From contig NZ_LYUZ01000001.1 in assembly GCF_001679925.1 (NCBI RefSeq), positions 338,210 to 402,209 on the forward strand: a stretch of 64,000 nucleotides of DNA. The letters run 5' to 3'. This document shows positions 1 to 64,000 of this stretch, in pieces. Made by a program: the position numbers and the translations under genes. The stretch's first letter is position 1, and the number at the start of each line of letters is the position of its first letter. The notes beneath the pieces were generated by a model that had not been told where the DNA came from, did no database searches, and saw only the letters and a program-made list of their open reading frames with translations. The stretch is from Leisingera sp. JC1 (lineage in GTDB: Bacteria; Pseudomonadota; Alphaproteobacteria; Rhodobacterales; Rhodobacteraceae).

Positions 1-134
1 TTTCGTCACGCAGATGTAAACTGCAATTTTCGACCTATGTCAATTCGCTGCGTTGCGGCAATTCCGCTTCTGCTTCGGGAAGCCCGTATGGCTAGGTGCT
101 TGTCAAGGCGGTTGCCATGCGCAACTGTTCTCTC

Positions 135-1565
135 ATGACGCAAACCGTGGAACTGCCGCTGTGGCTCTTTGTGCTGATCGTGGGTTTTGCCGCGGTGACT
201 TTCGCGTCGCATTTCCTGTTTCCTTCGGTGCGCTGGTTCTTCCGGAGGCGCCTGGAACGGGCGGTGGCGCGGCTGAACCAGCGGCTGGAACGCCCGATTG
301 AGCCGTTCAAACTGGCGCGGCGCCATGACATGATCCAGCGACTGATACATGATCCGCAGGTGGCCCAGGCGGCGGCGGATCATGCCGCGGCGGAAGGCAT
401 CCCGGAAAACGTGGCGTTTGAGCAGGTGCGCCGCTATGCGCGTGAAATCGTGCCGGGGTTTTCCGCCTTTGCCTATTTCGGCCTGGCGATCCGGGCGGCG
501 CGGTTTCTGTCCAACGCGGTCTACCGCGTTCGGCTGGGCCACCAGGATGAGGAGGCGCTGCGCGCCATAGACCCCAATGCGACCGTGGTCTTTGTGATGA
601 ACCACCGCTCCAACATGGATTATGTGCTGGTCACCTACCTGGCGGCGGAACGCTCAGCCCTGTCTTACGCGGTGGGGGAGTGGGCGCGGGTCTGGCCGCT
701 CAGCCGGCTGATCCGGGCGATGGGTGCCTATTTTATCCGGCGGCGTTCGCGCAATGACCTCTACCGCAAGGTGCTGGCAGCCTATGTGCGGCTGGCCACC
801 CGCGGCGGCTCCACCCAGGCGATGTTTCCTGAGGGCGGCCTCAGTCTCGACGGCGCCTTGGCGCAGCCCAGGCTGGGGCTGCTGAAGTATATTGTCGAGG
901 GCTATGACCCGGACCGGCGTGACGTGGTGTTTGTGCCGGTGGCGCTGAATTACGACAGGGTGCTGGAGGACAAGATCCTGACCTCCGCGGCCAAAGCAGG
1001 CGACCGGCGGTTCAAGGCCCGGATCGGGCTGGTGGCGCTGCGGCTCCTGCGGCAGCTGTGGCTGTGGATGACCGGCCGCTACCGCCGGGCAGGCTATGCG
1101 GCGGTGAATTTCGGCCGTCCTCTCAGCCTTGCCGGCTTCGGTGCCGGGCGCGAGGGCGACATTACCAAACCGCTGGCGCGGGAACTGATGCAGCGGATCA
1201 GCGGCATTGTCCCTGTTCTGCCGGTGCCGCTGATCTCCGCCATCCTGCTCAGGCAGGGGCCGCTCAGCCGGGCGGCGATTGAGCACAGGCTTGAGGATCT
1301 GGTTGCGGCAATGCCGTTGGCTCATGTCCACATTCCCCGGGACGATCTGTCTTATGCGGCTGAGGCGGGCCTGAGCCAGCTGCTGCGGCGCGGGCTGGTG
1401 ATGGAAGCGGGCGGACGGATCACACCCATGGCGGATCGTCAGGATCTGCTGGAGTTTTATGCCAACTCGATCCGTCATCTGCTGCCCGAGGACAGCGGTT
1501 TGCCCGGCGGCCGGAGTGATTTCTCTGCACCTGCTAAGAGCAATGCTGCATCCGCTGGGTCATAA
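135..1565 (+). CDS. PlsC-family glycerolipid acyltransferase
   Basis: About 476 aa. Probably a membrane-associated acyltransferase that loads acyl chains onto glycerol-3-phosphate or lysophosphatidate. A hydrophobic N-terminal segment (residues about 7-30) is followed by the acyltransferase signature N-H-R-S-N-M-D, that is HX4D with His about 157 and Asp about 162, and by the downstream block FPEGG. This resembles the long PlsB/PlsC-like proteins of Rhodobacterales rather than short PlsC. The reading frame extends upstream to a GTG at 96. I prefer ATG 135 because the hydrophobic segment begins just after it and no convincing Shine-Dalgarno supports 96. The gene ends 112 bp before ccr on the same strand. 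The exact acyl acceptor is not visible from sequence. Confidence 0.75.
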   Translation: MTQTVELPLWLFVLIVGFAAVTFASHFLFPSVRWFFRRRLERAVARLNQRLERPIEPFKLARRHDMIQRLIHDPQVAQAAADHAAAEGIPENVAFEQVRRYAREIVPGFSAFAYFGLAIRAARFLSNAVYRVRLGHQDEEALRAIDPNATVVFVMNHRSNMDYVLVTYLAAERSALSYAVGEWARVWPLSRLIRAMGAYFIRRRSRNDLYRKVLAAYVRLATRGGSTQAMFPEGGLSLDGALAQPRLGLLKYIVEGYDPDRRDVVFVPVALNYDRVLEDKILTSAAKAGDRRFKARIGLVALRLLRQLWLWMTGRYRRAGYAAVNFGRPLSLAGFGAGREGDITKPLARELMQRISGIVPVLPVPLISAILLRQGPLSRAAIEHRLEDLVAAMPLAHVHIPRDDLSYAAEAGLSQLLRRGLVMEAGGRITPMADRQDLLEFYANSIRHLLPEDSGLPGGRSDFSAPAKSNAASAGS

Positions 1566-1677
1566 AATTACCCAAACACCGCAAAAGTGGTTGCAATATT
1601 ACCTTCTCAATCCTATCCATCAGGTAACCGCTGCGATTCTGCACCGCGGCAAAGAACAGGATGCAAAGGAGGCCATC

Positions 1678-2958
1678 ATGGCATTGGATACCCAGACTGA
1701 CGTCATGTCGTACGAGGCGCCCGAGAAAGATCTATATGAGCTTGGGGAAATCCCCCCGATGGGCTATGTGCCCAAGAAAATGTACGCATGGGCCATCCGC
1801 AAGGAGCGCCACGGCGAGCCGAACACCGCGATGCAGCAGGAAGTGGTCGATGTGCCCGAGCTGGACAGCAACGAGGTGCTGGTGCTGGTGATGGCGGCAG
1901 GCGTCAACTACAACGGCGTCTGGGCGTCTCTGGGCAAGCCGATCTCGCCGTTTGACGGCCACAAGGCTCCTTATCACATTGCCGGCTCCGATGCCTCGGG
2001 CATCGTCTGGGCTGTGGGCTCCAAGGTGACCCGCTGGAAGGTCGGCGACGAGGTGGTCATCCACTGCAATCAGGACGATGGCGACGACGAGGAATGCAAC
2101 GGCGGCGACCCGATGTACTCCCCCAGCCAGCGGATCTGGGGCTATGAGACCCCGGACGGCTCCTTTGCCCAGTTCACCAACGTGCAGGCCCAGCAGCTGA
2201 TGCCGCGCCCCAAGCACCTGACCTGGGAAGAAAGCGCCTGCTACACGCTGACACTGGCGACCGCCTACCGGATGCTGTTCGGCCATGAGCCGCACGACCT
2301 GAAGCCGGGCCAGAACGTGCTGGTCTGGGGTGCCTCGGGCGGCCTCGGTTCCTATGCGATCCAGCTGATCAACACTGCCGGCGCCAACGCCATCGGCGTG
2401 ATCTCGGACGAGAGCAAGCGCGACTTTGTCATGGGGCTGGGTGCCAAGGGCGTTCTGAACCGCAAGGACTTCAACTGCTGGGGCCAGCTTCCCACCGTGA
2501 ACACACCGGAATATGCCGAGTGGTTCAAGGAAGCCCGCAAGTTCGGAAAGGCGATCTGGGACATCACCGGCAAGGGCGTGAACGTCGACATGGTGTTCGA
2601 GCACCCCGGCGAGGCAACTTTCCCGGTCTCCACCTTCGTGGTGAAGAAGGGCGGCATGGTTGTGATTTGCGCCGGTACCACCGGGTACAACCTGACCTTC
2701 GACGTGCGTTACATGTGGATGCACCAGAAGCGCCTTCAGGGCTCGCACTTTGCACACCTCAAGCAGGCCGCGGCAGCCAACAAGCTGATGGTGGAGCGCC
2801 GTCTGGACCCCTGCATGTCCGAAGTATTCACTTGGGCGGATCTGCCGGAAGCGCATATGAAGATGCTGCGCAACGAGCATTTGCCGGGCAACATGTCGGT
2901 GCTGGTGCAAGCGCCAAAGACCGGCCTGCGCACCCTGCAGGATGTGCTCGACGCCTGA
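1678..2958 (+). CDS. ccr: Crotonyl-CoA carboxylase/reductase
   Basis: 426 aa MDR-superfamily enzyme. It catalyses NADPH-dependent reductive carboxylation of crotonyl-CoA to ethylmalonyl-CoA, the defining step of the ethylmalonyl-CoA pathway for acetyl-CoA assimilation. The N-terminal GroES-like domain carries the characteristic insert with D-D-G-D-D-E-E-C-N. The nucleotide-binding stretch VWGASGGLGSYA follows, then the family-typical C-terminus with FEHPGEATFPVS. The start at 1678 is fixed by AAGGAGG at 1666-1672; the open frame runs further upstream but lacks homology. A strong intrinsic terminator follows, so it is probably monocistronic. From memory of roseobacter genomes, ccr is a recurrent neighbour of luxRI loci. 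Confidence 0.95.
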   Translation: MALDTQTDVMSYEAPEKDLYELGEIPPMGYVPKKMYAWAIRKERHGEPNTAMQQEVVDVPELDSNEVLVLVMAAGVNYNGVWASLGKPISPFDGHKAPYHIAGSDASGIVWAVGSKVTRWKVGDEVVIHCNQDDGDDEECNGGDPMYSPSQRIWGYETPDGSFAQFTNVQAQQLMPRPKHLTWEESACYTLTLATAYRMLFGHEPHDLKPGQNVLVWGASGGLGSYAIQLINTAGANAIGVISDESKRDFVMGLGAKGVLNRKDFNCWGQLPTVNTPEYAEWFKEARKFGKAIWDITGKGVNVDMVFEHPGEATFPVSTFVVKKGGMVVICAGTTGYNLTFDVRYMWMHQKRLQGSHFAHLKQAAAANKLMVERRLDPCMSEVFTWADLPEAHMKMLRNEHLPGNMSVLVQAPKTGLRTLQDVLDA

Positions 2959-2993
2959 AGGCGGACCGGCCTTCAAAAGTGAAGAAGAATGGT

Positions 2994-3034
2994 TTTCCCG
3001 CGAATCGCAGATGCGATCCGCGGGAAATTTTATT
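2994..3034 (+). terminator. Intrinsic terminator of ccr
   Basis: Stem TTTCCCGCG (2994-3002) pairs with CGCGGGAAA (3019-3027). An inner stem ATCGC/GCGAT (3004-3008, 3013-3017) continues it, and a T-rich tail follows the hairpin. It is the cleanest Rho-independent terminator in the window and separates ccr from the quorum-sensing genes. The rest of the 352-bp gap to luxR holds only the small ORF at 3121. Confidence 0.9.
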
Positions 3035-3120
3035 TATAATTTTATCTTTTCAGATGCTTGGCTGCTGCAGCATCGCCGGAATTCCAGTGGCTGGGCAAAA
3101 AGAAGCATGTAGGATAAACC

Positions 3121-3285
3121 ATGAGTGGTGTGACGCTGTTTCAGGACACCTATGAACGGCGCGAGGCCGCCAAATTTGACCCTTTGGTCAGAAGTTCCAT
3201 TGACTTCAGTAACTTGGCCGCTGCACTAAAGCCGAAGCTATATGCCTTGCCTGATGCGAAGGGGGGGTGCGGCATTCAAACCTAA
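3121..3285 (+). CDS. Small ORF upstream of luxR, unknown function
   Basis: 54 aa reading frame beginning MSGVTLFQDTYERREAAK and ending in a Gly/Cys-containing tail (KGGCGIQT). An AGGA sequence six bases before the ATG gives a plausible ribosome site. The frame lies between the ccr terminator and luxR, which starts 25 bp after its stop. No family is recognised. It could be a genuine small protein, a leader peptide coupled to luxR, or a chance ORF. Acidic and basic residues are mixed in the first half; there is no signal peptide or membrane segment. Conservation of the peptide in related genomes would decide. Confidence 0.35.
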   Translation: MSGVTLFQDTYERREAAKFDPLVRSSIDFSNLAAALKPKLYALPDAKGGCGIQT

Positions 3286-3310
3286 CGTTGTTGGATTCGG
3301 GCGATAACAG

Positions 3311-4030
3311 ATGGCAGGCAAAGCAGAACTGGACCGCATTCTGGAGGCGCTGGACGCCACGGATACCCTGGATGGTCTCCAGCAGATCATCGAGCAGGTC
3401 TGCGCTGTGTTTGGTGTCGACCATGCCATGTATCACTGGGTCGACAGCGCCGGCGACCACTACTACTTCGGCACCTATCCGCAGACTTGGGTCGAGCGGT
3501 ATCAGGAAAAGGCTTATGTCCGCGTCGATCCGGTTGTGGCCGGCTGCTATCAGCGGTTTCACCCCGTAGACTGGAAGCGGCTGGACTGGTCGCCGAAACC
3601 GGCACGGGAGTTTCTGAAGGACGCGCTGGAGCACGGCGTTGGCAACCAGGGGTATTCCATCCCGGTCCGCGGTCCCAACGGTCAGTTTGCGGTATTCACG
3701 GTCAGCCACAACTGCGATGATGAAGCCTGGGAAAAGCTGACCGACCGCTACAGCCGCGACATGATCCTGATGGCGCATTATTTCAACCGCAAGGCGCTGG
3801 AATTCGAACCCGACCGCAGCCCGGATCAGGCGCAGCCGCTGTCGCCGCGGGAGGTGGATGCACTGACCCTGCTGGCAATCGGTTACAGCCGGGCGCAGGT
3901 GGCAAAGACCTTGTCCATTTCCGAGCATACGCTGCGCGTTTACATTGAAAGCGCGCGTTTCAAGCTGGGAGCAATCAATACAACCCATGCAATTGCCCGC
4001 GCAATATCGCTTGGTTTTATTGTGATTTAA
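3311..4030 (+). CDS. luxR: LuxR-family quorum-sensing regulator
   Basis: 239 aa. An N-terminal autoinducer-binding domain (about 20-160) carries the family residues W60, Y64 and D73-P74 and the block GYSIPVRGPNG. The C-terminal LuxR-type HTH (about 175-238) contains SPREVDALTLLAIGYS and HTLRVYIESARFKLGA. It should bind an acyl-homoserine lactone and regulate transcription. It sits 93 bp upstream of a cognate luxI on the same strand, the usual R-I arrangement. No good Shine-Dalgarno precedes ATG 3311, so translation could be coupled to the small ORF upstream. I found no convincing lux-box palindrome in the flanking gaps. In Phaeobacter the equivalent pair is called pgaR-pgaI; orthology is likely but not tested. 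Confidence 0.93.
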   Translation: MAGKAELDRILEALDATDTLDGLQQIIEQVCAVFGVDHAMYHWVDSAGDHYYFGTYPQTWVERYQEKAYVRVDPVVAGCYQRFHPVDWKRLDWSPKPAREFLKDALEHGVGNQGYSIPVRGPNGQFAVFTVSHNCDDEAWEKLTDRYSRDMILMAHYFNRKALEFEPDRSPDQAQPLSPREVDALTLLAIGYSRAQVAKTLSISEHTLRVYIESARFKLGAINTTHAIARAISLGFIVI

Positions 4031-4090
4031 CGACCGGTTGTGAAAGCTACCGCAAATACACTCTGAGATTGCCGGTTCTGGCCGTACCCT

Positions 4091-4117
4091 GTCCCCACTG
4101 TTCAACCAGAAGGGGAC
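4091..4117 (+). promoter_or_regulatory. Hairpin overlapping the luxI ribosome site
   Basis: GTCCCC (4091-4096) pairs with GGGGAC (4112-4117). CTG (4098-4100) pairs with CAG (4107-4109) across a small internal loop, and the apical loop is TTCAAC. The 3' arm contains the AAGGGG that serves as the Shine-Dalgarno for the ATG at 4124. Folding would therefore hide the luxI ribosome site. Structure and position are visible; a regulatory role is inferred. Confidence 0.55.
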
Positions 4118-4123
4118 TACATC

Positions 4124-4765
4124 ATGCTTCGCTTTATCTATGGCCGCGATCTTCAAAACCATGCTTTCCTGGCGCACTCGATGTTCCGGGACCGGGCGGA
4201 CCAGTTCAAAATCCGGCTGGGCTGGGACGTGCAGGTCGATCTGAACGGTGAGGAGCGGGATCAGTATGACGCGCTGGACCCGCTGTATGTGATTTGGGAG
4301 ATGCCCGATGGAAGCCATGGCGGCTCCATGCGGTTCCTGCCGACCACCGGACCGGTGATGGTCAATGATGTGTTCCTGGAACTCGCGGGCGGGGTGCCAA
4401 TCTGCAGCCCGCTGATCTGGGAATGCACCCGGTTCTGCCTGTCGCGCGATGCGGAGACCAGTGTGGCAGGCGCGCTGACGCTTGGCGGGGTGGAAATAAT
4501 GCGCAACTTTTCTGTCGCGCATTTCGCCGGTGTCTTTGACCGTCGCATGGTCCGGATTTACCGCAGCCTGGGGTTCAGCCCGGAGGTGATCGGAACCCAG
4601 GGAGAGGGGCGGGAGCGCATCTGCCTGGGCTTGTGGGAATACACGCCTGAGGTCTACCTGAACGTCGCCGCCAAGGCGGGCATTGCGCCGGAGCTTTCGC
4701 AGCTTTGGTTTGACCGCTCCTTTGGCGGCGCAGGGTCTGCGGTACCGCTGGCGCTTACCGCCTGA
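4124..4765 (+). CDS. luxI: Acyl-homoserine-lactone synthase
   Basis: 213 aa, the usual LuxI length. It couples S-adenosylmethionine with an acyl-ACP to make an AHL signal. The invariant LuxI residues are all present at close to canonical positions: R24, F28, W34, D46, D49, R70, F84, E100 and R103. The C-terminal half is GNAT-like (GGVEIMRNFS, YRSLGFSPEVIG) and lines the acyl pocket; the chain length cannot be read from it. The gene follows luxR directly and is preceded by a hairpin that covers its ribosome site. A second GC-rich hairpin (4780-4809) follows the stop. Confidence 0.95.
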   Translation: MLRFIYGRDLQNHAFLAHSMFRDRADQFKIRLGWDVQVDLNGEERDQYDALDPLYVIWEMPDGSHGGSMRFLPTTGPVMVNDVFLELAGGVPICSPLIWECTRFCLSRDAETSVAGALTLGGVEIMRNFSVAHFAGVFDRRMVRIYRSLGFSPEVIGTQGEGRERICLGLWEYTPEVYLNVAAKAGIAPELSQLWFDRSFGGAGSAVPLALTA

Positions 4766-4779
4766 CTGATACGAAATCC

Positions 4780-4809
4780 GGGGCCGGTGCCTCTGGCGGA
4801 CCCGGCCCC
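4780..4809 (+). terminator. GC-rich hairpin after luxI
   Basis: GGGGCCGG (4780-4787) pairs perfectly with CCGGCCCC (4802-4809). There is no T-tract, so it is a weak or Rho-assisted stop at best. It lies 14 bp after the luxI stop and 19 bp before the next start. Confidence 0.4.
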
Positions 4810-4828
4810 GCGGCTGTAGGGTCGCGGC

Positions 4829-6367
4829 ATGACAGCTCTGCCCGTACAGTTTTCCGATGACCAGGCCACCGCTTATGACAGCGTGACCGATCTCCTGCGC
4901 CAGGCGGGGGTGGACCTTGATGACGGGCTGTTGCATCCGCCCCGCGGCGACGCCGGGGTAATGGCGGTGATCGGCAAGGCCGGCTCGGGCAAGACGCTGC
5001 TGCTGGCGGAGCTCTACAAGGCGCTGGAACAGTCGGGGGTCGAGGTTGTCTCCGGCGATTACGAGAGCCGCAAGAAGGGCGATGACCGCCGCACCCTGGC
5101 GATACTGGCGCCGACCAACAAGGCCGCCAGCGTGCTGCGCCTGCGCGGGGTGCCGGCCACAACCATTCACCGCATTCTCTATACGCCGGTCTATGACCCG
5201 GAGTTCGAGAAAATCGCCGAATGGCTGGCGGGGCAGGGCGACCAGCCAGAAATCGAAGGGCTGACAGAGGAAGCGCTGGCGCGCGCCGCGGCCTTCTATG
5301 AGAAGAACAAGTCAATCCCCGGCGCGCTGGCCGCAGCTGGGCTGAGCGGTTCCGACTTCATCACCGGCTGGAAGCGGCGCGAAGAGCCCTTGGACATCGG
5401 CTTTGTCGATGAGGCCTCGATGCTGGACGACCGCCAGTTCGAGGATCTCAAGGAGATCTTTCCGAACCTGATCCTGTTCGGCGATCCGGCGCAGCTGGCC
5501 CCTGTGAACCAGTCGGGGTCGATGGTGTTCGACGCGCTGCCAGAGCCGCGCCGCCTGATCCTGAACCGCATCCACCGGCAGGAGGCAGGCAACCCGATCC
5601 TGGATCTGGCCCACGCGCTGGCCGACCCGCAGCTGGGGTTTGAAGATTTCGAGCGGATGATCGAAGACACCGCGCGCCGCGATGAGCGTGTGGTCTGGGG
5701 CCAGCGCGTGGAGGTCGACCTGATGGCGCGCTCGCCAGTGCTGGTCTGGCGTAACAACACCCGTATCCGCCTGATCAACGCCTTCCGCAGCGTGCATGGC
5801 GCGCCGGAAGATCAGCTGATTGAGGGGGAGCCGCTGATCTGCGATGGTATCGAACTGCCTGCGAAGCACCGCAAGAAGCGCCTCGATCTGGAGGCCCGCG
5901 GGCTGATCAAGGGCGCCCAGGTGATCTACCTCGGCCCGGGCCGCAAGCCCGGGTTTTCACGCCTGCATGTGATGGGGGCCGAGGATCCGCAGGTCTCTGC
6001 CGCTTCGATCGTGAAAATTGAGAAACCGGATGAGGAAGAGCCCTTCATCCCCTTTGCCGCCCGCATGGGGGCGACGTTTCTGCACGGTGCGGCGGTGACC
6101 ATCCACAAGGCGCAAGGCTCGCAATGGGATACCACCCAGGTTTTTGCCCCAGACATCTATGCTGCCGCCCGCATGGGCCGGGTGGAGGCGGGCCAGCCCT
6201 TGTGGAAGCGGCTGGCCTATGTGGCAATTACCCGGGCGCAGGAGCGGCTGATCTGGGTGGTCCGCAACCGGCTGGCCAAGCCCACCGGCCCGCTGCCGGT
6301 GGATGACCTGAAGGCGGTGCCTGCCGCGGCGCTGACGCTGGAAGCACAGGAGGAAACCCCGGCATGA
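4829..6367 (+). CDS. RecD-like ATP-dependent DNA helicase
   Basis: 512 aa SF1 helicase. Walker A G-K-A-G-S-G-K-T lies at 49-56, motif Ia is in LAPTNKAASVLR, and the Walker B/DEA motif is FVDEASML. Motif III is LILFGDPAQLAPV. The UvrD-like C-terminal block contains GAAVTIHKAQGSQWD and motif VI YVAITRAQERLIWVV. It resembles stand-alone RecD/exonuclease V alpha-like or Dda-like helicases and lacks the long N-terminal extension of RecD2. No RecB or RecC is nearby. The last codons overlap the start of the SDR gene in an ATGA arrangement, so the two are co-translated, although their functions have no obvious link. Confidence 0.85.
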   Translation: MTALPVQFSDDQATAYDSVTDLLRQAGVDLDDGLLHPPRGDAGVMAVIGKAGSGKTLLLAELYKALEQSGVEVVSGDYESRKKGDDRRTLAILAPTNKAASVLRLRGVPATTIHRILYTPVYDPEFEKIAEWLAGQGDQPEIEGLTEEALARAAAFYEKNKSIPGALAAAGLSGSDFITGWKRREEPLDIGFVDEASMLDDRQFEDLKEIFPNLILFGDPAQLAPVNQSGSMVFDALPEPRRLILNRIHRQEAGNPILDLAHALADPQLGFEDFERMIEDTARRDERVVWGQRVEVDLMARSPVLVWRNNTRIRLINAFRSVHGAPEDQLIEGEPLICDGIELPAKHRKKRLDLEARGLIKGAQVIYLGPGRKPGFSRLHVMGAEDPQVSAASIVKIEKPDEEEPFIPFAARMGATFLHGAAVTIHKAQGSQWDTTQVFAPDIYAAARMGRVEAGQPLWKRLAYVAITRAQERLIWVVRNRLAKPTGPLPVDDLKAVPAAALTLEAQEETPA

Positions 6368-7101
6368 ATAAATCGATTCTGATCACCGGCGCCAGCTCCG
6401 GCATCGGCCGCGCCGTGGCGGAGCTGCTCCTGGCCGAAGGCTGGCAGGTTGGCCTGGCGGCCCGCCGGGCAGAGAAGCTTGAGGAGGTGGCACAGGGGTT
6501 TGCAAACGCCCATGTGCTGCCCGCCGACGTGACCGACCCGGCAGCGGTGGACCACGCGGTGAACAGCTTTGCCATGGCTGCGGGGCGGCTTGATGTGCTG
6601 TTCAACAACGCAGGCATCTTCACCCCGCCTGGTACCATTGACGAGATCCCGCTGGAGGACTGGTTCGCCTCGGTGAATGTGAACCTCACCGGCATGTACC
6701 TGACCGCCCGCGCCGCTTTCCGGCAGATGCGGCACCAGGCGCCGCAGGGCGGGCGGATCATCAACAACGGCTCCATTGCAGCATATGTGCCAAGGCCCCA
6801 CTCAGCGCCTTATGCGGCGACCAAGGCGGCCATCACCGGCCTCACCAAAAGCCTGTCGCTGGACGGCCGCCCCTTTGATATCGCCTGCGGCCAGATCGAC
6901 ATCGGCAACACCCGCACCCCGATGGTCGAGGATCTGAGCCAGCGCCACGCCGAGGCCAATCCGGATGCTGAGCCGATGCATACATTTGCGGTGGAGGACG
7001 CGGCAAAATCGGTGCTGCACATGGCCAATCTTCCGCTGGAGGCCAATGTGCAGTTTATGACCGTGATGGCCTCCAAGATGCCCTACATCGGACGCGGCTA
7101 A
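6364..7101 (+). CDS. Short-chain dehydrogenase/reductase
   Basis: 245 aa classical SDR with a Rossmann fold. The cofactor motif TGASSGIG is at 8-15 and NNAG at 81-84. The catalytic residues are S137, Y150 and K154 (YAATK). R34-R35 after beta-2 hints at NADP(H) preference. The substrate cannot be inferred. Its start overlaps the stop of the upstream helicase gene by four bases. It ends in a convergent gap that contains a copy of the GCGC palindromic repeat. Confidence 0.88.
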   Translation: MNKSILITGASSGIGRAVAELLLAEGWQVGLAARRAEKLEEVAQGFANAHVLPADVTDPAAVDHAVNSFAMAAGRLDVLFNNAGIFTPPGTIDEIPLEDWFASVNVNLTGMYLTARAAFRQMRHQAPQGGRIINNGSIAAYVPRPHSAPYAATKAAITGLTKSLSLDGRPFDIACGQIDIGNTRTPMVEDLSQRHAEANPDAEPMHTFAVEDAAKSVLHMANLPLEANVQFMTVMASKMPYIGRG

Positions 7102-7144
7102 GCTCTCCCGCCCGTCGCTGGTGCATCAGAGATGCCCCGCTCCC

Positions 7145-7176
7145 GTTGGGCGTGGCGCTGCGCAGTTGCGCAGCGC
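7145..7176. repeat. GCGC palindromic repeat, copy 1
   Basis: GCGCTGCGC and GCGCAGCGC arms (7155-7176) flanked on the left by GTTGGG, which is CCCAAC on the minus strand. It lies between the convergent SDR and TIGR02186 genes. It is one of seven related elements in the window, all at gene 3' ends. Confidence 0.7.
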
Positions 7177-7182
7177 GCCTCC

Positions 7183-7968
7183 TTACCGGTTCCTGAGCAG
7201 GCTGAAGGCTGCAGAGGCACCCCAGCCGGCGGCAATCGCAATGGCCAGGGACATCAGGCCATAAAGGAACGGCTGTTCTCGCGAGAGAGAGAACAGGAAC
7301 CGTTCCAGCCCCACCTTGCGCACGTCGATGGTGGTCTCGTAACTCGACACCACTTCGCCGCCCCGGGTCAGGAAGATGCGGGTCTGGTAGTCGCCTTCAG
7401 TCAAGTCGGCAGGCATCTCGATCGCGGTGCGGAACAAGGTTTGCTGATCCACCGCAACGGTGTTCTCGCGCAGTGAATAAAGCCCGTTCCTTTCGCGGAT
7501 CCGCATCACCGCGTCGGCAAAAGCCTGGGCGCCGCGGATGTGCATGGCAGCACCCACCGAGCGGATCGCGCGCCGGATCGACACCCGGTAGCGCAGGTCT
7601 TCGGTGTCGCTCAGCACTTGGGCAAAGGGGGCGCTGGTGGCCACCGCGTAGAACGCAGGCGCCGAGTCGACCAGAACGCTGTCGACGTTGACCCAGATGC
7701 CCAGCTTCTTCTCCTTGCGCCGCACCATCACGGACGGCGCCGGGCCGGACACCGCGACAATGACTTCCAGCGGTTCGTCCGCGGGGATCGGAGTTTCGCG
7801 TTTGACCGCGCCGAAGATGAGGATTTCCGAGCCGTCGAAGGTGGCGGTGATGGCCACCCTGTCCTGACTGAGACCCAAGACGACTTCTTCCTTGGCGGCC
7901 TGAGCTGCGGACTGCGGCAGCAGTGCCAGGGCGGCGGCGGTCAAAGCGGACAGCAGCAGCTTGCGCAT
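7183..7968 (-). CDS. TIGR02186-family predicted membrane-anchored protein
   Basis: 261 aa from MRKLLLS. An N-terminal signal peptide (about 1-24, ending near AAQA) precedes an exported beta-rich region. A C-terminal transmembrane helix (about LMSLAIAIAAGWGASAAFSLL) gives a likely periplasm-facing anchored protein. It matches my memory of the TIGR02186 family, which is restricted to alphaproteobacteria and usually sits beside TauE/SafE permeases. The start at 7968 is chosen because GGAGG lies seven bases upstream and it begins one base after the permease stop. The operon position suggests a partner role in anion or sulfur-compound export. Function unknown. Confidence 0.75.
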   Translation of the reverse strand: MRKLLLSALTAAALALLPQSAAQAAKEEVVLGLSQDRVAITATFDGSEILIFGAVKRETPIPADEPLEVIVAVSGPAPSVMVRRKEKKLGIWVNVDSVLVDSAPAFYAVATSAPFAQVLSDTEDLRYRVSIRRAIRSVGAAMHIRGAQAFADAVMRIRERNGLYSLRENTVAVDQQTLFRTAIEMPADLTEGDYQTRIFLTRGGEVVSSYETTIDVRKVGLERFLFSLSREQPFLYGLMSLAIAIAAGWGASAAFSLLRNR

Positions 7969-7969
7969 A

Positions 7970-8893
7970 TCAATGGCCTCCGGGGGCACCGAGCGAGAAC
8001 AGCTCGGAGGGTTGCAGCAACAGGTCGAGGCCCAGTTTCACACAAACAACAATCACCATCAGCGCCAGCAGGATGCGCAGTTGTTCCGCCTTCAGGTAGA
8101 CGCCGATGCGGGTGCCGATCTGGGCGCCGACAACGCCGCCGATCAGCAGGAGAACCGCCAGCACGATGTCCACGGTATAGTTGGTGGTGGCGTGCAGCAT
8201 GGTGGTGAAGCCAGTGACCAGAATGATCTGGAACAATGAAGTGCCGACGACCACCTTGGTCGGCATTCCGAGGATGTAGATCATCGCAGGCACCATGATG
8301 AAACCGCCGCCGACACCCATGATCGCGGCCAGGATACCAACGCAGACGCCGACCAGAATGGGCGGGATCACCGAGATATAGAGGCCGGAGGTGCGGAACC
8401 GCATCTTGAACGGCAGCGCATGCACCCAGCCGCGCTGGCGGCGCGGGGCAGGGGCGGTTCCGCCTGCCTTCTTGGATTTGCGGATCGCGTTCAGGCTTTC
8501 GATGAACATCAGACCGCCGACCACGCCCAGGAAGACGACGTAGCAGAGCTTGACCAGCAGATCGACCTGACCCAGCGCCTTGAGGTAGTTGAATACCACA
8601 ACCCCCAGCGCCGCGCCCATCAGGCCGCCGGCCTGCAGCACCAGGCCCATCTTGATATCGACCGTCCGCCTTCGGAAATGCGCCAGCACGCCGGAGAAGG
8701 AGGAGGCGACAATCTGGTTCGCCTCTGTCGCCACCGCCACCGCAGGCGGGATGCCGATGAAAAACAAAAGCGGCGTCATCAGGAAGCCGCCGCCAACTCC
8801 GAACATGCCCGAGAGAACCCCGACCATTCCCCCAAGGCCCAGGAGAAGGAAGGCATTCACTGAGACCTCAGCTATGGGAAGGTATATCTGCAT
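7970..8893 (-). CDS. Sulfite exporter TauE/SafE-family permease (copy A)
   Basis: 307 aa polytopic inner-membrane protein with the two repeats typical of TauE/SafE, each containing a glycine-rich motif: GMFGVGGGFLMTPLL near residue 30 and AAIMGVGGGFIMVPA near 195. The family exports or moves sulfite, sulfoacetate or related small anions. It is followed after one base by the TIGR02186 gene, and a close paralogue lies 124 bp upstream on the same strand. The substrate is not determinable. Taurine or sulfonate catabolism is the common family context, but no such enzyme is adjacent here. Confidence 0.85.
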   Translation of the reverse strand: MQIYLPIAEVSVNAFLLLGLGGMVGVLSGMFGVGGGFLMTPLLFFIGIPPAVAVATEANQIVASSFSGVLAHFRRRTVDIKMGLVLQAGGLMGAALGVVVFNYLKALGQVDLLVKLCYVVFLGVVGGLMFIESLNAIRKSKKAGGTAPAPRRQRGWVHALPFKMRFRTSGLYISVIPPILVGVCVGILAAIMGVGGGFIMVPAMIYILGMPTKVVVGTSLFQIILVTGFTTMLHATTNYTVDIVLAVLLLIGGVVGAQIGTRIGVYLKAEQLRILLALMVIVVCVKLGLDLLLQPSELFSLGAPGGH

Positions 8894-9017
8894 GTTCTTT
8901 GTTAGACCGCAGTCATATCAAAAATCAATGATCTATGCCGCTCTGCAGCGTGCAGGACTGATTTGCCGTTGCAAACTGGACTTATTGCTGCCTGAGGTCC
9001 TGCCGCATTTGCCTGCA

Positions 9018-9941
9018 TCAGGGCAGGTTCAGAACGGTCAGGGAAAACAGGTCGGCCGGTTCCAGCAGCAGTTCAAACCCGATCTTGACGGAGACCGACA
9101 GCACCAGAAGGGCCAGCAGCACCCGCAGTTGCTCCGCCTTCAGCTTGGCGCCGATCACGGTGCCGAGCTGAGCGCCGGCAACGCCGCCGATCAGCAGGAA
9201 CAGCGCCAGCACCACGTCGACGGTGTAGTTGGTGGTGGCGTGCATCACTGTGGTGAAGCCGGCGACAAAGATTATCTGGAACAGCGAAGTGCCGATCACC
9301 ACCTTGGTCGGCATGCCGAGGATGTAGATCATTGCAGGCACCATGATGAAGCCGCCGCCGACACCCATGATCGCCGACAGGATGCCAACGCCAAAGCCGA
9401 CCAGTGCTGGCGGGATCACGGAGATATAGAGCCCGGACGCCTTGAACCGCATCTTGTAGGGCAGGGCATGCACCCAGGACCGCTGGCGCCGCTTATAGGC
9501 AGGGGCACCGCCGGCCTGGCGTGCCCTGCGGATGGCGTTGACGCTTTCGACGAACATCAATGCGCCGATCACACCGAGGAACAGCACATAGCAGAGCTGC
9601 ACCGCCAGATCGACCTGGCCCAGCTGCTTGAGCCAGTTGAAAACCGCCATCCCCAGAGCAGCCCCCATGAGGCCTCCGCCCAGCAGCACATAGCCCATCT
9701 TCAGATCCACGGTGCGGCGCCGGAAATGCGCCATCAGGCCTGACACCGACGAGGCGACAACCTGGTTGGCTGATGTGGCCACTGCAACCCCCGGAGGGAT
9801 GCCGATCAGGAACAGGAGCGGTGTGATCAGGAAGCCGCCGCCTACTCCGAACATACCGGACAAAACCCCTACGGCGCCACCGATGCCAAGGAGCAGCAAA
9901 AAGTTGACCGAAACCTCGGCGATGGGGAGGAAGATGTGCAT
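9018..9941 (-). CDS. Sulfite exporter TauE/SafE-family permease (copy B)
   Basis: 307 aa, the same length as copy A and clearly a tandem duplicate. In the first 83 residues I count 15 differences. Both glycine-rich motifs are retained (GMFGVGGGFLITPLL, SAIMGVGGGFIMVPA). It is the promoter-proximal gene of this minus-strand group. The C-terminal tail after the last helix differs most from copy A. Retention of two complete copies suggests different substrates or dosage rather than decay. Confidence 0.85.
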   Translation of the reverse strand: MHIFLPIAEVSVNFLLLLGIGGAVGVLSGMFGVGGGFLITPLLFLIGIPPGVAVATSANQVVASSVSGLMAHFRRRTVDLKMGYVLLGGGLMGAALGMAVFNWLKQLGQVDLAVQLCYVLFLGVIGALMFVESVNAIRRARQAGGAPAYKRRQRSWVHALPYKMRFKASGLYISVIPPALVGFGVGILSAIMGVGGGFIMVPAMIYILGMPTKVVIGTSLFQIIFVAGFTTVMHATTNYTVDVVLALFLLIGGVAGAQLGTVIGAKLKAEQLRVLLALLVLSVSVKIGFELLLEPADLFSLTVLNLP

Positions 9942-10087
9942 GACGTCTTACAGCAACTGCGATGCGCGCGGTCAACCGGCTGGGCGGCACTGCAGGGGAC
10001 AGGACCGACAGGGTGCAGGGAACTGGACCTAAGGGCGGATGCTCCTGCGCCAGCAGAAGAAGGGCATGGCCCTTCGCCTTGGCAGCC

Positions 10088-10117
10088 TTGGGCCAGGCGC
10101 TGCACTTCGTGCAGCGC
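10088..10117. repeat. GCGC palindromic repeat, copy 2
   Basis: TTGGGCC (10088-10094) is followed by GCGCTGCAC (10097-10105), loop TTC, and GTGCAGCGC (10109-10117). It lies in the 377-bp gap 9942-10318 between the BMP-transporter permease and TauE copy B. Apart from this repeat and the terminator near 10,270, nothing else is visible in that gap. Confidence 0.7.
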
Positions 10118-10263
10118 TGAGGCTTTCCGCCGCAAAGCTTCTGAGGACCAGGGTGCCGGTTAGAGGGCCACTCCGATTGTTCGCTCGCCTTTGCCGTATC
10201 AAGGGTGAATGGCGCCTGTGCGCCGCTGCTGGCGGCCCCTGACCCGGAAAAAAACGGGGGGCT

Positions 10264-10297
10264 GGAAAGAGAAACGCCCGGCACAGGGCCGGGCGTT
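10264..10297 (-). terminator. Intrinsic terminator of the BMP-type ABC operon
   Basis: AACGCCCGGC (10273-10282) pairs with GCCGGGCGTT (10288-10297). On the minus strand the stem is followed by a T/C-rich run (TTTCTCTTTCC). It lies about 20 bp after the stop of the last permease gene, so it ends the five-gene transporter operon. Confidence 0.8.
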
Positions 10298-10318
10298 CTG
10301 CTGCTTCTGGCGCTGTGC

Positions 10319-11284
10319 TTAACGCTCTTTCACATATGGCTCGCCGCCGGCCCGCGGCGGGATCGCCTTGCCGACGAAACCGGCGAGGATCACCACCGTC
10401 AGCACATAAGGCAGCGCGTCCATTGCCTGCACTGGGATAGTGATGCCGCCGAGCTCGATGTTCTGGAACCGCAGTGCGATGGCTTGCAGCAGTCCGAACA
10501 GCAGGCAGGCACCCATTGCGTGCCAGGGCCGCCACTTGGCAAAGATCAGTGCCGCCAGGGCGATGAAGCCGCGGCCTGCGGTCATGTCCTTGACAAAACC
10601 CGCCTGCAGCGCGGTCGCCAGATAGGCGCCGGCAATGCCGCACAGCAGGCCGCAGATCATCACGGCCGCATAGCGCAGGCCGACAACCGAGACGCCCGCG
10701 GTGTCCACGGCGGCAGGGTTTTCGCCGACCGCTCGCAGGCGCAGGCCAAATCGCGTGCGGAACAGCACCCACCAGGTCGCGGGCACGGCCAGGAATGCTA
10801 TGTAGACCAGGATCGAATGGCCCGAGAGCAGCTCAGAATAGACCGGACCCAGAACCGGCACGCCGGAAAGGCTGTCGGCAAAAGGCAGATCAAACGGTGT
10901 GAAGCGCCCGCCGCCGATGAGCGATGGCGTGCGGCCGCCCTGCTGGAACCAGTCCTGGGCGATCAGCACCGTCATGCCAGCAGCCAGGAAGTTGATCGCC
11001 ACACCGGAGATCAGCTGGTTGCCGCGGAAAGTGATCGAGGCCACCCCGTGCAGCCCCGCCAGCAGCAGCGAGGAGCCTATGCCCGCAAGCAGCCCCAGCC
11101 AGACATTGCCGGTGGCCGCAGCCACGGCGGCAGAGAAGAAGGCGGCCATCAGCATCTTGCCTTCAAGGCCGATGTCGAAAATGCCCGCACGCTCCGAGAA
11201 CAGACCGGCCAGACAAGCCAGCAGCAAGGGAGTGGCCAGGCGGACGGTGGAGTCGAGCAGTTGGATAATCGTCAGGAAATCCAT
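10319..11284 (-). CDS. Nucleoside-type ABC transporter permease (YufQ-like)
   Basis: 321 aa inner-membrane permease of the branched-chain/ribose superfamily, with about eight hydrophobic segments. The diagnostic stretch SERAGIFDIGLEGKMLMAAFF lies near residues 30-50. With the neighbouring permease it forms the channel of a BMP-dependent importer, a type usually specific for nucleosides or purines. It overlaps the upstream permease by one base (TGATG) and is the last gene of the operon, followed by an intrinsic terminator. The pair of dissimilar permeases is normal for this transporter class. Confidence 0.88.
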   Translation of the reverse strand: MDFLTIIQLLDSTVRLATPLLLACLAGLFSERAGIFDIGLEGKMLMAAFFSAAVAAATGNVWLGLLAGIGSSLLLAGLHGVASITFRGNQLISGVAINFLAAGMTVLIAQDWFQQGGRTPSLIGGGRFTPFDLPFADSLSGVPVLGPVYSELLSGHSILVYIAFLAVPATWWVLFRTRFGLRLRAVGENPAAVDTAGVSVVGLRYAAVMICGLLCGIAGAYLATALQAGFVKDMTAGRGFIALAALIFAKWRPWHAMGACLLFGLLQAIALRFQNIELGGITIPVQAMDALPYVLTVVILAGFVGKAIPPRAGGEPYVKER

Positions 11285-12378
11285 CAGTTCTGCCCCTTCC
11301 GCATCGCCAGGAAGATCCGCTCCAGCGGCATCCGCACCATGTTGTCGAGCGCGCCGGTGAACAGGATCACCAGCGCCTGGATCACCACGATCAGCTCCCG
11401 CGGGATCGAGGTCCAGAGCGCCAGCTCGGCGCCGCCCTGGTAGAGGAAGCCGAACAGGATCGCGGCCAGGAACACGCCGAACGGGTGATTGCGGCCCATC
11501 AGCGCCACCGCGATGCCGATGAAACCGGCGCCTTCGGTGGCGTTCAGCACCAGCCGCTCCGCCTCGCCCATTACGTTGTTCACGGCCATCATCCCGGCCA
11601 GCGCGCCGGAGATCAGCATCGCGATCATGATGGTGCGCACAGAGGAGATGCCGGCATAACGCGCGCCCGGCTCCGATTTGCCCAAGCTGCGGATTTCATA
11701 CCCCAGCGGCGTGCGCCAGATCAGCAGCCAGACAAACAGGCAGGCGCCGACGGCCACCAGCAGGCTGACGTTTGCCGGTGCCGATTTCGAAAACTCGATC
11801 CCGATCGGCGCCAGCAGCTCATGCAAAGACGGCAGGTGCACCGCCTCAGGGAAGCGTTCGGTGGCCGGGTCCATCGAGCCTTCGGGACGCAGCAGGTTGA
11901 CCAGCACGTAGTTCAGCACCGCCGCGGCGATGAAGTTGAACATGATGGTGGTGATCACAATGTGGCTGCCGCGCTTAGCCTGCAGATAGGCTGGGACCGC
12001 GGCCCAGGCGGCACCAAACAGGCCTGCGCCGAGGGCGGCAAAGAGCAGCGCCAGCGTCCAATGCGGCCAAGGGATCAGCAGGCAGACCAGCGCGACGCCA
12101 AGCCCGCCCAGCATCGCCTGGCCCTCGCCGCCGATGTTGAACAGACCCGCATGGGCGGCAATGGCCACTGCCAGGCCGGTGAACATGAAATTGGTGGCGT
12201 AATAGAGCGTGTAGCCCCAGCCATAGGTGGAGCCCAAAGCGCCATCGACCATCAGCTTGACCGCAGCTACCGGGTCTTCGCCAATCCCGAGGATCACCAG
12301 GGCAGACAGGATCGCGGCCAGGAAAAGGCTGATCAGAGGGATCAGGACCACATCGGCCCATTTCGGCATCTTGTCCAT
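11284..12378 (-). CDS. Nucleoside-type ABC transporter permease (YufP-like)
   Basis: 364 aa permease with about ten hydrophobic segments. It has the family block AAHAGLFNIGGEGQAMLGGLG (about 95-115), which parallels the sequence in its partner permease, and a second conserved loop RSLGKSEPGARYAGIS. It begins directly after the ATPase stop and overlaps the next permease by one base, so all three are translated together. It is predicted to import purine nucleosides or a similar ligand with the BMP-family binding protein encoded upstream. Confidence 0.88.
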   Translation of the reverse strand: MDKMPKWADVVLIPLISLFLAAILSALVILGIGEDPVAAVKLMVDGALGSTYGWGYTLYYATNFMFTGLAVAIAAHAGLFNIGGEGQAMLGGLGVALVCLLIPWPHWTLALLFAALGAGLFGAAWAAVPAYLQAKRGSHIVITTIMFNFIAAAVLNYVLVNLLRPEGSMDPATERFPEAVHLPSLHELLAPIGIEFSKSAPANVSLLVAVGACLFVWLLIWRTPLGYEIRSLGKSEPGARYAGISSVRTIMIAMLISGALAGMMAVNNVMGEAERLVLNATEGAGFIGIAVALMGRNHPFGVFLAAILFGFLYQGGAELALWTSIPRELIVVIQALVILFTGALDNMVRMPLERIFLAMRKGQN

Positions 12379-13908
12379 TTACGCGGCCTCCCCCGCGACA
12401 CCGGCCATCATCAGGCCCAGTTCTTTTTCATCGGTCTGATCCGCCGGGCGCTCGCCCATGATCATGCCGTCAAACATCACCGCAACCCGGTCCGCGAGCG
12501 ACAGGATTTCCTCCAGCTCGACCGAGACCAGCAGGATCGCCTTGCCCTGGTCGCGCAGCTCGACGATCTGCTTGTGAATGAATTCGATGGCGCCGATGTC
12601 CACACCGCGGGTCGGCTGGCCCACCAGCAAGAGGTCGGGGTTGCGCTCTATCTCGCGGGCCACGACGATTTTCTGCTGGTTGCCGCCGGAGAAATTCTTG
12701 GCCGCCAGCCAGGGATCGGGCGGGCGGACGTCGAATTTCTCCATCTTGGCCTCGGTATCGGCGCGCAAAGCGGTGTTGTTCATCAGCACGCCGTTCTTAT
12801 AGGCCGGATCCCGGTGGTAGCCAAAGGCGACGTTCTCCCAGGCGTGGAAGTCCATGATCAGGCCTTCGCGCTGGCGGTCCTCCGGCACATGGCCGACATG
12901 GGCCTCACGCCGCGCGGCGGCGTCCGAACCCAGTCCCTGCAGGGGCAGGGGATTGCCGTGCAGTTTGATACTGCCGGTTCCGGGGCGCATGCCGCCCAGT
13001 ACCTCCAAAAGCTCCGACTGGCCGTTACCTGCAACGCCGGCGATGCCAACGATCTCGCCTGCACGGACGGTGAGGTCGATGCCCTTGACGCGCTCGACCC
13101 CGGCGCTGTCCACTACCCGCAGGTTCTCGATCTCCAGGATCGGGGCGCCGGGCTGGGCGGGCACTTTGTCAACGCGCAGCAAGACCTTGCGGCCCACCAT
13201 CAGCTCGGCCAGATGCTCGGGGCTGGTCTCAGCCGTTTTGACAGTCGCGGTCATCTGGCCGCGGCGCATGACGGATACTGTGTCGGTATATTCCATGATC
13301 TCCCGCAGCTTGTGGGTGATCAGGATGATGGTCTTGCCTTCGGCGCGCAGCCGGTCGAGGATGCGGAAAAGCTGGTCAGCCTCGGAGGGCGTCAGCACGC
13401 CGGTCGGCTCATCCAGGATCAGGATCTCGGCCTTGCGGTAGAGCGCCTTGAGGATTTCCACACGCTGCTGCATGCCAACGCCGATCTCGTCGATGCGGGC
13501 GTCGGGGTCCACGAACAGCTCGTATTCCTCTTCCAGCGCCTTCAGCTCCTTGCGGGCGCGGCGCAGCGACGGCATCAGCATGCCGCTGTCCTCAGCCCCC
13601 AGGACGATGTTTTCCAGCACGGTGAAGTTTTCCACCAGTTTGAAGTGCTGGAACACCATGCCGATGCCTGCGGCAATTGCTGCCTGGCTGTCCGGGATCG
13701 CGGTGCGCTTGCCCTTGATCCAGACTTCGCCTTTGTCGGCCTTGTAGAAACCATAGAGGATCGACATCAGCGTCGACTTGCCCGCGCCGTTTTCACCGAT
13801 GATGCCGTGAATGGTGCCGGGGGCGACGCTGATGGAAATGTCCTTGTTTGCCTGGACCGGGCCAAAGGCTTTGGAAATGCCTTTGAGTTCGATGGCGGGG
13901 GCGGTCAA
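12379..13908 (-). CDS. Double-domain ABC transporter ATPase (YufO-like)
   Basis: 509 aa with two ABC domains in tandem, as in sugar and nucleoside importers. The first domain has Walker A GENGAGKST (38-46). The second has the degenerate GVAGNGQSE (about 293) and the signature FSGGNQQKIVVA, with LLVGQPTRGVDIGA after it. The start is a TTG that overlaps the TGA of the upstream NTF2-like gene. GGGAG lies at a proper distance, and no ATG occurs before the first conserved strand. The rare start and overlap suggest translational coupling to the small upstream protein. Confidence 0.9.
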   Translation of the reverse strand: MTAPAIELKGISKAFGPVQANKDISISVAPGTIHGIIGENGAGKSTLMSILYGFYKADKGEVWIKGKRTAIPDSQAAIAAGIGMVFQHFKLVENFTVLENIVLGAEDSGMLMPSLRRARKELKALEEEYELFVDPDARIDEIGVGMQQRVEILKALYRKAEILILDEPTGVLTPSEADQLFRILDRLRAEGKTIILITHKLREIMEYTDTVSVMRRGQMTATVKTAETSPEHLAELMVGRKVLLRVDKVPAQPGAPILEIENLRVVDSAGVERVKGIDLTVRAGEIVGIAGVAGNGQSELLEVLGGMRPGTGSIKLHGNPLPLQGLGSDAAARREAHVGHVPEDRQREGLIMDFHAWENVAFGYHRDPAYKNGVLMNNTALRADTEAKMEKFDVRPPDPWLAAKNFSGGNQQKIVVAREIERNPDLLLVGQPTRGVDIGAIEFIHKQIVELRDQGKAILLVSVELEEILSLADRVAVMFDGMIMGERPADQTDEKELGLMMAGVAGEAA

Positions 13909-14258
13909 TCGGGCTCTCCCATGCCTGTAAATCCGATCAGCCGCACCACCTTGCCGTCCTTCAGATCGGCAAAATACTGTCCGCGCACCATGCGTTTTCC
14001 GTCTTTTTCGAAATCCACCGTGGCGCGTGCGTGGCCGTGGTGCTCGGAAACGGCAACCACTTTGGCCGCGGCGCCCGGCATCATCGCGCTGAACTGCGCA
14101 ATGTATTCCAGGTAGGCATCGCGGGTGGTTATGGGGGCAGGGGTGTTGGGATCGGAGTAATAAAAACCGGACCCGATGGCCGCGTCCGTTTGTGCGGCGC
14201 GCGTTTCGGGCGATGGGTCGCCCCAGGCCGCAAACAGAATATGAAGTGAATCCGTCAT
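13905..14258 (-). CDS. SnoaL/NTF2-like small protein inside the BMP operon
   Basis: 117 aa alpha+beta-barrel-type protein. Recognisable SnoaL-like features are the N-terminal helix with FAAWGD, the central TRDAYLEYIAQF helix and terminal strands with GRVLRLIGF-like content. No catalytic residues can be assigned. It lies between the binding-protein gene (17-bp gap) and the ATPase gene (overlapping stop/start), so it belongs to the transporter operon. It could bind or isomerise the imported ligand, or merely be a conserved passenger. Confidence 0.65.
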   Translation of the reverse strand: MTDSLHILFAAWGDPSPETRAAQTDAAIGSGFYYSDPNTPAPITTRDAYLEYIAQFSAMMPGAAAKVVAVSEHHGHARATVDFEKDGKRMVRGQYFADLKDGKVVRLIGFTGMGEPD

Positions 14259-14275
14259 GGCCTGGGGCTTTCTTC

Positions 14276-15271
14276 TTAGAAGCTCAGAGCAGGGCAGCTG
14301 TCATCGGACATGTAGTCATGCACCTTGATCTCGCCCGAGGCGATCTTGGCAGCTGCCTCGTCCACCGCGGCCTGCATCTCGGCGGAGACCAGCGATGCGT
14401 TGTGCTCATCCATGGCATAGCCGACGCCGCCGTTGGCCAGACCCATGACCGAGAAGCCGGTCTCCATGTCCGGACCGTCCTGGAACGCCTCAAACACGGC
14501 GTTGCCGACCTTCTTGGTCATCGAGGTCAGAACCTGGCCCGGATGCAGGTGGTTCTGGTTGCTGTCGACGCCGATCGACAGGATGCCTTCGTCGGCCGCA
14601 GTCTGCAGCACGCCGACGCCGGTGCCGCCAGCCGCGGCATAGACCACGTCAGCACCCTGGCTGATTTGCGCTTTGGTCAGCTCCGAGCCTTTGACCGGGT
14701 CGTTCCAAGCCGCCGGGGTGGTGCCGGTCATGTTGGCGATCACTGTGGCATCCGGGTTGGCTGCCTTGACGCCCTCGGCGTAGCCGCAGGCAAACTTGCG
14801 GATCAGCGGGATGTCCATGCCGCCGATAAAGCCCACGGTGTTCGATTTGGACGCCATCGCGGCCATCATGCCAACCAAATAGGAGCCTTCATGTTCGTTA
14901 AAGACAACCGAGCGCACGTTGTCACCTTCGACAACCATGTCGATGATGGTGAATTTGGTGTCCGGATAGTCGGCAGCGACCTGGCCCAGGGCATCGGCAA
15001 AGGCAAAGCCGACCATCACGATCGGGTTGGCGCCGGCTTCGGCAAAGCGGCGCAGCGCCTGCTCGCGCTGGGCTTCCGACTGCAGTTCGATCTCGCGGTA
15101 GGTTTCGCCGGTCTCTTCGGCCCAGCGCTGGGCACCGCCGTGCGCGGCTTCGTTGAAGCTCTTGTCGAACTTGCCGCCCAGATCGAAGATCAGAGCCGGT
15201 TCCGCCAGCGCGGCACCTGCGGTCAGGGCCAGCGACGCGGCTGCGCCCATCAGCGGTTTCATCAGGGTCAT
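14276..15271 (-). CDS. BMP-family ABC transporter substrate-binding protein
   Basis: 331 aa periplasmic protein. A signal peptide (MTLMKPLMGAAASLALTAGA) ends near ALAEP. The mature N-terminus has the BMP motif (DLGGKFDKSFNEAA), followed by MVGFAFADALGQVA and later VVYAAAGGTGVGVLQ. The family binds purine nucleosides (Med/PnrA type) or, in some proteobacteria, other ligands. The start at 15271 is chosen because GGGAG lies just upstream and it gives a normal signal peptide; earlier in-frame codons are noncoding leader. It is the first gene of a five-gene operon: binding protein, NTF2-like, ATPase, permease, permease. Confidence 0.9.
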   Translation of the reverse strand: MTLMKPLMGAAASLALTAGAALAEPALIFDLGGKFDKSFNEAAHGGAQRWAEETGETYREIELQSEAQREQALRRFAEAGANPIVMVGFAFADALGQVAADYPDTKFTIIDMVVEGDNVRSVVFNEHEGSYLVGMMAAMASKSNTVGFIGGMDIPLIRKFACGYAEGVKAANPDATVIANMTGTTPAAWNDPVKGSELTKAQISQGADVVYAAAGGTGVGVLQTAADEGILSIGVDSNQNHLHPGQVLTSMTKKVGNAVFEAFQDGPDMETGFSVMGLANGGVGYAMDEHNASLVSAEMQAAVDEAAAKIASGEIKVHDYMSDDSCPALSF

Positions 15272-15304
15272 CAGGTTAACTCCCACTGTCATTATTTGTT
15301 GGAT

Positions 15305-15403
15305 GCAGCGGTGATTTTCCGCTGCCCGGCCCCGTTCAGGCCTTAGAGGGTGCGGCAATTTAGCCTGCAGGGCAGGGAGGGGGTCAACCGCTTTTTGACC
15401 AAA
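15305..15403 (-). promoter_or_regulatory. Upstream region of the BMP operon: hairpin and shared 12-mer
   Basis: GCAGCGG (15305-15311) and CCGCTGC (15319-15325) form a hairpin in the probable leader, 34 bp before the start codon. Further upstream, TTTTTGACCAAA at 15392-15403 is identical to 12 bases at 55509-55520, in front of another minus-strand gene. ACCA-AA-TGGT around 15399-15408 makes a short palindrome. A regulator site is inferred only. Confidence 0.35.
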
Positions 15404-15427
15404 TGGTGCGAAATCCGCGCAACTGGC

Positions 15428-15853
15428 CTAGCGTAAAGACTTTCTCATCAGGATTGCGTCCGCCGGATTAGCGTCTTTGCGGCGGTAATACCCCGCCCGG
15501 CGCCCGCATTCCGCGAATCCGCAAGCACGGTACAGTGCCTGCGCGGGCACGTTGTCTTCGGCGACTTCCAGAAACGCCTCCGCCGCGCCGCGCGCGTGGG
15601 CGGCTGATTCCCAATCCGCCATGCAGGCTCGGGCCAGTCCCTGCCGCTGATGGGCGGGGTCGGTGGCGATGGTCAGCAGTTCAGCTTCATCTGCGATTAC
15701 CCGCACCAGTGCAAAACAGCGGTCATCCCCGGCGGCAAAGACCAGCGGGCTGTCCAGCAGCGCGGCAAACTCCAGTGCCGACCACGGCCGCGACTGGGTG
15801 AAAGCGGCAGCATGGGCGGCAGCCATCGCTTCCGGTGTCAGCGGATCACTCAT
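15428..15853 (-). CDS. rimI: Ribosomal protein S18-alanine N-acetyltransferase (RimI-like)
   Basis: 141 aa GNAT protein. The acetyl-CoA-binding motif lies in ATDPAHQRQGLARACMADWE (about residues 79-98), followed by AFLEVAEDNVPAQALYRACGF, typical of RimI. It is encoded directly after tsaB with an eight-base overlap, a common tsaB-rimI arrangement. The start is ATG 15853; an in-frame TTG immediately upstream is not needed. RimI identity rests on context as much as sequence, because small GNAT proteins are hard to separate. Confidence 0.75.
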   Translation of the reverse strand: MSDPLTPEAMAAAHAAAFTQSRPWSALEFAALLDSPLVFAAGDDRCFALVRVIADEAELLTIATDPAHQRQGLARACMADWESAAHARGAAEAFLEVAEDNVPAQALYRACGFAECGRRAGYYRRKDANPADAILMRKSLR

Positions 15854-16442
15854 CAATCAGCGTCGGCGGCACGTCGCTGGAGGGGGCCGCATCAGCGGCG
15901 CGCAGATACAGCGGCGCGGGCGGTCCACCCGCTGTTTCAAACCGTGCGGCGGCAATGCGCGCAATGGCCTCGGCGATCCCGGCCGGACTTGCCTCGGGCG
16001 CAAACGCCAGCCCAGCACCGCGGGCGGCGTCCTCCGCCTCCTGACGCAGCATCAGACGCGGTGCCTCCCCTGGCAGGGCTGCATAGACCTGATCGCGCGG
16101 CGCAAGCACCGCGGGCAGGGTGCCCTCGGCGGCGCGGGCCTCAAACCCGTCGACGCCCACTGCCGGCACTTCCAGTCCCAGCGCCAGTCCGCGGGCGGCG
16201 GAGACCGCGATGCGGATGCCGGTGAAGTTTCCGGGGCCGATGCCCACGCCGATGGCCTCTAGGTCGGCCCAAACGGCACCGCCTTCGGCCAGCACCTCCT
16301 CCAGGAGCGGCATCAGCCGTTCGGCCTGGCCGCGGGACATTTCCTCCAGCCGGGAGGCCAGCAGGGTGTTGCCGCGCAGCAAAGCGGCCGCGCAATGCGC
16401 GGCCGATGTGTCAAATCCCAGAACCAGCGGTTCGGATGCCAT
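15846..16442 (-). CDS. tsaB: tRNA N6-threonylcarbamoyladenosine biosynthesis protein TsaB
   Basis: 198 aa ASKHA-fold protein. The N-terminus has LGFDTSAAHCAAALL and the central motif is GVGIGPGNFTGIRIAVSAARGLALG, diagnostic of TsaB (YeaZ). It acts as the scaffold and partner of TsaD in t6A37 modification of ANN-decoding tRNAs. It is shorter than enterobacterial TsaB at the C-terminus but complete in its core. It lies 21 bp after the NifU-like gene and overlaps rimI, so the three probably share a transcript. Confidence 0.9.
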   Translation of the reverse strand: MASEPLVLGFDTSAAHCAAALLRGNTLLASRLEEMSRGQAERLMPLLEEVLAEGGAVWADLEAIGVGIGPGNFTGIRIAVSAARGLALGLEVPAVGVDGFEARAAEGTLPAVLAPRDQVYAALPGEAPRLMLRQEAEDAARGAGLAFAPEASPAGIAEAIARIAAARFETAGGPPAPLYLRAADAAPSSDVPPTLIDE

Positions 16443-16463
16443 CAGATGTCCTTTCGCAGGTGG

Positions 16464-17030
16464 TCAGACGGCAACCGGGCGCACCTCGGTGACTTCCGGG
16501 ATGTAGTGGCGCAGCAGGTTCTCGATGCCCATCTTCAGGGTAAGGGTCGAGGACGGGCAGCCGGCGCAGGCGCCCTGCATATGCAGGTACACGACGCCGC
16601 GGTCAAAGCCGTGGAAGGTGATGTCGCCGCCGTCCTGCGCCACCGCCGGGCGCACCCGGCTGTCCAGCAGTTCCTTGATCTGGTTGACGATCTCCGCGTC
16701 CTCGCCGGAATGTTCTGCATGTCCCGAGGCCGGGCTTTCAGAACCGTCTGCCATCACCGGCTGGCCGGACTGGTAATGTTCCATCACCGCGCCCAGGATA
16801 GCGGGTTTGATGTGGTCCCATTCGACGCTGTCTGCCTTGGTCACCGTGACAAAGTCATTGCCGAAGAACACGCCGGTCACGCCTTCAACCGCAAAGATGC
16901 GGGAGGCCAGCGGTGATTTGCCTGCGGCGTCCGCACTGGGGAAGTCAGCAGTGCCCGCCTCCAGAACGGTCTGGCCCGGCAGGAATTTCAGCGTCGCCGG
17001 GTTGGGCGTGGATTCAGTCTGAATGAACAT
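16464..17030 (-). CDS. NifU-like Fe-S cluster scaffold/carrier (Nfu type)
   Basis: 188 aa. The N-terminal Nfu_N domain (about 1-90) starts MFIQTESTPNPATLKFLPG. The C-terminal NifU domain (about 110-185) contains the cluster-binding C-A-G-C in GACAGCPSSTLTLKMGIE. The protein delivers Fe-S clusters to apo-enzymes. The architecture matches alphaproteobacterial and mitochondrial NFU1 rather than nitrogen-fixation NifU. It is first in a probable operon with tsaB and rimI. The start codon follows a short leader with no unusual features. Confidence 0.92.
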   Translation of the reverse strand: MFIQTESTPNPATLKFLPGQTVLEAGTADFPSADAAGKSPLASRIFAVEGVTGVFFGNDFVTVTKADSVEWDHIKPAILGAVMEHYQSGQPVMADGSESPASGHAEHSGEDAEIVNQIKELLDSRVRPAVAQDGGDITFHGFDRGVVYLHMQGACAGCPSSTLTLKMGIENLLRHYIPEVTEVRPVAV

Positions 17031-17099
17031 GTCGGGTCTCCGTTAAGCGTGCCCCCGATATGCGCCCTGCGGACCGCCAAGTCAAGATTTGGAACGATT

Positions 17100-17711
17100 C
17101 TAAAATGTGCCGCGCGCGGCGTGCTCCAGCGCCTGCTCCAGCCGGTCATCGCCCCAGAACAATTCAGCTCCGCTGGTAAAGCTGGGCGCCCCGAAAATGT
17201 CCGCGGCAATGGCCTCATCGGTCTGCGCCCGCAGTGCCGACTTGATGTCCGGCGCCCGCGTCCTCTGCATCAGGCTTTGGTCAAGGCCTGCCTTGCTCAG
17301 GCAGCTCTGCAAGACAGTTTCATCTGCGATATCCATGCCCGCGCCAAACTGCGCTTGGAACACGGCCTTGGTAAAAGGCGCAATACGGTCCTGTTCCGCC
17401 GCAGCCAAAGCCAGCCGCGCCGCTTTCAGCCCGTTCTGAGGGAATACAGCGGGACGGCTGAAGGGCAACCCGCGGGCTGCACAGATCCGCTCCATGTCGC
17501 GCCACATGTAGCGGCCCTTGGCGGGATAAATGTTGAAGGGGGAGGTGTCCCAGCCCTGAGCGGCAAAAATCGGGCCCAGCAGAAACGGCTTCCAGGTAAC
17601 TGAAACGCCGCGGGCGGTAGCCAGTCCGCCGATCCGCATCACGCTCAGATAAGAATAGGTGGAGGCGAATTCGAACCAGAAAGTGATCCTGCGGGTCATC
17701 GCCTCTGCCAT
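17100..17711 (-). CDS. 2-hydroxychromene-2-carboxylate isomerase family (DsbA-fold) protein
   Basis: 203 aa thioredoxin/DsbA-fold protein of the kappa-class GST-like group. The N-terminus has ITFWFEFASTYSYLSVMRI, with a serine-containing SxY in place of the CxxC of DsbA, and the C-terminus has FGAPSFTSGAELFWGDDRLEQAL. Homologues isomerise 2-hydroxychromene-2-carboxylate in naphthalene breakdown, but many roseobacter copies have no aromatic pathway nearby, as here. An alternative ATG lies four codons inside. It starts nine bp after the universal stress protein gene. Confidence 0.8.
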   Translation of the reverse strand: MAEAMTRRITFWFEFASTYSYLSVMRIGGLATARGVSVTWKPFLLGPIFAAQGWDTSPFNIYPAKGRYMWRDMERICAARGLPFSRPAVFPQNGLKAARLALAAAEQDRIAPFTKAVFQAQFGAGMDIADETVLQSCLSKAGLDQSLMQRTRAPDIKSALRAQTDEAIAADIFGAPSFTSGAELFWGDDRLEQALEHAARGTF

Positions 17712-17720
17712 CCCCTCTGG

Positions 17721-18176
17721 TCAGGTGATCGCTTCCAGCTTTTCCTTGCTGAGGTCGCCCGGCACGATTGTGATCGGGATAGGCAGCGCGCCGGAGTTCT
17801 TGGTGAGCTGGGTGACCAGCGGGCCCGGTCCCTTGCGGCCGGTGCCGGCACCCAGCACCAGAACGCCGATTTCCGGGTCTCCCTCGACATAATCGAGGAT
17901 CTCCGGCACCGGTTCGCCCTCGCGGATCACCAGCTCGGGGTCGACGTTCTGGCGGTCGCGCATCCATTTGGCGAATACCTCGAAATGGGCGTGGATGCGT
18001 TCGCGCGCTTCCTCCCGCATCACTTCGCCGACGCCGATCCAGTGGTTGAACTCATCCGGGGGGATAACCGACAGGATGGTGACGCCCGCGCCGGTATGCG
18101 CGGCCCGCATCGCGGCAAAGCGCATGGCGTTCAGGCATTCGCGGCTGTCGTCCAGGACCACAAGGAATTTGCGCAT
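17721..18176 (-). CDS. Universal stress protein (UspA family)
   Basis: 151 aa. It begins MRKFLVVLDDSRECLNAMRFAAMRA, the Usp beta-1/alpha-1. The ATP-type nucleotide-binding stretch near the C-terminus is VLVLGAGTGRKGPGPLVTQL, a variant of GxxGxnnG(S/T). A nucleotide-binding form is therefore likely. The start is taken at 18176, where GAGAGCG lies upstream and the Usp fold begins; upstream codons in frame have no support. It is followed closely by the DsbA-fold isomerase gene. Confidence 0.88.
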   Translation of the reverse strand: MRKFLVVLDDSRECLNAMRFAAMRAAHTGAGVTILSVIPPDEFNHWIGVGEVMREEARERIHAHFEVFAKWMRDRQNVDPELVIREGEPVPEILDYVEGDPEIGVLVLGAGTGRKGPGPLVTQLTKNSGALPIPITIVPGDLSKEKLEAIT

Positions 18177-18360
18177 CTTCGCTCTCTCGTTGTTGCACCG
18201 CGGATCATGGCGCAAGCGGGGCGATCAGGCAATAGAGCCAAAGCAGCGTCAACGTGGCGTTTTCTGGCCCTAGACTTGTGCGCCTTCGGGCGTGCCAGGC
18301 CAAGGCAGCGCTCCCGCACCCGCAGGATCCTCCGGCTCTGCCGGAACATCCTTGGCGGCT

Positions 18361-18391
18361 TTGGGCCGGGCGCCGCGCAGATGCGCGGCGC
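18361..18391. repeat. GCGC palindromic repeat, copy 3
   Basis: TTGGGCC (18361-18367) is followed by GCGCCGCGC (18370-18378), loop AGAT, and GCGCGGCGC (18383-18391). It lies in the gap between the BCAT-like gene's 3' end and the universal stress gene. Confidence 0.75.
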
Positions 18392-18466
18392 GGCTCCGTG
18401 CAGCGGGTTTAGAAAGAAACTCCGGAACGGGCGGGAGCCCTTGCATGCAATACCGGGCGGAAGGGC

Positions 18467-19330
18467 TTACCCTTGGCTGGCAGCCCAATCCCAGTAGAGG
18501 TCCCGAACCCGTTTGGCGACCGGGCCGGCCTGATAGCGGCAGTCATCGAACGCCGTGACAGGTGTCACTTTGCTCATGTTGCCGGAGAGGAAAATCTCGT
18601 CGGCCTCCTCGAAATCCTGATACCCCAGCACGCATTCATGCACGGTGATGCCGTCGGCCCGCATGTTGCTGATGTGCCGGGCACGGGTGATCCCGGCCAG
18701 GAAGGTGCCGTTGGGGATCGGGGTGAAAACCTCGCCGTCGCGCACCATGAAGACATTGGTGGTGGCGGTTTCCGCCACATTGCCCATGGCATCCAGCACC
18801 AGCGCATTGCTGAACCCCTTGCTGCGCGCCTCCCGCAGCATCCGGGCGTTGTTGGGGTAAAGGCAGCCCGCCTTGGCGTTCACCACCGCGCATTCCAGCA
18901 CCGGTCGGCGGAAGCGTGTGCGGGTCAGCGTGGCGGACGCCTCAGGTGCCGCCATCGGGATTTCCTCCAGGCTGACGGCGAATTGGGTGCTGTCTGGCTT
19001 GGGGGCGATCAGCGTCTCGTCGCCGTCAGCGGCCCAATACATCGGCCGGATATAGACCGCAGCGCCGGGGGTAAACCCTTCCAGCCCGTCGCGGATGATC
19101 TCCATCATCTGCGGCACAGAATGGGTGGGCTCCATCATCAGCGCCTCGGCCGAGGCATTGGTGCGGGCGCAGTGCAGGTCCAGGTCCGGAGTTCTTCCGT
19201 CAAAGAAACGCGCGCCGTCAAAAACGGAAGAGCCTAGCCACATCGCATGGTCCGCAGCCCTCATCACAGCGGTGTTGCCGTTCTGCCAGCTGCCGTTGAA
19301 GTAAGTGCGGATTGTGCGGCCCACAGCCAT
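18467..19330 (-). CDS. Class IV PLP aminotransferase (branched-chain type)
   Basis: 287 aa fold-type IV transaminase. The PLP lysine is K153 in NAKAGCLYP, the catalytic glutamate is E187 in AETATTNVF, and the phosphate-binding LAGITRAR comes later. It resembles branched-chain amino acid aminotransferase-like proteins (IlvE family) that many roseobacters carry in addition to true IlvE. Substrate specificity, including D-amino acid transaminase activity, cannot be excluded. The start at 19330 is set by AAGGAGG six bases upstream. The 223-bp upstream gap contains an 18-bp perfect palindrome. Confidence 0.85.
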   Translation of the reverse strand: MAVGRTIRTYFNGSWQNGNTAVMRAADHAMWLGSSVFDGARFFDGRTPDLDLHCARTNASAEALMMEPTHSVPQMMEIIRDGLEGFTPGAAVYIRPMYWAADGDETLIAPKPDSTQFAVSLEEIPMAAPEASATLTRTRFRRPVLECAVVNAKAGCLYPNNARMLREARSKGFSNALVLDAMGNVAETATTNVFMVRDGEVFTPIPNGTFLAGITRARHISNMRADGITVHECVLGYQDFEEADEIFLSGNMSKVTPVTAFDDCRYQAGPVAKRVRDLYWDWAASQG

Positions 19331-19516
19331 GGTTCTGCCTCCTTCTGCTTGCCGCAAGGGTAGGCAGGGAAAGGTCAGAGGTCCAGACCTGACAGAGAGC
19401 GCCCAAGCCGGCAGAATGAATTCGGCAAAGCGCTACTTCCTTTTATTTTCAATACATTGAAAGTTCGTAGCGCGGAGGCTGACGTCACGTCCATTAAGTC
19501 AGCATTTCTGACTAAT

Positions 19517-19534
19517 TGTTTCGCGCGCGAAACA
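19517..19534. promoter_or_regulatory. 18-bp perfect palindrome upstream of the BCAT-like gene
   Basis: TGTTTCGCGCGCGAAACA is fully self-complementary. It lies 187 bp upstream of the transaminase start and 20 bp after the stop of the VOC gene, so it may be an operator for the transaminase. No matching regulator gene is adjacent. An AT-richer stretch (19436-19465) between it and the gene could hold the promoter. Confidence 0.45.
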
Positions 19535-19553
19535 TTCGGACAGAATGGCTGAC

Positions 19554-20048
19554 CTACTCAACCTCCGCGAGTATCGCCTGCAGGTCCAGCGCTTCGGTTC
19601 CCATGTCCAGGCTGCCATCCGCCGCCCGCGGCCACTCCATTTCCGGCCGGTCGCGGTAGAGTTCCACACCGTTGCCGTCCGGGTCGCGCAGGTAGATGGC
19701 CTCCGAGACGCCGTGATCGGCGGCGCCATCCAAATTTATGCCGGCGTCCAGCACCCGGCGCAGAACCGCAGCCAGGCTCTTGCGGTCGGGCAGCAGGATG
19801 GCTGTGTGGTAGAGGCCGGTCGTATTGGGCGCCGGGGCGGGGCCGCCGCGCGACTGCCAGGTGTTGAGGCCGATGTGGTGGTGATACCCGCCCGCCGACA
19901 GGAAAGCGGCGGAGTTTCCCAGCCGCTGGGTCACCTCAAAGCCCAGCACGCCGCTGTAGAAGGCGATCGACCGCTCCAGGTCTGAAACCTTGAGGTGGAC
20001 GTGGCCGATGCGGGTGCTTGCGGGCAGGGGGGCTGTGCCGGTGCTCAT
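19554..20048 (-). CDS. VOC-family protein (glyoxalase/extradiol dioxygenase-like)
   Basis: 164 aa with two beta-alpha-beta-beta-beta modules. The first is RIGHVHLKVSDLERSIAFYSGVLGFEV with an early H-x-H. The second contains LYHTAILLPDRKSL and ends in LRDPDGNGVELYRDRP, where the Glu is a usual metal ligand. It resembles CatE-like ring-cleavage or lactoylglutathione-lyase-like proteins, but no pathway is implied. The start at 20048 follows GGAG. The much longer open frame upstream is not supported, because its extra residues are unrelated low-complexity translation. Confidence 0.78.
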   Translation of the reverse strand: MSTGTAPLPASTRIGHVHLKVSDLERSIAFYSGVLGFEVTQRLGNSAAFLSAGGYHHHIGLNTWQSRGGPAPAPNTTGLYHTAILLPDRKSLAAVLRRVLDAGINLDGAADHGVSEAIYLRDPDGNGVELYRDRPEMEWPRAADGSLDMGTEALDLQAILAEVE

Positions 20049-20165
20049 TGCTGTCTCCATCTGTCTGTTGCAGTGAAGATGGAGGCCGGATGGCCCGGAT
20101 ACCATTCCGCAGCGCTGCACCATTCCCCTGTGGAATTGCACAGGACAGCATATTGCGGCGTCCTT

Positions 20166-20193
20166 GCGCGCCGCAAGGCGCGCCGGGCCCAAC
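20166..20193. repeat. GCGC palindromic repeat, copy 4
   Basis: GCGCGCC (20166-20172), loop GCAA, GGCGCGC (20177-20183), then GGGCCCAAC (20185-20193). It is positioned 56 bp beyond the stop of the last gene of the paa operon. Confidence 0.7.
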
Positions 20194-20248
20194 CGGGCAA
20201 GCGCATCTGCGATGCGTGCAGACCCGGGCGGGAGCATTCGCTTCGAAG

Positions 20249-21010
20249 TCAGGTGGCGGGTTTCAGACCGGCCTTGGTCAGAACGGCAGAAGCGGCCTGC
20301 TCCCAGCGCGCTTTCAATTCTGCATTCGGGGTGCGGCGCAAGCCAATCGCCTTCAATCCCTCGAATTTCTGAGAGGTTTCGGAGCCGAAGCTGGCCGCCA
20401 CCCGCGGCCACCAGTAATCCGCCAGCTCCTGCAGGGCCTCGGCGCCTTGCGCCTCTACCAGCACCATCAGGCCTTCCTCGGCCAATTCGGCGTGATGCGC
20501 CTCGATGGGCTGGATAGCGCGGAAGGTTTCGGCCAGCGGCTGGTAGGAGACATGGCTCAGCTCTTCCAGCTGCACGGCAACGGCGCTGCCCATCAGAAGG
20601 TTCATCATCACTGCGTCGGCCCAGCCTTCCAGCGGGTAGTTGAATACTGCCAGCCGCATGTCGTGCTTGCTGCGGGTCTGGCCGATGTCGGCGTCCCGCT
20701 CCAGCCGCGCGGTCCAGGGGTGGTGGTCGGCGTAACGCTCTGTATCGGCGCCGAAATCGCCCATGATGCGCAGCACTTTTTCGGCGCTGTCAGATTTTTC
20801 CAGAACGATCTTGGCGGCGGCAATGCGCGCCTTGATACCGGGCCCCTCGTTGATGATGTCGGCAAAGCCGGCAGCACCCGCCAGTTCGCTGTCTACGAAG
20901 GTTGCCATCATCTTCATCAGCTCGGCGCGGTAGCGCGGCGGCACGTTGGACGGGTTGGACAGCACGCCGCCCTGGGCCAGATAGCTGGATATGCTCATCT
21001 CGTCGGTCAT
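20249..21010 (-). CDS. Additional phenylacetate-catabolic ferritin-like protein in the paa operon
   Basis: 253 aa protein of the PaaA/PaaC superfamily (PF05138-type helical bundle). The second helix pair keeps an E-x-x-H in PIEAHHAELAEEG. The first pair reads AKIVLEKSDSAEK where PaaA has [10 protein letters not shown], so one expected metal-binding His is replaced by Asp. It is encoded 24 bp after paaE and is probably the last gene of the operon. It is not one of the five canonical epoxidase subunits. Roles as a substitute subunit, an assembly factor or an enzyme on a related CoA thioester are all possible. Confidence 0.7.
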   Translation of the reverse strand: MTDEMSISSYLAQGGVLSNPSNVPPRYRAELMKMMATFVDSELAGAAGFADIINEGPGIKARIAAAKIVLEKSDSAEKVLRIMGDFGADTERYADHHPWTARLERDADIGQTRSKHDMRLAVFNYPLEGWADAVMMNLLMGSAVAVQLEELSHVSYQPLAETFRAIQPIEAHHAELAEEGLMVLVEAQGAEALQELADYWWPRVAASFGSETSQKFEGLKAIGLRRTPNAELKARWEQAASAVLTKAGLKPAT

Positions 21011-21034
21011 GGTCTCATCTCCCTCGGGCAGGCG

Positions 21035-22108
21035 TTACTGGTCGTAATCGACCACGACGTTATCGGTCACCGGATAGGCTTGGCAGGAGAGCACATAGCC
21101 TTTTTCGACCTCGTAGTCCTCCAGCGCGTGGTTGGCGACCATTTCGACCTCGCCTTCCAGCACCTTGCAGCGGCAGGTGGAGCAGACGCCGGCCTTGCAG
21201 GCATAGGGCGCGTCCATCGCGTTTTCCAGCGCCGCATCCAGCAGCGTCATGTCCTTGCCCATCTCGATGGTCTGGGTGGCACCATCCAGGGTGATGGCGG
21301 CCTTGGTCTGGTTGGCGCTGCTGGATGCGTCGCTTGCCGCAGCCTTGCGCTTGGCACGGCCCGGCTGGGCGGAGGCGAACAGCTCAAACTTGATCTGGCT
21401 GTCGCTGAGGCCCGCGTTGCGCAGTGCGGCAGCGATGCCCAGCATCATCGGCTCCGGACCGCAGATGAAGGCCGTGTCGACCGATTTGATGTCGATCCAG
21501 TGCTCGAACAACTGGGCACATTTCTCCTCAGTCACCAGGCCGGTGAACAGGTCGATTTCCTGGGCGTCGGATTCCAGCACGTGGATCACGTTGAAGCGGC
21601 CCATGTAGAGGTTCTTGAGATCCTCCAGCTCCTCGCGGAACATGATCGTGTTCACGCCCTTGTTGGCATAGACCAGCGTGAAGGAGGAACTGGGCTCCGC
21701 TGCCAGCGTGGTCTTGAGGATCGACAGCACGGGCGTGATACCGGAGCCGCCGGCAAAGCCAAGGTAGTGTTTCTCGGCAGTGCCTTCGAGCGGGGTAAAG
21801 AAAGTCCCCATCGGCGGCATCGCCTGCAGGGTGTCGCCGGCCTTGAGTTCGGTATTGGCCCAGGTCGAGAACGCGCCGCCGTCGACGCGCTTGATGCCGA
21901 CCTGCAGGATGCCCTCATCCTTGCCGGCGCAAATCGAGTAGCTGCGGCGCAGTTCCTCTCCGTCAAAGTCGCGGCGGAAGGTCAGGTACTGGCCCTGGGT
22001 GAAATCAAACTCGTCAGCCGCGCCGTTCACGGGCTTCAGGGTGACAACCACCGCATCGCGGATGGTCTTGCGGACGTCGGTGACTTCAAGGTCGTGAAAG
22101 CGCGCCAT
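21035..22108 (-). CDS. paaE: Phenylacetyl-CoA 1,2-epoxidase reductase subunit PaaE
   Basis: 357 aa. The N-terminal FAD-binding ferredoxin-reductase domain has RRSYSICAG and GSGITPVLSIL and is followed by the NAD(P)-binding lobe. The C-terminal plant-type [2Fe-2S] domain has CKAGVCSTCRCKV plus a distal Cys in YVLSCQAYP. It passes electrons from NADPH to the PaaA diiron site. The start at 22108 has GGAG upstream and lies 11 bp after paaD. Confidence 0.95.
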   Translation of the reverse strand: MARFHDLEVTDVRKTIRDAVVVTLKPVNGAADEFDFTQGQYLTFRRDFDGEELRRSYSICAGKDEGILQVGIKRVDGGAFSTWANTELKAGDTLQAMPPMGTFFTPLEGTAEKHYLGFAGGSGITPVLSILKTTLAAEPSSSFTLVYANKGVNTIMFREELEDLKNLYMGRFNVIHVLESDAQEIDLFTGLVTEEKCAQLFEHWIDIKSVDTAFICGPEPMMLGIAAALRNAGLSDSQIKFELFASAQPGRAKRKAAASDASSSANQTKAAITLDGATQTIEMGKDMTLLDAALENAMDAPYACKAGVCSTCRCKVLEGEVEMVANHALEDYEVEKGYVLSCQAYPVTDNVVVDYDQ

Positions 22109-22118
22109 CAGGGTCTCC

Positions 22119-22592
22119 TCAGATGCACTTGAAATAATCAAAGGGTTCGAGGCAGTCCTGGCAGCGCCAGTGGGCCTTGCAGGGGGTCGAGCCGAATTGG
22201 CTGACCTTGGTGACATGCGGGCTGCCGCAGTGCGGGCATTTTTCCGGGCCGCCGGCGGGCTGGGGAGGGGCGATGCCGTAATCCTCCAGCTTGGTGCGGC
22301 CCTTCTCCGTCAGCCAGTCGGTGGTCCAGGCGGGGGAGATCTGGGTTTTGAGCTTCAGGGCCTGGATACCGCGGTCGCGCAGGGCTGTTTCGATATCCAT
22401 GGCGATCACCGATGTGGCCGGGCAGCCGGAGTAGGTCGGGGTGACGGTGACCACCAGGGTCTCACCCTCCCAGGCCACATCGCGGATGATGCCCAGGTCC
22501 ACCAGCGAGATCACCGGGATTTCCGGATCCGGCACGGCGTCAAGCCAGTCCCAGACTTGGGTGATGCTTGGCTGAGTTGTCACTTGGCTCAT
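22119..22592 (-). CDS. paaD: PaaD, phenylacetyl-CoA epoxidase maturation factor
   Basis: 157 aa. The N-terminal MIP18/DUF59-type domain has DAVPDPEIPVISLVDLGIIRDV and PTYSGCPATSVIAMDIE. A C-terminal zinc-ribbon-like region has C-P-H-C and C-Q-D-C pairs. It is believed to help assemble the Fe-S or diiron centres of the epoxidase. It lies between paaC and paaE in the standard order. Confidence 0.95.
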   Translation of the reverse strand: MSQVTTQPSITQVWDWLDAVPDPEIPVISLVDLGIIRDVAWEGETLVVTVTPTYSGCPATSVIAMDIETALRDRGIQALKLKTQISPAWTTDWLTEKGRTKLEDYGIAPPQPAGGPEKCPHCGSPHVTKVSQFGSTPCKAHWRCQDCLEPFDYFKCI

Positions 22593-22691
22593 GCGGTTAC
22601 CCTCATTGGCTGTTCCGTCCGGCCTCCCTCGCGGAAGCGGGCTTCACCCCCGTCTGACGCCGGGGATGCCCTCAGTTCACTGGCCGTGGCC

Positions 22692-23453
22692 TTACCACTT
22701 GGCGCCTGGATAGGCGCGCTGCAGCCATTGCATCTGGGTCAGCAGGTGGCCCAGGTGCTCTGTATGCATTGCACCGGTGCGGCCGCCCTTGTGGGCAAAG
22801 CGGCTCTCCGGAATGGTCAGCGTCGCGTCGCCTAGGATGCGGGAGACCAGCACGTCGTATTCTTCGCGCAGGGATGCGGGATCAGGTGCAATGCCCGCCT
22901 TGACCATTTCGGCGTCCACATCGTCGGACTGGAACATCTCGCCCACGTAGGGCCAGAGGTAATCCAGCGCTTCCTGCATCCGGCGGTGGCTCTCCTCAGT
23001 GCCGTCGCCCAGGCCCACCACGGTGTCGGCGGAGCGTTCCAGGTGATAGGCGACCTCTTTCGAGGCCTTCTCGGCAATTGCGGCGACCCGCTCGTCCGAG
23101 GATTTCATCAGCCGGCCCAGCTGGATCGAGTGCCAGGCGTCGAACAGGAACTGGCGCATCAGCGTGCGGCCGAAGTCGCCGTTCGGCACCTCGCACAAGA
23201 GCACGTTACGGAAGTCCCAGGCGTCGCGCAGGAAGGCGAGATCGTCGGCGGATTTGCCGTCGCCCTGCACCTCAGCGGCGAGGCCGAGCCACATCTGGGT
23301 CTGGCCGATCAGGTCCAGCGCGGTGTTGGCCAGCGCGATGTCCTCTTCCAGCACTGGTGCGTGGCCGCACCATTCGCTGACCCGGTGGCCGAGGATCAGG
23401 GTGTTGTCCCCCATCCGCAGCAGAAATTGAAAAAAGGCGTCGTCGCGGGTCAT
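22692..23453 (-). CDS. paaC: Phenylacetyl-CoA epoxidase structural subunit PaaC
   Basis: 253 aa ferritin-like subunit that pairs with PaaA but lacks a functional diiron site in characterised systems. Recognisable blocks are MGDNTLILGHRVSEWCGHAP, ALDLIGQTQMWLGLAAEVQ and RSADTVVGLGDGTEESH. It starts in a TAATG junction with the paaB stop, a one-base overlap indicating coupling. Its length is normal. Confidence 0.95.
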   Translation of the reverse strand: MTRDDAFFQFLLRMGDNTLILGHRVSEWCGHAPVLEEDIALANTALDLIGQTQMWLGLAAEVQGDGKSADDLAFLRDAWDFRNVLLCEVPNGDFGRTLMRQFLFDAWHSIQLGRLMKSSDERVAAIAEKASKEVAYHLERSADTVVGLGDGTEESHRRMQEALDYLWPYVGEMFQSDDVDAEMVKAGIAPDPASLREEYDVLVSRILGDATLTIPESRFAHKGGRTGAMHTEHLGHLLTQMQWLQRAYPGAKW

Positions 23454-23737
23454 TACATGGCCCCCACTTCTTCGGGAATGTCGAAGAAAGTCGGGTGGCG
23501 GTAGACCTTGCTTTCCGACGGCTCATACAGCGGGCCTTTGTCGCTGGGCGAGGAGGCGGCGATGTGGTTGGCTTCCACCACCCAGATCGACACGCCTTCG
23601 TTGCGGCGGGTATAGACGTCGCGGGCGTTCTTGATCGCCATTTCGGCGTCCGGCGCATGCAGGGACCCGACGTGGCGGTGGCTCATGCCGTGCTGGCCGC
23701 GGATGAAGATTTCCCAGAGGGGCCATTCGTTTTTCAT
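23453..23737 (-). CDS. paaB: Phenylacetyl-CoA epoxidase subunit PaaB
   Basis: 94 aa, the family length. Typical blocks are WEIFIRGQHGMSHRHVGSLHA-like sequence and NARDVYTRRNEGVSIWVVE. It bridges heterodimers in the PaaABCE complex. AGGAGG lies nine bases before the ATG. It overlaps paaC by one base. Confidence 0.95.
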   Translation of the reverse strand: MKNEWPLWEIFIRGQHGMSHRHVGSLHAPDAEMAIKNARDVYTRRNEGVSIWVVEANHIAASSPSDKGPLYEPSESKVYRHPTFFDIPEEVGAM

Positions 23738-23799
23738 GTCTCAAATCCTCCTGGCTGAGGGGGCGCCGCCGCTGACGAGGGGCGCCGGAATGCTTGGGG

Positions 23800-24777
23800 T
23801 TATTCGGCGGCGTGCTGGCGCGCGGCTTTCTTCTTGGCGTGGGCCAAGAGGCCGTCACGCACCCAAGCGCCGTCGTCCCAGGCCTTGTTGCGGGCGGCGA
23901 GGCGGTCTACGTTGCAGGGGCCGTTGCCCTTGATCACGTCAAAGAACTCGCTCCAGTCCGGGTCGGTGTAGTCATAATGGCCGCGCTCATCGTTCCATTT
24001 CAGGTCCGGGTCGGGAATGGTCAGGCCAAGGTATTCGGCCTGCGGCACGGTCTGGTCGACGAACTTCTGGCGCAGCTCATCGTTGGTGTTCATCTTGATC
24101 TTCCAGGCCATCGATTGGGCGGAATGGACCGAGTCCTTGTCGGACGGGCCGAACATCATCAGCGATGGGTACCAGAGGCGGTTCAGCGCGTCTTGGGCCA
24201 TCTTTTTCTGCTCGGGCGTGCCTTCGGCCATCTGGCGGATGGCGTCGTAGCCCTGGCGCTGGTGGAAGCTTTCTTCCTTGCAGATGCGGATCATCGCGCG
24301 GGAGTAAGGGCCGAAGGAGGTCCGCTGCAGCGGTACCTGGTTCATGATTGCCGCACCATCGACCAGCCAGCCCACCGCGCCGATGTCGGCCCAGTTCAGC
24401 GTCGGGTAGTTGAAGATCGACGAGTATTTCATCCGCCCGTCGAGCAGCATCTCCGTGATCTCGTCGCGCGAAACACCCAGAGTTTCGGCGGCACAGTAGA
24501 GGTAGAGGCCGTGGCCCGCCTCATCCTGCACCTTGGCCAAGAGGATCGCCTTGCGCTCCAGCGTGGGCGCGCGGGTGATCCAGTTGCCCTCGGGCAGCTG
24601 GCCGACGATTTCGGAGTGGGCGTGCTGGCCGATCTGGCGGATCAGGGTTTTGCGGTAGCCCTCGGGCATCCAGTCCTTGGGCTCGATCTTCTCGCCCGCG
24701 TCGATGCGCGCCTGGAAGGCCGCCAGCTTTTCCGGATCGTCCTGGGTCGCTTCGGATTTGATCATCTGAGCATACAT
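23800..24777 (-). CDS. paaA: Phenylacetyl-CoA epoxidase catalytic subunit PaaA
   Basis: 325 aa diiron oxygenase subunit that epoxidises the ring of phenylacetyl-CoA. Helical diiron motifs are visible: [13 protein letters not shown] (E-x-x-H) and [14 protein letters not shown] (E-x-x-x-H type). It begins the paaABCDE series immediately after the thiolase gene (22-bp gap). In Phaeobacter and relatives the ring-epoxide intermediate also feeds tropodithietic acid synthesis; whether this strain makes it cannot be judged here. Confidence 0.96.
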
Positions 24778-24799
24778 GTCTGGGACCTCCTAATCTTCG

Positions 24800-26002
24800 T
24801 TACACGCGTTCGAGGATCAGGGCGGTGCCCTGTCCGACGCCGACGCACATGGTGCAGAGGGCGTACCGCCCGCCAGTGCGCTGCAATTGGTAGGCGGCAG
24901 TCAGCACCAGCCGCGCGCCGGACATGCCGAGCGGGTGGCCCAGTGCAATTGCACCGCCGTTGGGATTAACATGGGGCGCATCGTCCGGAAGGCCAAGCTC
25001 GCGCAGGGTGGCGAGGCCCTGCGAGGCAAACGCTTCGTTCAGTTCGATCACGTCCATCTGTTCGATGGTCAGGCCGGTACGGGCCAGCACCTTGCGGGTG
25101 GCAGGCACCGGGCCGATGCCCATGATGCGCGGCTCGACCCCTGCGGCGGCCATGCCAACGATGCGGGCTATCGGTTTCAGCCCGTTCTTTGCGGCTGCGG
25201 CCTCATTCGCCATCAGGATCGCCGCGGCACCGTCGTTGACGCCAGAGGCATTGCCTGCGGTGACAGTCTTGTCCGGGCCGTTGACGCCCTTGAGGCCTGC
25301 CAGCTTCTCAGCCGAGGTGCCGGGGCGGGGGTGTTCGTCGGTGTCGACCACGATGTCATCGCCCTTGCGCTGGGGGATGGTGACAGGGGTGATCTCGTCC
25401 TGGAAGATGCCGGCCTCATGCGCGGCGGCCCAGCGGGCCTGGCTGCGGGCGGCAAAGGCGTCCTGATCCTCGCGGGAGACACCGTAATCCTCGGCCACGT
25501 TGTCAGCGGTTTGCGGCATCGAGTCGGTGCCGTACATCTTGTCCATCCTCGGGTTCACGAAGCGCCAGCCGATGGTGGTGTCGAAAACTGCATTGGCACG
25601 GGTGAAGGCGGAGGTCGCCTTGGGCATCACAAAAGGCGCGCGGCTCATGCTTTCGACGCCGCCTGCGATGGCCATGTCATAGTCGCCGGCCTTGATGCCG
25701 CGGGACGCCATGCCGACCGCATCCATGCCGGAGGCGCAGAGGCGGTTGATGGTGGTGCCGGGCACAGAAGTGGGCAGGCCTGCCAGCAGCGCCGCCATAC
25801 GGGCCACGTTGCGGTTGCTTTCACCCGCTTGGTTGGCATCGCCCAGGATCACGTCATCCAAGGAGCCCCAGTCCACATCCGGGTTGCGCGCCGCCAGCGC
25901 GGCAATCGGCAGGGCGGCAAGGTCATCGGTACGCACCTGGCTCAACGCGCCGCCGTAGCGGCCGATCGGGGTGCGGGTGGCATCGCAGATGAAAGCATCC
26001 AT
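24800..26002 (-). CDS. pcaF: Beta-ketoadipyl-CoA thiolase
   Basis: 400 aa thiolase. Catalytic residues are C89 (NRLCASGMDAVG), H356 (GGAIALGHPLG) and C386 (CTMCVGVGQG). The start MDAFICDATRTPIGRYGG is characteristic of 3-oxoadipyl-CoA thiolases (PcaF/PaaJ). It cleaves 3-oxoadipyl-CoA or 2,3-dehydroadipyl-derived CoA esters to succinyl-CoA and acetyl-CoA. It heads the operon with paaABCDE, so the PaaJ role is likely. Upstream DNA has possible regulator sites at 26089-26125. Confidence 0.93.
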   Translation of the reverse strand: MDAFICDATRTPIGRYGGALSQVRTDDLAALPIAALAARNPDVDWGSLDDVILGDANQAGESNRNVARMAALLAGLPTSVPGTTINRLCASGMDAVGMASRGIKAGDYDMAIAGGVESMSRAPFVMPKATSAFTRANAVFDTTIGWRFVNPRMDKMYGTDSMPQTADNVAEDYGVSREDQDAFAARSQARWAAAHEAGIFQDEITPVTIPQRKGDDIVVDTDEHPRPGTSAEKLAGLKGVNGPDKTVTAGNASGVNDGAAAILMANEAAAAKNGLKPIARIVGMAAAGVEPRIMGIGPVPATRKVLARTGLTIEQMDVIELNEAFASQGLATLRELGLPDDAPHVNPNGGAIALGHPLGMSGARLVLTAAYQLQRTGGRYALCTMCVGVGQGTALILERV

Positions 26003-26088
26003 GGGTGTTCGCGTCTCCTGTGGCGGCGGCAGGAAAAGCCGACCGTTGGGTCGGTGATACGCCGGAAGATGATTCGCAGCAAGAGAAA

Positions 26089-26125
26089 TGTAACGCAGAT
26101 TTGCGTAGGGAGAAAAAGTTGTAAC
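26089..26125 (-). promoter_or_regulatory. Candidate regulatory sites upstream of the paa operon
   Basis: ACGCA (26093-26097), GATT and TGCGT (26102-26106) form a short inverted repeat. TGTAAC occurs at 26089-26094 and again at 26120-26125, 31 bp apart (about three helical turns). They lie 87-123 bp upstream of the thiolase start. PaaR-type repression is common for paa genes, but no paaR is in the window. Confidence 0.35.
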
Positions 26126-26213
26126 AGATCAGCGCGAAACTTCCCGGGCAGGGGCTGCTCCCGTCCTGCGGGGCTCCCGGCAGCATAGGTGGAAAAGTGA
26201 AAGAGCCGGGCGG

Positions 26214-27839
26214 CTACTGCGGTACTTGTCCGCGGTATTTCGCCGTCAATTCAGGCGCCGCGTCATCAGCCTCATAGACCCCCAGCAGGATACCCTTGCG
26301 CCCTGACTTGCCGCGGCGTGCCTTGATCTGCGTATCCGACAGGGTGATCCGCTGCGACATTCTGAGGCCCCATTCCAGCAACCGGTCGTACATCAGATCT
26401 ATGACCGCCTGATGTGTGGTGTCCTTAGCGAGGTCCACCAGCTCATCCGGGTCATTTTTCATGTCGAACAGCATCGGCCTGAGCCCGCCCTCGGCGTGCA
26501 TGAATTTCCAGCGTTTGTCTGTCACCATGAACAGCCGCGCATCCTTCGGCTCCAGCCCCAGCTTTTCGCAGAGCGGCATGGTGGAATAATCGAACTCGGC
26601 AATGGCATATTCCCGCCACTCCGGTTTTTCACCGCGCAGGAACGGCATCAAGGAGCGCCCTTCCAGGATATGCGGCGCAGGTTCACCGCCCGCCGCCTCC
26701 AGAAACGTAGGCAACAGGTCGATCGCCTCCACCAGCTCATCGCAGGTGGTGCCGCGTGTCGCATCGGCCTCTGCGCGCGGGTCATGGATGATCAGCGGCA
26801 CCTTGATAGAGGGTTCGTGGAACAGGTTCTTTTCGCCCAGCCAGTGATCGCCAAGGTAGTCGCCATGGTCCGATGTCACCACAATCATGGTGTCCTGCAT
26901 CCGGCCGGTTTCCTCAAGCCAGGCGAACAGCCGTCCCATCTGGTCATCGGCCTGCTTGATCAGCCCCATATAGGCGGGGATCACCTTTGCCCGCACTTCG
27001 TCACGGCTGAAGGTCTTGCCGATCTGGTTGTTCATCATGCCGTCGAAAACGGGATGTGCGTCTTCCCGCTCCGCCTCGGAGCGCACCACCGGCAGCACAT
27101 GCTCCGGCCCGTACATGTCGTGATAGGGCGCAGGCACGATGTAGGGCCAATGCGGCTTGATATAGCTGAGGTGCGCGCACCACGGCCCCTCGGCCTGCTC
27201 GATGAACGCCATGGCCTGAGTGGTCAGCCAGGGTGTTTCGCTGTCTTCCTCGGCGACATTGGCAGGCTTGTCCGCATTGACCATGAACCAGCCGGACGCG
27301 ATGTCATTGCCCTCGACCCCGGCATTGGCAAAGTCGTTCCAGGGGTTCTCACCGGGATACCCCTTGTTCTTAAGATATTCATTATAGGGGCTGCGCTTGC
27401 TGTCATAGAAGCCGTCCGGCCCTTCCGCCCACAGCCCGTCGTCGCGCACGTAAGGGTCAAAGCCGCATTCCGACTGGCGCACGCCGATCACGCTGTCCGG
27501 TGCCAGCCCCAGCCGCTGCATGCCGTCGGCATCCGCAACCATATGGGTCTTGCCGATCAGGTGACAGCCCATTCCTGCCTTGCGCAGGTGGTCGCCCATC
27601 GTCCACTCGCCCACCCGCAGCGGGTAGCTGTTGAACTGCACCCCATGGCTGGAGGGGTAGCGCCCGGTATAGCTCGACATCCGCGACGACCCGCAGGTCG
27701 GTGACTGCACATAGGCGCGGGTGAAGCGCACGCCCCTGGCGGCCAGCCCGTCGATATGCGGTGTCTGCAAGTGCGGATGGCCCGCGCAGCTCAGGTAGTC
27801 GAACCGCAACTGGTCGAACATGATATAGAGGATGTTCAT
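26214..27839 (-). CDS. Sulfatase / phosphonate monoester hydrolase family protein
   Basis: 541 aa alkaline-phosphatase-superfamily enzyme. The active-site motif is C-G-S-S-R (C49-R53) followed by TGR (58-60), fitting CxSxR, where Cys is converted to formylglycine. Metal ligands are D9-Q10 near the start and VVTSDHGDYLGDH near residue 330. There is no signal peptide, so it is cytoplasmic. The D-Q start and the blocks GLIKQADDQMGRLFAWLEETG and MLFDMKNDPDELVDLA resemble phosphonate monoester hydrolases and promiscuous arylsulfatases more than exported sulfatases. No transporter is adjacent. It is divergent from a GNAT gene. Confidence 0.85.
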   Translation of the reverse strand: MNILYIMFDQLRFDYLSCAGHPHLQTPHIDGLAARGVRFTRAYVQSPTCGSSRMSSYTGRYPSSHGVQFNSYPLRVGEWTMGDHLRKAGMGCHLIGKTHMVADADGMQRLGLAPDSVIGVRQSECGFDPYVRDDGLWAEGPDGFYDSKRSPYNEYLKNKGYPGENPWNDFANAGVEGNDIASGWFMVNADKPANVAEEDSETPWLTTQAMAFIEQAEGPWCAHLSYIKPHWPYIVPAPYHDMYGPEHVLPVVRSEAEREDAHPVFDGMMNNQIGKTFSRDEVRAKVIPAYMGLIKQADDQMGRLFAWLEETGRMQDTMIVVTSDHGDYLGDHWLGEKNLFHEPSIKVPLIIHDPRAEADATRGTTCDELVEAIDLLPTFLEAAGGEPAPHILEGRSLMPFLRGEKPEWREYAIAEFDYSTMPLCEKLGLEPKDARLFMVTDKRWKFMHAEGGLRPMLFDMKNDPDELVDLAKDTTHQAVIDLMYDRLLEWGLRMSQRITLSDTQIKARRGKSGRKGILLGVYEADDAAPELTAKYRGQVPQ

Positions 27840-27966
27840 TAGCGCCTCCCGCTCAGTGCTGCAGTGTTAATAAACAAGTGAAGCAATTTTGGCGAGCGGG
27901 TCTTCTTGACGGAACCCGCTTCAGCCTGAACTATGGCGCCTGTTTTTTCTATTCCCATCGGCATTC

Positions 27967-28497
27967 ATGACCCCTTCATCAATCCCCGCCGCAATCCGTC
28001 CTGCCGGAATGGATGACTGCTCCAGTCTGGCTGCCCTGTCGATCGAGGTCTGGACCGGCACCTATCTGCGCAATGGCATCAACGGGCACTTTGCAGACTA
28101 TGTGCTGGACCACTACACCCCTGCGCATTTTGCCGAAGCCTTGCAAAATCCGGCCGAGCAACTGCTGGTCTCGCAGAACCGGGACGGCATCGACGGCTAT
28201 ATCCGTGTCTCACACGGGCGGCCAAGCCCGGCTGGCGGGGCTTCGCACACCGAAATCTCCACGTTCTATGTCCAGCCGCGGCACCAAGGGCACGGCATCG
28301 GGATCCGCCTGTTGCAAGCCGGGCTGCAGCTCTGCCGGTCGAACGGCTGGGACGCCCCTTGGCTGACCAGCAATTCGGAGAACTCCCGCGCGATCTCTTT
28401 CTATTTGCGCAACGGGTTTGAACATGCGGGCCTGACCGGTTTCAGGATCAATGACGCCGAATACGTCAACGACGTGCTGCAGTATCGCTCCCTTTGA
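27967..28497 (+). CDS. GNAT-family N-acetyltransferase
   Basis: 176 aa. The acetyl-CoA motif A is FYVQPRHQGHGIGIRLLQAG (about 99-118), with Q/R-x-x-G-x-G/A form, followed by AISFYLRNGFEHAG. The N-terminal part has IEVWTGTYLRNGI, which resembles YhbS/PaiA-like small-molecule acetyltransferases; PaiA acts on polyamines. The substrate is unknown. It is single, divergent to the sulfatase and convergent with the aminotransferase. The 146-bp gap after it contains only short palindromes (GAAGC/GCTTC and CCCGGG pairs near 28565-28625). Confidence 0.8.
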   Translation: MTPSSIPAAIRPAGMDDCSSLAALSIEVWTGTYLRNGINGHFADYVLDHYTPAHFAEALQNPAEQLLVSQNRDGIDGYIRVSHGRPSPAGGASHTEISTFYVQPRHQGHGIGIRLLQAGLQLCRSNGWDAPWLTSNSENSRAISFYLRNGFEHAGLTGFRINDAEYVNDVLQYRSL

Positions 28498-28643
28498 AGC
28501 CCTGAATCCAAATCAGCAACTGCATCTCCAATATGCGAGCGCTGCGGAGACGAGCGGGGCTGAAGCATGTGCTTCGGGCCCGTCATGGCATCTGGTGGCA
28601 CCCGGGTCTGACGGCCCGGGCGCAGAACCGTTTGGTCCTAAGG

Positions 28644-29999
28644 TCAGCTCACTGCTGCAAAGCCTGCATCAAGGGCGGAGAGGATGGTGTCCGCCTCCGC
28701 CTCGCTCAGCACCAGCGGCGGCGACAGGATGATGTTGGGGCCGGAGACCCGGACCATAGCGCCTGCCTCATAAGCGGCTTCCTGCAGTTTGCCGATGGTC
28801 TTCTTGTCTACGGCTGTCTTGGCAGCGCGGGCGGAAACCAGCTCCAGCGCGCACATCAGGCCGTGGCCGCCGCGGACATCGCCGATCAGCTCGTATTTCT
28901 GCTGAAGCGCCAGCAGGCCCTGGTGGATCTGGGTGCCGCGTGCAGCGGCGTTTTCTGTCACGTTCAAGCGAAGTGTTTCTTCGAGGCAGGCAAGGGCTGC
29001 GGCAGCGCCAACAGGATGGCCGGAGTAGGTGTAGCCGTGTCCGATGGCCGCCTTGCCCGTGTTGTCCTTCTCGAAGGTCTCGGTCATATGATCCGCGATC
29101 ATCACCGCGCCAAAGGGGAAGTATCCGTTGGTGATCGCCTTGGCCGTTGCCATCATGTCCGGCTGCACGCCCCAGTGGCGTGATCCGCTCCATGATCCGG
29201 TGCGTCCGAAGGCGGTAATCACCTCATCCGCGATCAGCAGGATGCCGTGTTTGGAGCAGATGTCGCGCACGCCGGGCATGAAGCTGGAATGCGGCGGGAT
29301 CACGCCGCCGGCCCCCAGGATGGGTTCCATGATGAAGGCGGCGATGGTGCCTGCGCCCTGGAAGGCGATCTCATCCTCCAGCGCTTGCAGGCAGAGCTGG
29401 GCCAGGCGTTCCGGATCGGTCTCGTTGAAGGGATTGCGGTAGGTGTAGGGCGCCGGGATGTGAAAGCAGCCGGGCAGCAGCGGTTCGTACTGGGTGCGGA
29501 AGTTTGCGTTGCCATTCACCGAAGCCCCACCCATGTGGGTGCCATGGTAGCCCTTCTTGAGGCTCAGGAACTTGGTGCGGCCTTCCTCGCCGCGGATCTT
29601 GTGGTACTGGCGCGCGAGGCGCAGGGCGGTTTCCACCGAATCCGAGCCGCCAGAGGTAAAAAAGGCGCGGGTGAGCCCGTCGGGTGCAAAGAACTTGCGC
29701 AGTTCTTCTGCCAGCTGGATTACCTGGTCATTGGTGGTGCCGCGGAAGGTGGAGTAATAAGGAAGCACGTCCAGTTGCGCGGCAATCGCGTCCTTCACCG
29801 GCTGGCAGGAAAAGCCGAGGTTCACGTTCCACAGGCCGCCAACCGCATCGACCACCTCATGCCCGTCGATGTCGGTGATCTTCACCCCCTGTGCAGAGGT
29901 AATGATGGCAGGCGGGTTGGCCAGGCTGTCGCCAGGGTGCGTCATGGGGTGCCACAGGGATCTGGCGTTGTGTTCTTTCAGAAAGTTGGAGTCTTTCAT
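28644..29999 (-). CDS. Class III omega-aminotransferase
   Basis: 451 aa PLP fold-type I transaminase. The PLP lysine is K287 in MATAKAITNGYFPFGAVM and the cofactor aspartate is D258 in IADEVITAFGRTG. The SGGSDSVETALRLARQYH block binds phosphate. It resembles omega-amino acid:pyruvate transaminases (beta-alanine, taurine, putrescine or GABA groups); the amine donor is not decided by sequence. It lies 44 bp after the IclR gene on the same strand, so it is probably co-transcribed with and controlled by it. Confidence 0.88.
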   Translation of the reverse strand: MKDSNFLKEHNARSLWHPMTHPGDSLANPPAIITSAQGVKITDIDGHEVVDAVGGLWNVNLGFSCQPVKDAIAAQLDVLPYYSTFRGTTNDQVIQLAEELRKFFAPDGLTRAFFTSGGSDSVETALRLARQYHKIRGEEGRTKFLSLKKGYHGTHMGGASVNGNANFRTQYEPLLPGCFHIPAPYTYRNPFNETDPERLAQLCLQALEDEIAFQGAGTIAAFIMEPILGAGGVIPPHSSFMPGVRDICSKHGILLIADEVITAFGRTGSWSGSRHWGVQPDMMATAKAITNGYFPFGAVMIADHMTETFEKDNTGKAAIGHGYTYSGHPVGAAAALACLEETLRLNVTENAAARGTQIHQGLLALQQKYELIGDVRGGHGLMCALELVSARAAKTAVDKKTIGKLQEAAYEAGAMVRVSGPNIILSPPLVLSEAEADTILSALDAGFAAVS

Positions 30000-30043
30000 G
30001 GAGGCAGCTCCTGGTTTCGGCCCGGCTTGGGCCGGTGAGGGGG

Positions 30044-30823
30044 TCAGGCGGTTTCGTCCTGCGGGTAGTCCGCAGGGGCGGACCCGCCGATGCGGTGGGT
30101 AAGGGTGGCGCCTGCACGGCGCAGGGCCGCCGGGATCAGCTGTTTCTGCTCTGCGGTCATGCGGGAGGCGGGGGCGGCCACCGCCAGGGCGCCGATTACC
30201 TTGCGGTCCGGGTCAAAGACCGGAACTGCATGGGAATGAACGTCTTCTTCAAACCCGCCGACAGACACGGCAATGCCGCTTTTGCGGATGCCGGCAAGCT
30301 GAGCGCGGATTTTCTGCGGATCTGTGATGGTTTCCGGAGTGCGGGCCCCCAGCGGCTGGGACAGTATGGTCTCGGCAAAGTCCGGTTCGGCATAGGCCAG
30401 AACTGCCATGCCGGAGCTGGTGCCATGGAACGTCAGCACCTTGGCGTCCTCCATCATCACCCTGGTGGCGTTGCGCGGTGAATAGGCGTGTGACAGCGAA
30501 TTGAGCTGGCTGCCTTGCAGCAGAGACAGGTGGCTGGTTTCGCCGGTTTCATCGCTTAAATCACGCAGCACCTGGCGGGAAACGGAGAGGATTGGCACCG
30601 CGGCCTCACGCAGGGCTGCAAGACGCAGAACCTGGGGCCCCAGCCGGTAAGAGCGGTCGCTGCCCGTCTGTTCTACAAAGCCCGATTCCTGAAGTTCGTT
30701 CATAAGCCGGTAGACGGTTGCCTTGTTCATCCCGGACAGGCGCGTGAGGTCGCTGAGCCCGATCCCGGTCCGGCCGTGATTGAAAAATGTCAGCAGTGAC
30801 AAGGCTTTGGATACAGTTCCCAT
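30044..30823 (-). CDS. IclR-family transcriptional regulator
   Basis: 259 aa from ATG 30823. The N-terminal winged HTH (about 1-62) has LSDLTRLSGMNKATVYRLMNEL, and the C-terminal GAF-like effector domain has GGFEEDVHSHAVPVFDPDRKVIGALAVAAP. The longer open frame to 31000 is rejected because it would translate through the operator palindrome. It is probably autoregulated through inverted repeats at 30932-30955 and probably controls the downstream aminotransferase. It is divergent to the fadJ-like gene with a 477-bp intergenic region. Confidence 0.9.
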   Translation of the reverse strand: MGTVSKALSLLTFFNHGRTGIGLSDLTRLSGMNKATVYRLMNELQESGFVEQTGSDRSYRLGPQVLRLAALREAAVPILSVSRQVLRDLSDETGETSHLSLLQGSQLNSLSHAYSPRNATRVMMEDAKVLTFHGTSSGMAVLAYAEPDFAETILSQPLGARTPETITDPQKIRAQLAGIRKSGIAVSVGGFEEDVHSHAVPVFDPDRKVIGALAVAAPASRMTAEQKQLIPAALRRAGATLTHRIGGSAPADYPQDETA

Positions 30824-30931
30824 GCGCTTGTTGAAGCTCCCTGTTTGAACTGTCCGGGCGATCTCTCCTGCGCCGGCGGTCCCGTGATGCGGTTTAAATG
30901 ACAGATGCGAGGTTTGTTTGTCAATAAAATA

Positions 30932-30955
30932 AACCAATGGTTCATTTAATGAACC
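30932..30955. promoter_or_regulatory. Overlapping palindromes, likely IclR operator
   Basis: AACCA-A-TGGTT (30932-30942) overlaps GGTTCATT-T-AATGAACC (30939-30955), the latter a perfect inverted repeat with eight-base arms. The pair lies about 110 bp upstream of the IclR start in the divergent region 30824-31300. The size and form suit an IclR-family dimer or tetramer site. Confidence 0.65.
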
Positions 30956-31132
30956 GACGAGTTGGGCTGGGCCGTGACGAGCGAGGGGGCCGCAAGGCAA
31001 CAGTTTGGCGGCGGCAGTGATTAGGGCTGCAAGGCGCGAGGCGGATAGCCAAGCCAGGAATCCGGGTGCGCCGCGGCAGAAGCCTGGACTGCTGGATAAT
31101 ATGTTTCAAAAAGTTTTCATTTCTTTCAGATT

Positions 31133-31158
31133 CTGTTACGCAACTGCCAGCGTAACAG
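31133..31158. promoter_or_regulatory. Inverted repeat upstream of the fadJ-like gene
   Basis: CTGTTACGC (31133-31141) and GCGTAACAG (31150-31158) are perfect nine-base arms around an eight-base spacer, 142 bp before the fadJ-like start. It could be an operator of a fatty-acid or acyl-CoA regulator, or an mRNA leader hairpin. The rest of the 477-bp intergenic region shows nothing else distinct. Confidence 0.5.
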
Positions 31159-31300
31159 GCCGCTGGGCAACTGAGCGCCGCGACGCGGGGTTTGCTGGCC
31201 TTCGGCCGCCATTGGGGCTTGGCGCCGGTCCAGGTGCTGTGCCTAATCTGTTGGGAGCCGGGCGCAGGCACTGCCGCCGCGGAAGAGAGAGGAAAACCGG

Positions 31301-33391
31301 ATGAGTGAAGCCATTGCATATGAGCGCGTGGGCGATATTGCCGTTTTGAAGGCGCAGAACCCGCCTGTGAATGCGCTGGGCATTGATGTGCGCAAAGGGC
31401 TGCTAACCGGAGTCGAGCGCGCCGAAGAAGAGGGCGCAAAGGCGGTGCTGATTTACGGTGATGATAAAACCTATTTCGCCGGTGCCGATATCCACGAATT
31501 CGGCAGACCGCCGCAGGAACCCTATCTGCCGGGCCTGTGCAGCCGGATAGAGGCCTCGCCGCTGATCGTCGTGTCTGCCATGCACGGCACGGCGCTGGGC
31601 GGCGGGCTGGAGGTGGCCTTGTCCTCGCATTACCGGATTGCAGTGCCTTCAGCGAAGATGGGGTTGCCTGAGGTCAACCTGGGCATCCTGCCCGGGGCGG
31701 GCGGCACCCAGCGGCTGCCGCGGCTGGCGGGGACCGAGGCGGCGCTGGAGATGATCACCTCGGGCCGCCACTTCGGCGCGGCTGAGGCGCTGGACAAGGG
31801 CATCATCGACCGCATCGAAGAGGGCGAGCCGCGCGAGATCGGCCTCGTCTATACGCAGGAGCTGCTGGATGCGGGCGCGCAGCGCCGGGCGGTCGGGGAA
31901 ATGCCTGCTCCGGAAGCCGTGGATTTTGACGCGGTCTATGAAGCGACGTTGAAGAAAGGCCGCGGCCAGTTGTCTCCGGCAACAGCCGTGCGCGCGGTAC
32001 AGGCCGCGGCTGAGGCGGAGAGCTTTGAAGCCGGCCTTAAGCGCGAGCGCGCGCTGTTCACAGAACTGATGGAATCGGATCAGCGGCAGGGGCTGATCCA
32101 CGCCTTCTTCTCGGAACGTGCGGTCAGCAAGCTGCCGGAGCTGGAAGGTATCGAACCCCGCGAGGTTGCCGCAATGGGGGTGATCGGCGGCGGCACTATG
32201 GGTGCGGGCATCGCCACCGCGGCGCTGCTGGCCGGGTTGCCGGTGGTTCTGATCGAGATGACTGATGAGGGTGTTGCCGCCGCGCGCGGCCGGATCGAGG
32301 GCAACCTGCAAGGTGCCCTGAAACGGGGCAAAATTACCCAGGCGCAATTTGATCGGCTGACCGGTGAGGCGCTGACAGTGTCCACGGATTACGCGGCACT
32401 GGAACAGGTGGATCTGGTGGTCGAGGCCGTGTTTGAGGACATGGGCGTCAAGCGCGAGGTCTTTGGCAAGCTCGACGCCCACTGCAAGCAGGGGGCGGTG
32501 CTGGCGACCAATACGTCTTATCTGGATGTGGATGAGATCGCCGCAGCAACCTCCCGCCCGCAGGATGTGATCGGACTGCATTTCTTCTCGCCCGCGCATG
32601 TGATGAAGCTGCTGGAGGTTGTGGTCGCGGAAAAGACCGCGCCGGAGGTTCTGGCCACCGGCTTTGCCCTCGGCAAGCGGCTGAAGAAGGTGGCGGTGCG
32701 GTCCGGCATCTGCGACGGGTTCATCGGCAACCGGATCATGAACGCCTACCGCAAGGCGGCGGAATATGTGGTGCTGGATGGCGCTTCGCCCTATCAGGTG
32801 GACAAGGCGGTGACCGGGTTCGGTTTCCCGATGGGGCCGTTTGCCATGGGCGATCTGGCGGGGCTGGACATCAACTGGGCCGCCCGCAAGCGCCGTGCGC
32901 CGACGCGGGATCCGCGCGAACGGGTGCCGCGGTTCTACGAGATGCTCTGTGAGGGCGGCGATTTCGGCCAGAAGACCGGCAAGGGCTTTTATGTCTACGA
33001 GGAAGGCAAGCGGGGCGGTGTACCGAACCCGGAGGTGGCGGAGCTGATTGCCAAAGACCAGGAGCAGCAGGGCGTGGCCCCGCGGGATTTCTCAGACGCG
33101 GAGGTCCTGCGCCGCTACATGTGCGCCATGGTCAACGAGGCCGCCAAGGTAGTGGGCGAGGGCATCGCCCGGCGCCCGCTGGATGTGGATATGGTGATGC
33201 TGTTCGGCTACGGATTCCCGCGCTTCTGGGGCGGGCCGCTGAAATGGGCCGATCTGCAGGGGCTGGACGGCATCCTGACCGATATCAAGGCCTATGCGGA
33301 AGAGGACAGTTTCTTCTGGCAGCCGGCGCCGCTGCTGGAGCAGCTGGTGGCTGAGCGCAAAACCTTCGACGACCTGAACAAAGGCGTCTAG
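31301..33391 (+). CDS. fadJ: Fused enoyl-CoA hydratase / 3-hydroxyacyl-CoA dehydrogenase
   Basis: 696 aa two-step beta-oxidation enzyme. The N-terminal crotonase domain (about 1-190) has the oxyanion block HGTALGGGLEVALSSHYRIA and GLPEVNLGILPGAGGTQRLPRL. The NAD-binding domain (about 295-475) begins MGVIGGGTMGAGIATAALLAG, followed by HFFSPAHVMKLLEVV. Two C-terminal 3HCDH helical domains end near 690. No thiolase follows, so it acts with a thiolase encoded elsewhere. A GAGAGG ribosome site precedes ATG 31301. FadB and FadJ cannot be separated from sequence alone; the size and lone position suit roseobacter FadJ-like proteins. Confidence 0.9.
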   Translation: MSEAIAYERVGDIAVLKAQNPPVNALGIDVRKGLLTGVERAEEEGAKAVLIYGDDKTYFAGADIHEFGRPPQEPYLPGLCSRIEASPLIVVSAMHGTALGGGLEVALSSHYRIAVPSAKMGLPEVNLGILPGAGGTQRLPRLAGTEAALEMITSGRHFGAAEALDKGIIDRIEEGEPREIGLVYTQELLDAGAQRRAVGEMPAPEAVDFDAVYEATLKKGRGQLSPATAVRAVQAAAEAESFEAGLKRERALFTELMESDQRQGLIHAFFSERAVSKLPELEGIEPREVAAMGVIGGGTMGAGIATAALLAGLPVVLIEMTDEGVAAARGRIEGNLQGALKRGKITQAQFDRLTGEALTVSTDYAALEQVDLVVEAVFEDMGVKREVFGKLDAHCKQGAVLATNTSYLDVDEIAAATSRPQDVIGLHFFSPAHVMKLLEVVVAEKTAPEVLATGFALGKRLKKVAVRSGICDGFIGNRIMNAYRKAAEYVVLDGASPYQVDKAVTGFGFPMGPFAMGDLAGLDINWAARKRRAPTRDPRERVPRFYEMLCEGGDFGQKTGKGFYVYEEGKRGGVPNPEVAELIAKDQEQQGVAPRDFSDAEVLRRYMCAMVNEAAKVVGEGIARRPLDVDMVMLFGYGFPRFWGGPLKWADLQGLDGILTDIKAYAEEDSFFWQPAPLLEQLVAERKTFDDLNKGV

Positions 33392-33437
33392 GCAAGCCTG
33401 CCGCGCCCCTCCGGCCCGTCGAGGGCCATCGGGGCGG

Positions 33438-33456
33438 GGCCCGGCGGTACCGGGCC
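33438..33456 (+). terminator. GC hairpin after the fadJ-like gene
   Basis: GGCCCGG (33438-33444), loop CGGTA, CCGGGCC (33450-33456), 47 bp beyond the stop and without a T-tract. Together with the palindromic repeat that follows, it probably closes the two convergent transcripts. Confidence 0.4.
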
Positions 33457-33488
33457 GGGCGCGGAAACGCTGGCCGTATTACGAAAAT

Positions 33489-33522
33489 AGCGCCGCGCGG
33501 AACGCGCGGCGCTTGGCCCAAC
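33489..33522. repeat. GCGC palindromic repeat, copy 5
   Basis: AGCGCCGCGCG (33489-33499), loop GAA, CGCGCGGCGCT (33503-33513): an 11-bp perfect stem. GGCCCAAC follows at 33515-33522. It lies in the convergent gap between fadJ and rpe. Confidence 0.75.
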
Positions 33523-33589
33523 AAGAGCGGCGCATTCAGGATGCGCCTGGCGATTGACGGGAGTTCCCCGTGCCTTAGGCCGAGTTGCC

Positions 33590-34279
33590 TCAGGCCCAGG
33601 TGCCTTCAGTGGCGGAACGGATCTTGCGGATGTTCTCGCCGTATACTTCCGGATTGTTCACAGATCCGCCCTTGAATACCGCGGAGCCTGCGACCAGCAC
33701 ATCGGCGCCGGCTTCGGCCACCAGCGGCGCGGTGGTTGGGTCGACACCGCCGTCGATCTCGATATGAACCGGGCGGTCGCCGATCATTGACCGCAGGCGG
33801 CGGATCTTGGCGGTCATGTCGATGAACTTCTGGCCGCCGAAGCCGGGGTTCACGGTCATGACGCAAACGAGGTCAGTGAGGTCCAGCAGGTGCTCAACCG
33901 CCTCGGCCGGGGTGCCGGGATTCAGCGCCACGCCTGCCTTCATGCCCGCGCCGCGGATCGCCTGCAGGGTGCGGTGGATGTGCGGGCCTGCCTCGAAATG
34001 CGCGGTCAGCACGTCGGCACCGGCATCGGCATAGGCATCGATGTAGGGATCGACCGGCGCGATCATCAGGTGCACGTCCATCACTGTCTTCACATGCGGG
34101 CGGAACGCCTTCACCGCCTGCGGGCCGAAGGTGAGGTTCGGCACGAAATGCCCGTCCATAACATCCACATGCACCCAGTCGGCGCCTTGGGTTTCGATCG
34201 CCTGGATCTCCTGGCCGAAATTGGCGAAATCGGCAGACAGGATGGAGGGCGCGATCTTGATGTTGCGGTCAAAGGACAT
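33590..34279 (-). CDS. rpe: Ribulose-phosphate 3-epimerase
   Basis: 229 aa TIM barrel. Signature blocks are KIAPSILSADFANFGQEI, DVMDGHFVPNLTFGP with metal-binding His/Asp, MTVNPGFGGQKFI and HIEIDGGVDP. It interconverts ribulose-5-phosphate and xylulose-5-phosphate. The start is ATG 34279 with AAGGAAG upstream; an open N-terminal extension to 34387 has no homology. It is divergent from the phn operon. No Calvin-cycle genes are adjacent, so a pentose-phosphate role is assumed. Confidence 0.95.
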   Translation of the reverse strand: MSFDRNIKIAPSILSADFANFGQEIQAIETQGADWVHVDVMDGHFVPNLTFGPQAVKAFRPHVKTVMDVHLMIAPVDPYIDAYADAGADVLTAHFEAGPHIHRTLQAIRGAGMKAGVALNPGTPAEAVEHLLDLTDLVCVMTVNPGFGGQKFIDMTAKIRRLRSMIGDRPVHIEIDGGVDPTTAPLVAEAGADVLVAGSAVFKGGSVNNPEVYGENIRKIRSATEGTWA

Positions 34280-34411
34280 CTGGCAGCTTCCTTTTGCAAA
34301 GGGAATTGAGGAGTCGAAGGCCGTATAGACCGTCCGGCCCGCTGTGCACAGGGGCAGATTAAGCATCGGGTCCGTTTCCTTGGGCACTGCGCCTCCGGGT
34401 TGCGCCGGGCC

Positions 34412-34429
34412 GCGTCACAAAACTTTCAC
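34412..34429 (+). promoter_or_regulatory. Pho-box-like site upstream of phnC
   Basis: GCGTCAC-AAAA-CTTTCAC has two seven-base half sites with four-base spacing, close to the PhoB consensus CTGTCAT-N4-CTGTCAC; the second half matches at six of seven positions. A third GTGACAC sits at 34434-34440. It lies 65 bp before the phnC start, a suitable activator position. Confidence 0.6.
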
Positions 34430-34494
34430 GGCAGTGACACATGAGCTTTGAGCAGGGCCGATAGGCAATCCCGGAACGAGAAGGGAGCGCCCCG

Positions 34495-35313
34495 GTGCTG
34501 CGCATTGACAAACTGACTAAACGCTTCGGCGATAAGATTGCGGTGGATACCGCCACGCTGGACATCGACAAGCCCTGCATGATCGGCATCATCGGCCGTT
34601 CCGGCGCAGGCAAATCCACCCTGCTGCGGATGCTGAACCGGCTGGAGGACGCCAGCGGCGGCCGTATCCTGTTTGAGGGGCGCGAAGTCACCGGGCTGAA
34701 AGGCAAAGACAAGCGGGCCTGGCAGTCCGAATGCGCGATGATCTTCCAGCAATTCAACCTAGTGCCGCGGATGGACGTGGTGTCCAATGTTCTGCACGGC
34801 ACATTGAACCGCCGCAATGCGGTGGCAACGCTGTTCAACCTCTATCCGATGGCGGATATTCACACGGCGATCGACATTCTGGACCGGCTCGGCATTGCCG
34901 AACACGCGGCCAAGCGGGCCGAGGCGCTGTCGGGCGGCCAGCAGCAGCGGGTGGCGATTGCAAGGGCGCTGATGCAGGATCCGAAAATCATCCTGGCGGA
35001 TGAGCCGATTGCCTCGCTCGACCCGATGAACGCCCAGACCGTGATGGAGGCGCTGCGCCGCATTCATGAGGAAGACGGCCGCACAGTCATTGCCAACCTG
35101 CACACGCTGGACACAGCGCGCCGCTACTGCGACCGGGTCGTCGGCATGCGCGACGGGCGCATCGTCTTTGACGGGCTGCCGGAACAGCTGACCACCGGCG
35201 TCGCCCGCGAGATCTACGGCGCTGGAGAGGAATTCTCCGAAGCGGCCACCTCGACCGAGATCGAAACGCTGGAAAAGACGGACGCGATGCGCGCCGCCAT
35301 TCCCGCTGAATAA
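34495..35313 (+). CDS. phnC: Phosphonate ABC transporter ATP-binding protein PhnC
   Basis: 272 aa ABC ATPase. Walker A is GRSGAGKST (about 35-43), the signature is [27 protein letters not shown], and the H-loop is in VIANLHTLD. The long insertion [26 protein letters not shown] is typical of PhnC. The start codon is GTG at 34495 with AAGGGAG eight bases upstream. It is the first gene of phnCDEE, preceded by a Pho-box-like site, so phosphate-starvation control is likely. Confidence 0.93.
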
Positions 35314-35378
35314 CCCGTGACCCTGAATTCATCGACCCGGCGGGCTGCTCTGCCGGGACCCAACCGGAGAGACATGAG

Positions 35379-36281
35379 ATGAAGAAACTGATTGCTGCCG
35401 TTCTGGCAACCACCGCGCTGACCGCCCCTGTTGCGGCAGAAGAGATCAAGGAATTCCGCATTGGCATCCTGGGTGGAGAGAACGCTCAGGACCGCCTGAA
35501 CAACAACGAGTGCCTGCGCGAATACACCGAGAAAGAACTGGGTGTTGAAACCAAGCTGTTTGCGCCTGCTGACTACAACGGCGTGATCCAGGGCCTGCTG
35601 GGCGGCACCATCGACATGGCATGGCTGGGCGCGTCCGGCTATGCCAAGACCTATCTGTCCGACCCCGAAGCGGTTGAGCCGGTTCTGGTCAAGGTGAACA
35701 CCGACGGCGGCTACGGCTATTACTCGGTTGGCTTTGCCCGCAAGGACAGCGGCATCACCTCGCTGGAAGATCTGAAAGGCAAGACCTTCGGATTCGGCGA
35801 TCCGAACTCCACCTCGGGCTACCTGATCCCGTCGATCGAGATCCCGAACAAGATCAATGCCTCCATGGACTCTGGCGACTACTTCGGTGAAGTGAAGTTC
35901 ACCGGCGGCCACGAGCAGACCATTGTCGCGGTTGCCAACGGCGACGTGGACGGCGGCGTGACCTGGGCCGACGGTCTGGGCGAATGGGAAGACGGCTACC
36001 AGTCCGGCGCGCTGCGCCGTGCCGTGGATGCAGGTCTGGTCGACATGAACGACATGGTGGAAATCTGGAAATCCGCCCCGATCCCGGAAGGCCCGGTGGT
36101 TCTGCGCAAGGCTCTGCCGGCAGACGTTAAAGCCAAGATGACCGCACTGATGGACAACCTCAGCGAAATTGACCGCGATTGCTTTTATGGTGTTGCGGCA
36201 GGTGAGGCCAAGAGTTTCGATCCGATCACCCATGAAGCCTATGAGGTGATCATCGAAGCCCGCAAGCTGAAGTCCCAGTAA
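35379..36281 (+). CDS. phnD: Phosphonate ABC transporter substrate-binding protein PhnD
   Basis: 300 aa periplasmic protein. The signal peptide is MKKLIAAVLATTALTAPVAA. The mature protein has the PhnD blocks FRIGILGGENAQDRL, LGGTIDMAWLGASGYAK and KTFGFGDPNSTSGYLIPS, the last forming the phosphonate-binding loop. GGAGAG precedes the ATG. A hairpin in the gap after it may raise its expression relative to the permeases. Confidence 0.94.
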   Translation: MKKLIAAVLATTALTAPVAAEEIKEFRIGILGGENAQDRLNNNECLREYTEKELGVETKLFAPADYNGVIQGLLGGTIDMAWLGASGYAKTYLSDPEAVEPVLVKVNTDGGYGYYSVGFARKDSGITSLEDLKGKTFGFGDPNSTSGYLIPSIEIPNKINASMDSGDYFGEVKFTGGHEQTIVAVANGDVDGGVTWADGLGEWEDGYQSGALRRAVDAGLVDMNDMVEIWKSAPIPEGPVVLRKALPADVKAKMTALMDNLSEIDRDCFYGVAAGEAKSFDPITHEAYEVIIEARKLKSQ

Positions 36282-36311
36282 TTTCAGCCCAGCACGTATT
36301 TTACTGTGCTC

Positions 36312-36344
36312 TGCGGGGTTCCGGGCCGGTCTTGGAGCCCCGCA
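36312..36344 (+). promoter_or_regulatory. Intra-operon hairpin between phnD and phnE
   Basis: TGCGGGG (36312-36318) pairs with CCCCGCA (36338-36344). The stem is extended inward by TTCC against GGAG. An ATTT run follows. Such a hairpin 31 bp after a binding-protein gene commonly stabilises the upstream mRNA or attenuates the permease genes. Confidence 0.55.
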
Positions 36345-36396
36345 ATTTCCTGGATGGACCCAGTATCCCCCATCCCTAGAAGATCAGGATCCCCAA

Positions 36397-37266
36397 ATGG
36401 CAGATTTGACAGCCGCCCGGCCGGGCATCGAGGACATCCGGCAGCACTACACCGCCCATACCCAGCGCAAGCGGCTCTATGGCGGTATCCTTCTGGCGGT
36501 TTTTGTGGCGCTGATGGCCGCGGGGTTCCGCACTGCGGACGCGCGCAATGCAGGCTCCTTTGCCGACGGGTTCACCCGCATCTTTGATTACCCGTCCGAG
36601 GTTCTTGCGGAAGCCGTCGAAAAGGCTGCCCAGCTTCCGGGGCATCTGGTGCATTTCTTTCCCGCGCTGGTGGAGACATTGAACATCGCCGCCGCCTCGA
36701 CTTTGGTGGGGGCTGTGTTCGGCACGCTGCTGTCGCTGTTGGCCACCCGGGGCATGGCGCCTTGGCCTATGCTGATCCCGGTGTTCCGCCGCATCAGCGA
36801 CATCTGCCGGGCCATACCGGAAATTGTTATCGCGCTGGTGCTGATCTTTGTGCTGGGCGGCGGGCCGGTGCCAGCCATGATTGCCATTGCCATCCACACA
36901 GCCGGCGCGCTGGGCAAGCTGTTTTCCGAGGTGAACGAAAACGCCTCGCTGAAACCGGTCGAGGGGCTGACCTCCGTAGGCGCCACTTGGGCGCAGCGTA
37001 TGACGCTGGGAGTGATCCCGCAGGTCGGTCCGAACTATGTGAGCTATGCGCTGCTGCGTTTTGAAATCAACATCCGCGCTTCTGCCATCCTCGGCTTCGT
37101 TGGTGCGGGCGGCATTGGCTACGAGCTGAAGAACGCCATGTCCTGGGGGCAGGGGCGCTATGACGAAGCCGCCGCGATTTTCCTGCTTCTCTTTGTCACT
37201 ATCGTGGCCGTTGACCAGCTGTCCGGCCTATTGCGTGACCGCCTGACCCATGGAGCGAAGGCATGA
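36397..37266 (+). CDS. phnE: Phosphonate ABC transporter permease PhnE (first)
   Basis: 289 aa inner-membrane permease. An N-terminal helix lies at about 26-46, and the binding-protein-dependent transport fold follows from about 90. The EAA-type cytoplasmic loop reads ENASLKPVEGLTSVGATWAQRMTLGVIPQ (E-A-A equivalent with G), and ASAILGFVGAGGIGYEL is characteristic of PhnE. It overlaps the second permease by four bases (ATGA). Confidence 0.92.
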   Translation: MADLTAARPGIEDIRQHYTAHTQRKRLYGGILLAVFVALMAAGFRTADARNAGSFADGFTRIFDYPSEVLAEAVEKAAQLPGHLVHFFPALVETLNIAAASTLVGAVFGTLLSLLATRGMAPWPMLIPVFRRISDICRAIPEIVIALVLIFVLGGGPVPAMIAIAIHTAGALGKLFSEVNENASLKPVEGLTSVGATWAQRMTLGVIPQVGPNYVSYALLRFEINIRASAILGFVGAGGIGYELKNAMSWGQGRYDEAAAIFLLLFVTIVAVDQLSGLLRDRLTHGAKA

Positions 37267-38636
37267 CCACTTTTGACACCACCCTTACGCCGGCAGATCT
37301 GAAGTCGGACATCTCGCGGCTGTTTCTGAAAAAGCGGCTGATGAATTTTGCCCTGCCCGCCGCGGTGCTGGCCTATCTCGCCTATGTTTTTGTGGTCTTC
37401 GACATGCCGGGACTGTGGGAGCGTGCCAGCCTGGACAACGCCAAAACACTGGTGAGCGACAGCTACAGCTACAAGACCCATGTCACCCGCGACAACCGCA
37501 GCGGTGAGGTGTCGGTGGCCATCGAGGGCGAGCGCAAGGGGGCCTATCCCGACGGCATGTCGCCGGACTGGGTGGCCTTGGGCGAGACCACGGTGATTGA
37601 TCTGGAAGACGGGCACACAGTCACATTTGGTCCAGAGATCATCGCATACGAGATCCCAGGCTATGGCACCGTACGGGCCACCCCGAGCCGCAGCGCGGGC
37701 GTGCAAGCGGAATTGCCTGCCGGTGATGTGCCGGAGTGGATCAGTGTTTCGAAGAACCGCCTGGCCGTTACAACAGAGGCCGGCCGCCTGACCGTGACCC
37801 GCAACCGGGCGGAAGTTTTCCGCTATTTCGCAGGCTGGGAGCTGTTCTTCTTCACCCTCGACAGCCCGTATTACGGCATGGGGGCAGGGGAGCTGATGCA
37901 GCGCGCTGCCACTGGAGAGGGCGGTGCGATCTTCCAGGAGTTCTGGACCAACAAGATGTGGCGCCATCAGGTCGTGGCCTGGGCCATAGCTGAGACCCTG
38001 CTGATGGCCTTCCTCGGCACCATCGGCGCCGGCATCATCGCGCTGCCGCTGGCCTTTCTGGCGACCCGCAATTTCATGCCCCTGCGCAGCATCCGCTTTG
38101 CCATGCGCCGCTTCTTCGACTTTGTGCGCGGGGTCGACTCGCTGATCTGGACAGTGGTGCTGGCGCGGGCCTTTGGCCCCGGTCCGCTGACCGGCGCGCT
38201 GGCGATCCTGGTGACGGATACCGGCACTTTCGGTAAGATCTTCTCCGAGGCACTGGAGAACGTCGACCAGAAGCAGATCGAGGGCGTGGCCTCAACCGGA
38301 GCCAAGCCTGTGCAGCGCTACCGCTTCGGGGTGATCCCGCAGATCACGCCGGTGCTGCTGAGCCAGCTGCTGTATTTCCTGGAATCGAACACCCGTTCTG
38401 CCACCATCATCGGCGCGATCACCGGCGGCGGCATCGGCCTGTTGCTGACACAGGCGATCATCACCCAGAAGGATTGGGAGGAAGTGGCTTATTACATCAC
38501 TTTGATCATCCTGATGGTGATGCTGATGGACTGGTTCTCCGGCTGGCTGCGCCGCCGCCTGATCAAGGGCGAGGGCGGTAAGGCCAAGCGCAAGCGGCGG
38601 AGGCCGGAAGAGGGCGGGGCGTTCCTGCTGCCTTGA
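37263..38636 (+). CDS. phnE: Phosphonate ABC transporter permease PhnE (second, enlarged)
   Basis: 457 aa, much longer than the roughly 260-300 aa of ordinary PhnE. A helix at about 23-45 is followed by about 170 residues of hydrophilic, beta-rich sequence (about 50-215). The permease core (about 235-440) has the EAA-like loop EALENVDQKQIEGVASTGAKPV and GAITGGGIGLLLTQA. The insert should face the periplasm between the first and second helices. The tail is Lys/Arg-rich. It is translationally coupled to the first phnE. The extra domain may interact with PhnD or ligand; this is inference. Confidence 0.88.
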   Translation: MTTFDTTLTPADLKSDISRLFLKKRLMNFALPAAVLAYLAYVFVVFDMPGLWERASLDNAKTLVSDSYSYKTHVTRDNRSGEVSVAIEGERKGAYPDGMSPDWVALGETTVIDLEDGHTVTFGPEIIAYEIPGYGTVRATPSRSAGVQAELPAGDVPEWISVSKNRLAVTTEAGRLTVTRNRAEVFRYFAGWELFFFTLDSPYYGMGAGELMQRAATGEGGAIFQEFWTNKMWRHQVVAWAIAETLLMAFLGTIGAGIIALPLAFLATRNFMPLRSIRFAMRRFFDFVRGVDSLIWTVVLARAFGPGPLTGALAILVTDTGTFGKIFSEALENVDQKQIEGVASTGAKPVQRYRFGVIPQITPVLLSQLLYFLESNTRSATIIGAITGGGIGLLLTQAIITQKDWEEVAYYITLIILMVMLMDWFSGWLRRRLIKGEGGKAKRKRRRPEEGGAFLLP

Positions 38637-38667
38637 CCTTGCCCCGGCTTCCTGTCGAGGACTGACA

Positions 38668-39282
38668 ATGGCACGATTGCTGGCTGAAGAGCCGTTCATC
38701 CACCCGGATTGCACGATCACTGGCAGCCGTTTCGGTGCCTATGTCGAAATCGGCGCCGGCAGCCGGGTGGCGAACGCAGTGGTTGGCGACTACAGCTATT
38801 GCGACCGGAGTTGTGACATTGCCAATGCGGAGGTCGGCAAGTTTGCCAATATTGCCAGCTTCGTGCGGATCGGCGCCTCCGACCACCCGATGGAGAAAGC
38901 GTCTCTGCACCACTTCCTCTACCGTTCGGCAAGCTACTGGGATGACGCGGAGGATGACGCGGAGTGGTTTGCCCGGCGCGCCGGGCGAACTGCCAGCATC
39001 GGCCATGACACCTGGATCGGCCATGGGGCGATGATCAAGCCGGAGGTGAACATCGGGCATGGCGCTGTCGTGGCCTCAGGCACGATTGTGACAAAGGATG
39101 TGGCGCCCTACACCATTGTTGGCGGCAATACCGCCAGGGTGATCCGCCGCCGCTATCCTGAGGCAGTAGCCGAGCAGATGATGGAACTAGCGTGGTGGGA
39201 CTGGGACCACGAGACCTTGCGGACTGCGCTGCCAGACTTCCGCAGCCTGAGGGCCGAAGAGTTCGTGGAGAAGTATTCCTGA
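38668..39282 (+). CDS. Hexapeptide-repeat acetyltransferase linked to phosphonate metabolism
   Basis: 204 aa left-handed beta-helix protein with isoleucine-patch hexapeptides (ITGSRFGAYVEIGAGSRVANAVV; HDTWIGHGAMIKPEVNIGHGAVVASGTIVTKDV). It ends like chloramphenicol/virginiamycin acetyltransferases (YTIVGGNTARVIRRRY). It fits my memory of the phosphonate metabolism hexapeptide transferase family (TIGR03308), usually found in C-P lyase gene sets. It lies 31 bp after the second phnE and is the last gene of the run. No phnGHIJKLM follows in the window. Confidence 0.82.
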   Translation: MARLLAEEPFIHPDCTITGSRFGAYVEIGAGSRVANAVVGDYSYCDRSCDIANAEVGKFANIASFVRIGASDHPMEKASLHHFLYRSASYWDDAEDDAEWFARRAGRTASIGHDTWIGHGAMIKPEVNIGHGAVVASGTIVTKDVAPYTIVGGNTARVIRRRYPEAVAEQMMELAWWDWDHETLRTALPDFRSLRAEEFVEKYS

Positions 39283-39338
39283 TCCGGCGGGCGGGCAGCT
39301 CCCGCCTGTTCTAGCACATTCACAAAATGTGTGTCACC

Positions 39339-39365
39339 GTTGGGCGTGGCGCCGCTGCGCGGCGC
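39339..39365. repeat. GCGC palindromic repeat, copy 6
   Basis: GTTGGG (39339-39344) is followed by GCGCCGC (39349-39355), loop TGC and GCGGCGC (39359-39365). It lies in the 279-bp convergent gap between the hexapeptide transferase and apbC genes, which also holds a long hairpin at 39431. Confidence 0.65.
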
Positions 39366-39430
39366 AGTAGGGCTCCGCCCGTTCGAACCTCAAATGATCG
39401 TCCGGACCATTTCTTCTCCGGTTCTCATTT

Positions 39431-39476
39431 CTGGAACGCGCTTGAGGGGCAATTCAGCCCGTCAAGCGCGTTCCAG
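39431..39476. other. Long perfect hairpin in a convergent gap
   Basis: CTGGAACGCGCTTGA (39431-39445) and TCAAGCGCGTTCCAG (39462-39476) are perfect 15-base arms. GGGC and GCCC inside extend the stem after a single mismatch, leaving loop AATTCA. This 46-base structure has no T-tract on either strand. It could be a bidirectional transcription barrier, a small RNA or a mobile palindromic unit. Confidence 0.6.
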
Positions 39477-39561
39477 CTTCTGCGGTCTGTCATCCCCGCC
39501 TCAAAGGTAAACGGCGCAACGTGCCACCGCCTTGCGGCGCTTGACCCGGGGCTGTCAGGGG

Positions 39562-40632
39562 TCAGGCGGCGCCTGCGTCGACCAGTTGGGTGGCGATGTC
39601 GAGGAACACCTTGGCCTGGGCACTGCCAGGCTTGGCAGCCACGATGGGCGTGCCGTTGTCGCCAGCCAGCCGCACGTCCAGGTGCAGCGGCACCTCGCCC
39701 AGCAGCGGCACGTCGAGTTTCCTGGCTTCCTGGGCCACGCCGCCATGGCCGAAGACATGCTCCTCATGGCCGCAGTTGGAGCAAATGTGGGTGGACATGT
39801 TCTCGATCATGCCCAGCACCGGAACGTTCATCTTGCGGAACATGTCGATGCCTTTGCGCGCATCGATCAGCGCCACGTCCTGCGGGGTGGAGACCACAAT
39901 GGCACCGTCCACATGGGTCTTCTGGGCCAGGGTCATCTGCACATCGCCGGTGCCGGGCGGCAGGTCGACGATCAGCACGTCCAGGTCGCCCCATTGCACC
40001 TGCAACAGCATCTGCTGCAGCGCGCCCATCAGCATCGGGCCGCGCCAGATCACCGCCTGGTCTTCGCCGGTCATCAGCCCCATCGACATCATGGTGACGC
40101 CGTGGTTGCGCAGGGGCAGGATTGTCTTGCCGTCAGGGCTGGCGGGGCGGCCGCTGACGCCCAGCATCTTGGGCTGTGAAGGGCCATAGACGTCGGCATC
40201 CAGCAGGCCGACCTTGCGCCCCTGCATCGCCAGCGCGCAGGCGATATTGGCGGACACCGTGGATTTCCCGACCCCGCCCTTGCCCGAGGCCACGGCCAGG
40301 ATCCGCGCAACGCCGGGAACTTTCTGCGGCGCCTGCTGCTGTGGCTGAGCGGCTTTCTTGGGCTTAAGATCCGGTGGCGCTTTCTCCGAATGGGCGGTCA
40401 GCATAGCTGACACTTTTTCCACCCCCGTCAGCGCCGCCACGGCCGCGTCCGCCTGGTCGCGCACCGGGCCGTAGGCCTCGGACTTGCCGGGGTCGATTTC
40501 CAGTACAAAGCGGACGGCGCTGCCCTCGACGGTAACGGCACGGGCAATGCCTGCGCTGACGATGTCGCTGCCGCTGACGGGGTCGGTGATGTTCTTGAGC
40601 GCCTCAAGGACGGTTTCACGGGTGACGGTCAC
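39562..40632 (-). CDS. apbC: Mrp/ApbC-type Fe-S cluster carrier ATPase
   Basis: 356 aa. An N-terminal DUF59/MIP18 domain (about 1-85) is followed by a linker with PKKAAQPQQQAPQ and a P-loop ATPase with the deviant Walker A GKGGVGKST (about 117-125). DLPPGTGDVQMTL and the C-S-N-C pair (ICSNCG) that binds the bridging cluster follow. It transfers [4Fe-4S] clusters to apoproteins. The start is GTG 40632 with AGGAG seven bases upstream. It is a single gene, convergent with the phn operon. Confidence 0.93.
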   Translation of the reverse strand: MTVTRETVLEALKNITDPVSGSDIVSAGIARAVTVEGSAVRFVLEIDPGKSEAYGPVRDQADAAVAALTGVEKVSAMLTAHSEKAPPDLKPKKAAQPQQQAPQKVPGVARILAVASGKGGVGKSTVSANIACALAMQGRKVGLLDADVYGPSQPKMLGVSGRPASPDGKTILPLRNHGVTMMSMGLMTGEDQAVIWRGPMLMGALQQMLLQVQWGDLDVLIVDLPPGTGDVQMTLAQKTHVDGAIVVSTPQDVALIDARKGIDMFRKMNVPVLGMIENMSTHICSNCGHEEHVFGHGGVAQEARKLDVPLLGEVPLHLDVRLAGDNGTPIVAAKPGSAQAKVFLDIATQLVDAGAA

Positions 40633-40793
40633 GCCGGTCTCCTGTAGCTGGTCATACCTTGCGCCTGTTCTGGCCCAAATCAGCGGCTCATACCAGCCGT
40701 ACAGAGCGAGGAGTTTGATTTAGAACATCCTGGAGTCAGCTTTTCTGCAGGCTGGCCTTGTTCAAGACCGGACACTTGTCGGCAAACGCAGCA

Positions 40794-40825
40794 GCGCCGC
40801 GCATCAGCGCGGCGCCGGGCCCAAC
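40794..40825. repeat. GCGC palindromic repeat, copy 7
   Basis: GCGCCGCGC (40794-40802), loop ATCA, GCGCGGCGC (40807-40815), then GGGCCCAAC (40817-40825). It lies about 40 bp beyond the gap stop codon, upstream of apbC on the minus strand. GC-rich repeats of the same flavour continue to about 40860. Confidence 0.75.
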
Positions 40826-40867
40826 GGGAGGAGGCCCATCGGGCCGAGGACGGGCGGGAGGATCCCG

Positions 40868-41896
40868 TCAGCTGGCCAAGGCCACCTCGGCGGCGTTCAT
40901 CACCGCGCCGATGCGGCGGCCGGTGTCCACCATGCGGTTGGAGAAACCCCATTCGTTGTCATACCAGCTGACCACCCGAACCAGCCCCTCGGCGGTGACA
41001 GCGGTTTGCGCTGCGGCGAAGCAGCTGGAATGCGGGTCATGGTTGAAATCGACAGAGACCAGCGGGTCCTCCTCGTAAGACAGGATACCCTCCAGCCCGT
41101 TCCCTGCCGCCGCCTTGACCGCAGCATTGACCGCTTCAACCGTGGCAGGGCGTTCCGGCACAAAGCTCAGGTCCACCATGGAGACATTGGCGGTGGGCAC
41201 CCGGATCGCTGAGCCTTCCAGCCGGCCCTTCAGATGCGGCAGCACCTCGGAGATTGCCCGCGCCGCACCGGTGGATGTGGGGATCATCGACAGCGAAGCC
41301 GCGCGGGCACGGTAGAGGTCCTTGTGGCTGGTGTCATGGGTTGGCTGGTCGCCGGTGTAGGCGTGGATCGTGGTCATGTAGCCGGTCTTGATGCCAAAGG
41401 CCTCATCCAGCACCTTGGCCAGCGGCGCCAGGCAATTGGTGGTGCAGGAGGCGTTGGAGACAATCACGTCCTCCGGCGTCAGGTCCATGTGGTTGACGCC
41501 AAAGACCACGGTGCGGTCGGCATCCTTGCCAGGGGCGGAGATCAGAACCCGCTTGGAGCCATTCTTCAGATGCCGCGCGGCCTCCTCGCGGGCGGTGAAC
41601 AGGCCGGTGCATTCATAGGCGATGTCCACATCCTGCCAGGGCAAATCTTCCGGGTTGCGGACGGCGCTCAGACGGATGCTGTGATGACCGACGCGGATCA
41701 GGTCATCTGCCAGAAAAACGGGCGTCTTAAGGCGTCCGTGCACGCTGTCATATTTCAGCAGGTGAACCAGCGTTTCCGGCGGCGACAGGTCGTTGATGGC
41801 CACCACCTCGATATCCTTGGCTTCGCTTTCCAGCAGCGCCCGCAGCACCCCGCGGCCAATCCGCCCGAATCCGTTGATTGCAATCTTCAGTGTCAT
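40868..41896 (-). CDS. gap: Glyceraldehyde-3-phosphate dehydrogenase
   Basis: 342 aa. The NAD-binding start is LKIAINGFGRIGRGVLRALLE. The catalytic cysteine lies in SNASCTTNCLAPL, followed by HAYTGDQPTHD and the C-terminal SWYDNEWGFSNRMVD. It is a type I NAD(P)-GAPDH. The open frame continues far upstream, but the true start is ATG 41896; the extension is only translated operator repeat (alternating Arg and Tyr). The gene is divergent from a LacI regulator with a hexamer array between them, implying direct control of this gap copy. Confidence 0.95.
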   Translation of the reverse strand: MTLKIAINGFGRIGRGVLRALLESEAKDIEVVAINDLSPPETLVHLLKYDSVHGRLKTPVFLADDLIRVGHHSIRLSAVRNPEDLPWQDVDIAYECTGLFTAREEAARHLKNGSKRVLISAPGKDADRTVVFGVNHMDLTPEDVIVSNASCTTNCLAPLAKVLDEAFGIKTGYMTTIHAYTGDQPTHDTSHKDLYRARAASLSMIPTSTGAARAISEVLPHLKGRLEGSAIRVPTANVSMVDLSFVPERPATVEAVNAAVKAAAGNGLEGILSYEEDPLVSVDFNHDPHSSCFAAAQTAVTAEGLVRVVSWYDNEWGFSNRMVDTGRRIGAVMNAAEVALAS

Positions 41897-41915
41897 CCCT
41901 GATCTCCGGCTGGTG

Positions 41916-41967
41916 TACCGGAATTTGATCCGGTAGCGATAACGGTTGCGATACCGATAACGATAAC
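41916..41967. promoter_or_regulatory. Operator array between gap and the LacI regulator
   Basis: An inverted repeat TACCGGA-N6-TCCGGTA spans 41916-41935. In phase with its end are six tandem hexamers (41932-41967): GGTAGC, GATAAC, GGTTGC, GATACC, GATAAC, GATAAC. Pairs of adjacent hexamers make GNTANC-GNTANC, the form of LacI/GntR-type operators with central CG. The array could hold several overlapping dimers. Confidence 0.7.
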
Positions 41968-42040
41968 GAGTACAAAAATCAAGCCCCTTGCCGGCAGAGC
42001 TGCCCTTGCGGCGGCCCGCGATCTGCAGGAGCATGGTGGT

Positions 42041-43045
42041 ATGACCAAGAAACTGCTTCTGAAAGACGTGGCCAAACTGGCCGGTGTCAGTGAAATGACC
42101 GCGTCCCGTGCCTTGCGCGGGGCGCCGGATGTTTCTGCCAAGACCAAGGCAAAGATTGAGGAAATCGCCAGGACCCACGGCTATGTGCCAAACCGGATTG
42201 CCGGTTCCCTGTCCTCGCAATCGGTCAATCTGGTGGCAGTGGTGGTGCCGTCGCTCAACAGCTTTGTCTTCCCGGAGGTTCTCTCCGGGATTTCCGCCGT
42301 CTTGAAAGAAAGCCCCTTGAAGCCGGTGGTCGGGGTGTCGGGCTATGATCTGGAGGAAGAGGAGAGCGTCATCCGCGAAATGCTCAGTTGGCGGCCCTCT
42401 GGCCTGATTGTCGCCGGGCTGGAGCATACCGAGGTTACCCGGCGGATGCTGCAGCAGGCCGATTGCCCTGTGGTTGAGGTGATGGATGTCGATGGCGACC
42501 CCGTACGCCATTGCGTCGGCATCTCGCATCTGCAGGCCGGCCGCGGCATGGCAGAGCAGATCCTTGCCCGCGGCTACCGGAATATCGGTTTCATCGGCAC
42601 CAAGATGCCGCAGGATTTCCGCGCGCGGAAGCGCTTTGACGGTTTCACGGACGGGCTGGCGGCGCAGAGCGTGACACTTGCCGATTTGGAGCATTACTCC
42701 GGCGAAAGTTCGATCCAGACCGGCCGTCAGCTGACGTCACAGATGCTTGCGCGCAACCCTCATCTTGATTGCATCTATTATTCAAGCGACGTGATGAGCG
42801 TGGGCGGGCTGATGCATTGCTTGGCCGCGGGACTGTCGGTGCCCGGCGATATCGCTTTGGCGGGATTCAACAACCTGCAAATCCTGCAGGGCTTGCCGCT
42901 GCAACTGGCGACCACGGATGCCTGCCGCCATGAAATCGGAGAGCGTGCGGCGCGGATCATCCTGAAATCACGGGAAACCGGCGGAGCAGAGGGGCTGGTT
43001 TTCGACCGTTTGACACCCGCGATCAGCCTTGGAGAAACGCTCTAG
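42041..43045 (+). CDS. LacI-family regulator (GntR/CceR-like)
   Basis: 334 aa. The N-terminal HTH is LLLKDVAKLAGVSEMTASRALRGA, with hinge helix PNRIAGSLSSQSVN. The periplasmic-binding-like effector domain follows (about 62-330). It groups by eye with gluconate-type LacI regulators. In Rhodobacter sphaeroides a LacI-family regulator (CceR) controls central carbon genes in response to 6-phosphogluconate, a reasonable model for a regulator facing gap. GGAG precedes the ATG at 42041. The downstream small gene is probably transcribed separately. Confidence 0.88.
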   Translation: MTKKLLLKDVAKLAGVSEMTASRALRGAPDVSAKTKAKIEEIARTHGYVPNRIAGSLSSQSVNLVAVVVPSLNSFVFPEVLSGISAVLKESPLKPVVGVSGYDLEEEESVIREMLSWRPSGLIVAGLEHTEVTRRMLQQADCPVVEVMDVDGDPVRHCVGISHLQAGRGMAEQILARGYRNIGFIGTKMPQDFRARKRFDGFTDGLAAQSVTLADLEHYSGESSIQTGRQLTSQMLARNPHLDCIYYSSDVMSVGGLMHCLAAGLSVPGDIALAGFNNLQILQGLPLQLATTDACRHEIGERAARIILKSRETGGAEGLVFDRLTPAISLGETL

Positions 43046-43191
43046 CCCGGCGTAACGGCTTACTGCTGCGACAGTCAGGCAACCGCCCCAGCAGCAAACA
43101 TAGGCGATTTTTCTGGCTTTGACCGGCTGGCCGGGGCAACCTGCGGGTATGGTTCCAGTTCAGCGCGGGTTGGCCCGGTAAAGGAGTGCAG

Positions 43192-43407
43192 ATGCCCAAG
43201 TACAATGACATGTTCGAGCTTTCGGTTGAGGATATGGACCTGATCGAAACCTCATTGCGCCACACAAGGGACACTCTGTCGGAAACCCACCCAGCGGCAG
43301 GCAGCGCTGATGCGGAAACCTTGCGCCGGGTCCACGCACTGCTGGGGCAGCTCCACAATCAGAAGATTTTCTACTACCCCAAAGACAAGGTTTACGTCAG
43401 CGGCTGA
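43192..43407 (+). CDS. Conserved small hypothetical protein
   Basis: 71 aa, MPKYNDMFELSVEDMDLIE at the start, then a helical middle and a conserved-looking end HNQKIFYYPKDKVYVSG. It is acidic in its first half. It has no signal peptide and no membrane segment. I do not recognise a named family. AAGGAG lies five bases before ATG 43192; a GTG two codons earlier is less likely. It is followed by a convergent hairpin terminator. Confidence 0.65.
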   Translation: MPKYNDMFELSVEDMDLIETSLRHTRDTLSETHPAAGSADAETLRRVHALLGQLHNQKIFYYPKDKVYVSG

Positions 43408-43426
43408 CATCTTGCTAAACGAAGAA

Positions 43427-43453
43427 AGCGCTCCCCGCTGGACGGAGAGCGCT
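43427..43453. terminator. Convergent hairpin terminator
   Basis: AGCGCTC (43427-43433) pairs with GAGCGCT (43447-43453) in the 68-bp gap between the small gene and the Fe-alcohol dehydrogenase gene. AAA precedes it and TGTAA follows, so a weak bidirectional stop is likely. Confidence 0.55.
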
Positions 43454-43475
43454 GTAATGTGTGAACCGAGAATTC

Positions 43476-44621
43476 TTACATTGCGGCCTGGAACAGCTGG
43501 GCAAGGTTCTCCTCGGTCAGCTCAATGGGGTTGCCGCCGCAGGAAGGGTCAATTATGGCGCCCTTGACCAGCTCAGGGATCGCATCGGCGGTGACACCCA
43601 GTTCGCCCAGCCCGCGCGGGATGCCAAGGCTGTCGTTCAAATCTTGCACATAGCTGCGGAAGCCGTCGAAGCCGCCTTCAATGCCCAAGTAAGCCGCTGC
43701 CATGTTGAAACGGTCCGCAATCACCGGGGCATTGAACTCAAGCACGCTGGGCATGCAGACTGCGTTGGTGGTGCCGTGGTGGGTATTGAAATGCGCGCCG
43801 ATCGGATGGCTCATGGCGTGCATGGCGCCGAGGCCCTTCTGGAAGGCAGTGGCGCCCATCGCGGCCGCCGACATCATCTGGGCGCGGGCCTCGATGTCGG
43901 TGCCGTCAGCGTAGGCGCGCGGCAGATAATCCTTCACCAGCCGCATGCCCTCCAGCGCGATGCCCTGGGACATCGGGTGGTAATGCGGGCTCGAAAACGC
44001 TTCGACGCAGTGGGCAAAGGCATCGAGCCCGGTGCCAGCGGTGATGAACTTGGGCATGCCGACCGTCAGCTCGGGATCGCAGATAACCACTGCGGGCAGC
44101 ACCTTGGGGTGCAAGATGATCTTCTTCTGGTGGGTGACGCTGTCGGTGATCACAGAGGCGCGACCCACTTCGGAACCCGTGCCAGCGGTGGTCGGCACTG
44201 CGATAATCGGTGCAATGGCGTCGGCATCGGCGCGTGTCCACCAGTCGCCGATGTCCTCAAAGTCCCAAACGGGCCGGGCCTGGCCCGCCATGAAGGCCAC
44301 CATCTTGCCCAGATCCAGGCCGGAGCCGCCGCCGAAGGCGATCACCCCGTCATGGCCGCCAGCCCTGTAGGCGGCGACGCCGGCGTCCAGGTTCTTCTCA
44401 TTCGGGTTCGGATCGACCTCGGAGAACATGCCGCGGCCGAGGCCAGCGGCCTCCATGATGTCGAGGGTGCTTTGCGTGACCGGCAGATCGGCCAGTCCCT
44501 TGTCGGTGACCAGCAGCGGCTTCTTGATGCCAGCGGCGGCACAGGCATCCGCCAGTTCCTTGATCCGGCCTGCGCCGAACTTGATTGCGGTCGGGTAGGA
44601 CCAGTTTCCAACGAGAGACAT
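43476..44621 (-). CDS. Iron-containing alcohol dehydrogenase
   Basis: 381 aa group III ADH. The NAD-binding GGGSGLDLGK is at 97-106, followed by PTTAGTGSEVGRASVI. Predicted metal ligands are D200, H204, H268 and H282, with spacings matching FucO-type enzymes. It is the last gene of the minus-strand run, after the aldehyde dehydrogenase. In context it is likely to oxidise a gamma-glutamylated amino alcohol to the aldehyde. Use on a simple alcohol, or in the reductive direction, is an alternative. Confidence 0.88.
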   Translation of the reverse strand: MSLVGNWSYPTAIKFGAGRIKELADACAAAGIKKPLLVTDKGLADLPVTQSTLDIMEAAGLGRGMFSEVDPNPNEKNLDAGVAAYRAGGHDGVIAFGGGSGLDLGKMVAFMAGQARPVWDFEDIGDWWTRADADAIAPIIAVPTTAGTGSEVGRASVITDSVTHQKKIILHPKVLPAVVICDPELTVGMPKFITAGTGLDAFAHCVEAFSSPHYHPMSQGIALEGMRLVKDYLPRAYADGTDIEARAQMMSAAAMGATAFQKGLGAMHAMSHPIGAHFNTHHGTTNAVCMPSVLEFNAPVIADRFNMAAAYLGIEGGFDGFRSYVQDLNDSLGIPRGLGELGVTADAIPELVKGAIIDPSCGGNPIELTEENLAQLFQAAM

Positions 44622-44644
44622 GATGTGTTCCTTTGATGCAAGTG

Positions 44645-44674
44645 GCCCGCCCCGGGAGGAGAAACGGGGCGGGC
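44645..44674 (-). other. Junction hairpin between ALDH and Fe-ADH genes
   Basis: GCCCGCCCCG (44645-44654) and CGGGGCGGGC (44665-44674) are perfect ten-base arms in the 64-bp gap. It contains no T-tract, so it is more likely an mRNA-stability or processing element than a terminator. Confidence 0.5.
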
Positions 44675-44685
44675 GGGGCCGTCCG

Positions 44686-46074
44686 TCAGCCGGTGACCTT
44701 TTTCAGGTGATAGGATTTCGGACGGGTCAGATTGTGATAGCCGATGACCGAGAGGCCGCCGCCGCGGCCGGTGTCCTTGCAGCCGGTCCAGCAGAGGCCG
44801 GGGTCCAGGTAATCGGCGCGGTTCAAGAAGACGGTGCCGGTCTCGATCTGATCGCCCACGGCTTGCGCCCGCTCCACATCGCGGGTCCAGAGCGAAGCGG
44901 TAAGGCCAAAGTCGCTGTCATTCATGAGCCGGATGGCTTCCTCATCGGAGGAGACCTTCATGATGCCGACAACCGGGCCAAAGCTTTCCTCGCGCATCAC
45001 CCGCATATCGTGGGTGACATTTGTCAGGATCTGCGGCGTCAGGTAGGCGCCGCCGTCATCTTCGGCAAAGGTTTCGATATGGGCCACGGCGCCGGCCTCG
45101 ACCGCCTCGGCAATCTGGCCGCGCACCTCGCTGGCAAAGCGCACGTTGGCCATAGGGCCGATGGTGGTTTCAGCCTCCAGCGGGTTGCCGAGCTTGTAGC
45201 CCTTCACGATGGCAATGGCCTTCTCCAGGAAGGCATCAAACAGGCTCTCATGCACGTAGATCCGCTCGATGCCGCAGCAGCACTGACCGGAGTTGAACAT
45301 GGCGCCGTCGATCAGCGTGTCCACCGCCGCGTCCAGATCGGCGTCTTCCATGACATAGCCGGGGTCTTTGCCGCCCAGCTCGGTGCCGACGCCGGTGAAG
45401 GTGCCGGCTGCCGCGCGTTCCATCGCCTGGCCGCCGCCCACCGAGCCTGTGAAGTTCACGAAGTTGAACGCCTTGGCAGCGATCAGTTCCGAGGTGGTAT
45501 CGTGATCCAGAAAGACATTCTGGAACACATCTGCGGGAATGCCCGCCGAATGGAATGCCTGCGCCATCCGCTCACCCACCAGCAGCGTCTGGGTCGCGTG
45601 CTTCAGCACCACGGTATTGCCGGCAATCAGGGCAGGTGCCACGGTGTTGATCGCGGTCATATAGGGGTAGTTCCACGGGGCGGCCACAAAGACCACGCCA
45701 TGGGGGATACGCTTGATGTAGCGTTTGAAGGTTGCGTCCTCGCCGACCTCAATGTCCGCAAGCGACTCTGCAGCGATCTTCGCCATGTGGCCTGCACGTT
45801 CATTGAAGCCGCCGAATTCGCCGCCATAGCGCACCGGGCGGCCCATCATATGCGCGAGTTCCGGCACAATCTCATCATTCATCGCACCGACAGCGGCCAC
45901 GCCCGCCTTCACCAGATCAATGCGCTCCTGAAGCGGCCGGGCCGCCCAGGCTGCTTGCGCTGACCGCGCCCGTTCTGCCGCCGTGAAGGCGTCCTCGCGC
46001 GACAGCACCGCGCGTTCCGCAAAGACCGATCCGTCGATCGGCGAGATGCATTTCAATACCTGGCCCATTGCCAT
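44686..46074 (-). CDS. NAD(P)-dependent aldehyde dehydrogenase
   Basis: 462 aa ALDH. The cofactor loop is NFTGSVGGGQAMER. Catalytic E232 is in TELGGKDPGYV and the nucleophile C266 in FNSGQCCCGIERIYV. The first ATG has GGAG only three bases away, so the second ATG (46068) is an equally good start. It lies between the glutamine-synthetase-like ligase and the Fe-ADH genes and is likely to take the aldehyde from the latter to a carboxylate. It resembles PuuC- and GabD-like enzymes in general form. Confidence 0.9.
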   Translation of the reverse strand: MAMGQVLKCISPIDGSVFAERAVLSREDAFTAAERARSAQAAWAARPLQERIDLVKAGVAAVGAMNDEIVPELAHMMGRPVRYGGEFGGFNERAGHMAKIAAESLADIEVGEDATFKRYIKRIPHGVVFVAAPWNYPYMTAINTVAPALIAGNTVVLKHATQTLLVGERMAQAFHSAGIPADVFQNVFLDHDTTSELIAAKAFNFVNFTGSVGGGQAMERAAAGTFTGVGTELGGKDPGYVMEDADLDAAVDTLIDGAMFNSGQCCCGIERIYVHESLFDAFLEKAIAIVKGYKLGNPLEAETTIGPMANVRFASEVRGQIAEAVEAGAVAHIETFAEDDGGAYLTPQILTNVTHDMRVMREESFGPVVGIMKVSSDEEAIRLMNDSDFGLTASLWTRDVERAQAVGDQIETGTVFLNRADYLDPGLCWTGCKDTGRGGGLSVIGYHNLTRPKSYHLKKVTG

Positions 46075-46104
46075 TCACTCCATTCAGAAAGGGCCAAAGC
46101 CCTC

Positions 46105-46129
46105 TTCATCTTTCCGAAAATACTCCAGG
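46105..46129. repeat. GGAGTATTTT repeat, copy 1
   Basis: Read on the minus strand: CCTGGAGTATTTTCGG then AAAGATGAA. It matches 60704-60728 at 21 of 25 positions. A GC-rich palindromic stretch (CCGGGG/CCCCGG) lies next to it at 46133-46148. It sits between the GS-like and ALDH genes. Confidence 0.7.
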
Positions 46130-46160
46130 GGTCCGGGGGCTGGCCCCGGTGTTCTCCGGA

Positions 46161-47513
46161 TCAGGCCCGCTCGAACCCTCGGGCGATCTCGTAGTCGGTG
46201 ACCACCCGGTCGAAATCCTCGATCTCCACTTCCGCCGCGCGGACGTAGTGATCCACCACATCATCGCCAAGGGCCTTGCGCAGCATCGCCGAGCCGTTCA
46301 GTGTAGCTGCCGCATCGCGCAGGGTGCCCGGGATCATGCCGGTGTCGCCCTGATAAACATCGCCCCGGGTGGGGGCTTGCAATTCCAGCCCTTCTTCGAT
46401 GCCCGCAATGCCTGCGGCCAGCATGCCTGCCATTGCCAGATAGGGGTTCATGTCGGAGCCCGGAATGCGGCATTCTACGCGGATCGCCTTGGTGCCGTCG
46501 CCGCAGAGCCGGTAGCCCGCAGTGCGGTTGTCCACCGACCAGATGATCCGGGTCGGCGCAAAGGTGCCCTTCATAAACCGTTTGTAGCTGTTGATATAGG
46601 GCGCCATGAACGCGGTGTAGTCGGGCGCGTATTTCAGCAGGCCCGCCATATAGTTCTTCATCAGCGCGGACATGCCCAGCTCGTCGCTCTCGTCAAAGAA
46701 CGCGGGCTTGCCGTCCTGCCACAGTGACTGATGCACATGGGAGGAGGAGCCGACCTTGTCGTGGCTCCACTTCGGCAGGAAGGTCACCGCATGGCCCTGT
46801 TGCTCGGCGATTTCCTTGATCGCGTGCTTGGCAATGGTGTGGAACTCTGCCGTGTCCATCGCCGCTGCATATTTGATGTTCAGCTCCTCCTGGCCGGTCT
46901 CCGCCTCACCCTTGGAGTTCTCGATCGGCAGGCCCGCATCCCACAGGTGGTTGCGGATCGGGCGCATCACATGCTCCTCGCGGGTGGTCTGCAGGATGTT
47001 GTAATCCTCGTTGTAGCCGGAGATCGGCTCCAGGTCGCGGAAACCCGAGCGGCGGATCTCGTCAAAGCTCCTGGCGAAGAGGAAAAACTCCAGCTCGGTG
47101 GCGCACATGGCGTCGTAGCCCATCGCCTTCAGCCGGTTCACCTGCTTCTTCAGGATCGCGCGGGGGGAGTGGGAGACTTCTTCATGGGTGTGGTGATCCA
47201 GCACGTCGCACAGCACCATCACGGTGCCCTCCAGCCACGGCACCGGGCGCAGGGTGGAGAGGTCGGGCTTCATCACGTAGTCGCCGTAACCCCGCTCCCA
47301 GCTGGTCGAGGCATAGCCGTCCGGCGTCGCCATCGCCAAGTCAGTGGCCAGCAGGTAGTTGCAGCAATGGGTTTCCTCCCAGGCGCCGTTCACGAAATGC
47401 TTGGCATGGAAGCGCTTGCCCATCAGGCGGCCCTGCATGTCCACAAGGCAGACCAGAACGGTGTCAACGGCGCCATCGGCAACCTGGTCCTTAAGAGTGT
47501 CGAAGGAGAGCAT
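46161..47513 (-). CDS. Glutamine-synthetase-like gamma-glutamyl ligase
   Basis: 450 aa. Class III/GlnA-like, with catalytic blocks ATELEFFLF, FLPKWSHDKVGSSSHVHQSLW and FAPTRIIWSVDNRTAGYRLCG. Paralogues of this kind (PuuA, IpuC, GlnA3/GlnA4) join glutamate to putrescine, isopropylamine or ethanolamine instead of ammonia. The start is ATG 47513 with AAGGG eight bases upstream; a TTG at 47540 is open but lies in hairpin sequence. The neighbours (two dehydrogenases, an amidohydrolase and an importer) strongly suggest a catabolic gamma-glutamyl pathway rather than nitrogen assimilation. Confidence 0.87.
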   Translation of the reverse strand: MLSFDTLKDQVADGAVDTVLVCLVDMQGRLMGKRFHAKHFVNGAWEETHCCNYLLATDLAMATPDGYASTSWERGYGDYVMKPDLSTLRPVPWLEGTVMVLCDVLDHHTHEEVSHSPRAILKKQVNRLKAMGYDAMCATELEFFLFARSFDEIRRSGFRDLEPISGYNEDYNILQTTREEHVMRPIRNHLWDAGLPIENSKGEAETGQEELNIKYAAAMDTAEFHTIAKHAIKEIAEQQGHAVTFLPKWSHDKVGSSSHVHQSLWQDGKPAFFDESDELGMSALMKNYMAGLLKYAPDYTAFMAPYINSYKRFMKGTFAPTRIIWSVDNRTAGYRLCGDGTKAIRVECRIPGSDMNPYLAMAGMLAAGIAGIEEGLELQAPTRGDVYQGDTGMIPGTLRDAAATLNGSAMLRKALGDDVVDHYVRAAEVEIEDFDRVVTDYEIARGFERA

Positions 47514-47537
47514 GAGCGGCCCTTTGTCTGTTGCGCG

Positions 47538-47586
47538 CAAAACTTTTCCTCAAAAGTTTTGGCAAATTCCTTGAGTAAGGAATTTG
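47538..47586 (-). other. Twin perfect hairpins between dctP and the GS-like gene
   Basis: CAAAACTTTT (47538-47547), loop CCTC, AAAAGTTTTG (47552-47561) is followed one base later by CAAATTCCTT (47563-47572), loop GAGT, AAGGAATTTG (47577-47586). Both stems are perfect ten-mers and AT-rich in an otherwise GC-rich genome. They lie in the 116-bp gap downstream of dctP. Confidence 0.7.
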
Positions 47587-47629
47587 GCCCGCTGCGGCGC
47601 AGGCCAAATCCCGTGTTTCAGCGCAAGCC

Positions 47630-48664
47630 TCAGCCGTAGCGGTAAGGGCGGCCGGCCTTCTGCATGTCAGCGTTATACTTCTTGAAGATCTCCACAACCT
47701 TCGCCTTGGTCTCAGACTCGGCTGCGATTTCATCCCAGAATTTCACCGCCGCGTCTTCGACCTGCTGCCATTCGTTGTCCGGAATGGTTGTCAGCTTCAT
47801 CTTGTCGCCGTTCACACGCAGGGACGCTTCGCCGCCCCAGTACCACCACTGGCGGTAGTAATGCGACTGGTCGCAGCAGACGCGGAACAGGGTCTGCAGG
47901 TCTTCAGGCAGTTCGTTCCAGCGGCCCTGGTTGGCAAAGAACGACCCCGCCCAGGCACCGGAGATGTTATTGGTCAGGAAGTAGTCGGTCACGTCAGCCC
48001 AGCCGACGGTGTAGTCTTCTGTGATGCCGGACCAGGCGATGCCGTCCAGCTCGCCGGTCTGCACCGCGACCTCGATGTCTTCCCAGGGCAGGGTGACAGG
48101 CACCACGCCGAACTGAGCCAGGAAGCGCCCCGCGGTCGGGAAGGTGAAGACGCGCTTGCCTTTGAGGTCCTCCAGCGAATTAATCGGGTCCTTGGTGGCA
48201 AAGTGGCAGGGGTCCCAGGCGCCGGCCGAGATGTGCTTGACGCCGACCTTGGAATACTCTTCGTCCCAGATCTCGTTCAGGCCGTACTGGTTGAACAGCA
48301 CCGGGACGTCCAGCGAGTAGCGCGAGGCAAAGGGGAAGTAGCCGCCGAACACGGTGACCTCGGTGGGCGAAGCCATCGAGTCATCATCCGACTGCACCGC
48401 GTCGATGGTGCCGCGCTGCATAGCGCGGAACAGTTCACCGGTGGGGACCAGCTGATCGGCGTAGTAAAGCTCGATTTGCATCCGGTCGCCAGCGATCTTG
48501 TTGAACATGTCGATGGCAGGTTTCACCACATGTTCGGCCAGCGCCGCACCGGCATAAGTCTGCATCCGCCACTTGATGGTGGACTGGGCCAGTGCCGGGG
48601 TGGCCAGCGGTGCCGCCATGGCGCCAACGCCTGCGGACTGCAAAAACTTACGTCTTGTTGTCAT
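47630..48664 (-). CDS. dctP: TRAP transporter substrate-binding protein (DctP family)
   Basis: 344 aa. A Tat-type signal peptide (MTTRRKFLQSAGVGAMAAPLATPALAQ) with twin Arg is followed by the DctP fold. TIKWRMQTYAGAALAEHVV and RGTIDAVQSDDDSMASPTEV suggest the mandelate/taurine-binding TakP-like subgroup that binds carboxylated or sulfonated ligands in calcium-dependent manner. The Tat route implies folded export. GGAGAGGAAG precedes the ATG. It is separated from dctM by the DUF4336 gene. Confidence 0.9.
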   Translation of the reverse strand: MTTRRKFLQSAGVGAMAAPLATPALAQSTIKWRMQTYAGAALAEHVVKPAIDMFNKIAGDRMQIELYYADQLVPTGELFRAMQRGTIDAVQSDDDSMASPTEVTVFGGYFPFASRYSLDVPVLFNQYGLNEIWDEEYSKVGVKHISAGAWDPCHFATKDPINSLEDLKGKRVFTFPTAGRFLAQFGVVPVTLPWEDIEVAVQTGELDGIAWSGITEDYTVGWADVTDYFLTNNISGAWAGSFFANQGRWNELPEDLQTLFRVCCDQSHYYRQWWYWGGEASLRVNGDKMKLTTIPDNEWQQVEDAAVKFWDEIAAESETKAKVVEIFKKYNADMQKAGRPYRYG

Positions 48665-48691
48665 GTCTTCCTCTCCTCTGTTGAATTTAAA

Positions 48692-49432
48692 TCAATGCCC
48701 GTGCCCGCAGGGCGCCAGGTTTCTGAACCCTTCACGGAGCCGTTGCGGTGCATTCTCGCGAAGGATATCGCCATGCGCGAGCACGACGGTTTCCGGTTTC
48801 CATTCCAGCATCCGGGTCAGGGCTTTGCGAAGCTTGTCCCGGTTGCCGGAGAAGGAGAACCAAATGTCGATTGGCATCTTGCCGTTAGGCGCCAGGATGC
48901 CTGCGGCCCAAGCCAGCGGCCTGATCCAAAGCGGCAGCGTCTTGCTGGGCATGTTTTCGATCAGGTCGGTCAGCACCAGCACACTCGAGCGCTTGTGGAA
49001 GAATACCACCTCTGTGTGCACTTTGCTGCCGTGGACGATCAGCTGTTCAAGGTCGTCTTCCCATTCCGGTTCTGCATTGTCCTGCAGATCACGGTCAAAG
49101 CGGACGTCAACGGCCTGTTTCCGGGCCCGTTCGCGCACGTTGGGCGAGGCCCAGGCGATGGCCTCCGGATAGGCGTCAGCCCATTCCGCGATGTAGGCGT
49201 AGTGAATCCAGTTCGGGGAGACCAGGTGGCGGATGCGCCCCAACGCCTCCAGTGCCTTGGCCAGTTCCGGATTGTACTGGATCGGTGAGTGCAGGAACAG
49301 ATCGCCGTTCTGCAGCCGGATCACGGTCATGCGGGTCTGGAAGGGGATCTTGTAGAATTCAATCGGCGGTCCGTCCACGATCCAGATGTCTGGCCCCAGA
49401 GTCTGCAGGATGGGCTTATTTTCCATAGACAT
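48692..49432 (-). CDS. DUF4336-family protein within the TRAP operon
   Basis: 246 aa cytosolic protein with metallo-beta-lactamase-like layout: IWIVDGPPIEFYKIPFQTRMTVIRL at the start, HLVSPNWIHYAYIAEWADAYPEA in place of HxHxDH, and AHGDILRENAPQRL near the end. It fits the DUF4336 family of MBL-like proteins with altered metal ligands. It overlaps the dctM stop by 17 bases and lies 27 bp before dctP, so it is an integral member of the operon. A hydrolase acting on the imported compound is possible, though function is unknown. Confidence 0.7.
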   Translation of the reverse strand: MSMENKPILQTLGPDIWIVDGPPIEFYKIPFQTRMTVIRLQNGDLFLHSPIQYNPELAKALEALGRIRHLVSPNWIHYAYIAEWADAYPEAIAWASPNVRERARKQAVDVRFDRDLQDNAEPEWEDDLEQLIVHGSKVHTEVVFFHKRSSVLVLTDLIENMPSKTLPLWIRPLAWAAGILAPNGKMPIDIWFSFSGNRDKLRKALTRMLEWKPETVVLAHGDILRENAPQRLREGFRNLAPCGHGH

Positions 49433-50918
49433 ACTCCGGCAGCCACAGGGCGATTTGCGGGAACATCATGATCAGGGCGAGCGCCAGCACCATCACCGCG
49501 GCAAAGGGAATGATCGAGACATAGATGTCCTTCAGTCCGATCTCCGGCGGTGCCATCGCGCGCATCAGGAACAGGTTGTAGCCGAAGGGCGGCGTCATAT
49601 AGGCGATCTGGGTGGTGATGGTGTAAAGCACCCCGTACCAGATCAGATCAAAGCCAAGCGCCCCAACCAGCGGTACATAGAGCGGGGCCACGATCACCAG
49701 CATCGCGGTGTCATCCAGAAAGGTGCCCATCACGATGAAGCTCAGCTGCATCAGGATCAGGATCATCCAGGGGGAAAGGCCTAGCTTGGTGGTGAACAGA
49801 TCCTCGATCGCCTTTACCGCGCCCAAGCCGTCGAAGATCGCGCCAAAGGCCAGCGCCGCCAGGATGATCCACATGAACATGCAGGAGATGCCGAGGGTCG
49901 AGCGCACCGAGGTTTCGAACACGTCCTTGTTCATGCGGCCCTTCAGCACAGCGGCGAGAAAGGCGGTCATCGCACCGATGGCAGAGCTTTCCACCAGAGA
50001 GGTCCAGCCGTTCACGAAGGGCACCATCATCGCGGCGAAGATCGCCAGGGGCAGCACGCCGGAGAACAGCAGGCGGTACTTCTCCTTCATGAACACGTCC
50101 TTGTAGAACATAGCGTTCTTGCGGGTCAGGAAGGACAGCAGGCCAAGGGCCAGTGCTACGCCAAGTGCGGCTTTGGTTTCCATCGCACCCGTCAGGATCA
50201 GCAGCGGCACCAGCACCAGCGTGCCAATGGTGATGTAATTAAGGCGCAGCGGGTGGTCGGTGATCTGCTCATACTCGGCCAGATCCTCCGGGTGCATTGC
50301 GGGGCCGAGGTTCGGCTGCATCCGGGCGCGGACATAGATGTAGATGATGAACATGGTGGCCATCAGCAGGCCGGGGATCACACCAGCCAGCCACAGCTGC
50401 CCCACCGGCTGGCGCGCGATCATCGCATAGAGCACCAGCACCACCGAGGGCGGCACCAGAATGCCCAGCGAGGAGCCTGCCTGAATGGTGCCGGTCACCA
50501 GAATTTTGTCGTAACCGCGGCGCAGCAGTTCGGGCAGGGCAATGGTTGCGCCGATGGCCATGCCCGCCACCGACAGGCCGTTCATCGCTGAAATCAGAAC
50601 CATCAGGCCGATGGTGCCGATCGCCAAACCGCCCTTCACCGGCCCCATCCACACGTGGAACATCCGGTAGAGGTCGTCGGCGATCTTCGACTCCGACAGC
50701 ACGTAGCCCATGAAGATGAACATCGGCAGCGTCAGCAGCGGATACCATTTCATCAGCTTCATGGCGGCGGAGAAGGGGATTTCCACCCCGCCGGTGCCCC
50801 ACAGCAGCATGCCGGCAACCGCGCCGACAAAGCCGATGGCGCCAAATACCCTCTGGCCGGTCATCAGCATGAGCATCATGCCGGCAAACATCACGATGGC
50901 GATCCATTCGTAGGACAT
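49416..50918 (-). CDS. dctM: TRAP transporter large permease (DctM)
   Basis: 500 aa with about 12-14 hydrophobic segments. Typical DctM blocks are AMNGLSVAGMAIGATIALPELLRRGYDK and LGILVPPSVVLVLYAMI. The C-terminal half ends in a polar tail (LWLPEYVYGK). The length exceeds the usual 430 aa because of a loop near 205-300, as in the taurine/mandelate TRAP subgroup. It shares a TGATG junction with dctQ. Confidence 0.93.
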   Translation of the reverse strand: MSYEWIAIVMFAGMMLMLMTGQRVFGAIGFVGAVAGMLLWGTGGVEIPFSAAMKLMKWYPLLTLPMFIFMGYVLSESKIADDLYRMFHVWMGPVKGGLAIGTIGLMVLISAMNGLSVAGMAIGATIALPELLRRGYDKILVTGTIQAGSSLGILVPPSVVLVLYAMIARQPVGQLWLAGVIPGLLMATMFIIYIYVRARMQPNLGPAMHPEDLAEYEQITDHPLRLNYITIGTLVLVPLLILTGAMETKAALGVALALGLLSFLTRKNAMFYKDVFMKEKYRLLFSGVLPLAIFAAMMVPFVNGWTSLVESSAIGAMTAFLAAVLKGRMNKDVFETSVRSTLGISCMFMWIILAALAFGAIFDGLGAVKAIEDLFTTKLGLSPWMILILMQLSFIVMGTFLDDTAMLVIVAPLYVPLVGALGFDLIWYGVLYTITTQIAYMTPPFGYNLFLMRAMAPPEIGLKDIYVSIIPFAAVMVLALALIMMFPQIALWLPEYVYGK

Positions 50919-51514
50919 CAGATTTCAACTCCGCGCAGGCGTCCGATATCCCGGAACAGTTCGGCAAGGCATTGCAGCAGCATCAGAAAGACGCCGAAGC
51001 AGAGGATGGTTTTGACGGGCCACAGGAACGGCCGCCAGGCGGTGGAGCTGCGCTCCAGGTAGCCGAGCTTTTCACCTGCGGCGGCAGGGCCTTCGCTCAG
51101 CAGCGTTTTCAGCAGGTCCCAGAAGAACTGTAGCGGCTCCAGCCCGAAATAGCCGAGGCTATAGGCGGTGGAGCTGAGGGCGCCGTACATCAGGATCACA
51201 AGATATGTCATCAAGAACAGCACGGTGAAGGCATCCACCAGCGCCTTGGTTTTCGTCGACCAAGCGCCATAGAACAGGTCCATCCGCACGTTTGATCCCA
51301 GTTGCATCGAGTAAGGGCCGCCCAGAACATAATAGGCGACCATCACGAACTGTGCGGTCTCCAGCGTCCAGTGCGACGGATTGAAGAACGTCTTGGATGC
51401 CGAGGACCACAGCAGCACCCCGATCAGGGCAAAGATCAGATACATGGCAAAGCGGCCGATTGCGCGGTTCATCGCGTCGATGCCGCGGACATAAGCCCGG
51501 ATTATCTTAGGCAT
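50918..51514 (-). CDS. dctQ: TRAP transporter small permease (DctQ)
   Basis: 198 aa, four transmembrane segments with LGGPYSMQLGSNVRMDLFYG between helices two and three, the region conserved among DctQ proteins. It also has a longer C-terminal loop (LKTLLSEGPAAAGEKLGYLERS) than minimal DctQ. It forms the membrane complex with DctM. It overlaps the upstream amidohydrolase gene by eight bases and dctM by one base. Confidence 0.9.
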   Translation of the reverse strand: MPKIIRAYVRGIDAMNRAIGRFAMYLIFALIGVLLWSSASKTFFNPSHWTLETAQFVMVAYYVLGGPYSMQLGSNVRMDLFYGAWSTKTKALVDAFTVLFLMTYLVILMYGALSSTAYSLGYFGLEPLQFFWDLLKTLLSEGPAAAGEKLGYLERSSTAWRPFLWPVKTILCFGVFLMLLQCLAELFRDIGRLRGVEI

Positions 51515-52292
51515 CTGACCCTCCCTCTGCCGCCAGCGCGGCCAGGGCCGGACGCAGCAATGCCAGCATTTCTTCTGCCATGGCCTCTTCTTCTTCTGGC
51601 GTTGTCACCAGATCATTTCGGATTTCGATCATCACATTGGCCAGCCCGTGCGCCAGCCCATGAATTTTCAAGGAGTGCGTGACACCGTCAGCCGGGCCAT
51701 AGGGCTCGTTGCGCTCCACCCGGCGGTGCGCCAGGGCAGGGGATTGTGCCAGCATCGCGTCTGCCAGCCTGCTGTCTGCGTCATGCAGGATGCCGATCTC
51801 GACTCCGCGTTGCTGGCCGAAATAGACCGGGGTGAAGCTGTGCATTGTGACCAGCATGGTCTGCAGCCCGGCTTCCTTGCGGGCTTTGATCACATCAGAA
51901 ACGGTGGCGCAGAAGGGATCATAAACCGTTTCAACCCGCTCCTGGCGTTGTTCTGCGGTCAGTCCCTTGTTGCCGGGAACGACCACCAGCTCGGATTTCT
52001 CCGGCATGGCACTGGCGGCTTCTGGCGGGCGGTTGCAGTCGTAGACCAGCCGCGACACGGTGCTGGCGATCAAAGGGGCGTCCATTGCCTTGGACATGTG
52101 GAGAGCCACGGCCCTGGCGCCGGGATCCCAGGCGGCATGGCTCAGCCGGTCTGCGTCGCGCAGGCCCAGCCCGTTGTATCTGGCCGGAATGCTACTGGAG
52201 GCATGCTCACACAGCAGCAGGACCGGGCTGGTGCCGTTACGGTTCACCACTTCCACCGCATCCCCCTGAGCGTGAGAATCGCTCTCGTGCAT
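51507..52292 (-). CDS. N-formylglutamate amidohydrolase family protein
   Basis: 261 aa. Blocks of the family are LLLCEHASSSIPARYNGLGL (with E-H metal ligands), YDCNRPPEAASAMPEKSE and VTMHSFTPVYFGQQRGVEIGILHD. The family cleaves N-formylglutamate in histidine breakdown, but no hut gene is here. It heads the operon with the TRAP transporter and GS-like ligase. A role in releasing glutamate from a gamma-glutamyl intermediate, like PuuD in another fold, is therefore inferred. The start at 52292 has GGGAGG upstream; the longer frame would run into an operator. Confidence 0.8.
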   Translation of the reverse strand: MHESDSHAQGDAVEVVNRNGTSPVLLLCEHASSSIPARYNGLGLRDADRLSHAAWDPGARAVALHMSKAMDAPLIASTVSRLVYDCNRPPEAASAMPEKSELVVVPGNKGLTAEQRQERVETVYDPFCATVSDVIKARKEAGLQTMLVTMHSFTPVYFGQQRGVEIGILHDADSRLADAMLAQSPALAHRRVERNEPYGPADGVTHSLKIHGLAHGLANVMIEIRNDLVTTPEEEEAMAEEMLALLRPALAALAAEGGSDA

Positions 52293-52312
52293 GTGCTGCC
52301 TCCCATTGAGTT

Positions 52313-52399
52313 GGAAAAATGTTTCCATGAAGAGATATTTGTGTCAATATCTTTTCATGATCGGTTCCGGACAGGGATTCCTGAAACTTTCTTTTCAGG
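52313..52399. promoter_or_regulatory. Divergent control region with three inverted repeats
   Basis: GGAAA-N4-TTTCC at 52313-52326. A long palindrome has arms CATGAAGAGATATT (52326-52339) and AATATCTTTTCATG (52346-52359), 13 of 14 paired. CCTGAAA-N6-TTTCAGG lies at 52380-52399. All sit in the 125-bp gap between the amidohydrolase gene and the RpiR gene and are good operator candidates. Confidence 0.65.
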
Positions 52400-52417
52400 C
52401 CGGTTCCGGGGTAGAAA

Positions 52418-53317
52418 GTGTCTGTTCAAAACAGGAATGCGCCGTTGTCGAAACCGCCTGCCACCGTTCGCGAGTTGATCCGCGAGAACTACTCCTCGCT
52501 CACCCAGTCCGAACGAAAGTTCGCGAATTTGCTTCTGGAGAACTATCCCGCGGCGGGGTTGGCCTCGATTACTATCGTGGCCGGCAATGCCGAAGTTTCC
52601 ACGCCGACGGTGGCGCGGATGGTGCAGAAGCTGGGTTTTAAGGGGTATCCGCAGTTCCACCAGGCATTGCTGAAGGAACTGGAGGCCAAGGTCTCCGGCC
52701 CGACTAAGCGGCGTGACAACTGGGCATCAGAGGCGCCTGAGGGACACCTGTTGAACAGATTTGCACAGGCTGTCACGGACAACCTGCAGCAGACGTTTTC
52801 CAACATCGACTCCGCTCAGTTCGACGCCGCCGTGCACCAGCTCGCCAATACCGAGGGGCGGCTTTATGTGGTGGGCGGGCGCATCACACGGGCGCTGGCG
52901 GATTACGCCTTTACCCACTTTCAGGCGATCCGGCAGCGGGTCACCCATATGACGTCCTCCTCCGCCACCTGGCCGCATTACGTGCTTGATATGGTGGAAG
53001 GCGACACGCTGCTGATGTTTGACGTGCGCCGGTACGAGACCAACCTGCAAAGGCTGGCCGAACTTGCCTCCGAGCGAGGGGTGAAGATCGTGCTGATCAC
53101 CGACCAATGGGCCAGCCCGATTGCCTCGGTTGCCGAACACACCTTCAACTGCTGGGTCGAAATCCCGTCGGCCTGGGATTCCAACATTTCCACCATGATG
53201 CTGCTGGAAGCGATGATCGCCGCTACACAGGAGGAGAGCTGGGACAAAACCAAGGACCGCTACGACCGGCTGGATGAACTGTTCGACATGACCCGGCTGT
53301 TCCGCAAGTTCTCCTGA
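52418..53317 (+). CDS. MurR/RpiR-family transcriptional regulator
   Basis: 299 aa. The N-terminal HTH_6 domain (about 10-90) has LTQSERKFANLLLENYP and GNAEVSTPTVARMVQKLGFKGYPQFH. The SIS domain (about 130-260) has RLYVVGGRITRALADYAFTHFQAI and EGDTLLMFDVRRYETNLQRLAELA. The start codon is GTG 52418. SIS domains usually sense phosphosugars, but this subgroup is often tied to amino-compound transporters. It is divergent from the TRAP/gamma-glutamyl cluster and presumably controls it. Confidence 0.9.
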   Translation: MSVQNRNAPLSKPPATVRELIRENYSSLTQSERKFANLLLENYPAAGLASITIVAGNAEVSTPTVARMVQKLGFKGYPQFHQALLKELEAKVSGPTKRRDNWASEAPEGHLLNRFAQAVTDNLQQTFSNIDSAQFDAAVHQLANTEGRLYVVGGRITRALADYAFTHFQAIRQRVTHMTSSSATWPHYVLDMVEGDTLLMFDVRRYETNLQRLAELASERGVKIVLITDQWASPIASVAEHTFNCWVEIPSAWDSNISTMMLLEAMIAATQEESWDKTKDRYDRLDELFDMTRLFRKFS

Positions 53318-53393
53318 TCCGCCGCATGGACATTGCCTGCCGGTTGCGCCTTACTGGGGAACAAGCCGGTTTCATTCAGGCAGGAGTATTCAC

Positions 53394-53738
53394 ATGCGTT
53401 TTTCCGGAATTCTGACAGCTGCCGCCCTGGCAGCATTGGTCGCCGCGCCCGCAGCGGCCAATCCTCTCAGCCGTATTCTGGCCAAGTCCGGGCTGACACC
53501 GCAGGACACCAACATCATGCGGCAGGCTGAGCAAACCCTGCTGGCTGAGGCGCAGGGCGGTAAACGGGCCAAGTGGAGCAACCCGGACAGCGGCGCGCAC
53601 GGCGAGGTGCAGGTGGCGGGCAAAGAAGGCGATTGCGTTCTTTTGCAGCACCAGGCCTTTGTCAAAGACGATCAGACGCCGAAGCAGGCCCGCCGGAAAT
53701 TCTGTCCGTCTGAGGGCAAATGGCTGCTGTCCCAATAG
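53394..53738 (+). CDS. Small secreted protein, surface-antigen-like
   Basis: 114 aa. The signal peptide MRFSGILTAAALAALVAAPAAA is followed by a short helical part. A core with WSNPDSGAHGEVQVAGKEGDCVLLQH and an end with FCPSEGKWLLSQ follow. The two Cys could form a disulfide. The pattern S-G-x-x-G-x-V...C...C...G-x-W recalls the rickettsial 17-kDa/RT0821 surface antigen domain family. Function unknown. It lies between the RpiR and RidA-like genes, with GGAG-type ribosome site (CAGGAG). Confidence 0.6.
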   Translation: MRFSGILTAAALAALVAAPAAANPLSRILAKSGLTPQDTNIMRQAEQTLLAEAQGGKRAKWSNPDSGAHGEVQVAGKEGDCVLLQHQAFVKDDQTPKQARRKFCPSEGKWLLSQ

Positions 53739-53782
53739 GAACGGCGGCTGAAGTTCAGCAACAATTTTCGCAAGGATAAGAG

Positions 53783-54133
53783 ATGTCTGAAATAACCCGC
53801 AGCCACACCGGCCAGCGTATGAGCCAGATCGTGACCCACGGAGATACAATTTACCTGGCAGGGCAGGTTGGCACTGCCGGTGCCAGCGTGGCGCAGCAGA
53901 CCCAGGACTGCCTGGACAAGATCGACACGCTGCTGGCGGAGGCGGGCAGCGACAAGACCCGTATCCTGCAAACTGTGATCTGGCTGGCCGACATGAAGGA
54001 TTTTGCCGAGATGAATGCGGTCTGGGATGCCTGGGTGCCAGAGGGGCATGCCCCTGCACGCGCCTGCGGCGAAGCAAAGCTGGCCCGCGAGGATTTCCTG
54101 GTGGAACTGATCGTAACTGCGGCCAAACCCTAA
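53783..54133 (+). CDS. RidA/YjgF-family protein
   Basis: 116 aa. Typical blocks are [45 protein letters not shown] and [28 protein letters not shown], which includes the catalytic-type Arg. RidA proteins hydrolyse reactive enamine/imine intermediates from PLP enzymes; this subgroup (with C-G-E near the Arg) may be a Rid1-7 variant. AAGGATAAGAG precedes the ATG. It is convergent with the GSAM-like aminotransferase, itself a PLP enzyme. Confidence 0.85.
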
Positions 54134-54154
54134 GTTAGCCTTGGCGGGTAAAGG

Positions 54155-54179
54155 AAAGGCGGGCAGGCAGCCCGCCTTT
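54155..54179. terminator. Bidirectional intrinsic terminator
   Basis: AAAGGCGGGC (54155-54164), loop AGGCA, GCCCGCCTTT (54170-54179) is a perfect ten-base stem with T/A ends on both strands. It closes the RidA-like gene (plus) and the seven-gene minus-strand operon. Confidence 0.85.
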
Positions 54180-54191
54180 GTTGCTGATGAT

Positions 54192-55466
54192 CTAGTCCAG
54201 AGCCGCGGAGGCCTTCCTGATGGCTGCCTCAGTCTGTTCCAGATCCTCGTCTGTCAGTGCCAGGCTGGGGTAGGTCTTGCCCGGCGATTTGAAGATGCCT
54301 TCCTGGCGCAGCACCGCATTATAGCGCTTGGTGCGTTCGGCGTTTCCGGCCTGGGTGTCACGGTAATCGCGCACTTTGGCATCTGTGAAGACGACCTCGA
54401 ACAATGCGGGTTCACCAACGATTTGGAACGGCACCCCGGATTCTTCCAGCGCCGCACTGGTCATCTGCATCAGCCGTTGGCCGGTGCGGTTCAGCTTGTC
54501 ATAGGCACCCTCGCGGCGCAGCACTTCCATGGTTTTCAGGCCCGCGACTGCCGCCACCGGGTTACCCGACAGCGTGCCTAACTGCATCAGCCAGCCTTCG
54601 GCACCCACTTCCGCCTTGTCGAAGTGCCGCATGATATCGGCCCGGCCCACAGTGGCCGCCAGCGGGAAGCCGCCGCCAATGACCTTGCCCAGCGTCGCCA
54701 GATCCGGTGTCACTCCATAAAGCTCCTGGCCGCCGCCATAGGTGGAGCGGAAGCCGGTGACCACCTCGTCAAAGATCAGCAGGCTTCCGTGTTTCTGAGT
54801 TTCCTCGCGCAACAGCTGCAGGAAGCCCGGCAGCGGCGGCACAATACGTTGCAGCGGCTCGGCAATGATGGCCGCAATCTCGTGCCCGTGCTCTGCCATC
54901 AGCTGCTTGATGTATTCGAAGTCATTGAAAGGCGCGACCAGCACCTCTGCCGCTACTGACGGCGGGATGCCTGCACTGTCCGGCACGGCCTGCGGGAAAT
55001 TCACACGAACCGAGGGCGCCAGGCTCATCTGCGCTTCCGCCGACATGCCATGGTAGCCGCCTTCAAACTTCACGATCTTGGTGCGCCCGGTAAAGGCACG
55101 GGCCAGCCGGATCGCATACATGTCTGCTTCGCCGCCGGTGGAGACATAACGCAACTGCTCGGCGCAAGGCACCGCGCGGCAGATATCCTCAGCCAGTTCA
55201 ATGCCGCGGGTATTGCTGGCAAAGAAGGTCATGCCTTTCGGCAATTGCTCCAGAACGGCCTCCAGCACCTCAGGGTGACCGTGGCCCAGCATCATCGGAC
55301 CGGAGCCTATCAGGTAGTCTATGTACTCCTTGCCGTCTTCGTCCCAAACACGCGAGCCCTTGCCTTCGCGGATGACGATGCCGGGATCGAAGTTGCCAAA
55401 GCCGCCGGCGGGCAGCACTGCCTTTGCGCGGTCAATCCACTCGGCCTGGGTGAGGATCTTTTCCAT
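54192..55466 (-). CDS. Class III aminotransferase, glutamate-1-semialdehyde aminomutase-like
   Basis: 424 aa. PLP lysine K261 is in LATLGKVIGGGFPLAATVGR and D233 in IFDEVVTGFR; the phosphate block is STGGEADMYAIRLARAFTG. GxGPMMLGHGHPEV resembles HemL, but the position in a catabolic operon argues against tetrapyrrole synthesis, which uses a separate hemL. It is the last gene of the operon, 64 bp after an enolase-superfamily gene, with an inverted repeat in that gap. It probably transaminates or isomerises an amino acid product of the pathway. Confidence 0.85.
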   Translation of the reverse strand: MEKILTQAEWIDRAKAVLPAGGFGNFDPGIVIREGKGSRVWDEDGKEYIDYLIGSGPMMLGHGHPEVLEAVLEQLPKGMTFFASNTRGIELAEDICRAVPCAEQLRYVSTGGEADMYAIRLARAFTGRTKIVKFEGGYHGMSAEAQMSLAPSVRVNFPQAVPDSAGIPPSVAAEVLVAPFNDFEYIKQLMAEHGHEIAAIIAEPLQRIVPPLPGFLQLLREETQKHGSLLIFDEVVTGFRSTYGGGQELYGVTPDLATLGKVIGGGFPLAATVGRADIMRHFDKAEVGAEGWLMQLGTLSGNPVAAVAGLKTMEVLRREGAYDKLNRTGQRLMQMTSAALEESGVPFQIVGEPALFEVVFTDAKVRDYRDTQAGNAERTKRYNAVLRQEGIFKSPGKTYPSLALTDEDLEQTEAAIRKASAALD

Positions 55467-55508
55467 GTTTTCAAGTCCTGTCGGGGCTGGTTTGCCCTAG
55501 TTGGAGTT

Positions 55509-55530
55509 TTTTTGACCAAAAAGTCAAAAA
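55509..55530. promoter_or_regulatory. Inverted repeat before the GSAM-like gene
   Basis: TTTTTGAC (55509-55516), spacer CAAAAA, GTCAAAAA (55523-55530): perfect eight-base arms abutting the stop codon of the upstream gene. It could be an operator or an intra-operon hairpin. Its first 12 bases equal 15392-15403. Confidence 0.45.
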
Positions 55531-56634
55531 CTATTCGATCACGGCTGCGGGAGGGCCGAGAGCTTCCCGGTCTGGCCGCACGCCCAGGCCGGGGCCTTCA
55601 GGCGGCGCGATACGTCCATTGCGGCGCTCTGGTCCTGCCGGGTCAAGCCGCGGGCTGACGTAAGAGGACAGATCGCAGACATTCATCAGCCGCAGCGGAT
55701 CGGTAGATGCGCCCAGGTGCAGAAGCGCCGCGGTGGTAATGTCGGAGCCCCAGGTATCCTCGATGCACATCTTGGCACCCAAGTGCAGGCACAGATCGCG
55801 CGCGCGGCGCGATGCTGAAAGACCGCCGAATTTCGACAGCTTGATGGCCACCGCATCCATCACGCCTGCCGCATGGCCGGCCAGCAGTGAGGCCGTGTCA
55901 TGAGCGTTCTCATCCAGCTTCATCGGCAGCCCGCAGGCCGCGCGCACCCGGGCGCAATCCTCGATAGTGGCGCAGGGCTGTTCCAGCATGATGTCCAGAT
56001 CCGCCACTGCCCGGCCCACGCGCGAGGCATCCAGCGACGTGGCGCCGCAGTTCCAGTCGCCATAGACAAGAGGGCCTTCGCCAACCGCCTCCCGCACCAT
56101 CCGCAGCCGGGCCACGTCGGCCTGCCAGTCGCGGTCGGCACCCAGCTTCACCTGGAACTGGGTGATGCCGGTCTCCTGCGCCTCTCGCGCGATACGGGCC
56201 ATTTCCTCTGGTGCGATACAGGTGATCGAATGATACAGCGGCATGTCTGCCTGCCGCTGGCCGCCCAGCAGCGCATTCAGCGGCAGGTTCGCGGCCTGTG
56301 CGGACAGGTCCCACAGGGCGATGTCGATGGCGGACTTGGCATATGGATGCCCCTGCAGCCAATGATCTAGCCTGGACATCAACGCTTCCGGCCCCACCGG
56401 GTCCGCGCCCAGCAGCACCGGCGCCAATTCTTCAACCGCAGGCACCACGCCGCGGGCATAGGCGGGCAGATAATGCGGGATCGGGCAAACTTCGCCCCAG
56501 CCGGTAAGCCCGCCATCGGTGTCCAGCGCCAGCACCACGCTTTCAACCGTATCGCAGGTCTTGCCCTCAGCCATGTAATAGGCGGTGTGGCTGGTCAGCG
56601 GCACACGCCAAAGGGAAATACGGGTGATCTTCAT
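55531..56634 (-). CDS. Enolase-superfamily enzyme (MR/MLE type), paralogue 1
   Basis: 367 aa with an N-terminal capping domain (about 1-120) and TIM barrel. The first barrel lysine is in QFQVKLGADRDW, metal ligands are in YGDWN, LEQPC and KLDENA, and the opposite-face base lysine is in AVAIKLSKFGG. The K...K pair suits a racemase, epimerase or cycloisomerase of the MLE subgroup. The last barrel strands contain CIEDTWGSDITTAA. It starts in an ATGA overlap with the DddQ-like gene. The substrate is unknown; amino acid betaines are a precedent in roseobacters. Confidence 0.85.
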   Translation of the reverse strand: MKITRISLWRVPLTSHTAYYMAEGKTCDTVESVVLALDTDGGLTGWGEVCPIPHYLPAYARGVVPAVEELAPVLLGADPVGPEALMSRLDHWLQGHPYAKSAIDIALWDLSAQAANLPLNALLGGQRQADMPLYHSITCIAPEEMARIAREAQETGITQFQVKLGADRDWQADVARLRMVREAVGEGPLVYGDWNCGATSLDASRVGRAVADLDIMLEQPCATIEDCARVRAACGLPMKLDENAHDTASLLAGHAAGVMDAVAIKLSKFGGLSASRRARDLCLHLGAKMCIEDTWGSDITTAALLHLGASTDPLRLMNVCDLSSYVSPRLDPAGPERRNGRIAPPEGPGLGVRPDREALGPPAAVIE

Positions 56635-57224
56635 GAGCGTGCTCCCAGTTCGGATTTCTTCAACAGATCGTCTCCGCGCCAGAAGGCTGCCGCCAGCAGC
56701 GGGCCGGGCACCATATCGATGGCATGTTTCTGGTGCGGCGCGTGGTGGATTGTGTCGCCGGGGCCTTCATCCCGCACCGGGCGGCCTTCTGAATAAAACC
56801 GGGCCTGGCCAGCGAGGATCAGGTAGGTCTCCTCGGGAGCGTGCGAATGCTCGCCGTAGTGCTGGCCTGCACCCCAATAACCGATGGACAGACGCATCCC
56901 GTCGCTTTGATACAGCCCCTCGGGCGAGATCAGGTTGACCCAGCCATAATTGTCCAGCCAATCGCGGGTGAAGCCGTCGGCTTCGGTATAGGTCTGCTGC
57001 CAGCGCAGGCGCGGCAGGGCAGAGGCCAGTGCGGCCACCGCAGGCGCAGTTGCCTCGCTGACCTGCTTGCCGGAAACCGCAAGCTTTTCAATTCTATTGC
57101 ACACTGGCAAGCGGAGCGGCTCCGCATCCAACACCGGCAGTCCCTGCATCCGCGCTGCGAACCAGGCCAGCCCTTCAGTCCGGGCAGCAAGCTGTGCCAG
57201 TTCCTGTAATAGCCGCGCGGGCAT
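56631..57224 (-). CDS. dddQ: DddQ-type cupin, putative DMSP lyase
   Basis: 197 aa, the size of DddQ. An N-terminal helical region (about 1-90) is followed by a cupin with H122-Y123, H126, H128, E132 and Y134 (pattern HYxxHxHxxxExY), then G-D-T-I-H-H and H167. These are the metal and catalytic positions of the DMSP lyase family, which cleaves dimethylsulfoniopropionate to dimethyl sulfide and acrylate. The start at 57224 follows GGAGG and lies five bases after the upstream stop; the longer frame to 57662 is antisense-like junk over the next gene. No acuI, acuK or dddA-type acrylate genes are visible beside it, so the substrate needs testing. Confidence 0.78.
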   Translation of the reverse strand: MPARLLQELAQLAARTEGLAWFAARMQGLPVLDAEPLRLPVCNRIEKLAVSGKQVSEATAPAVAALASALPRLRWQQTYTEADGFTRDWLDNYGWVNLISPEGLYQSDGMRLSIGYWGAGQHYGEHSHAPEETYLILAGQARFYSEGRPVRDEGPGDTIHHAPHQKHAIDMVPGPLLAAAFWRGDDLLKKSELGARS

Positions 57225-57229
57225 CACCT

Positions 57230-58339
57230 TCAGCCTCCAAAGACTGCAACCGGGGCACCCAGCGTGCCTTCCTCGGGCGTTACGCCAATGCCAGGCAGGG
57301 CGGGCGGCACTGCCACGCCGCGGTGATTCCGAGCGCCCTGGCCGGGGACCGGGTCCACGTCCAGATGATAGTGGCACAACCAGCTCGCCAGCCGGTTCGC
57401 CTCGGGAGACGAGGCCGCCAGATGGATCGCCGCGGTATCTGCAAGCGCCGAGCCTCCCACATCTTCGATGTGCATTTGCCAGCCCACTGAAACACCAAAG
57501 TCGCGGATCTGCCGGGCCTTGGTCAGCCCGCCAACACGGTTTGGCTTCACCTTCACGCCCTCGCAGGCGCCGCGTTTCCAGGCCTGCAGATGATCGCCGA
57601 ACGCATGCAGGCATTCGTCCAGCATGATCGGGTTGGACACGCGCGCCGCCACATGGGCGCATTGATCCAGCGTCTCACAGGGCTGTTCCACCCAGTCGCG
57701 CGCCTTGACCGAGTTCAGGACCTCGACCGCCACCGCAGGCTGCCAGGCGCGGTTCACGTCAAAAGTTACCTTGTGGCCCTTGGGGAGACCTTCGGAGATC
57801 GCCTCGATCCGGTCGATATCCAGGCCGATGTCAGTACCGCCCACCTTGGCGGAATGCACGGTATAGCCTTTTTCCGCCGCACGGTTGATCAGCGCCAGCA
57901 TCTCCTCCGGCGTTCCGGTTGAGATTGAGGAGTTCACCAGCACTGGTGCCGCCTCAGCCCCGCCCAGCAGCTGCCACAGCGGCAGGCCGGAGGTCTTGCC
58001 CAGGATATCCCAGCAGGCCATGTCGATGGGGGATTTTACATAAGGGTGTCCCGGCAGCTGCACATCCATCACCCGGTTCACGTGATCCAGGCTTCGCGGG
58101 TCCAGCCCGATCAGGGCGGCGGCCAGCGTCTCGATCCCTGCCCGGATTCCCGGCCCATGCGCAGGCAGATAGGTATGCCCCCAGGGGCAGCCTTCACCCC
58201 AGCCCGAAACGCCCTCGTCTGTGTCGATACGCACAAATGTGCTGTCGAGCTTCTCGAACTTCAGCCGCCCGCCCGACAGGTAGTAGGGCTCGGTCAGCGG
58301 CATATCGAGCTGGTAGACGGTGATGCGGGCGATTTTCAT
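57230..58339 (-). CDS. Enolase-superfamily enzyme (MR/MLE type), paralogue 2
   Basis: 369 aa. The capping domain has GEGCPWGHTYLPAHG. Barrel motifs are HSAKVGGTDIG (lysine), FDVNRAW, VEQPCETLDQC and MLDECLHA (metal ligands), and KVKPNRVGGLTKA (second lysine). A C-terminal HIEDVGGSALADTA block follows. It resembles the cis-3/4-hydroxyproline-betaine and dipeptide-epimerase-like groups, without decisive residues. It overlaps paralogue 3 by four bases (ATGA) and precedes the DddQ-like gene by five. Confidence 0.85.
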   Translation of the reverse strand: MKIARITVYQLDMPLTEPYYLSGGRLKFEKLDSTFVRIDTDEGVSGWGEGCPWGHTYLPAHGPGIRAGIETLAAALIGLDPRSLDHVNRVMDVQLPGHPYVKSPIDMACWDILGKTSGLPLWQLLGGAEAAPVLVNSSISTGTPEEMLALINRAAEKGYTVHSAKVGGTDIGLDIDRIEAISEGLPKGHKVTFDVNRAWQPAVAVEVLNSVKARDWVEQPCETLDQCAHVAARVSNPIMLDECLHAFGDHLQAWKRGACEGVKVKPNRVGGLTKARQIRDFGVSVGWQMHIEDVGGSALADTAAIHLAASSPEANRLASWLCHYHLDVDPVPGQGARNHRGVAVPPALPGIGVTPEEGTLGAPVAVFGG

Positions 58340-59448
58340 GCGATGCCTCCAAACTCGGCGACAGGTGCACCGAGGCTCTCGAAATCCGGGGTAACGCCAA
58401 GCCCCGGCGTGTCCGGTGCATAGAGTTTGCCGTTCTCTGCCCAGGCGCCGCCGACGCCGGTTGAGCGGGTGTTGTAGTTCATAAGATCGGTGGTGTTGTG
58501 CAGGTATTCCGGCGGAGTGGTGGCTGCGAAATGGGAGAGAGTTGCGCTGGCGATTTCACCGCCCCAGGTGTCCTCGGCCACCACAGGCAGGCGGTTTTCG
58601 ACCAGATAGTCCCGCACCCGCCGCGCCTTGGAAATGCCGCCGAGGTTGGAGATCTTGAGGCAAATCAGATCGGCTCCGTGGTCCGCGACGATGCGCTGGG
58701 CGGCGTTCATTCCGGTCACGCATTCATCCAGTTTCATCGGCAGGTCGGTGCGCATTCGCACCTGCTGGCATTCTTCATAGGTGCGGCAGGGCTGCTCCAG
58801 TATGTAATCCAGATCCTTGGTCGCCCGCGCCACCCGCAGCGCATTGTCGACCCGCCAGCCCTGATTGGCGTCAGCCATCGCCTTTTCTCCGGGTTTCAGC
58901 AGCGGTACGGTGGCATGGATACGCTCGATATCTGCCGCCCAGTCGCCGCCCACTTTGGTCTGGAACTGGCGGTAGCCCTGCGCGCGGTAGCGGTCCATCT
59001 CGGCAATGGTTTCCTCGGTGCCTTTCTGCGGTGCTACCCGGTACATCGGCGCGCCATCGGTCAGCTTGCCGCCCCACAGCCGCCACAACGGCGCATCCAG
59101 CGATTGGCCCAGTATGTCCCAGCAGGCAGCGTCAAACGGAGCCTTGGCGTAGCCATGCCCCTGCACAAGGTGGTCCATGATCTGCTCGATCCGGGCAACG
59201 TCCCTGGGGTCCTCGCCAATAAGGGCAGGGGCCACCAGGCGCGCAAGAGCGGGCACGCCTTGGGAACGCGCCACCATGTAATTCTCGCCGCAGGGTGTGA
59301 ACTCGCCGCAGCCCTGCAGGCCCGCATCGGTGTCGATCACCACAACTGAGGCGGTGGCGGTTTCAATGGCATTGCCCGCGCCCCAGACATAGGCACCGCC
59401 GACATACGGAAGGCTGGTCTGAAACACGCGGATCCGGGTGATCTTCAT
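58336..59448 (-). CDS. Enolase-superfamily enzyme (MR/MLE type), paralogue 3 (HpbD-like)
   Basis: 370 aa. Barrel lysine is in QFQTKVGGDWAAD, metal ligands in MADANQGW, LEQPCRTYEEC and KLDECVTG, and the second lysine in LICLKISNLGGISKARR, followed by VAEDTWGGEIASATL. The K-V-G-G and K-I-S-N-L-G-G blocks recall proline/hydroxyproline-betaine 2-epimerase (HpbD) of Pelagibaca. AAAGGAT precedes ATG 59448. It is the closest of the three paralogues to a characterised betaine enzyme by eye; identity is not measured. Confidence 0.85.
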   Translation of the reverse strand: MKITRIRVFQTSLPYVGGAYVWGAGNAIETATASVVVIDTDAGLQGCGEFTPCGENYMVARSQGVPALARLVAPALIGEDPRDVARIEQIMDHLVQGHGYAKAPFDAACWDILGQSLDAPLWRLWGGKLTDGAPMYRVAPQKGTEETIAEMDRYRAQGYRQFQTKVGGDWAADIERIHATVPLLKPGEKAMADANQGWRVDNALRVARATKDLDYILEQPCRTYEECQQVRMRTDLPMKLDECVTGMNAAQRIVADHGADLICLKISNLGGISKARRVRDYLVENRLPVVAEDTWGGEIASATLSHFAATTPPEYLHNTTDLMNYNTRSTGVGGAWAENGKLYAPDTPGLGVTPDFESLGAPVAEFGGIA

Positions 59449-59561
59449 ATCCTTTGCTCCTTCCGCTCAGCCCGGGAACCTTGCCGTGTCACCTGCTGCC
59501 GCGGGAAATGCCGCATGGCAGCCTTTGGCGGCTTTCAGCGTCGGGCCGGACAACGCCCGCT

Positions 59562-60644
59562 TCACGGGATCACCACGATATTGCCGGTGTGTTTCTTGGC
59601 AATGAAGGCAGCCTGGGCTTCCTTCAGCTGGTCCAGCGGGTAAGCCGCGGCCAGTGCCGGCCTGATCTCGCCCTTCTCGATGTAGGAGACCACATCAGTG
59701 AAGTTATGATGCGGTGTCACGGTAGAGCCGGTAAAGGTCAGATCGCGCAGGTAGAAGGTGCGCAGATCCAGCTCCACCATCGGTCCGGCAATCGCGCCTG
59801 AGCAGGTGTAGCGCCCGCCGCGTTCCAGCACACTGATCAGCTGGGGCCACTGCGCGCCGCCGACCACATCGGCCACCACGGTCACTTTCTCATCGCCAAG
59901 TGCGGCCCGCAGGTTCTCCGGCGCGCGCGGCAGGATCAGATCGGGACCAAGCTCCGCCACCTCGGCGTGTTTGGCCTCAGACGCCATCGCGATCACCCGC
60001 GCGCCGCGGCGCTTGGCAAGCTGGATCAGCGCACCGCCAACCCCGCCGGAGGCGCCGGGGATCAGCACCGTGTCACCGGCGCCAACGCCGGCGCGGCTCA
60101 GCATCCCTTCGGCTGTGACATAGGAGCAGGAGAAGGTCGCCAGCTCCGCATCGCTGAGGGGGCTGTCGACAATTGCCACGCCGCGCACGTCCGCCTTGGT
60201 GTATTCGGCAAAGCCGCCATCGCATTCGGAGCCGAAGTAGCCGGCCTCGTCCTTGTTCTCCGGGTCGTCCCAGTCACGCGCCCAGCCGCCGACCATGACG
60301 CGCTTACCGATCAGGGCCGGGTCAGCGCCGTCGCCGACGGCCACCACTTCGCCAACCGCATCCGCACCTTGAATGCGCGGAAACGTCAGGGGGCGGCCGC
60401 CCCAGGTCGGGTCTTCCTCGCCCACTTCGTCAAAGGCGCCGCCGGTGGTGGCCCCCTCGACAGTTTTTGAATACCAGCCGGAGCGGGTGTTCACATCGGT
60501 GTTGTTCAGCCCGCAGGCACCGACCTTGATCAGCACCTCCATCGGGCCAGGCTGCGGCACCGGCCAGTCCTCGTGCCATTCATATTTGTCCATATCGCCG
60601 TGGCCGGTCAGAACCATTGCCTTCATGGTGTCGGGCAGGGTCAT
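59562..60644 (-). CDS. Zinc-type MDR alcohol dehydrogenase / quinone oxidoreductase-like
   Basis: 360 aa medium-chain dehydrogenase. The GroES-like N-terminus is MKAMVLTGHGDMDKYEWHEDWP, then ACGLNNTDVNTRSGWYS and GADAVGEVVAVGDG. The Rossmann motif is IPGASGGVGGALIQLAKRRGARVIA. The Cys/His zinc ligands of typical ADHs are not evident (N-N-T-D at the usual C-x-x-D/H site), so a zinc-free reductase is likely. AcuI-like reduction of acryloyl-CoA is a conceivable role beside a DMSP lyase, but the sequence is not clearly AcuI. The start at 60644 lies downstream of AAGGGA. Confidence 0.82.
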   Translation of the reverse strand: MTLPDTMKAMVLTGHGDMDKYEWHEDWPVPQPGPMEVLIKVGACGLNNTDVNTRSGWYSKTVEGATTGGAFDEVGEEDPTWGGRPLTFPRIQGADAVGEVVAVGDGADPALIGKRVMVGGWARDWDDPENKDEAGYFGSECDGGFAEYTKADVRGVAIVDSPLSDAELATFSCSYVTAEGMLSRAGVGAGDTVLIPGASGGVGGALIQLAKRRGARVIAMASEAKHAEVAELGPDLILPRAPENLRAALGDEKVTVVADVVGGAQWPQLISVLERGGRYTCSGAIAGPMVELDLRTFYLRDLTFTGSTVTPHHNFTDVVSYIEKGEIRPALAAAYPLDQLKEAQAAFIAKKHTGNIVVIP

Positions 60645-60703
60645 TATTCGCGTTTCCCTTTTGGTTATGGGGGAGGGGGCGCTGCCCCCCGCCTTTGGCT
60701 CCC

Positions 60704-60728
60704 CCCGGAGTATTTTTAGCAAGATGAA
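60704..60728. repeat. GGAGTATTTT repeat, copy 2
   Basis: CCCGGAGTATTTTTAGC then AAGATGAA, adjoined on the left by a GC palindromic stretch (GGGGGC...GCCCCC at 60675-60690). It sits between the dimethylglycine-dehydrogenase-like gene and the MDR gene. It is the inverse orientation of copy 1 at 46105. Confidence 0.7.
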
Positions 60729-60747
60729 AGGGGGAGCCGGGTTCTGT

Positions 60748-63207
60748 TTATTCTGCCGGGGTGAGCGCGGCGTCGGTGCGGGGCAGCAGGCTATCGGGAT
60801 CATAGGCGGGGGCGCCCAGGATCCGGCCCTTGCGTGGCTTACCTGCGATGATCACCTCGATCTCCGTGCCCGGCACATTGGCGTGCGGTTTGACATAGGC
60901 GAAGGCCAGTATCTTTCCGACAGTGTGGCCATAGGCAACCGAGGCGGTGGAGCCCACAACCTGGCCATCCAGCAGGACCGCCTCGCCGCCATTGCCGTCT
61001 TCGATGCCGTCCGGTTCGATCTCCAGGTAGGCACAGACCCACGGCTTGTCCGCGTCGTTCAGCGTCTTGTCCTTGCCCAGATACTCCTTGTCTGTGCGGG
61101 CAAAGCGGAGCACATCGGCCTCGGCCAGAGTAACCTCATTGGTGAGTTCGCCTGCGCCTTTGAAGCCCTTTTCCATCCGCATCGCGTTCATCGCAAAGGA
61201 GCCGTAGTCGGCAATACCATGCGCCTCGCCTGCTGCCCAAAGCGCATCATAGACCGCCAAGGTGCTGTCGCGCGGGATATGGAGCTCCCAGCCAAGTTCA
61301 CCGGCATAGGACATGCGGAAGGCCCAGAGCGATTGGCCTGCAACCTCGATCTGCTGCGCGGTCAGCCATTTGAAACCTGCGTTGGTCAGATCGGCATCGG
61401 TGCAGGCGGCCAGGACCTCGCGGGCTTTCGGGCCATTGAGAGCAAGGGCGGCCCAATCGGTGGAGAGGGTTGTGATCTCCACTTCTTCGCCCGCGAGGTT
61501 CTGGTTCAGATGGTCCAGCAGCCGCTGTTCAAAGAACGCGGCACAGACCAGGTAGTAACTGTCCTCGGCCAGTTTCACGACAGTGGTTTCCAGTTCGATC
61601 CGGCCGCGGCGGTTCAGCATGTGGGTGAGGGCAATGCCCCCCACCTTTTGCGGCAGCCGGTTGGCGGTCAGCCGGTCCAGCAGGGCAGCTGCGCCGGGGC
61701 CTGAGACCTCAACCTTGGTGAAGGCGGAAATGTCCATGATGCCCACGCTGTCGCGCACGGCCTTGCATTCCAGCCCGACCATGTCGTGCACTTCATTGCG
61801 GCGGAAGGAATAGTGATCGCGCTGCTCCACACCGTTTTGGGCAAACCAGCGGGGGCGCTCGTGGCCGTAAACCTCCTCATAAACCGCGCCCTTTTCCTTC
61901 AGCCTGTCATAGAGCGGCGAGGGTTCGATGGGGCGGCCCGCGAGGCGGTTGAAATGCGGGAAAGGGATCTCATGGCGCAGCTTGTAATCCTCATGCGCCT
62001 TGGTCACCTGCCAGTCCTTGGTGGCATAGGAGCCGAAGCGGCGCGGGTCATACTCGCGCATCGAGATGTCGGCTGCGCCATGCACCATCCAGCGCGCCAG
62101 CTCGCGGGTGAGGCCCGGGCCCCAGCCGATGCCGATCTGGGTGCCGCAGCAGCACCAGTAGTTCTTGACGCCCGGTGCCGGGCCAATCAGCGGGTTGCCA
62201 TCCGGCGGATGCGAGATTGCACCGTGGACCTCGCGCTGGATGCCGAGATCTGCAAATATCGGCATCCGGTTCAGGCTTTCCTCCAGCCAGGGCATCACCC
62301 GGTCATAGTCGGCATCGAACAGCCAGTTCTCGTACTCCCAAGGGCAGTGGTCGTGCCAGACTGAGTTGCTGCCTTCCTTTTCGTATATCCCGATCAAGCC
62401 ACGCTTCTGCTCCATCCGGATGTAGCCCGAGACCTTCTTGTCGTCGCGGATGACGGGGAGTTCCTTATCCAGCGCCTCGAACTCCGGCACCGGTTCGGTC
62501 ACAAAATAATGGTGGGTCATCGAGGTCATCGGCAGTTGCAGCCCGGACCACTCGCCCATCTGGCGGGCATAGGTGCCGCCGGCGTTCACCACATGCTCGC
62601 AGCGGATGGTGCCTTTCTCCGATTCCACGATCCACTCGCCGTTATCGGCCTGGGTGATGTTGGTGGCGCGGCAATGGCGGATGATCCGCGCGCCCAGCTG
62701 GCGGGCGCCTGCGGCCAGTGCCATGGTCACATTGGTCGGGTCCACATGGCCGTCATCAGGGGTGTAGAGCGCGCCCAGAACCCCTTCGAGGTTATAGAAG
62801 GGATGCAGCTCGGCAACCTTCTCCGGGCCGACCAGCTCGATGTTGAATCCCAGCGAACGCCCGACGGACAGGGTGTGGCGCAGCCAGTCCATCTCATCCT
62901 CGGTATAGGCCAGGCGGAACGAGCCGCAGCCATGCCAGGTGACGGCCTGGCCGGTCTCTTCCTCCAGCTTCCCGGAATAGAGGCCGATGTTGTAGTCCAC
63001 GCATTTGCCGAGGCCAAAGGAGCTGGTGGAATGGGTGATCTGTCCCGCCGCGTGCCAAGTTGAGCCTGATGTCAGTTCGGCCTTCTCCAGCAGAACCACC
63101 TCCGGGCCCCAGCCCTCGTGCGCCAGGTGGTAGGCCAGGCCCACCCCCATCACGCCGCCGCCCACGATGACCACACGGGCCTGTGCCGGGAATTCTTTGT
63201 CAGCCAT
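60748..63207 (-). CDS. Dimethylglycine/sarcosine dehydrogenase-like flavoprotein with GcvT domain
   Basis: 819 aa. An N-terminal DAO domain (about 10-385) has VVIVGGGVMGVGLAYHL, and H52 in STWHAAGQ is the position of the covalent FAD histidine in the dimethylglycine and sarcosine dehydrogenases. A FAO_M-type linker (about 390-430) and folate-binding GcvT domains (about 440-810) follow, with MSYAGELGWELHIP and AYGHTVGKILAFAYV. It oxidatively N-demethylates an N-methyl amino acid, passing the C1 unit to tetrahydrofolate. It is the first gene of the operon, divergent from an RpiR regulator, which suggests the pathway substrate carries N-methyl groups. Confidence 0.9.
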   Translation of the reverse strand: MADKEFPAQARVVIVGGGVMGVGLAYHLAHEGWGPEVVLLEKAELTSGSTWHAAGQITHSTSSFGLGKCVDYNIGLYSGKLEEETGQAVTWHGCGSFRLAYTEDEMDWLRHTLSVGRSLGFNIELVGPEKVAELHPFYNLEGVLGALYTPDDGHVDPTNVTMALAAGARQLGARIIRHCRATNITQADNGEWIVESEKGTIRCEHVVNAGGTYARQMGEWSGLQLPMTSMTHHYFVTEPVPEFEALDKELPVIRDDKKVSGYIRMEQKRGLIGIYEKEGSNSVWHDHCPWEYENWLFDADYDRVMPWLEESLNRMPIFADLGIQREVHGAISHPPDGNPLIGPAPGVKNYWCCCGTQIGIGWGPGLTRELARWMVHGAADISMREYDPRRFGSYATKDWQVTKAHEDYKLRHEIPFPHFNRLAGRPIEPSPLYDRLKEKGAVYEEVYGHERPRWFAQNGVEQRDHYSFRRNEVHDMVGLECKAVRDSVGIMDISAFTKVEVSGPGAAALLDRLTANRLPQKVGGIALTHMLNRRGRIELETTVVKLAEDSYYLVCAAFFEQRLLDHLNQNLAGEEVEITTLSTDWAALALNGPKAREVLAACTDADLTNAGFKWLTAQQIEVAGQSLWAFRMSYAGELGWELHIPRDSTLAVYDALWAAGEAHGIADYGSFAMNAMRMEKGFKGAGELTNEVTLAEADVLRFARTDKEYLGKDKTLNDADKPWVCAYLEIEPDGIEDGNGGEAVLLDGQVVGSTASVAYGHTVGKILAFAYVKPHANVPGTEIEVIIAGKPRKGRILGAPAYDPDSLLPRTDAALTPAE

Positions 63208-63259
63208 TTCGCCGTTCCTGATTGCAGAGTCGCTTTTCTGCTCGACAGGCTAATTCCAT

Positions 63260-63293
63260 ATTTGTACCATCGTCAATCATGAATGGCACAAAT
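63260..63293. promoter_or_regulatory. Inverted repeat spanning the RpiR start codon
   Basis: ATTTGTACCAT (63260-63270) and ATGGCACAAAT (63283-63293) match as an inverted repeat at ten of eleven positions, with the regulator's ATG in the 12-base spacer. TGTACCATCG (63263-63272) recurs as TGTATCATCG (63293-63302). It is the only clear site in the 71-bp divergent gap. Confidence 0.6.
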
Positions 63294-64000
63294 GTATCAT
63301 CGACTGTTTTGGAGCGCCTCACCGAAGAGTGGGATGCGCTGACCCCTGAGGCACAGAAGGCGGCCCGCTATGTGCTGGAAAACCCTGCGGATGTTGGGGT
63401 TTCCACCGTGCGCGAGATTGCCGAGGCCGCCAATGTGAAGCCCAACACCTTTGTCCGCATGGCGCGGCAGGTGGGGTTCGAGGGCTACGAGGATTTCCGC
63501 GCCCCGTTCCGCGAGGCGATTCGCAGGGGCGGGGTGTCCTTCCCTGACCGCGCGCGCTGGCTGCAGGACATCGGCAAGTCCGGTGAACTGGGCGGTCTTT
63601 ATGCCGATATGGTGGGCGCGGCGATCCGCAATATCGAGGAAACCTTTGCAGGCATTAATGCGGAAAGGCTGGAGGCTGCGGCGCAGGCGATCTGGCAGTC
63701 CCGGCAGGTCTTTACTCTTGGCGTTGGCGTCAACAACGCCAACGCCCGCAACTTCACCTATCTTGCCTCCACCGGCATGAAGCAGTTCCACGCCATCCCG
63801 CGGCCCGGTTCCACGGCGGTCGATGACCTCGCCTGGGCGGACGGCCAGGATGTGCTGATTGCCATGACCTGCAAGCCCTACCGGGCCGAGGTGATCGAGG
63901 CGATTAAGATCGCGCGCGAACAAGGGGTCACGATCATCGGAATCTCCGACAGCCCCGCCAGCCCTGTGGTTCTGAATGCGGATCATGGTTTTGTCATCGC
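63279..64000 (+). CDS. MurR/RpiR-family regulator (truncated by window end)
   Basis: At least 240 aa; the 3' end is outside the window. The N-terminal HTH_6 has LTEEWDALTPEAQKAARYVL and VREIAEAANVKPNTFVRMARQVGFEGYEDFR. The SIS domain begins near 120 with VFTLGVGVNNANARNFTYLAS and continues with WADGQDVLIAMTCKPYRAEVIEAIK. No Shine-Dalgarno is visible before ATG 63279, so it may be leaderless or start elsewhere. It is divergent from the flavoprotein operon and probably controls it through the inverted repeat over its own start. Confidence 0.88.
   Translation, partial: MNGTNVSSTVLERLTEEWDALTPEAQKAARYVLENPADVGVSTVREIAEAANVKPNTFVRMARQVGFEGYEDFRAPFREAIRRGGVSFPDRARWLQDIGKSGELGGLYADMVGAAIRNIEETFAGINAERLEAAAQAIWQSRQVFTLGVGVNNANARNFTYLASTGMKQFHAIPRPGSTAVDDLAWADGQDVLIAMTCKPYRAEVIEAIKIAREQGVTIIGISDSPASPVVLNADHGFVI

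Follow-up and report, generated by a model that had tools for sequence, protein, structure and literature searches.

A DddQ-type cupin as an optional member of a probable betaine demethylation operon in Leisingera and related genera

Introduction

Glycine-betaine catabolism of the GbcA type employs a Rieske oxygenase together with dimethylglycine dehydrogenase (DMGDH), an FAD/folate demethylase, whereas the hpb clusters for hydroxyproline betaine combine a Rieske oxygenase and a flavin demethylase with an epimerase of the MLE subgroup. The locus described here has the demethylase pair in common with the former, but joins to it an epimerase-like MLE and an aminotransferase, neither of which glycine betaine needs. 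It presumably has all three enzyme types in common with the latter, but differs in also containing an aminotransferase, an MDR-family reductase and DddQ-type cupins.

The third related system is DddQ itself. In excerpts of a review (PMC5395565), DddQ ranks with the bacterial DMSP lyases that are most plentiful in marine metagenomes, with a reported Km for DMSP of 22 mM, and mutation of dddQ is stated to lower DMS by 97% in R. pomeroyi and by 20% in R. nubinhibens. Extracts from other sources report that DMSP raises dddQ 1-4 fold (PMC4437653), that DMSOP is a substrate of DddQ enzymes besides DMSP and is often cleaved better (PMC10686828), and that the MDR028 gene adjoins dddQ and is likely co-transcribed with it (PMC3338564). 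The open-licence literature yielded no paper uniting DddQ, cupin, DMSP lyase and mandelate racemase, and none uniting dddQ with dimethylglycine dehydrogenase; the original dddQ paper (Todd 2011) and Lei 2018 may describe the dddQ neighbourhood.

Here we analyse a 64,000-nt stretch of Leisingera sp. JC1 (the window), in which a DddQ-type cupin lies within an operon that probably serves betaine catabolism.

Results

Organisation of the locus

Seven minus-strand genes form an operon divergent from the plus-strand gene for RpiR1 (Table 1). The MLE1/MLE2 and cupin/MLE3 junctions are 4-nt overlaps (ATGA), 5 nt separate MLE2 from the cupin, and the remaining gaps are of 64 nt (AT/MLE3), 113 nt (MLE1/MDR) and 103 nt (MDR/DMGDH). 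These coordinates agree with an earlier note on this DNA, which had tied the cupin to two enolase-superfamily enzymes before it and one after it; the Pfam domains likewise bear out its view that a DMGDH-like demethylase, an MDR reductase and an aminotransferase complete the operon under a divergent RpiR gene. The same arrangement was found again in Leisingera, Ruegeria, Roseovarius, Shimia and other genera, and is therefore not attributable to chance. A 343-aa open reading frame at the cupin is a longer reading in the same frame as the 197-aa protein. Between MLE1 and the MDR gene, a probable remnant of a second cupin gene matches the CUPb gene (nt 7-73) of the one relative compared (locus L042) with a score of 50, where 200 shuffles gave at most 40, and an intact CUPb fills the same slot in relatives.

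Table 1. Features of the locus, in window numbering
Feature	Position	Strand	Evidence or remark
DMGDH-like FAD/folate N-demethylase, 819 aa	60748-63207	-	Pfam DAO, FAO_M, GCV_T and GCV_T_C
MDR-family reductase (MDR), 360 aa	59562-60644	-	Pfam ADH domains; by score not AcuI
CUPb remnant, probably the 5' end of an additional DddQ-type cupin gene that has been lost	59493-59559	-	ungapped match
MLE1, enolase superfamily	58336-59448	-	MR_MLE N and C pair; 75% identity to PDB 2RDX
MLE2, enolase superfamily	57230-58339	-	MR_MLE N and C pair; 77% identity to PDB 2QDD
CUPa, DddQ-type cupin, 197 aa	56631-57224	-	DMSP_lyase PF16867, 76.9 bits
MLE3, enolase superfamily, core gene	55531-56634	-	MR_MLE N and C pair; nearest solved chain 4MGG (41%)
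Class III aminotransferase (AT)	54192-55466	-	Aminotran_3; resembles GSAM, less so beta-transaminases
RpiR1, RpiR/MurR-family regulator	63279-64000, continuing past the window to about 64166	+	HTH_6 and SIS
Putative RpiR1 operator, ACATTTGT-N22-ACAAATAT	63258-63295	none	divergent promoter, spans RpiR1 start codon
Rieske oxygenase (RIE)	64163-65266, past window end		overlaps RpiR1 gene end
Aldehyde dehydrogenase (ALDH)	about 65294-66718, past window end		behind RpiR1

A constant core sampled through a putative operator

The putative operator suggests that RpiR1 controls the operon. Its 34-base pattern is present at 0-3 mismatches in 59/59 intergenic regions, 47 of which match it perfectly. Within the window's own genome the local operator is the only place at fewer than two mismatches; three other places have two mismatches, as do three with a reversed-pattern control. 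A distal RpiR1 regulon that might name a transporter was therefore rejected, there being no second site above control level in this genome.

Searching with the operator samples the locus independently of the cupin. The pattern occurs in 40 of 295 genomes of the family, at one site each (at most three mismatches), with 0 control hits; the Rieske gene is present at all 40 sites and the DMGDH-like gene at 39, the contig ending first at the remaining one. Five of the 40 loci end at a contig edge, and the other 35 are spanned, in a table that requires the Rieske and DMGDH-like genes by definition. MLE3 is found in 34 of these and the aminotransferase in 33, the cupin in 16, ALDH in 13 and an Amdase-family gene, itself a weak match (30.6 bits, cut-off 25.9), in eight; some loci carry the last two in the divergent unit. 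Minimal loci read RIE-RpiR1/DMG-MLE3-AT. The constant core is thus RpiR1, the Rieske oxygenase, the DMGDH-like demethylase, MLE3 and the aminotransferase, and the cupin, at 16/35 spanned loci, is accessory rather than central. The idea that the cupin and three enolase-superfamily enzymes act as one fixed set consequently has to be given up, as the core contains one MLE and no cupin, with the remaining MLEs, the MDR and the cupin added to it as accessories.

No flank family, transporters included, was common to at least three of the 40 clustered operator loci. On one Roseovarius plasmid, the genes of a PotD/PhnS-like ABC transporter adjoin the core operon, and the binding protein of this transporter had no match among the operator-sampled loci.

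Joint presence and loss

A second table holds 59 loci, made up of 57 retrieved with the cupin as query, one retrieved with MLE3 and the window itself, eight same-contig duplicates having been dropped; cupin presence is therefore uninformative in it, and it has at least three loci in common with the 35-locus table. The Rieske, DMGDH-like and MLE3 genes are all present at 54 loci, all absent from five and mixed at none (the split MLE3 copies of L090 and L095, each in two pieces, count as present). On the tree each gene requires a minimum of five changes, equivalent to five joint losses and concordant in 5/5 independent pairs, a number that can give p = 0.0625 at best. The two gain/loss trees and the MLE tree are quick trees, the last with weak deep forks.

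The accessories also travel in company. MLE2/4 is present at 16/16 cupin loci of the operator sample, against 10/19 loci without the cupin, and at 55/58 in the 59-locus table (the exceptions being L044, L078 and L131), a link that does not reach significance once corrected for the tree (median p 0.5). In the operator sample, 12 of 13 loci with MLE1 have the cupin, and 12 of 16 with the cupin have MLE1. The nesting of accessories around a core is not strict, because of the three exceptions above and of a MAG locus (L079) that has the cupin, MDR, Rieske and DMGDH-like genes, with no MLE or aminotransferase seen. At the five loci without demethylation genes, the cupin, aminotransferase and MLE2/4 are kept, and the cupin branch can therefore exist on its own.

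Predicted demethylation enzymes

The Rieske protein has Rieske and catalytic domains, and its best NCBIfam model is GbcA (NF058607), at 152.9 bits, far below the cut-off of 670. Its CxH/CxxH cluster, two iron-binding His residues and a Glu at the bridging position are kept in 91/91 sequences; Glu in place of Asp at this position is expected of quaternary-amine Rieske demethylases. In the DMGDH-like protein, the His that aligns with the FAD-linking residue is kept in 88/88 sequences. Both sets include repeats from loci common to the two tables. One relative's operon contains a GBBH/TmpA-like dioxygenase. This gene and the Rieske residues strengthen the earlier proposal that the operon is aimed at a methylated onium amino acid rather than at DMSP, and the joint presence and loss of the Rieske, DMGDH-like and one MLE gene also support it. 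Other long proteins with a GcvT-like part are encoded in the window's own genome.

Enolase-superfamily enzymes

The two catalytic Lys residues and the Asp/Glu/Asp metal ligands are kept in MLE1, MLE2 and MLE3; a Trp and an acidic residue (Asp/Glu) are kept in MLE1 and MLE3, and MLE2 is without both. The nearest chains are of the HpbD and cis-3-hydroxyproline-dehydratase kind, with which all three have the Lys pair and metal ligands in common, and MLE1 and MLE3 also the Trp and acid, but at 30-45% identity. Against NF043002 they score 398, 312 and 342 bits respectively, all below the cut-off, whereas another gene of the genome (C101:6205-7296) passes with 709; they were accordingly rejected as cis-3-hydroxyproline dehydratases.

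A hydroxyproline- or proline-betaine pathway like that of the hpb clusters, with MLE1 and MLE3 as HpbD-type epimerases, would account for these likenesses and for the same logic of Rieske oxygenase, flavin demethylase and epimerase. It is nevertheless very unlikely, given the missed cut-off and the passing gene elsewhere, the lack, in the gene set identified there, of an oxidase for proline or hydroxyproline, and the class III aminotransferase, a core member for which a ring imino acid is not a possible substrate.

Aminotransferase and reductase

The aminotransferase scores 368 bits with GSAM (hemL, TIGR00713), below the cut-off of 527.3, and was therefore rejected as the heme-pathway enzyme. 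The MDR scores 35.9 bits with the AcuI acrylyl-CoA reductase model (NF051456; cut-off 440). A DMSP operon was rejected because the MDR is not AcuI by score, because a DmdA is encoded elsewhere in the genome, and because the Rieske, DMGDH-like and MLE3 enzymes are not known to serve any step of the DMSP routes.

The aminotransferase bears on a special case of the betaine reading, in which the substrates would be betaines of beta-amino acids, that is 2-substituted 3-trimethylammoniopropanoates, the nitrogen analogues of DMSP. One candidate would be the headgroup of DGTA, an algal betaine lipid. Either the cupin would expel trimethylamine, or the Rieske and DMGDH-like enzymes would demethylate the compound, with the aminotransferase, ALDH and the Amdase-like protein completing the route via a malonate semialdehyde. 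Such substrates would be consistent with the 3-onio-propanoate structure of the DddQ substrate, with a chiral C2, which would give the MLEs a role, with the matches of the aminotransferase to beta-transaminases among others, and with ALDH and the Amdase-family gene in some divergent units; beta-alanine betaine is also described in marine plankton in an extract of PMC11965087. We judge this special case unlikely, since the aminotransferase scores higher with GSAM than with beta-transaminases, ALDH is at only 13/35 loci, and the Amdase-family gene is at only 8/35 and weakly matched.

The cupin and DddQ

The window cupin scores well above the PF16867 gathering cut-off of 27 bits, and has in common with DddQ (4LA2; also 4B29, 5CU1 and R. 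pomeroyi SPO1596) both this family and all six catalytic residues (Tyr120, His123, His125, Glu129, Tyr131 and His163, present as YHHEYH), as listed in part of PMC4437653. All six are kept in 109/111 aligned cupin rows, from which seven same-contig duplicates had been dropped and in which two pairs are the same protein twice. On the cupin tree, which leaves off 4B29 and 5CU1, the window cupin is not inside the clade of characterised DddQ but in its own 14-row clade (support 100/99), sister to the 58-row clade (100/98) that holds 4LA2; it differs from two solitary Leisingera proteins of the DddQ clade, with which it aligns at 31 and 35% identity. The crystallised DddQ of Ruegeria lacuscaerulensis (4LA2) is identical over 192 residues to the operon cupin of S. 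lacuscaerulensis ITI-1157, and is hence the product of an operon of this type. Within the operon, cupins vary in copy number and in subclade. Outlying cupins in Acidimicrobiia, Hyphomicrobiales and Rhodospirillales have little shared context, the exceptions being a small-cupin relative next to the cupin of L120 and a 34% Rieske match in L094 and L111. A plasmid search with the cupin returned eight distant records.

That DMSP calls for neither racemases nor an N-demethylase is an argument that can be turned either way: it fits a betaine, but a crystallised DddQ comes from an operon of this very type, and dddQ mutants of R. pomeroyi and R. nubinhibens make less DMS (excerpts of PMC5395565). The cupin might instead be a genuine DMSP (or DMSOP) lyase whose place in a betaine operon reflects the joint supply of the two osmolytes by algae, with no intermediates shared between the steps. 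The 97% loss of DMS in R. pomeroyi, the rise of dddQ with DMSP and the cleavage of both sulfonium compounds, each taken from the excerpts cited above, agree with this, as do the catalytic residues in 109/111 rows and the five loci with a cupin but no demethylation genes. It is a possible but doubtful explanation, in view of the company that cupins keep with MLE2/4 (16/16 and 55/58) and MLE1 (12/16), their variable copy number and subclade, the single operator site above control level in the window's genome, and the reported Km (PMC5395565, in part).

Discussion

The explanation that we consider probable is an RpiR1-controlled operon for the catabolism of a chiral quaternary-ammonium amino acid (betaine), with an optional DddQ-type lyase branch. 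In this scheme, the Rieske oxygenase would first remove one N-methyl group as formaldehyde, and the DMGDH-like enzyme would transfer the remaining methyl groups onto folate. MLE3 would interconvert the two configurations at the carbon adjoining the carboxylate, thereby allowing both isomers to enter the route, and the aminotransferase would take the freed amine, with ALDH, where present, finishing the pathway. Glycine betaine alone was rejected as the substrate, as it would have no use for an epimerase or aminotransferase.

The cupin may be an accessory lyase, acting in company with MLE2/MLE4 and the MDR, that takes the alpha proton of a beta-substituted betaine and expels the leaving group from the beta-carbon, a chemistry to which its Tyr residues and its metal-binding His and Glu point. 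Such cupins would then cleave DMSP, a sulfonium analogue, as a secondary or side activity. Were the amine itself the group expelled by the cupin, that branch would leave the aminotransferase without a substrate, and the two branches may therefore serve different compounds.

With the DddQ family as an optional add-on of a betaine cluster, its everyday substrate may not be DMSP. Tentatively, the CUPa/DddQ clade could have arisen and been maintained as betaine lyases in an N-demethylation operon, with DMSP lysis a by-product on the sulfur analogue. In the boldest form of this suggestion, the substrate may correspond exactly to DMSP with nitrogen in place of sulfur, as would a 2-substituted 3-trimethylammoniopropanoate like the headgroup of an algal betaine lipid.

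The structures 2RDX, 2QDD and 2PCE, whose depositions carry just a family name, are now tied to one kind of operon, and the minimal five-gene core, present in several genera, offers a setting for finding its substrate. Recognising dddQ as a gene that a conserved locus for betaine demethylation may include or lack proposes an alternative substrate class for a lyase that releases a climate gas, DMS, and would fit its poor reported kinetics with DMSP. Should the betaine-lyase origin of the clade be true, dddQ counts in sea-water surveys would partly report the turnover of betaine, a salt-protectant of algae.

Gene content of the operon and the divergent unit

The domain content that the earlier note had assigned to the operon genes was borne out by Pfam and NCBIfam. 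Its claim of overlapping starts and stops held for two junctions, as the enolase-superfamily genes MLE1 and MLE2, and the cupin and MLE3, overlap by 4 bases, but not for MLE2 and the cupin, which are separated by a 5-base gap. The space between the MDR gene and MLE1 probably preserves the 5' end of a second, otherwise lost cupin gene, judged from one compared relative. Beyond the end of the window, a 367-aa Rieske oxygenase gene lies directly behind RpiR1, which it overlaps, followed by an aldehyde dehydrogenase (ALDH) gene whose product is 79% identical to that of a Roseovarius locus (L082). This divergent unit is longer in other loci, where it includes GFA-type, Amdase-type, sulfotransferase-like and CMD genes. 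The top NCBIfam model for the Rieske protein is GbcA, at 152.9 bits, far under the cut-off of 670. In 91 of 91 sequences, some being one genome repeated, the cluster ligands and the iron histidines are intact and the bridging position is a Glu, which we take to be a mark of quaternary-amine Rieske oxygenases.

The nearest solved chains are 4B29, 5CU1 and 4LA2 for the cupin; 5L46 and other dimethylglycine dehydrogenases for the DMGDH-like protein; and 2RDX, 2QDD and 4MGG for MLE1, MLE2 and MLE3, respectively. All three MLE proteins keep both catalytic lysines and the three metal ligands. MLE1 and MLE3 also retain a Trp and an acidic residue that 4MGG, 4E8G and 2PMQ have in common; MLE2, like 2QDD, has Gly and Ala at these positions. 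Presumably 4E8G and 2PMQ are of HpbD type, 4MGG is the Labrenzia enzyme, and this Trp packs on the ammonium. For this MLE subgroup, one study describes an enzyme epimerising or dehydrating cis-3-hydroxy-L-proline, and lists hydroxyproline-betaine epimerase and proline-betaine racemase among the further members (PMC5144071).

A second RpiR gene adjoins the operon in 11 of 13 same-genus operon loci, mostly accompanied by an N-formylglutamate amidohydrolase-family gene, and neither was matched in the non-Leisingera loci compared. Also in the window, a candidate amine-compound cluster comprises a glutamine-synthetase-like gene, TRAP components DctP and DctM, and a DUF4336 gene. Near the Rieske gene, Amdase-like and sulfotransferase-like genes are both present in 8, and both absent from 27, of 35 loci.

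Coordinates of the operon, its surroundings and related genes elsewhere
Feature	Position	Strand or orientation
Seven operon genes	window 54192-63207	minus
RpiR1 gene	window, begins 63279	divergent from operon
Second RpiR gene	window 51507-53317	
Candidate amine-compound cluster	window 46161-50918	one strand
Amdase-like and sulfotransferase-like genes (and other loci)	L082:2282-3895	
Second DddQ-type cupin, own genome	G000:C81:64735-65088 (L038:9571-10164)	
DmdA-type gene, own genome	G000:C68:63566-64657	
94-aa single-domain cupin (and other loci)	L045:9600-9884	

A conserved core under a common putative operator

Among 59 loci having RpiR1 and the class III aminotransferase (AT), the Rieske, DMGDH-like and MLE3 genes are all present in 54 and all absent from 5, with no mixed cases. 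As they occupy three separate places in the locus, a single deletion does not explain their joint loss. On a quick tree of RpiR1 and AT, each changes at least 5 times, and all five independent pairs are concordant, the floor of the sign test with five pairs being 0.0625. MLE1 and the small cupin require 15 changes each on this tree, which gave no link between gains or losses of DMGDH and MLE1 across the 59 loci. The five loci without demethylation genes retain the cupin, AT and MLE2/4. In two Ruegeria genomes (L090, L095), MLE3 was matched as two pieces, reflecting either gene decay or an error in sequencing.

Because 57 of these 59 loci were fetched via the cupin, a second sample was taken using the putative operator. 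This 34-base pattern in the RpiR1-operon intergenic region, with 22 bases separating its ACATTTGT and ACAAATGT-like half sites, occurs in all 59 loci at 0-3 mismatches (47 at 0). In the window's own genome, only the local site has 0-1 mismatch; three further matches have 2 mismatches each, as many as in the control. In 295 family genomes, approximately one per genus, the pattern was matched at up to 3 mismatches once each in 40, and the reversed control pattern in 0; at least 3 loci are shared with the 59-locus table. The Rieske gene is present in 40/40 of these loci and DMGDH in 39/40, the last contig ending before it. In the 35 loci that were spanned, MLE3 was found in 34 and AT in 33, one of the two apparent absences coinciding with the end of the sequence taken; MDR and MLE2/4 were each found in 26, the cupin in 16 and MLE1 in 13. 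Minimal loci consist of the Rieske gene and RpiR1 facing DMGDH, MLE3 and AT, and the same-genus genome G007 has this minimal core with ALDH and an MDR fragment, in an operon lacking the cupin.

Within the same 35 loci, MLE2/4 accompanies the cupin in 16/16 loci, versus 10/19 cupin-less ones (Fisher 0.0015, kinship ignored), and the cupin is present in 12 of 13 MLE1 loci (Fisher 4.2e-05, kinship ignored). After tree correction, the association of the cupin with MLE2/4 was not significant (median p 0.5), while those of MDR with MLE2/4 and the cupin with MLE1 had median p values of 0.0625 and 0.125, their direction unchanged. Among the 58 cupin loci of the 59-locus table, MLE2/4 is missing from 3 (L044, L078, L131).

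Relatives of the cupin

Scanning named genomes with the cupin gave 167 matching stretches, of which 130 were relatives. Among the best 80 of these 130, 58 share their locus with two or more further operon gene types at an identity of 45% or higher, the other 22 including solitary Leisingera copies, contig ends, a locus with cupin and AT alone (L089) and distant taxa. The operon cupin of Silicibacter lacuscaerulensis ITI-1157 (L145) does not differ from the crystallised DddQ, 4LA2, at any of 192 residues. In the Roseovarius operon, the MLE5 type has a 654-bit match to 2PCE. On a tree thinned from 111 rows to 85, the clade of the window cupin has 14 rows (100/99), and its sister clade, which contains 4LA2, has 58 (100/98); the six catalytic residues of DddQ are kept in 109 of the 111 rows, and in several cases two or three cupins from different subclades share a single operon. 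In both R. pomeroyi (SPO1593) and R. nubinhibens (ISM_14095), dddQ is reported to be linked to, and likely co-transcribed with, an MDR028 gene (PMC3338564).

The second DddQ-type cupin of the window's own genome is solitary, with no adjoining operon genes, and groups with 4LA2 in the 58-row clade, apart from the window cupin. This genome also has a DmdA-type DMSP demethylase, scoring 628 bits against a cut-off of 410, and therefore encodes DMSP demethylation outside the operon. Several loci have a 94-aa single-domain cupin flanked by MLE1 and MLE2/4. It occurs in 33 of 59 loci and requires 15 or more changes on the tree, and a relative adjoins the distant L120 cupin. In two Acidimicrobiia MAGs (L094, L111), a 34% Rieske-oxygenase match shares contigs with a distant DddQ-like cupin.

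Complementary loci and a proposed pathway

On a Roseovarius plasmid, RpiR1, Rieske, DMGDH, MLE3 and AT are followed by a PotD/PhnS-like ABC transporter, without cupin or MDR. On a Ruegeria plasmid, Rieske, DMGDH and MLE3 occur together with an MLE1-type gene; the class III aminotransferase there is only 29% similar, and RpiR1 was not matched in the locus. In the MAG locus L079, the Rieske, MDR and CUPa-type cupin genes overlap on one strand, with DMGDH on the opposite one and no match to MLE or AT. This arrangement argues that MDR and the cupin can work directly with the demethylation genes, and is at odds with strict nesting. One Leisingera operon (L051, equivalent to L074) contains a dioxygenase whose top models, TmpA and gamma-butyrobetaine dioxygenase, are both under cut-off.

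The components of the operon are individually of known kinds. Searches of the open-licence literature turned up neither their combination nor the core, the putative operator or an accessory place for DddQ. Family knowledge and gene linkage lead us to commit to reading the locus as a putative betaine N-demethylation operon. The Rieske oxygenase would carry out the first demethylation step and the DMGDH-like enzyme the next, while MLE3 would set the configuration and AT would act on the free amine. By analogy with DddQ chemistry, and given a weaker linkage than that of the core, the cupin, perhaps together with MLE2/4, would form an accessory branch that eliminates a beta leaving group, with MDR reducing the resulting double bond.
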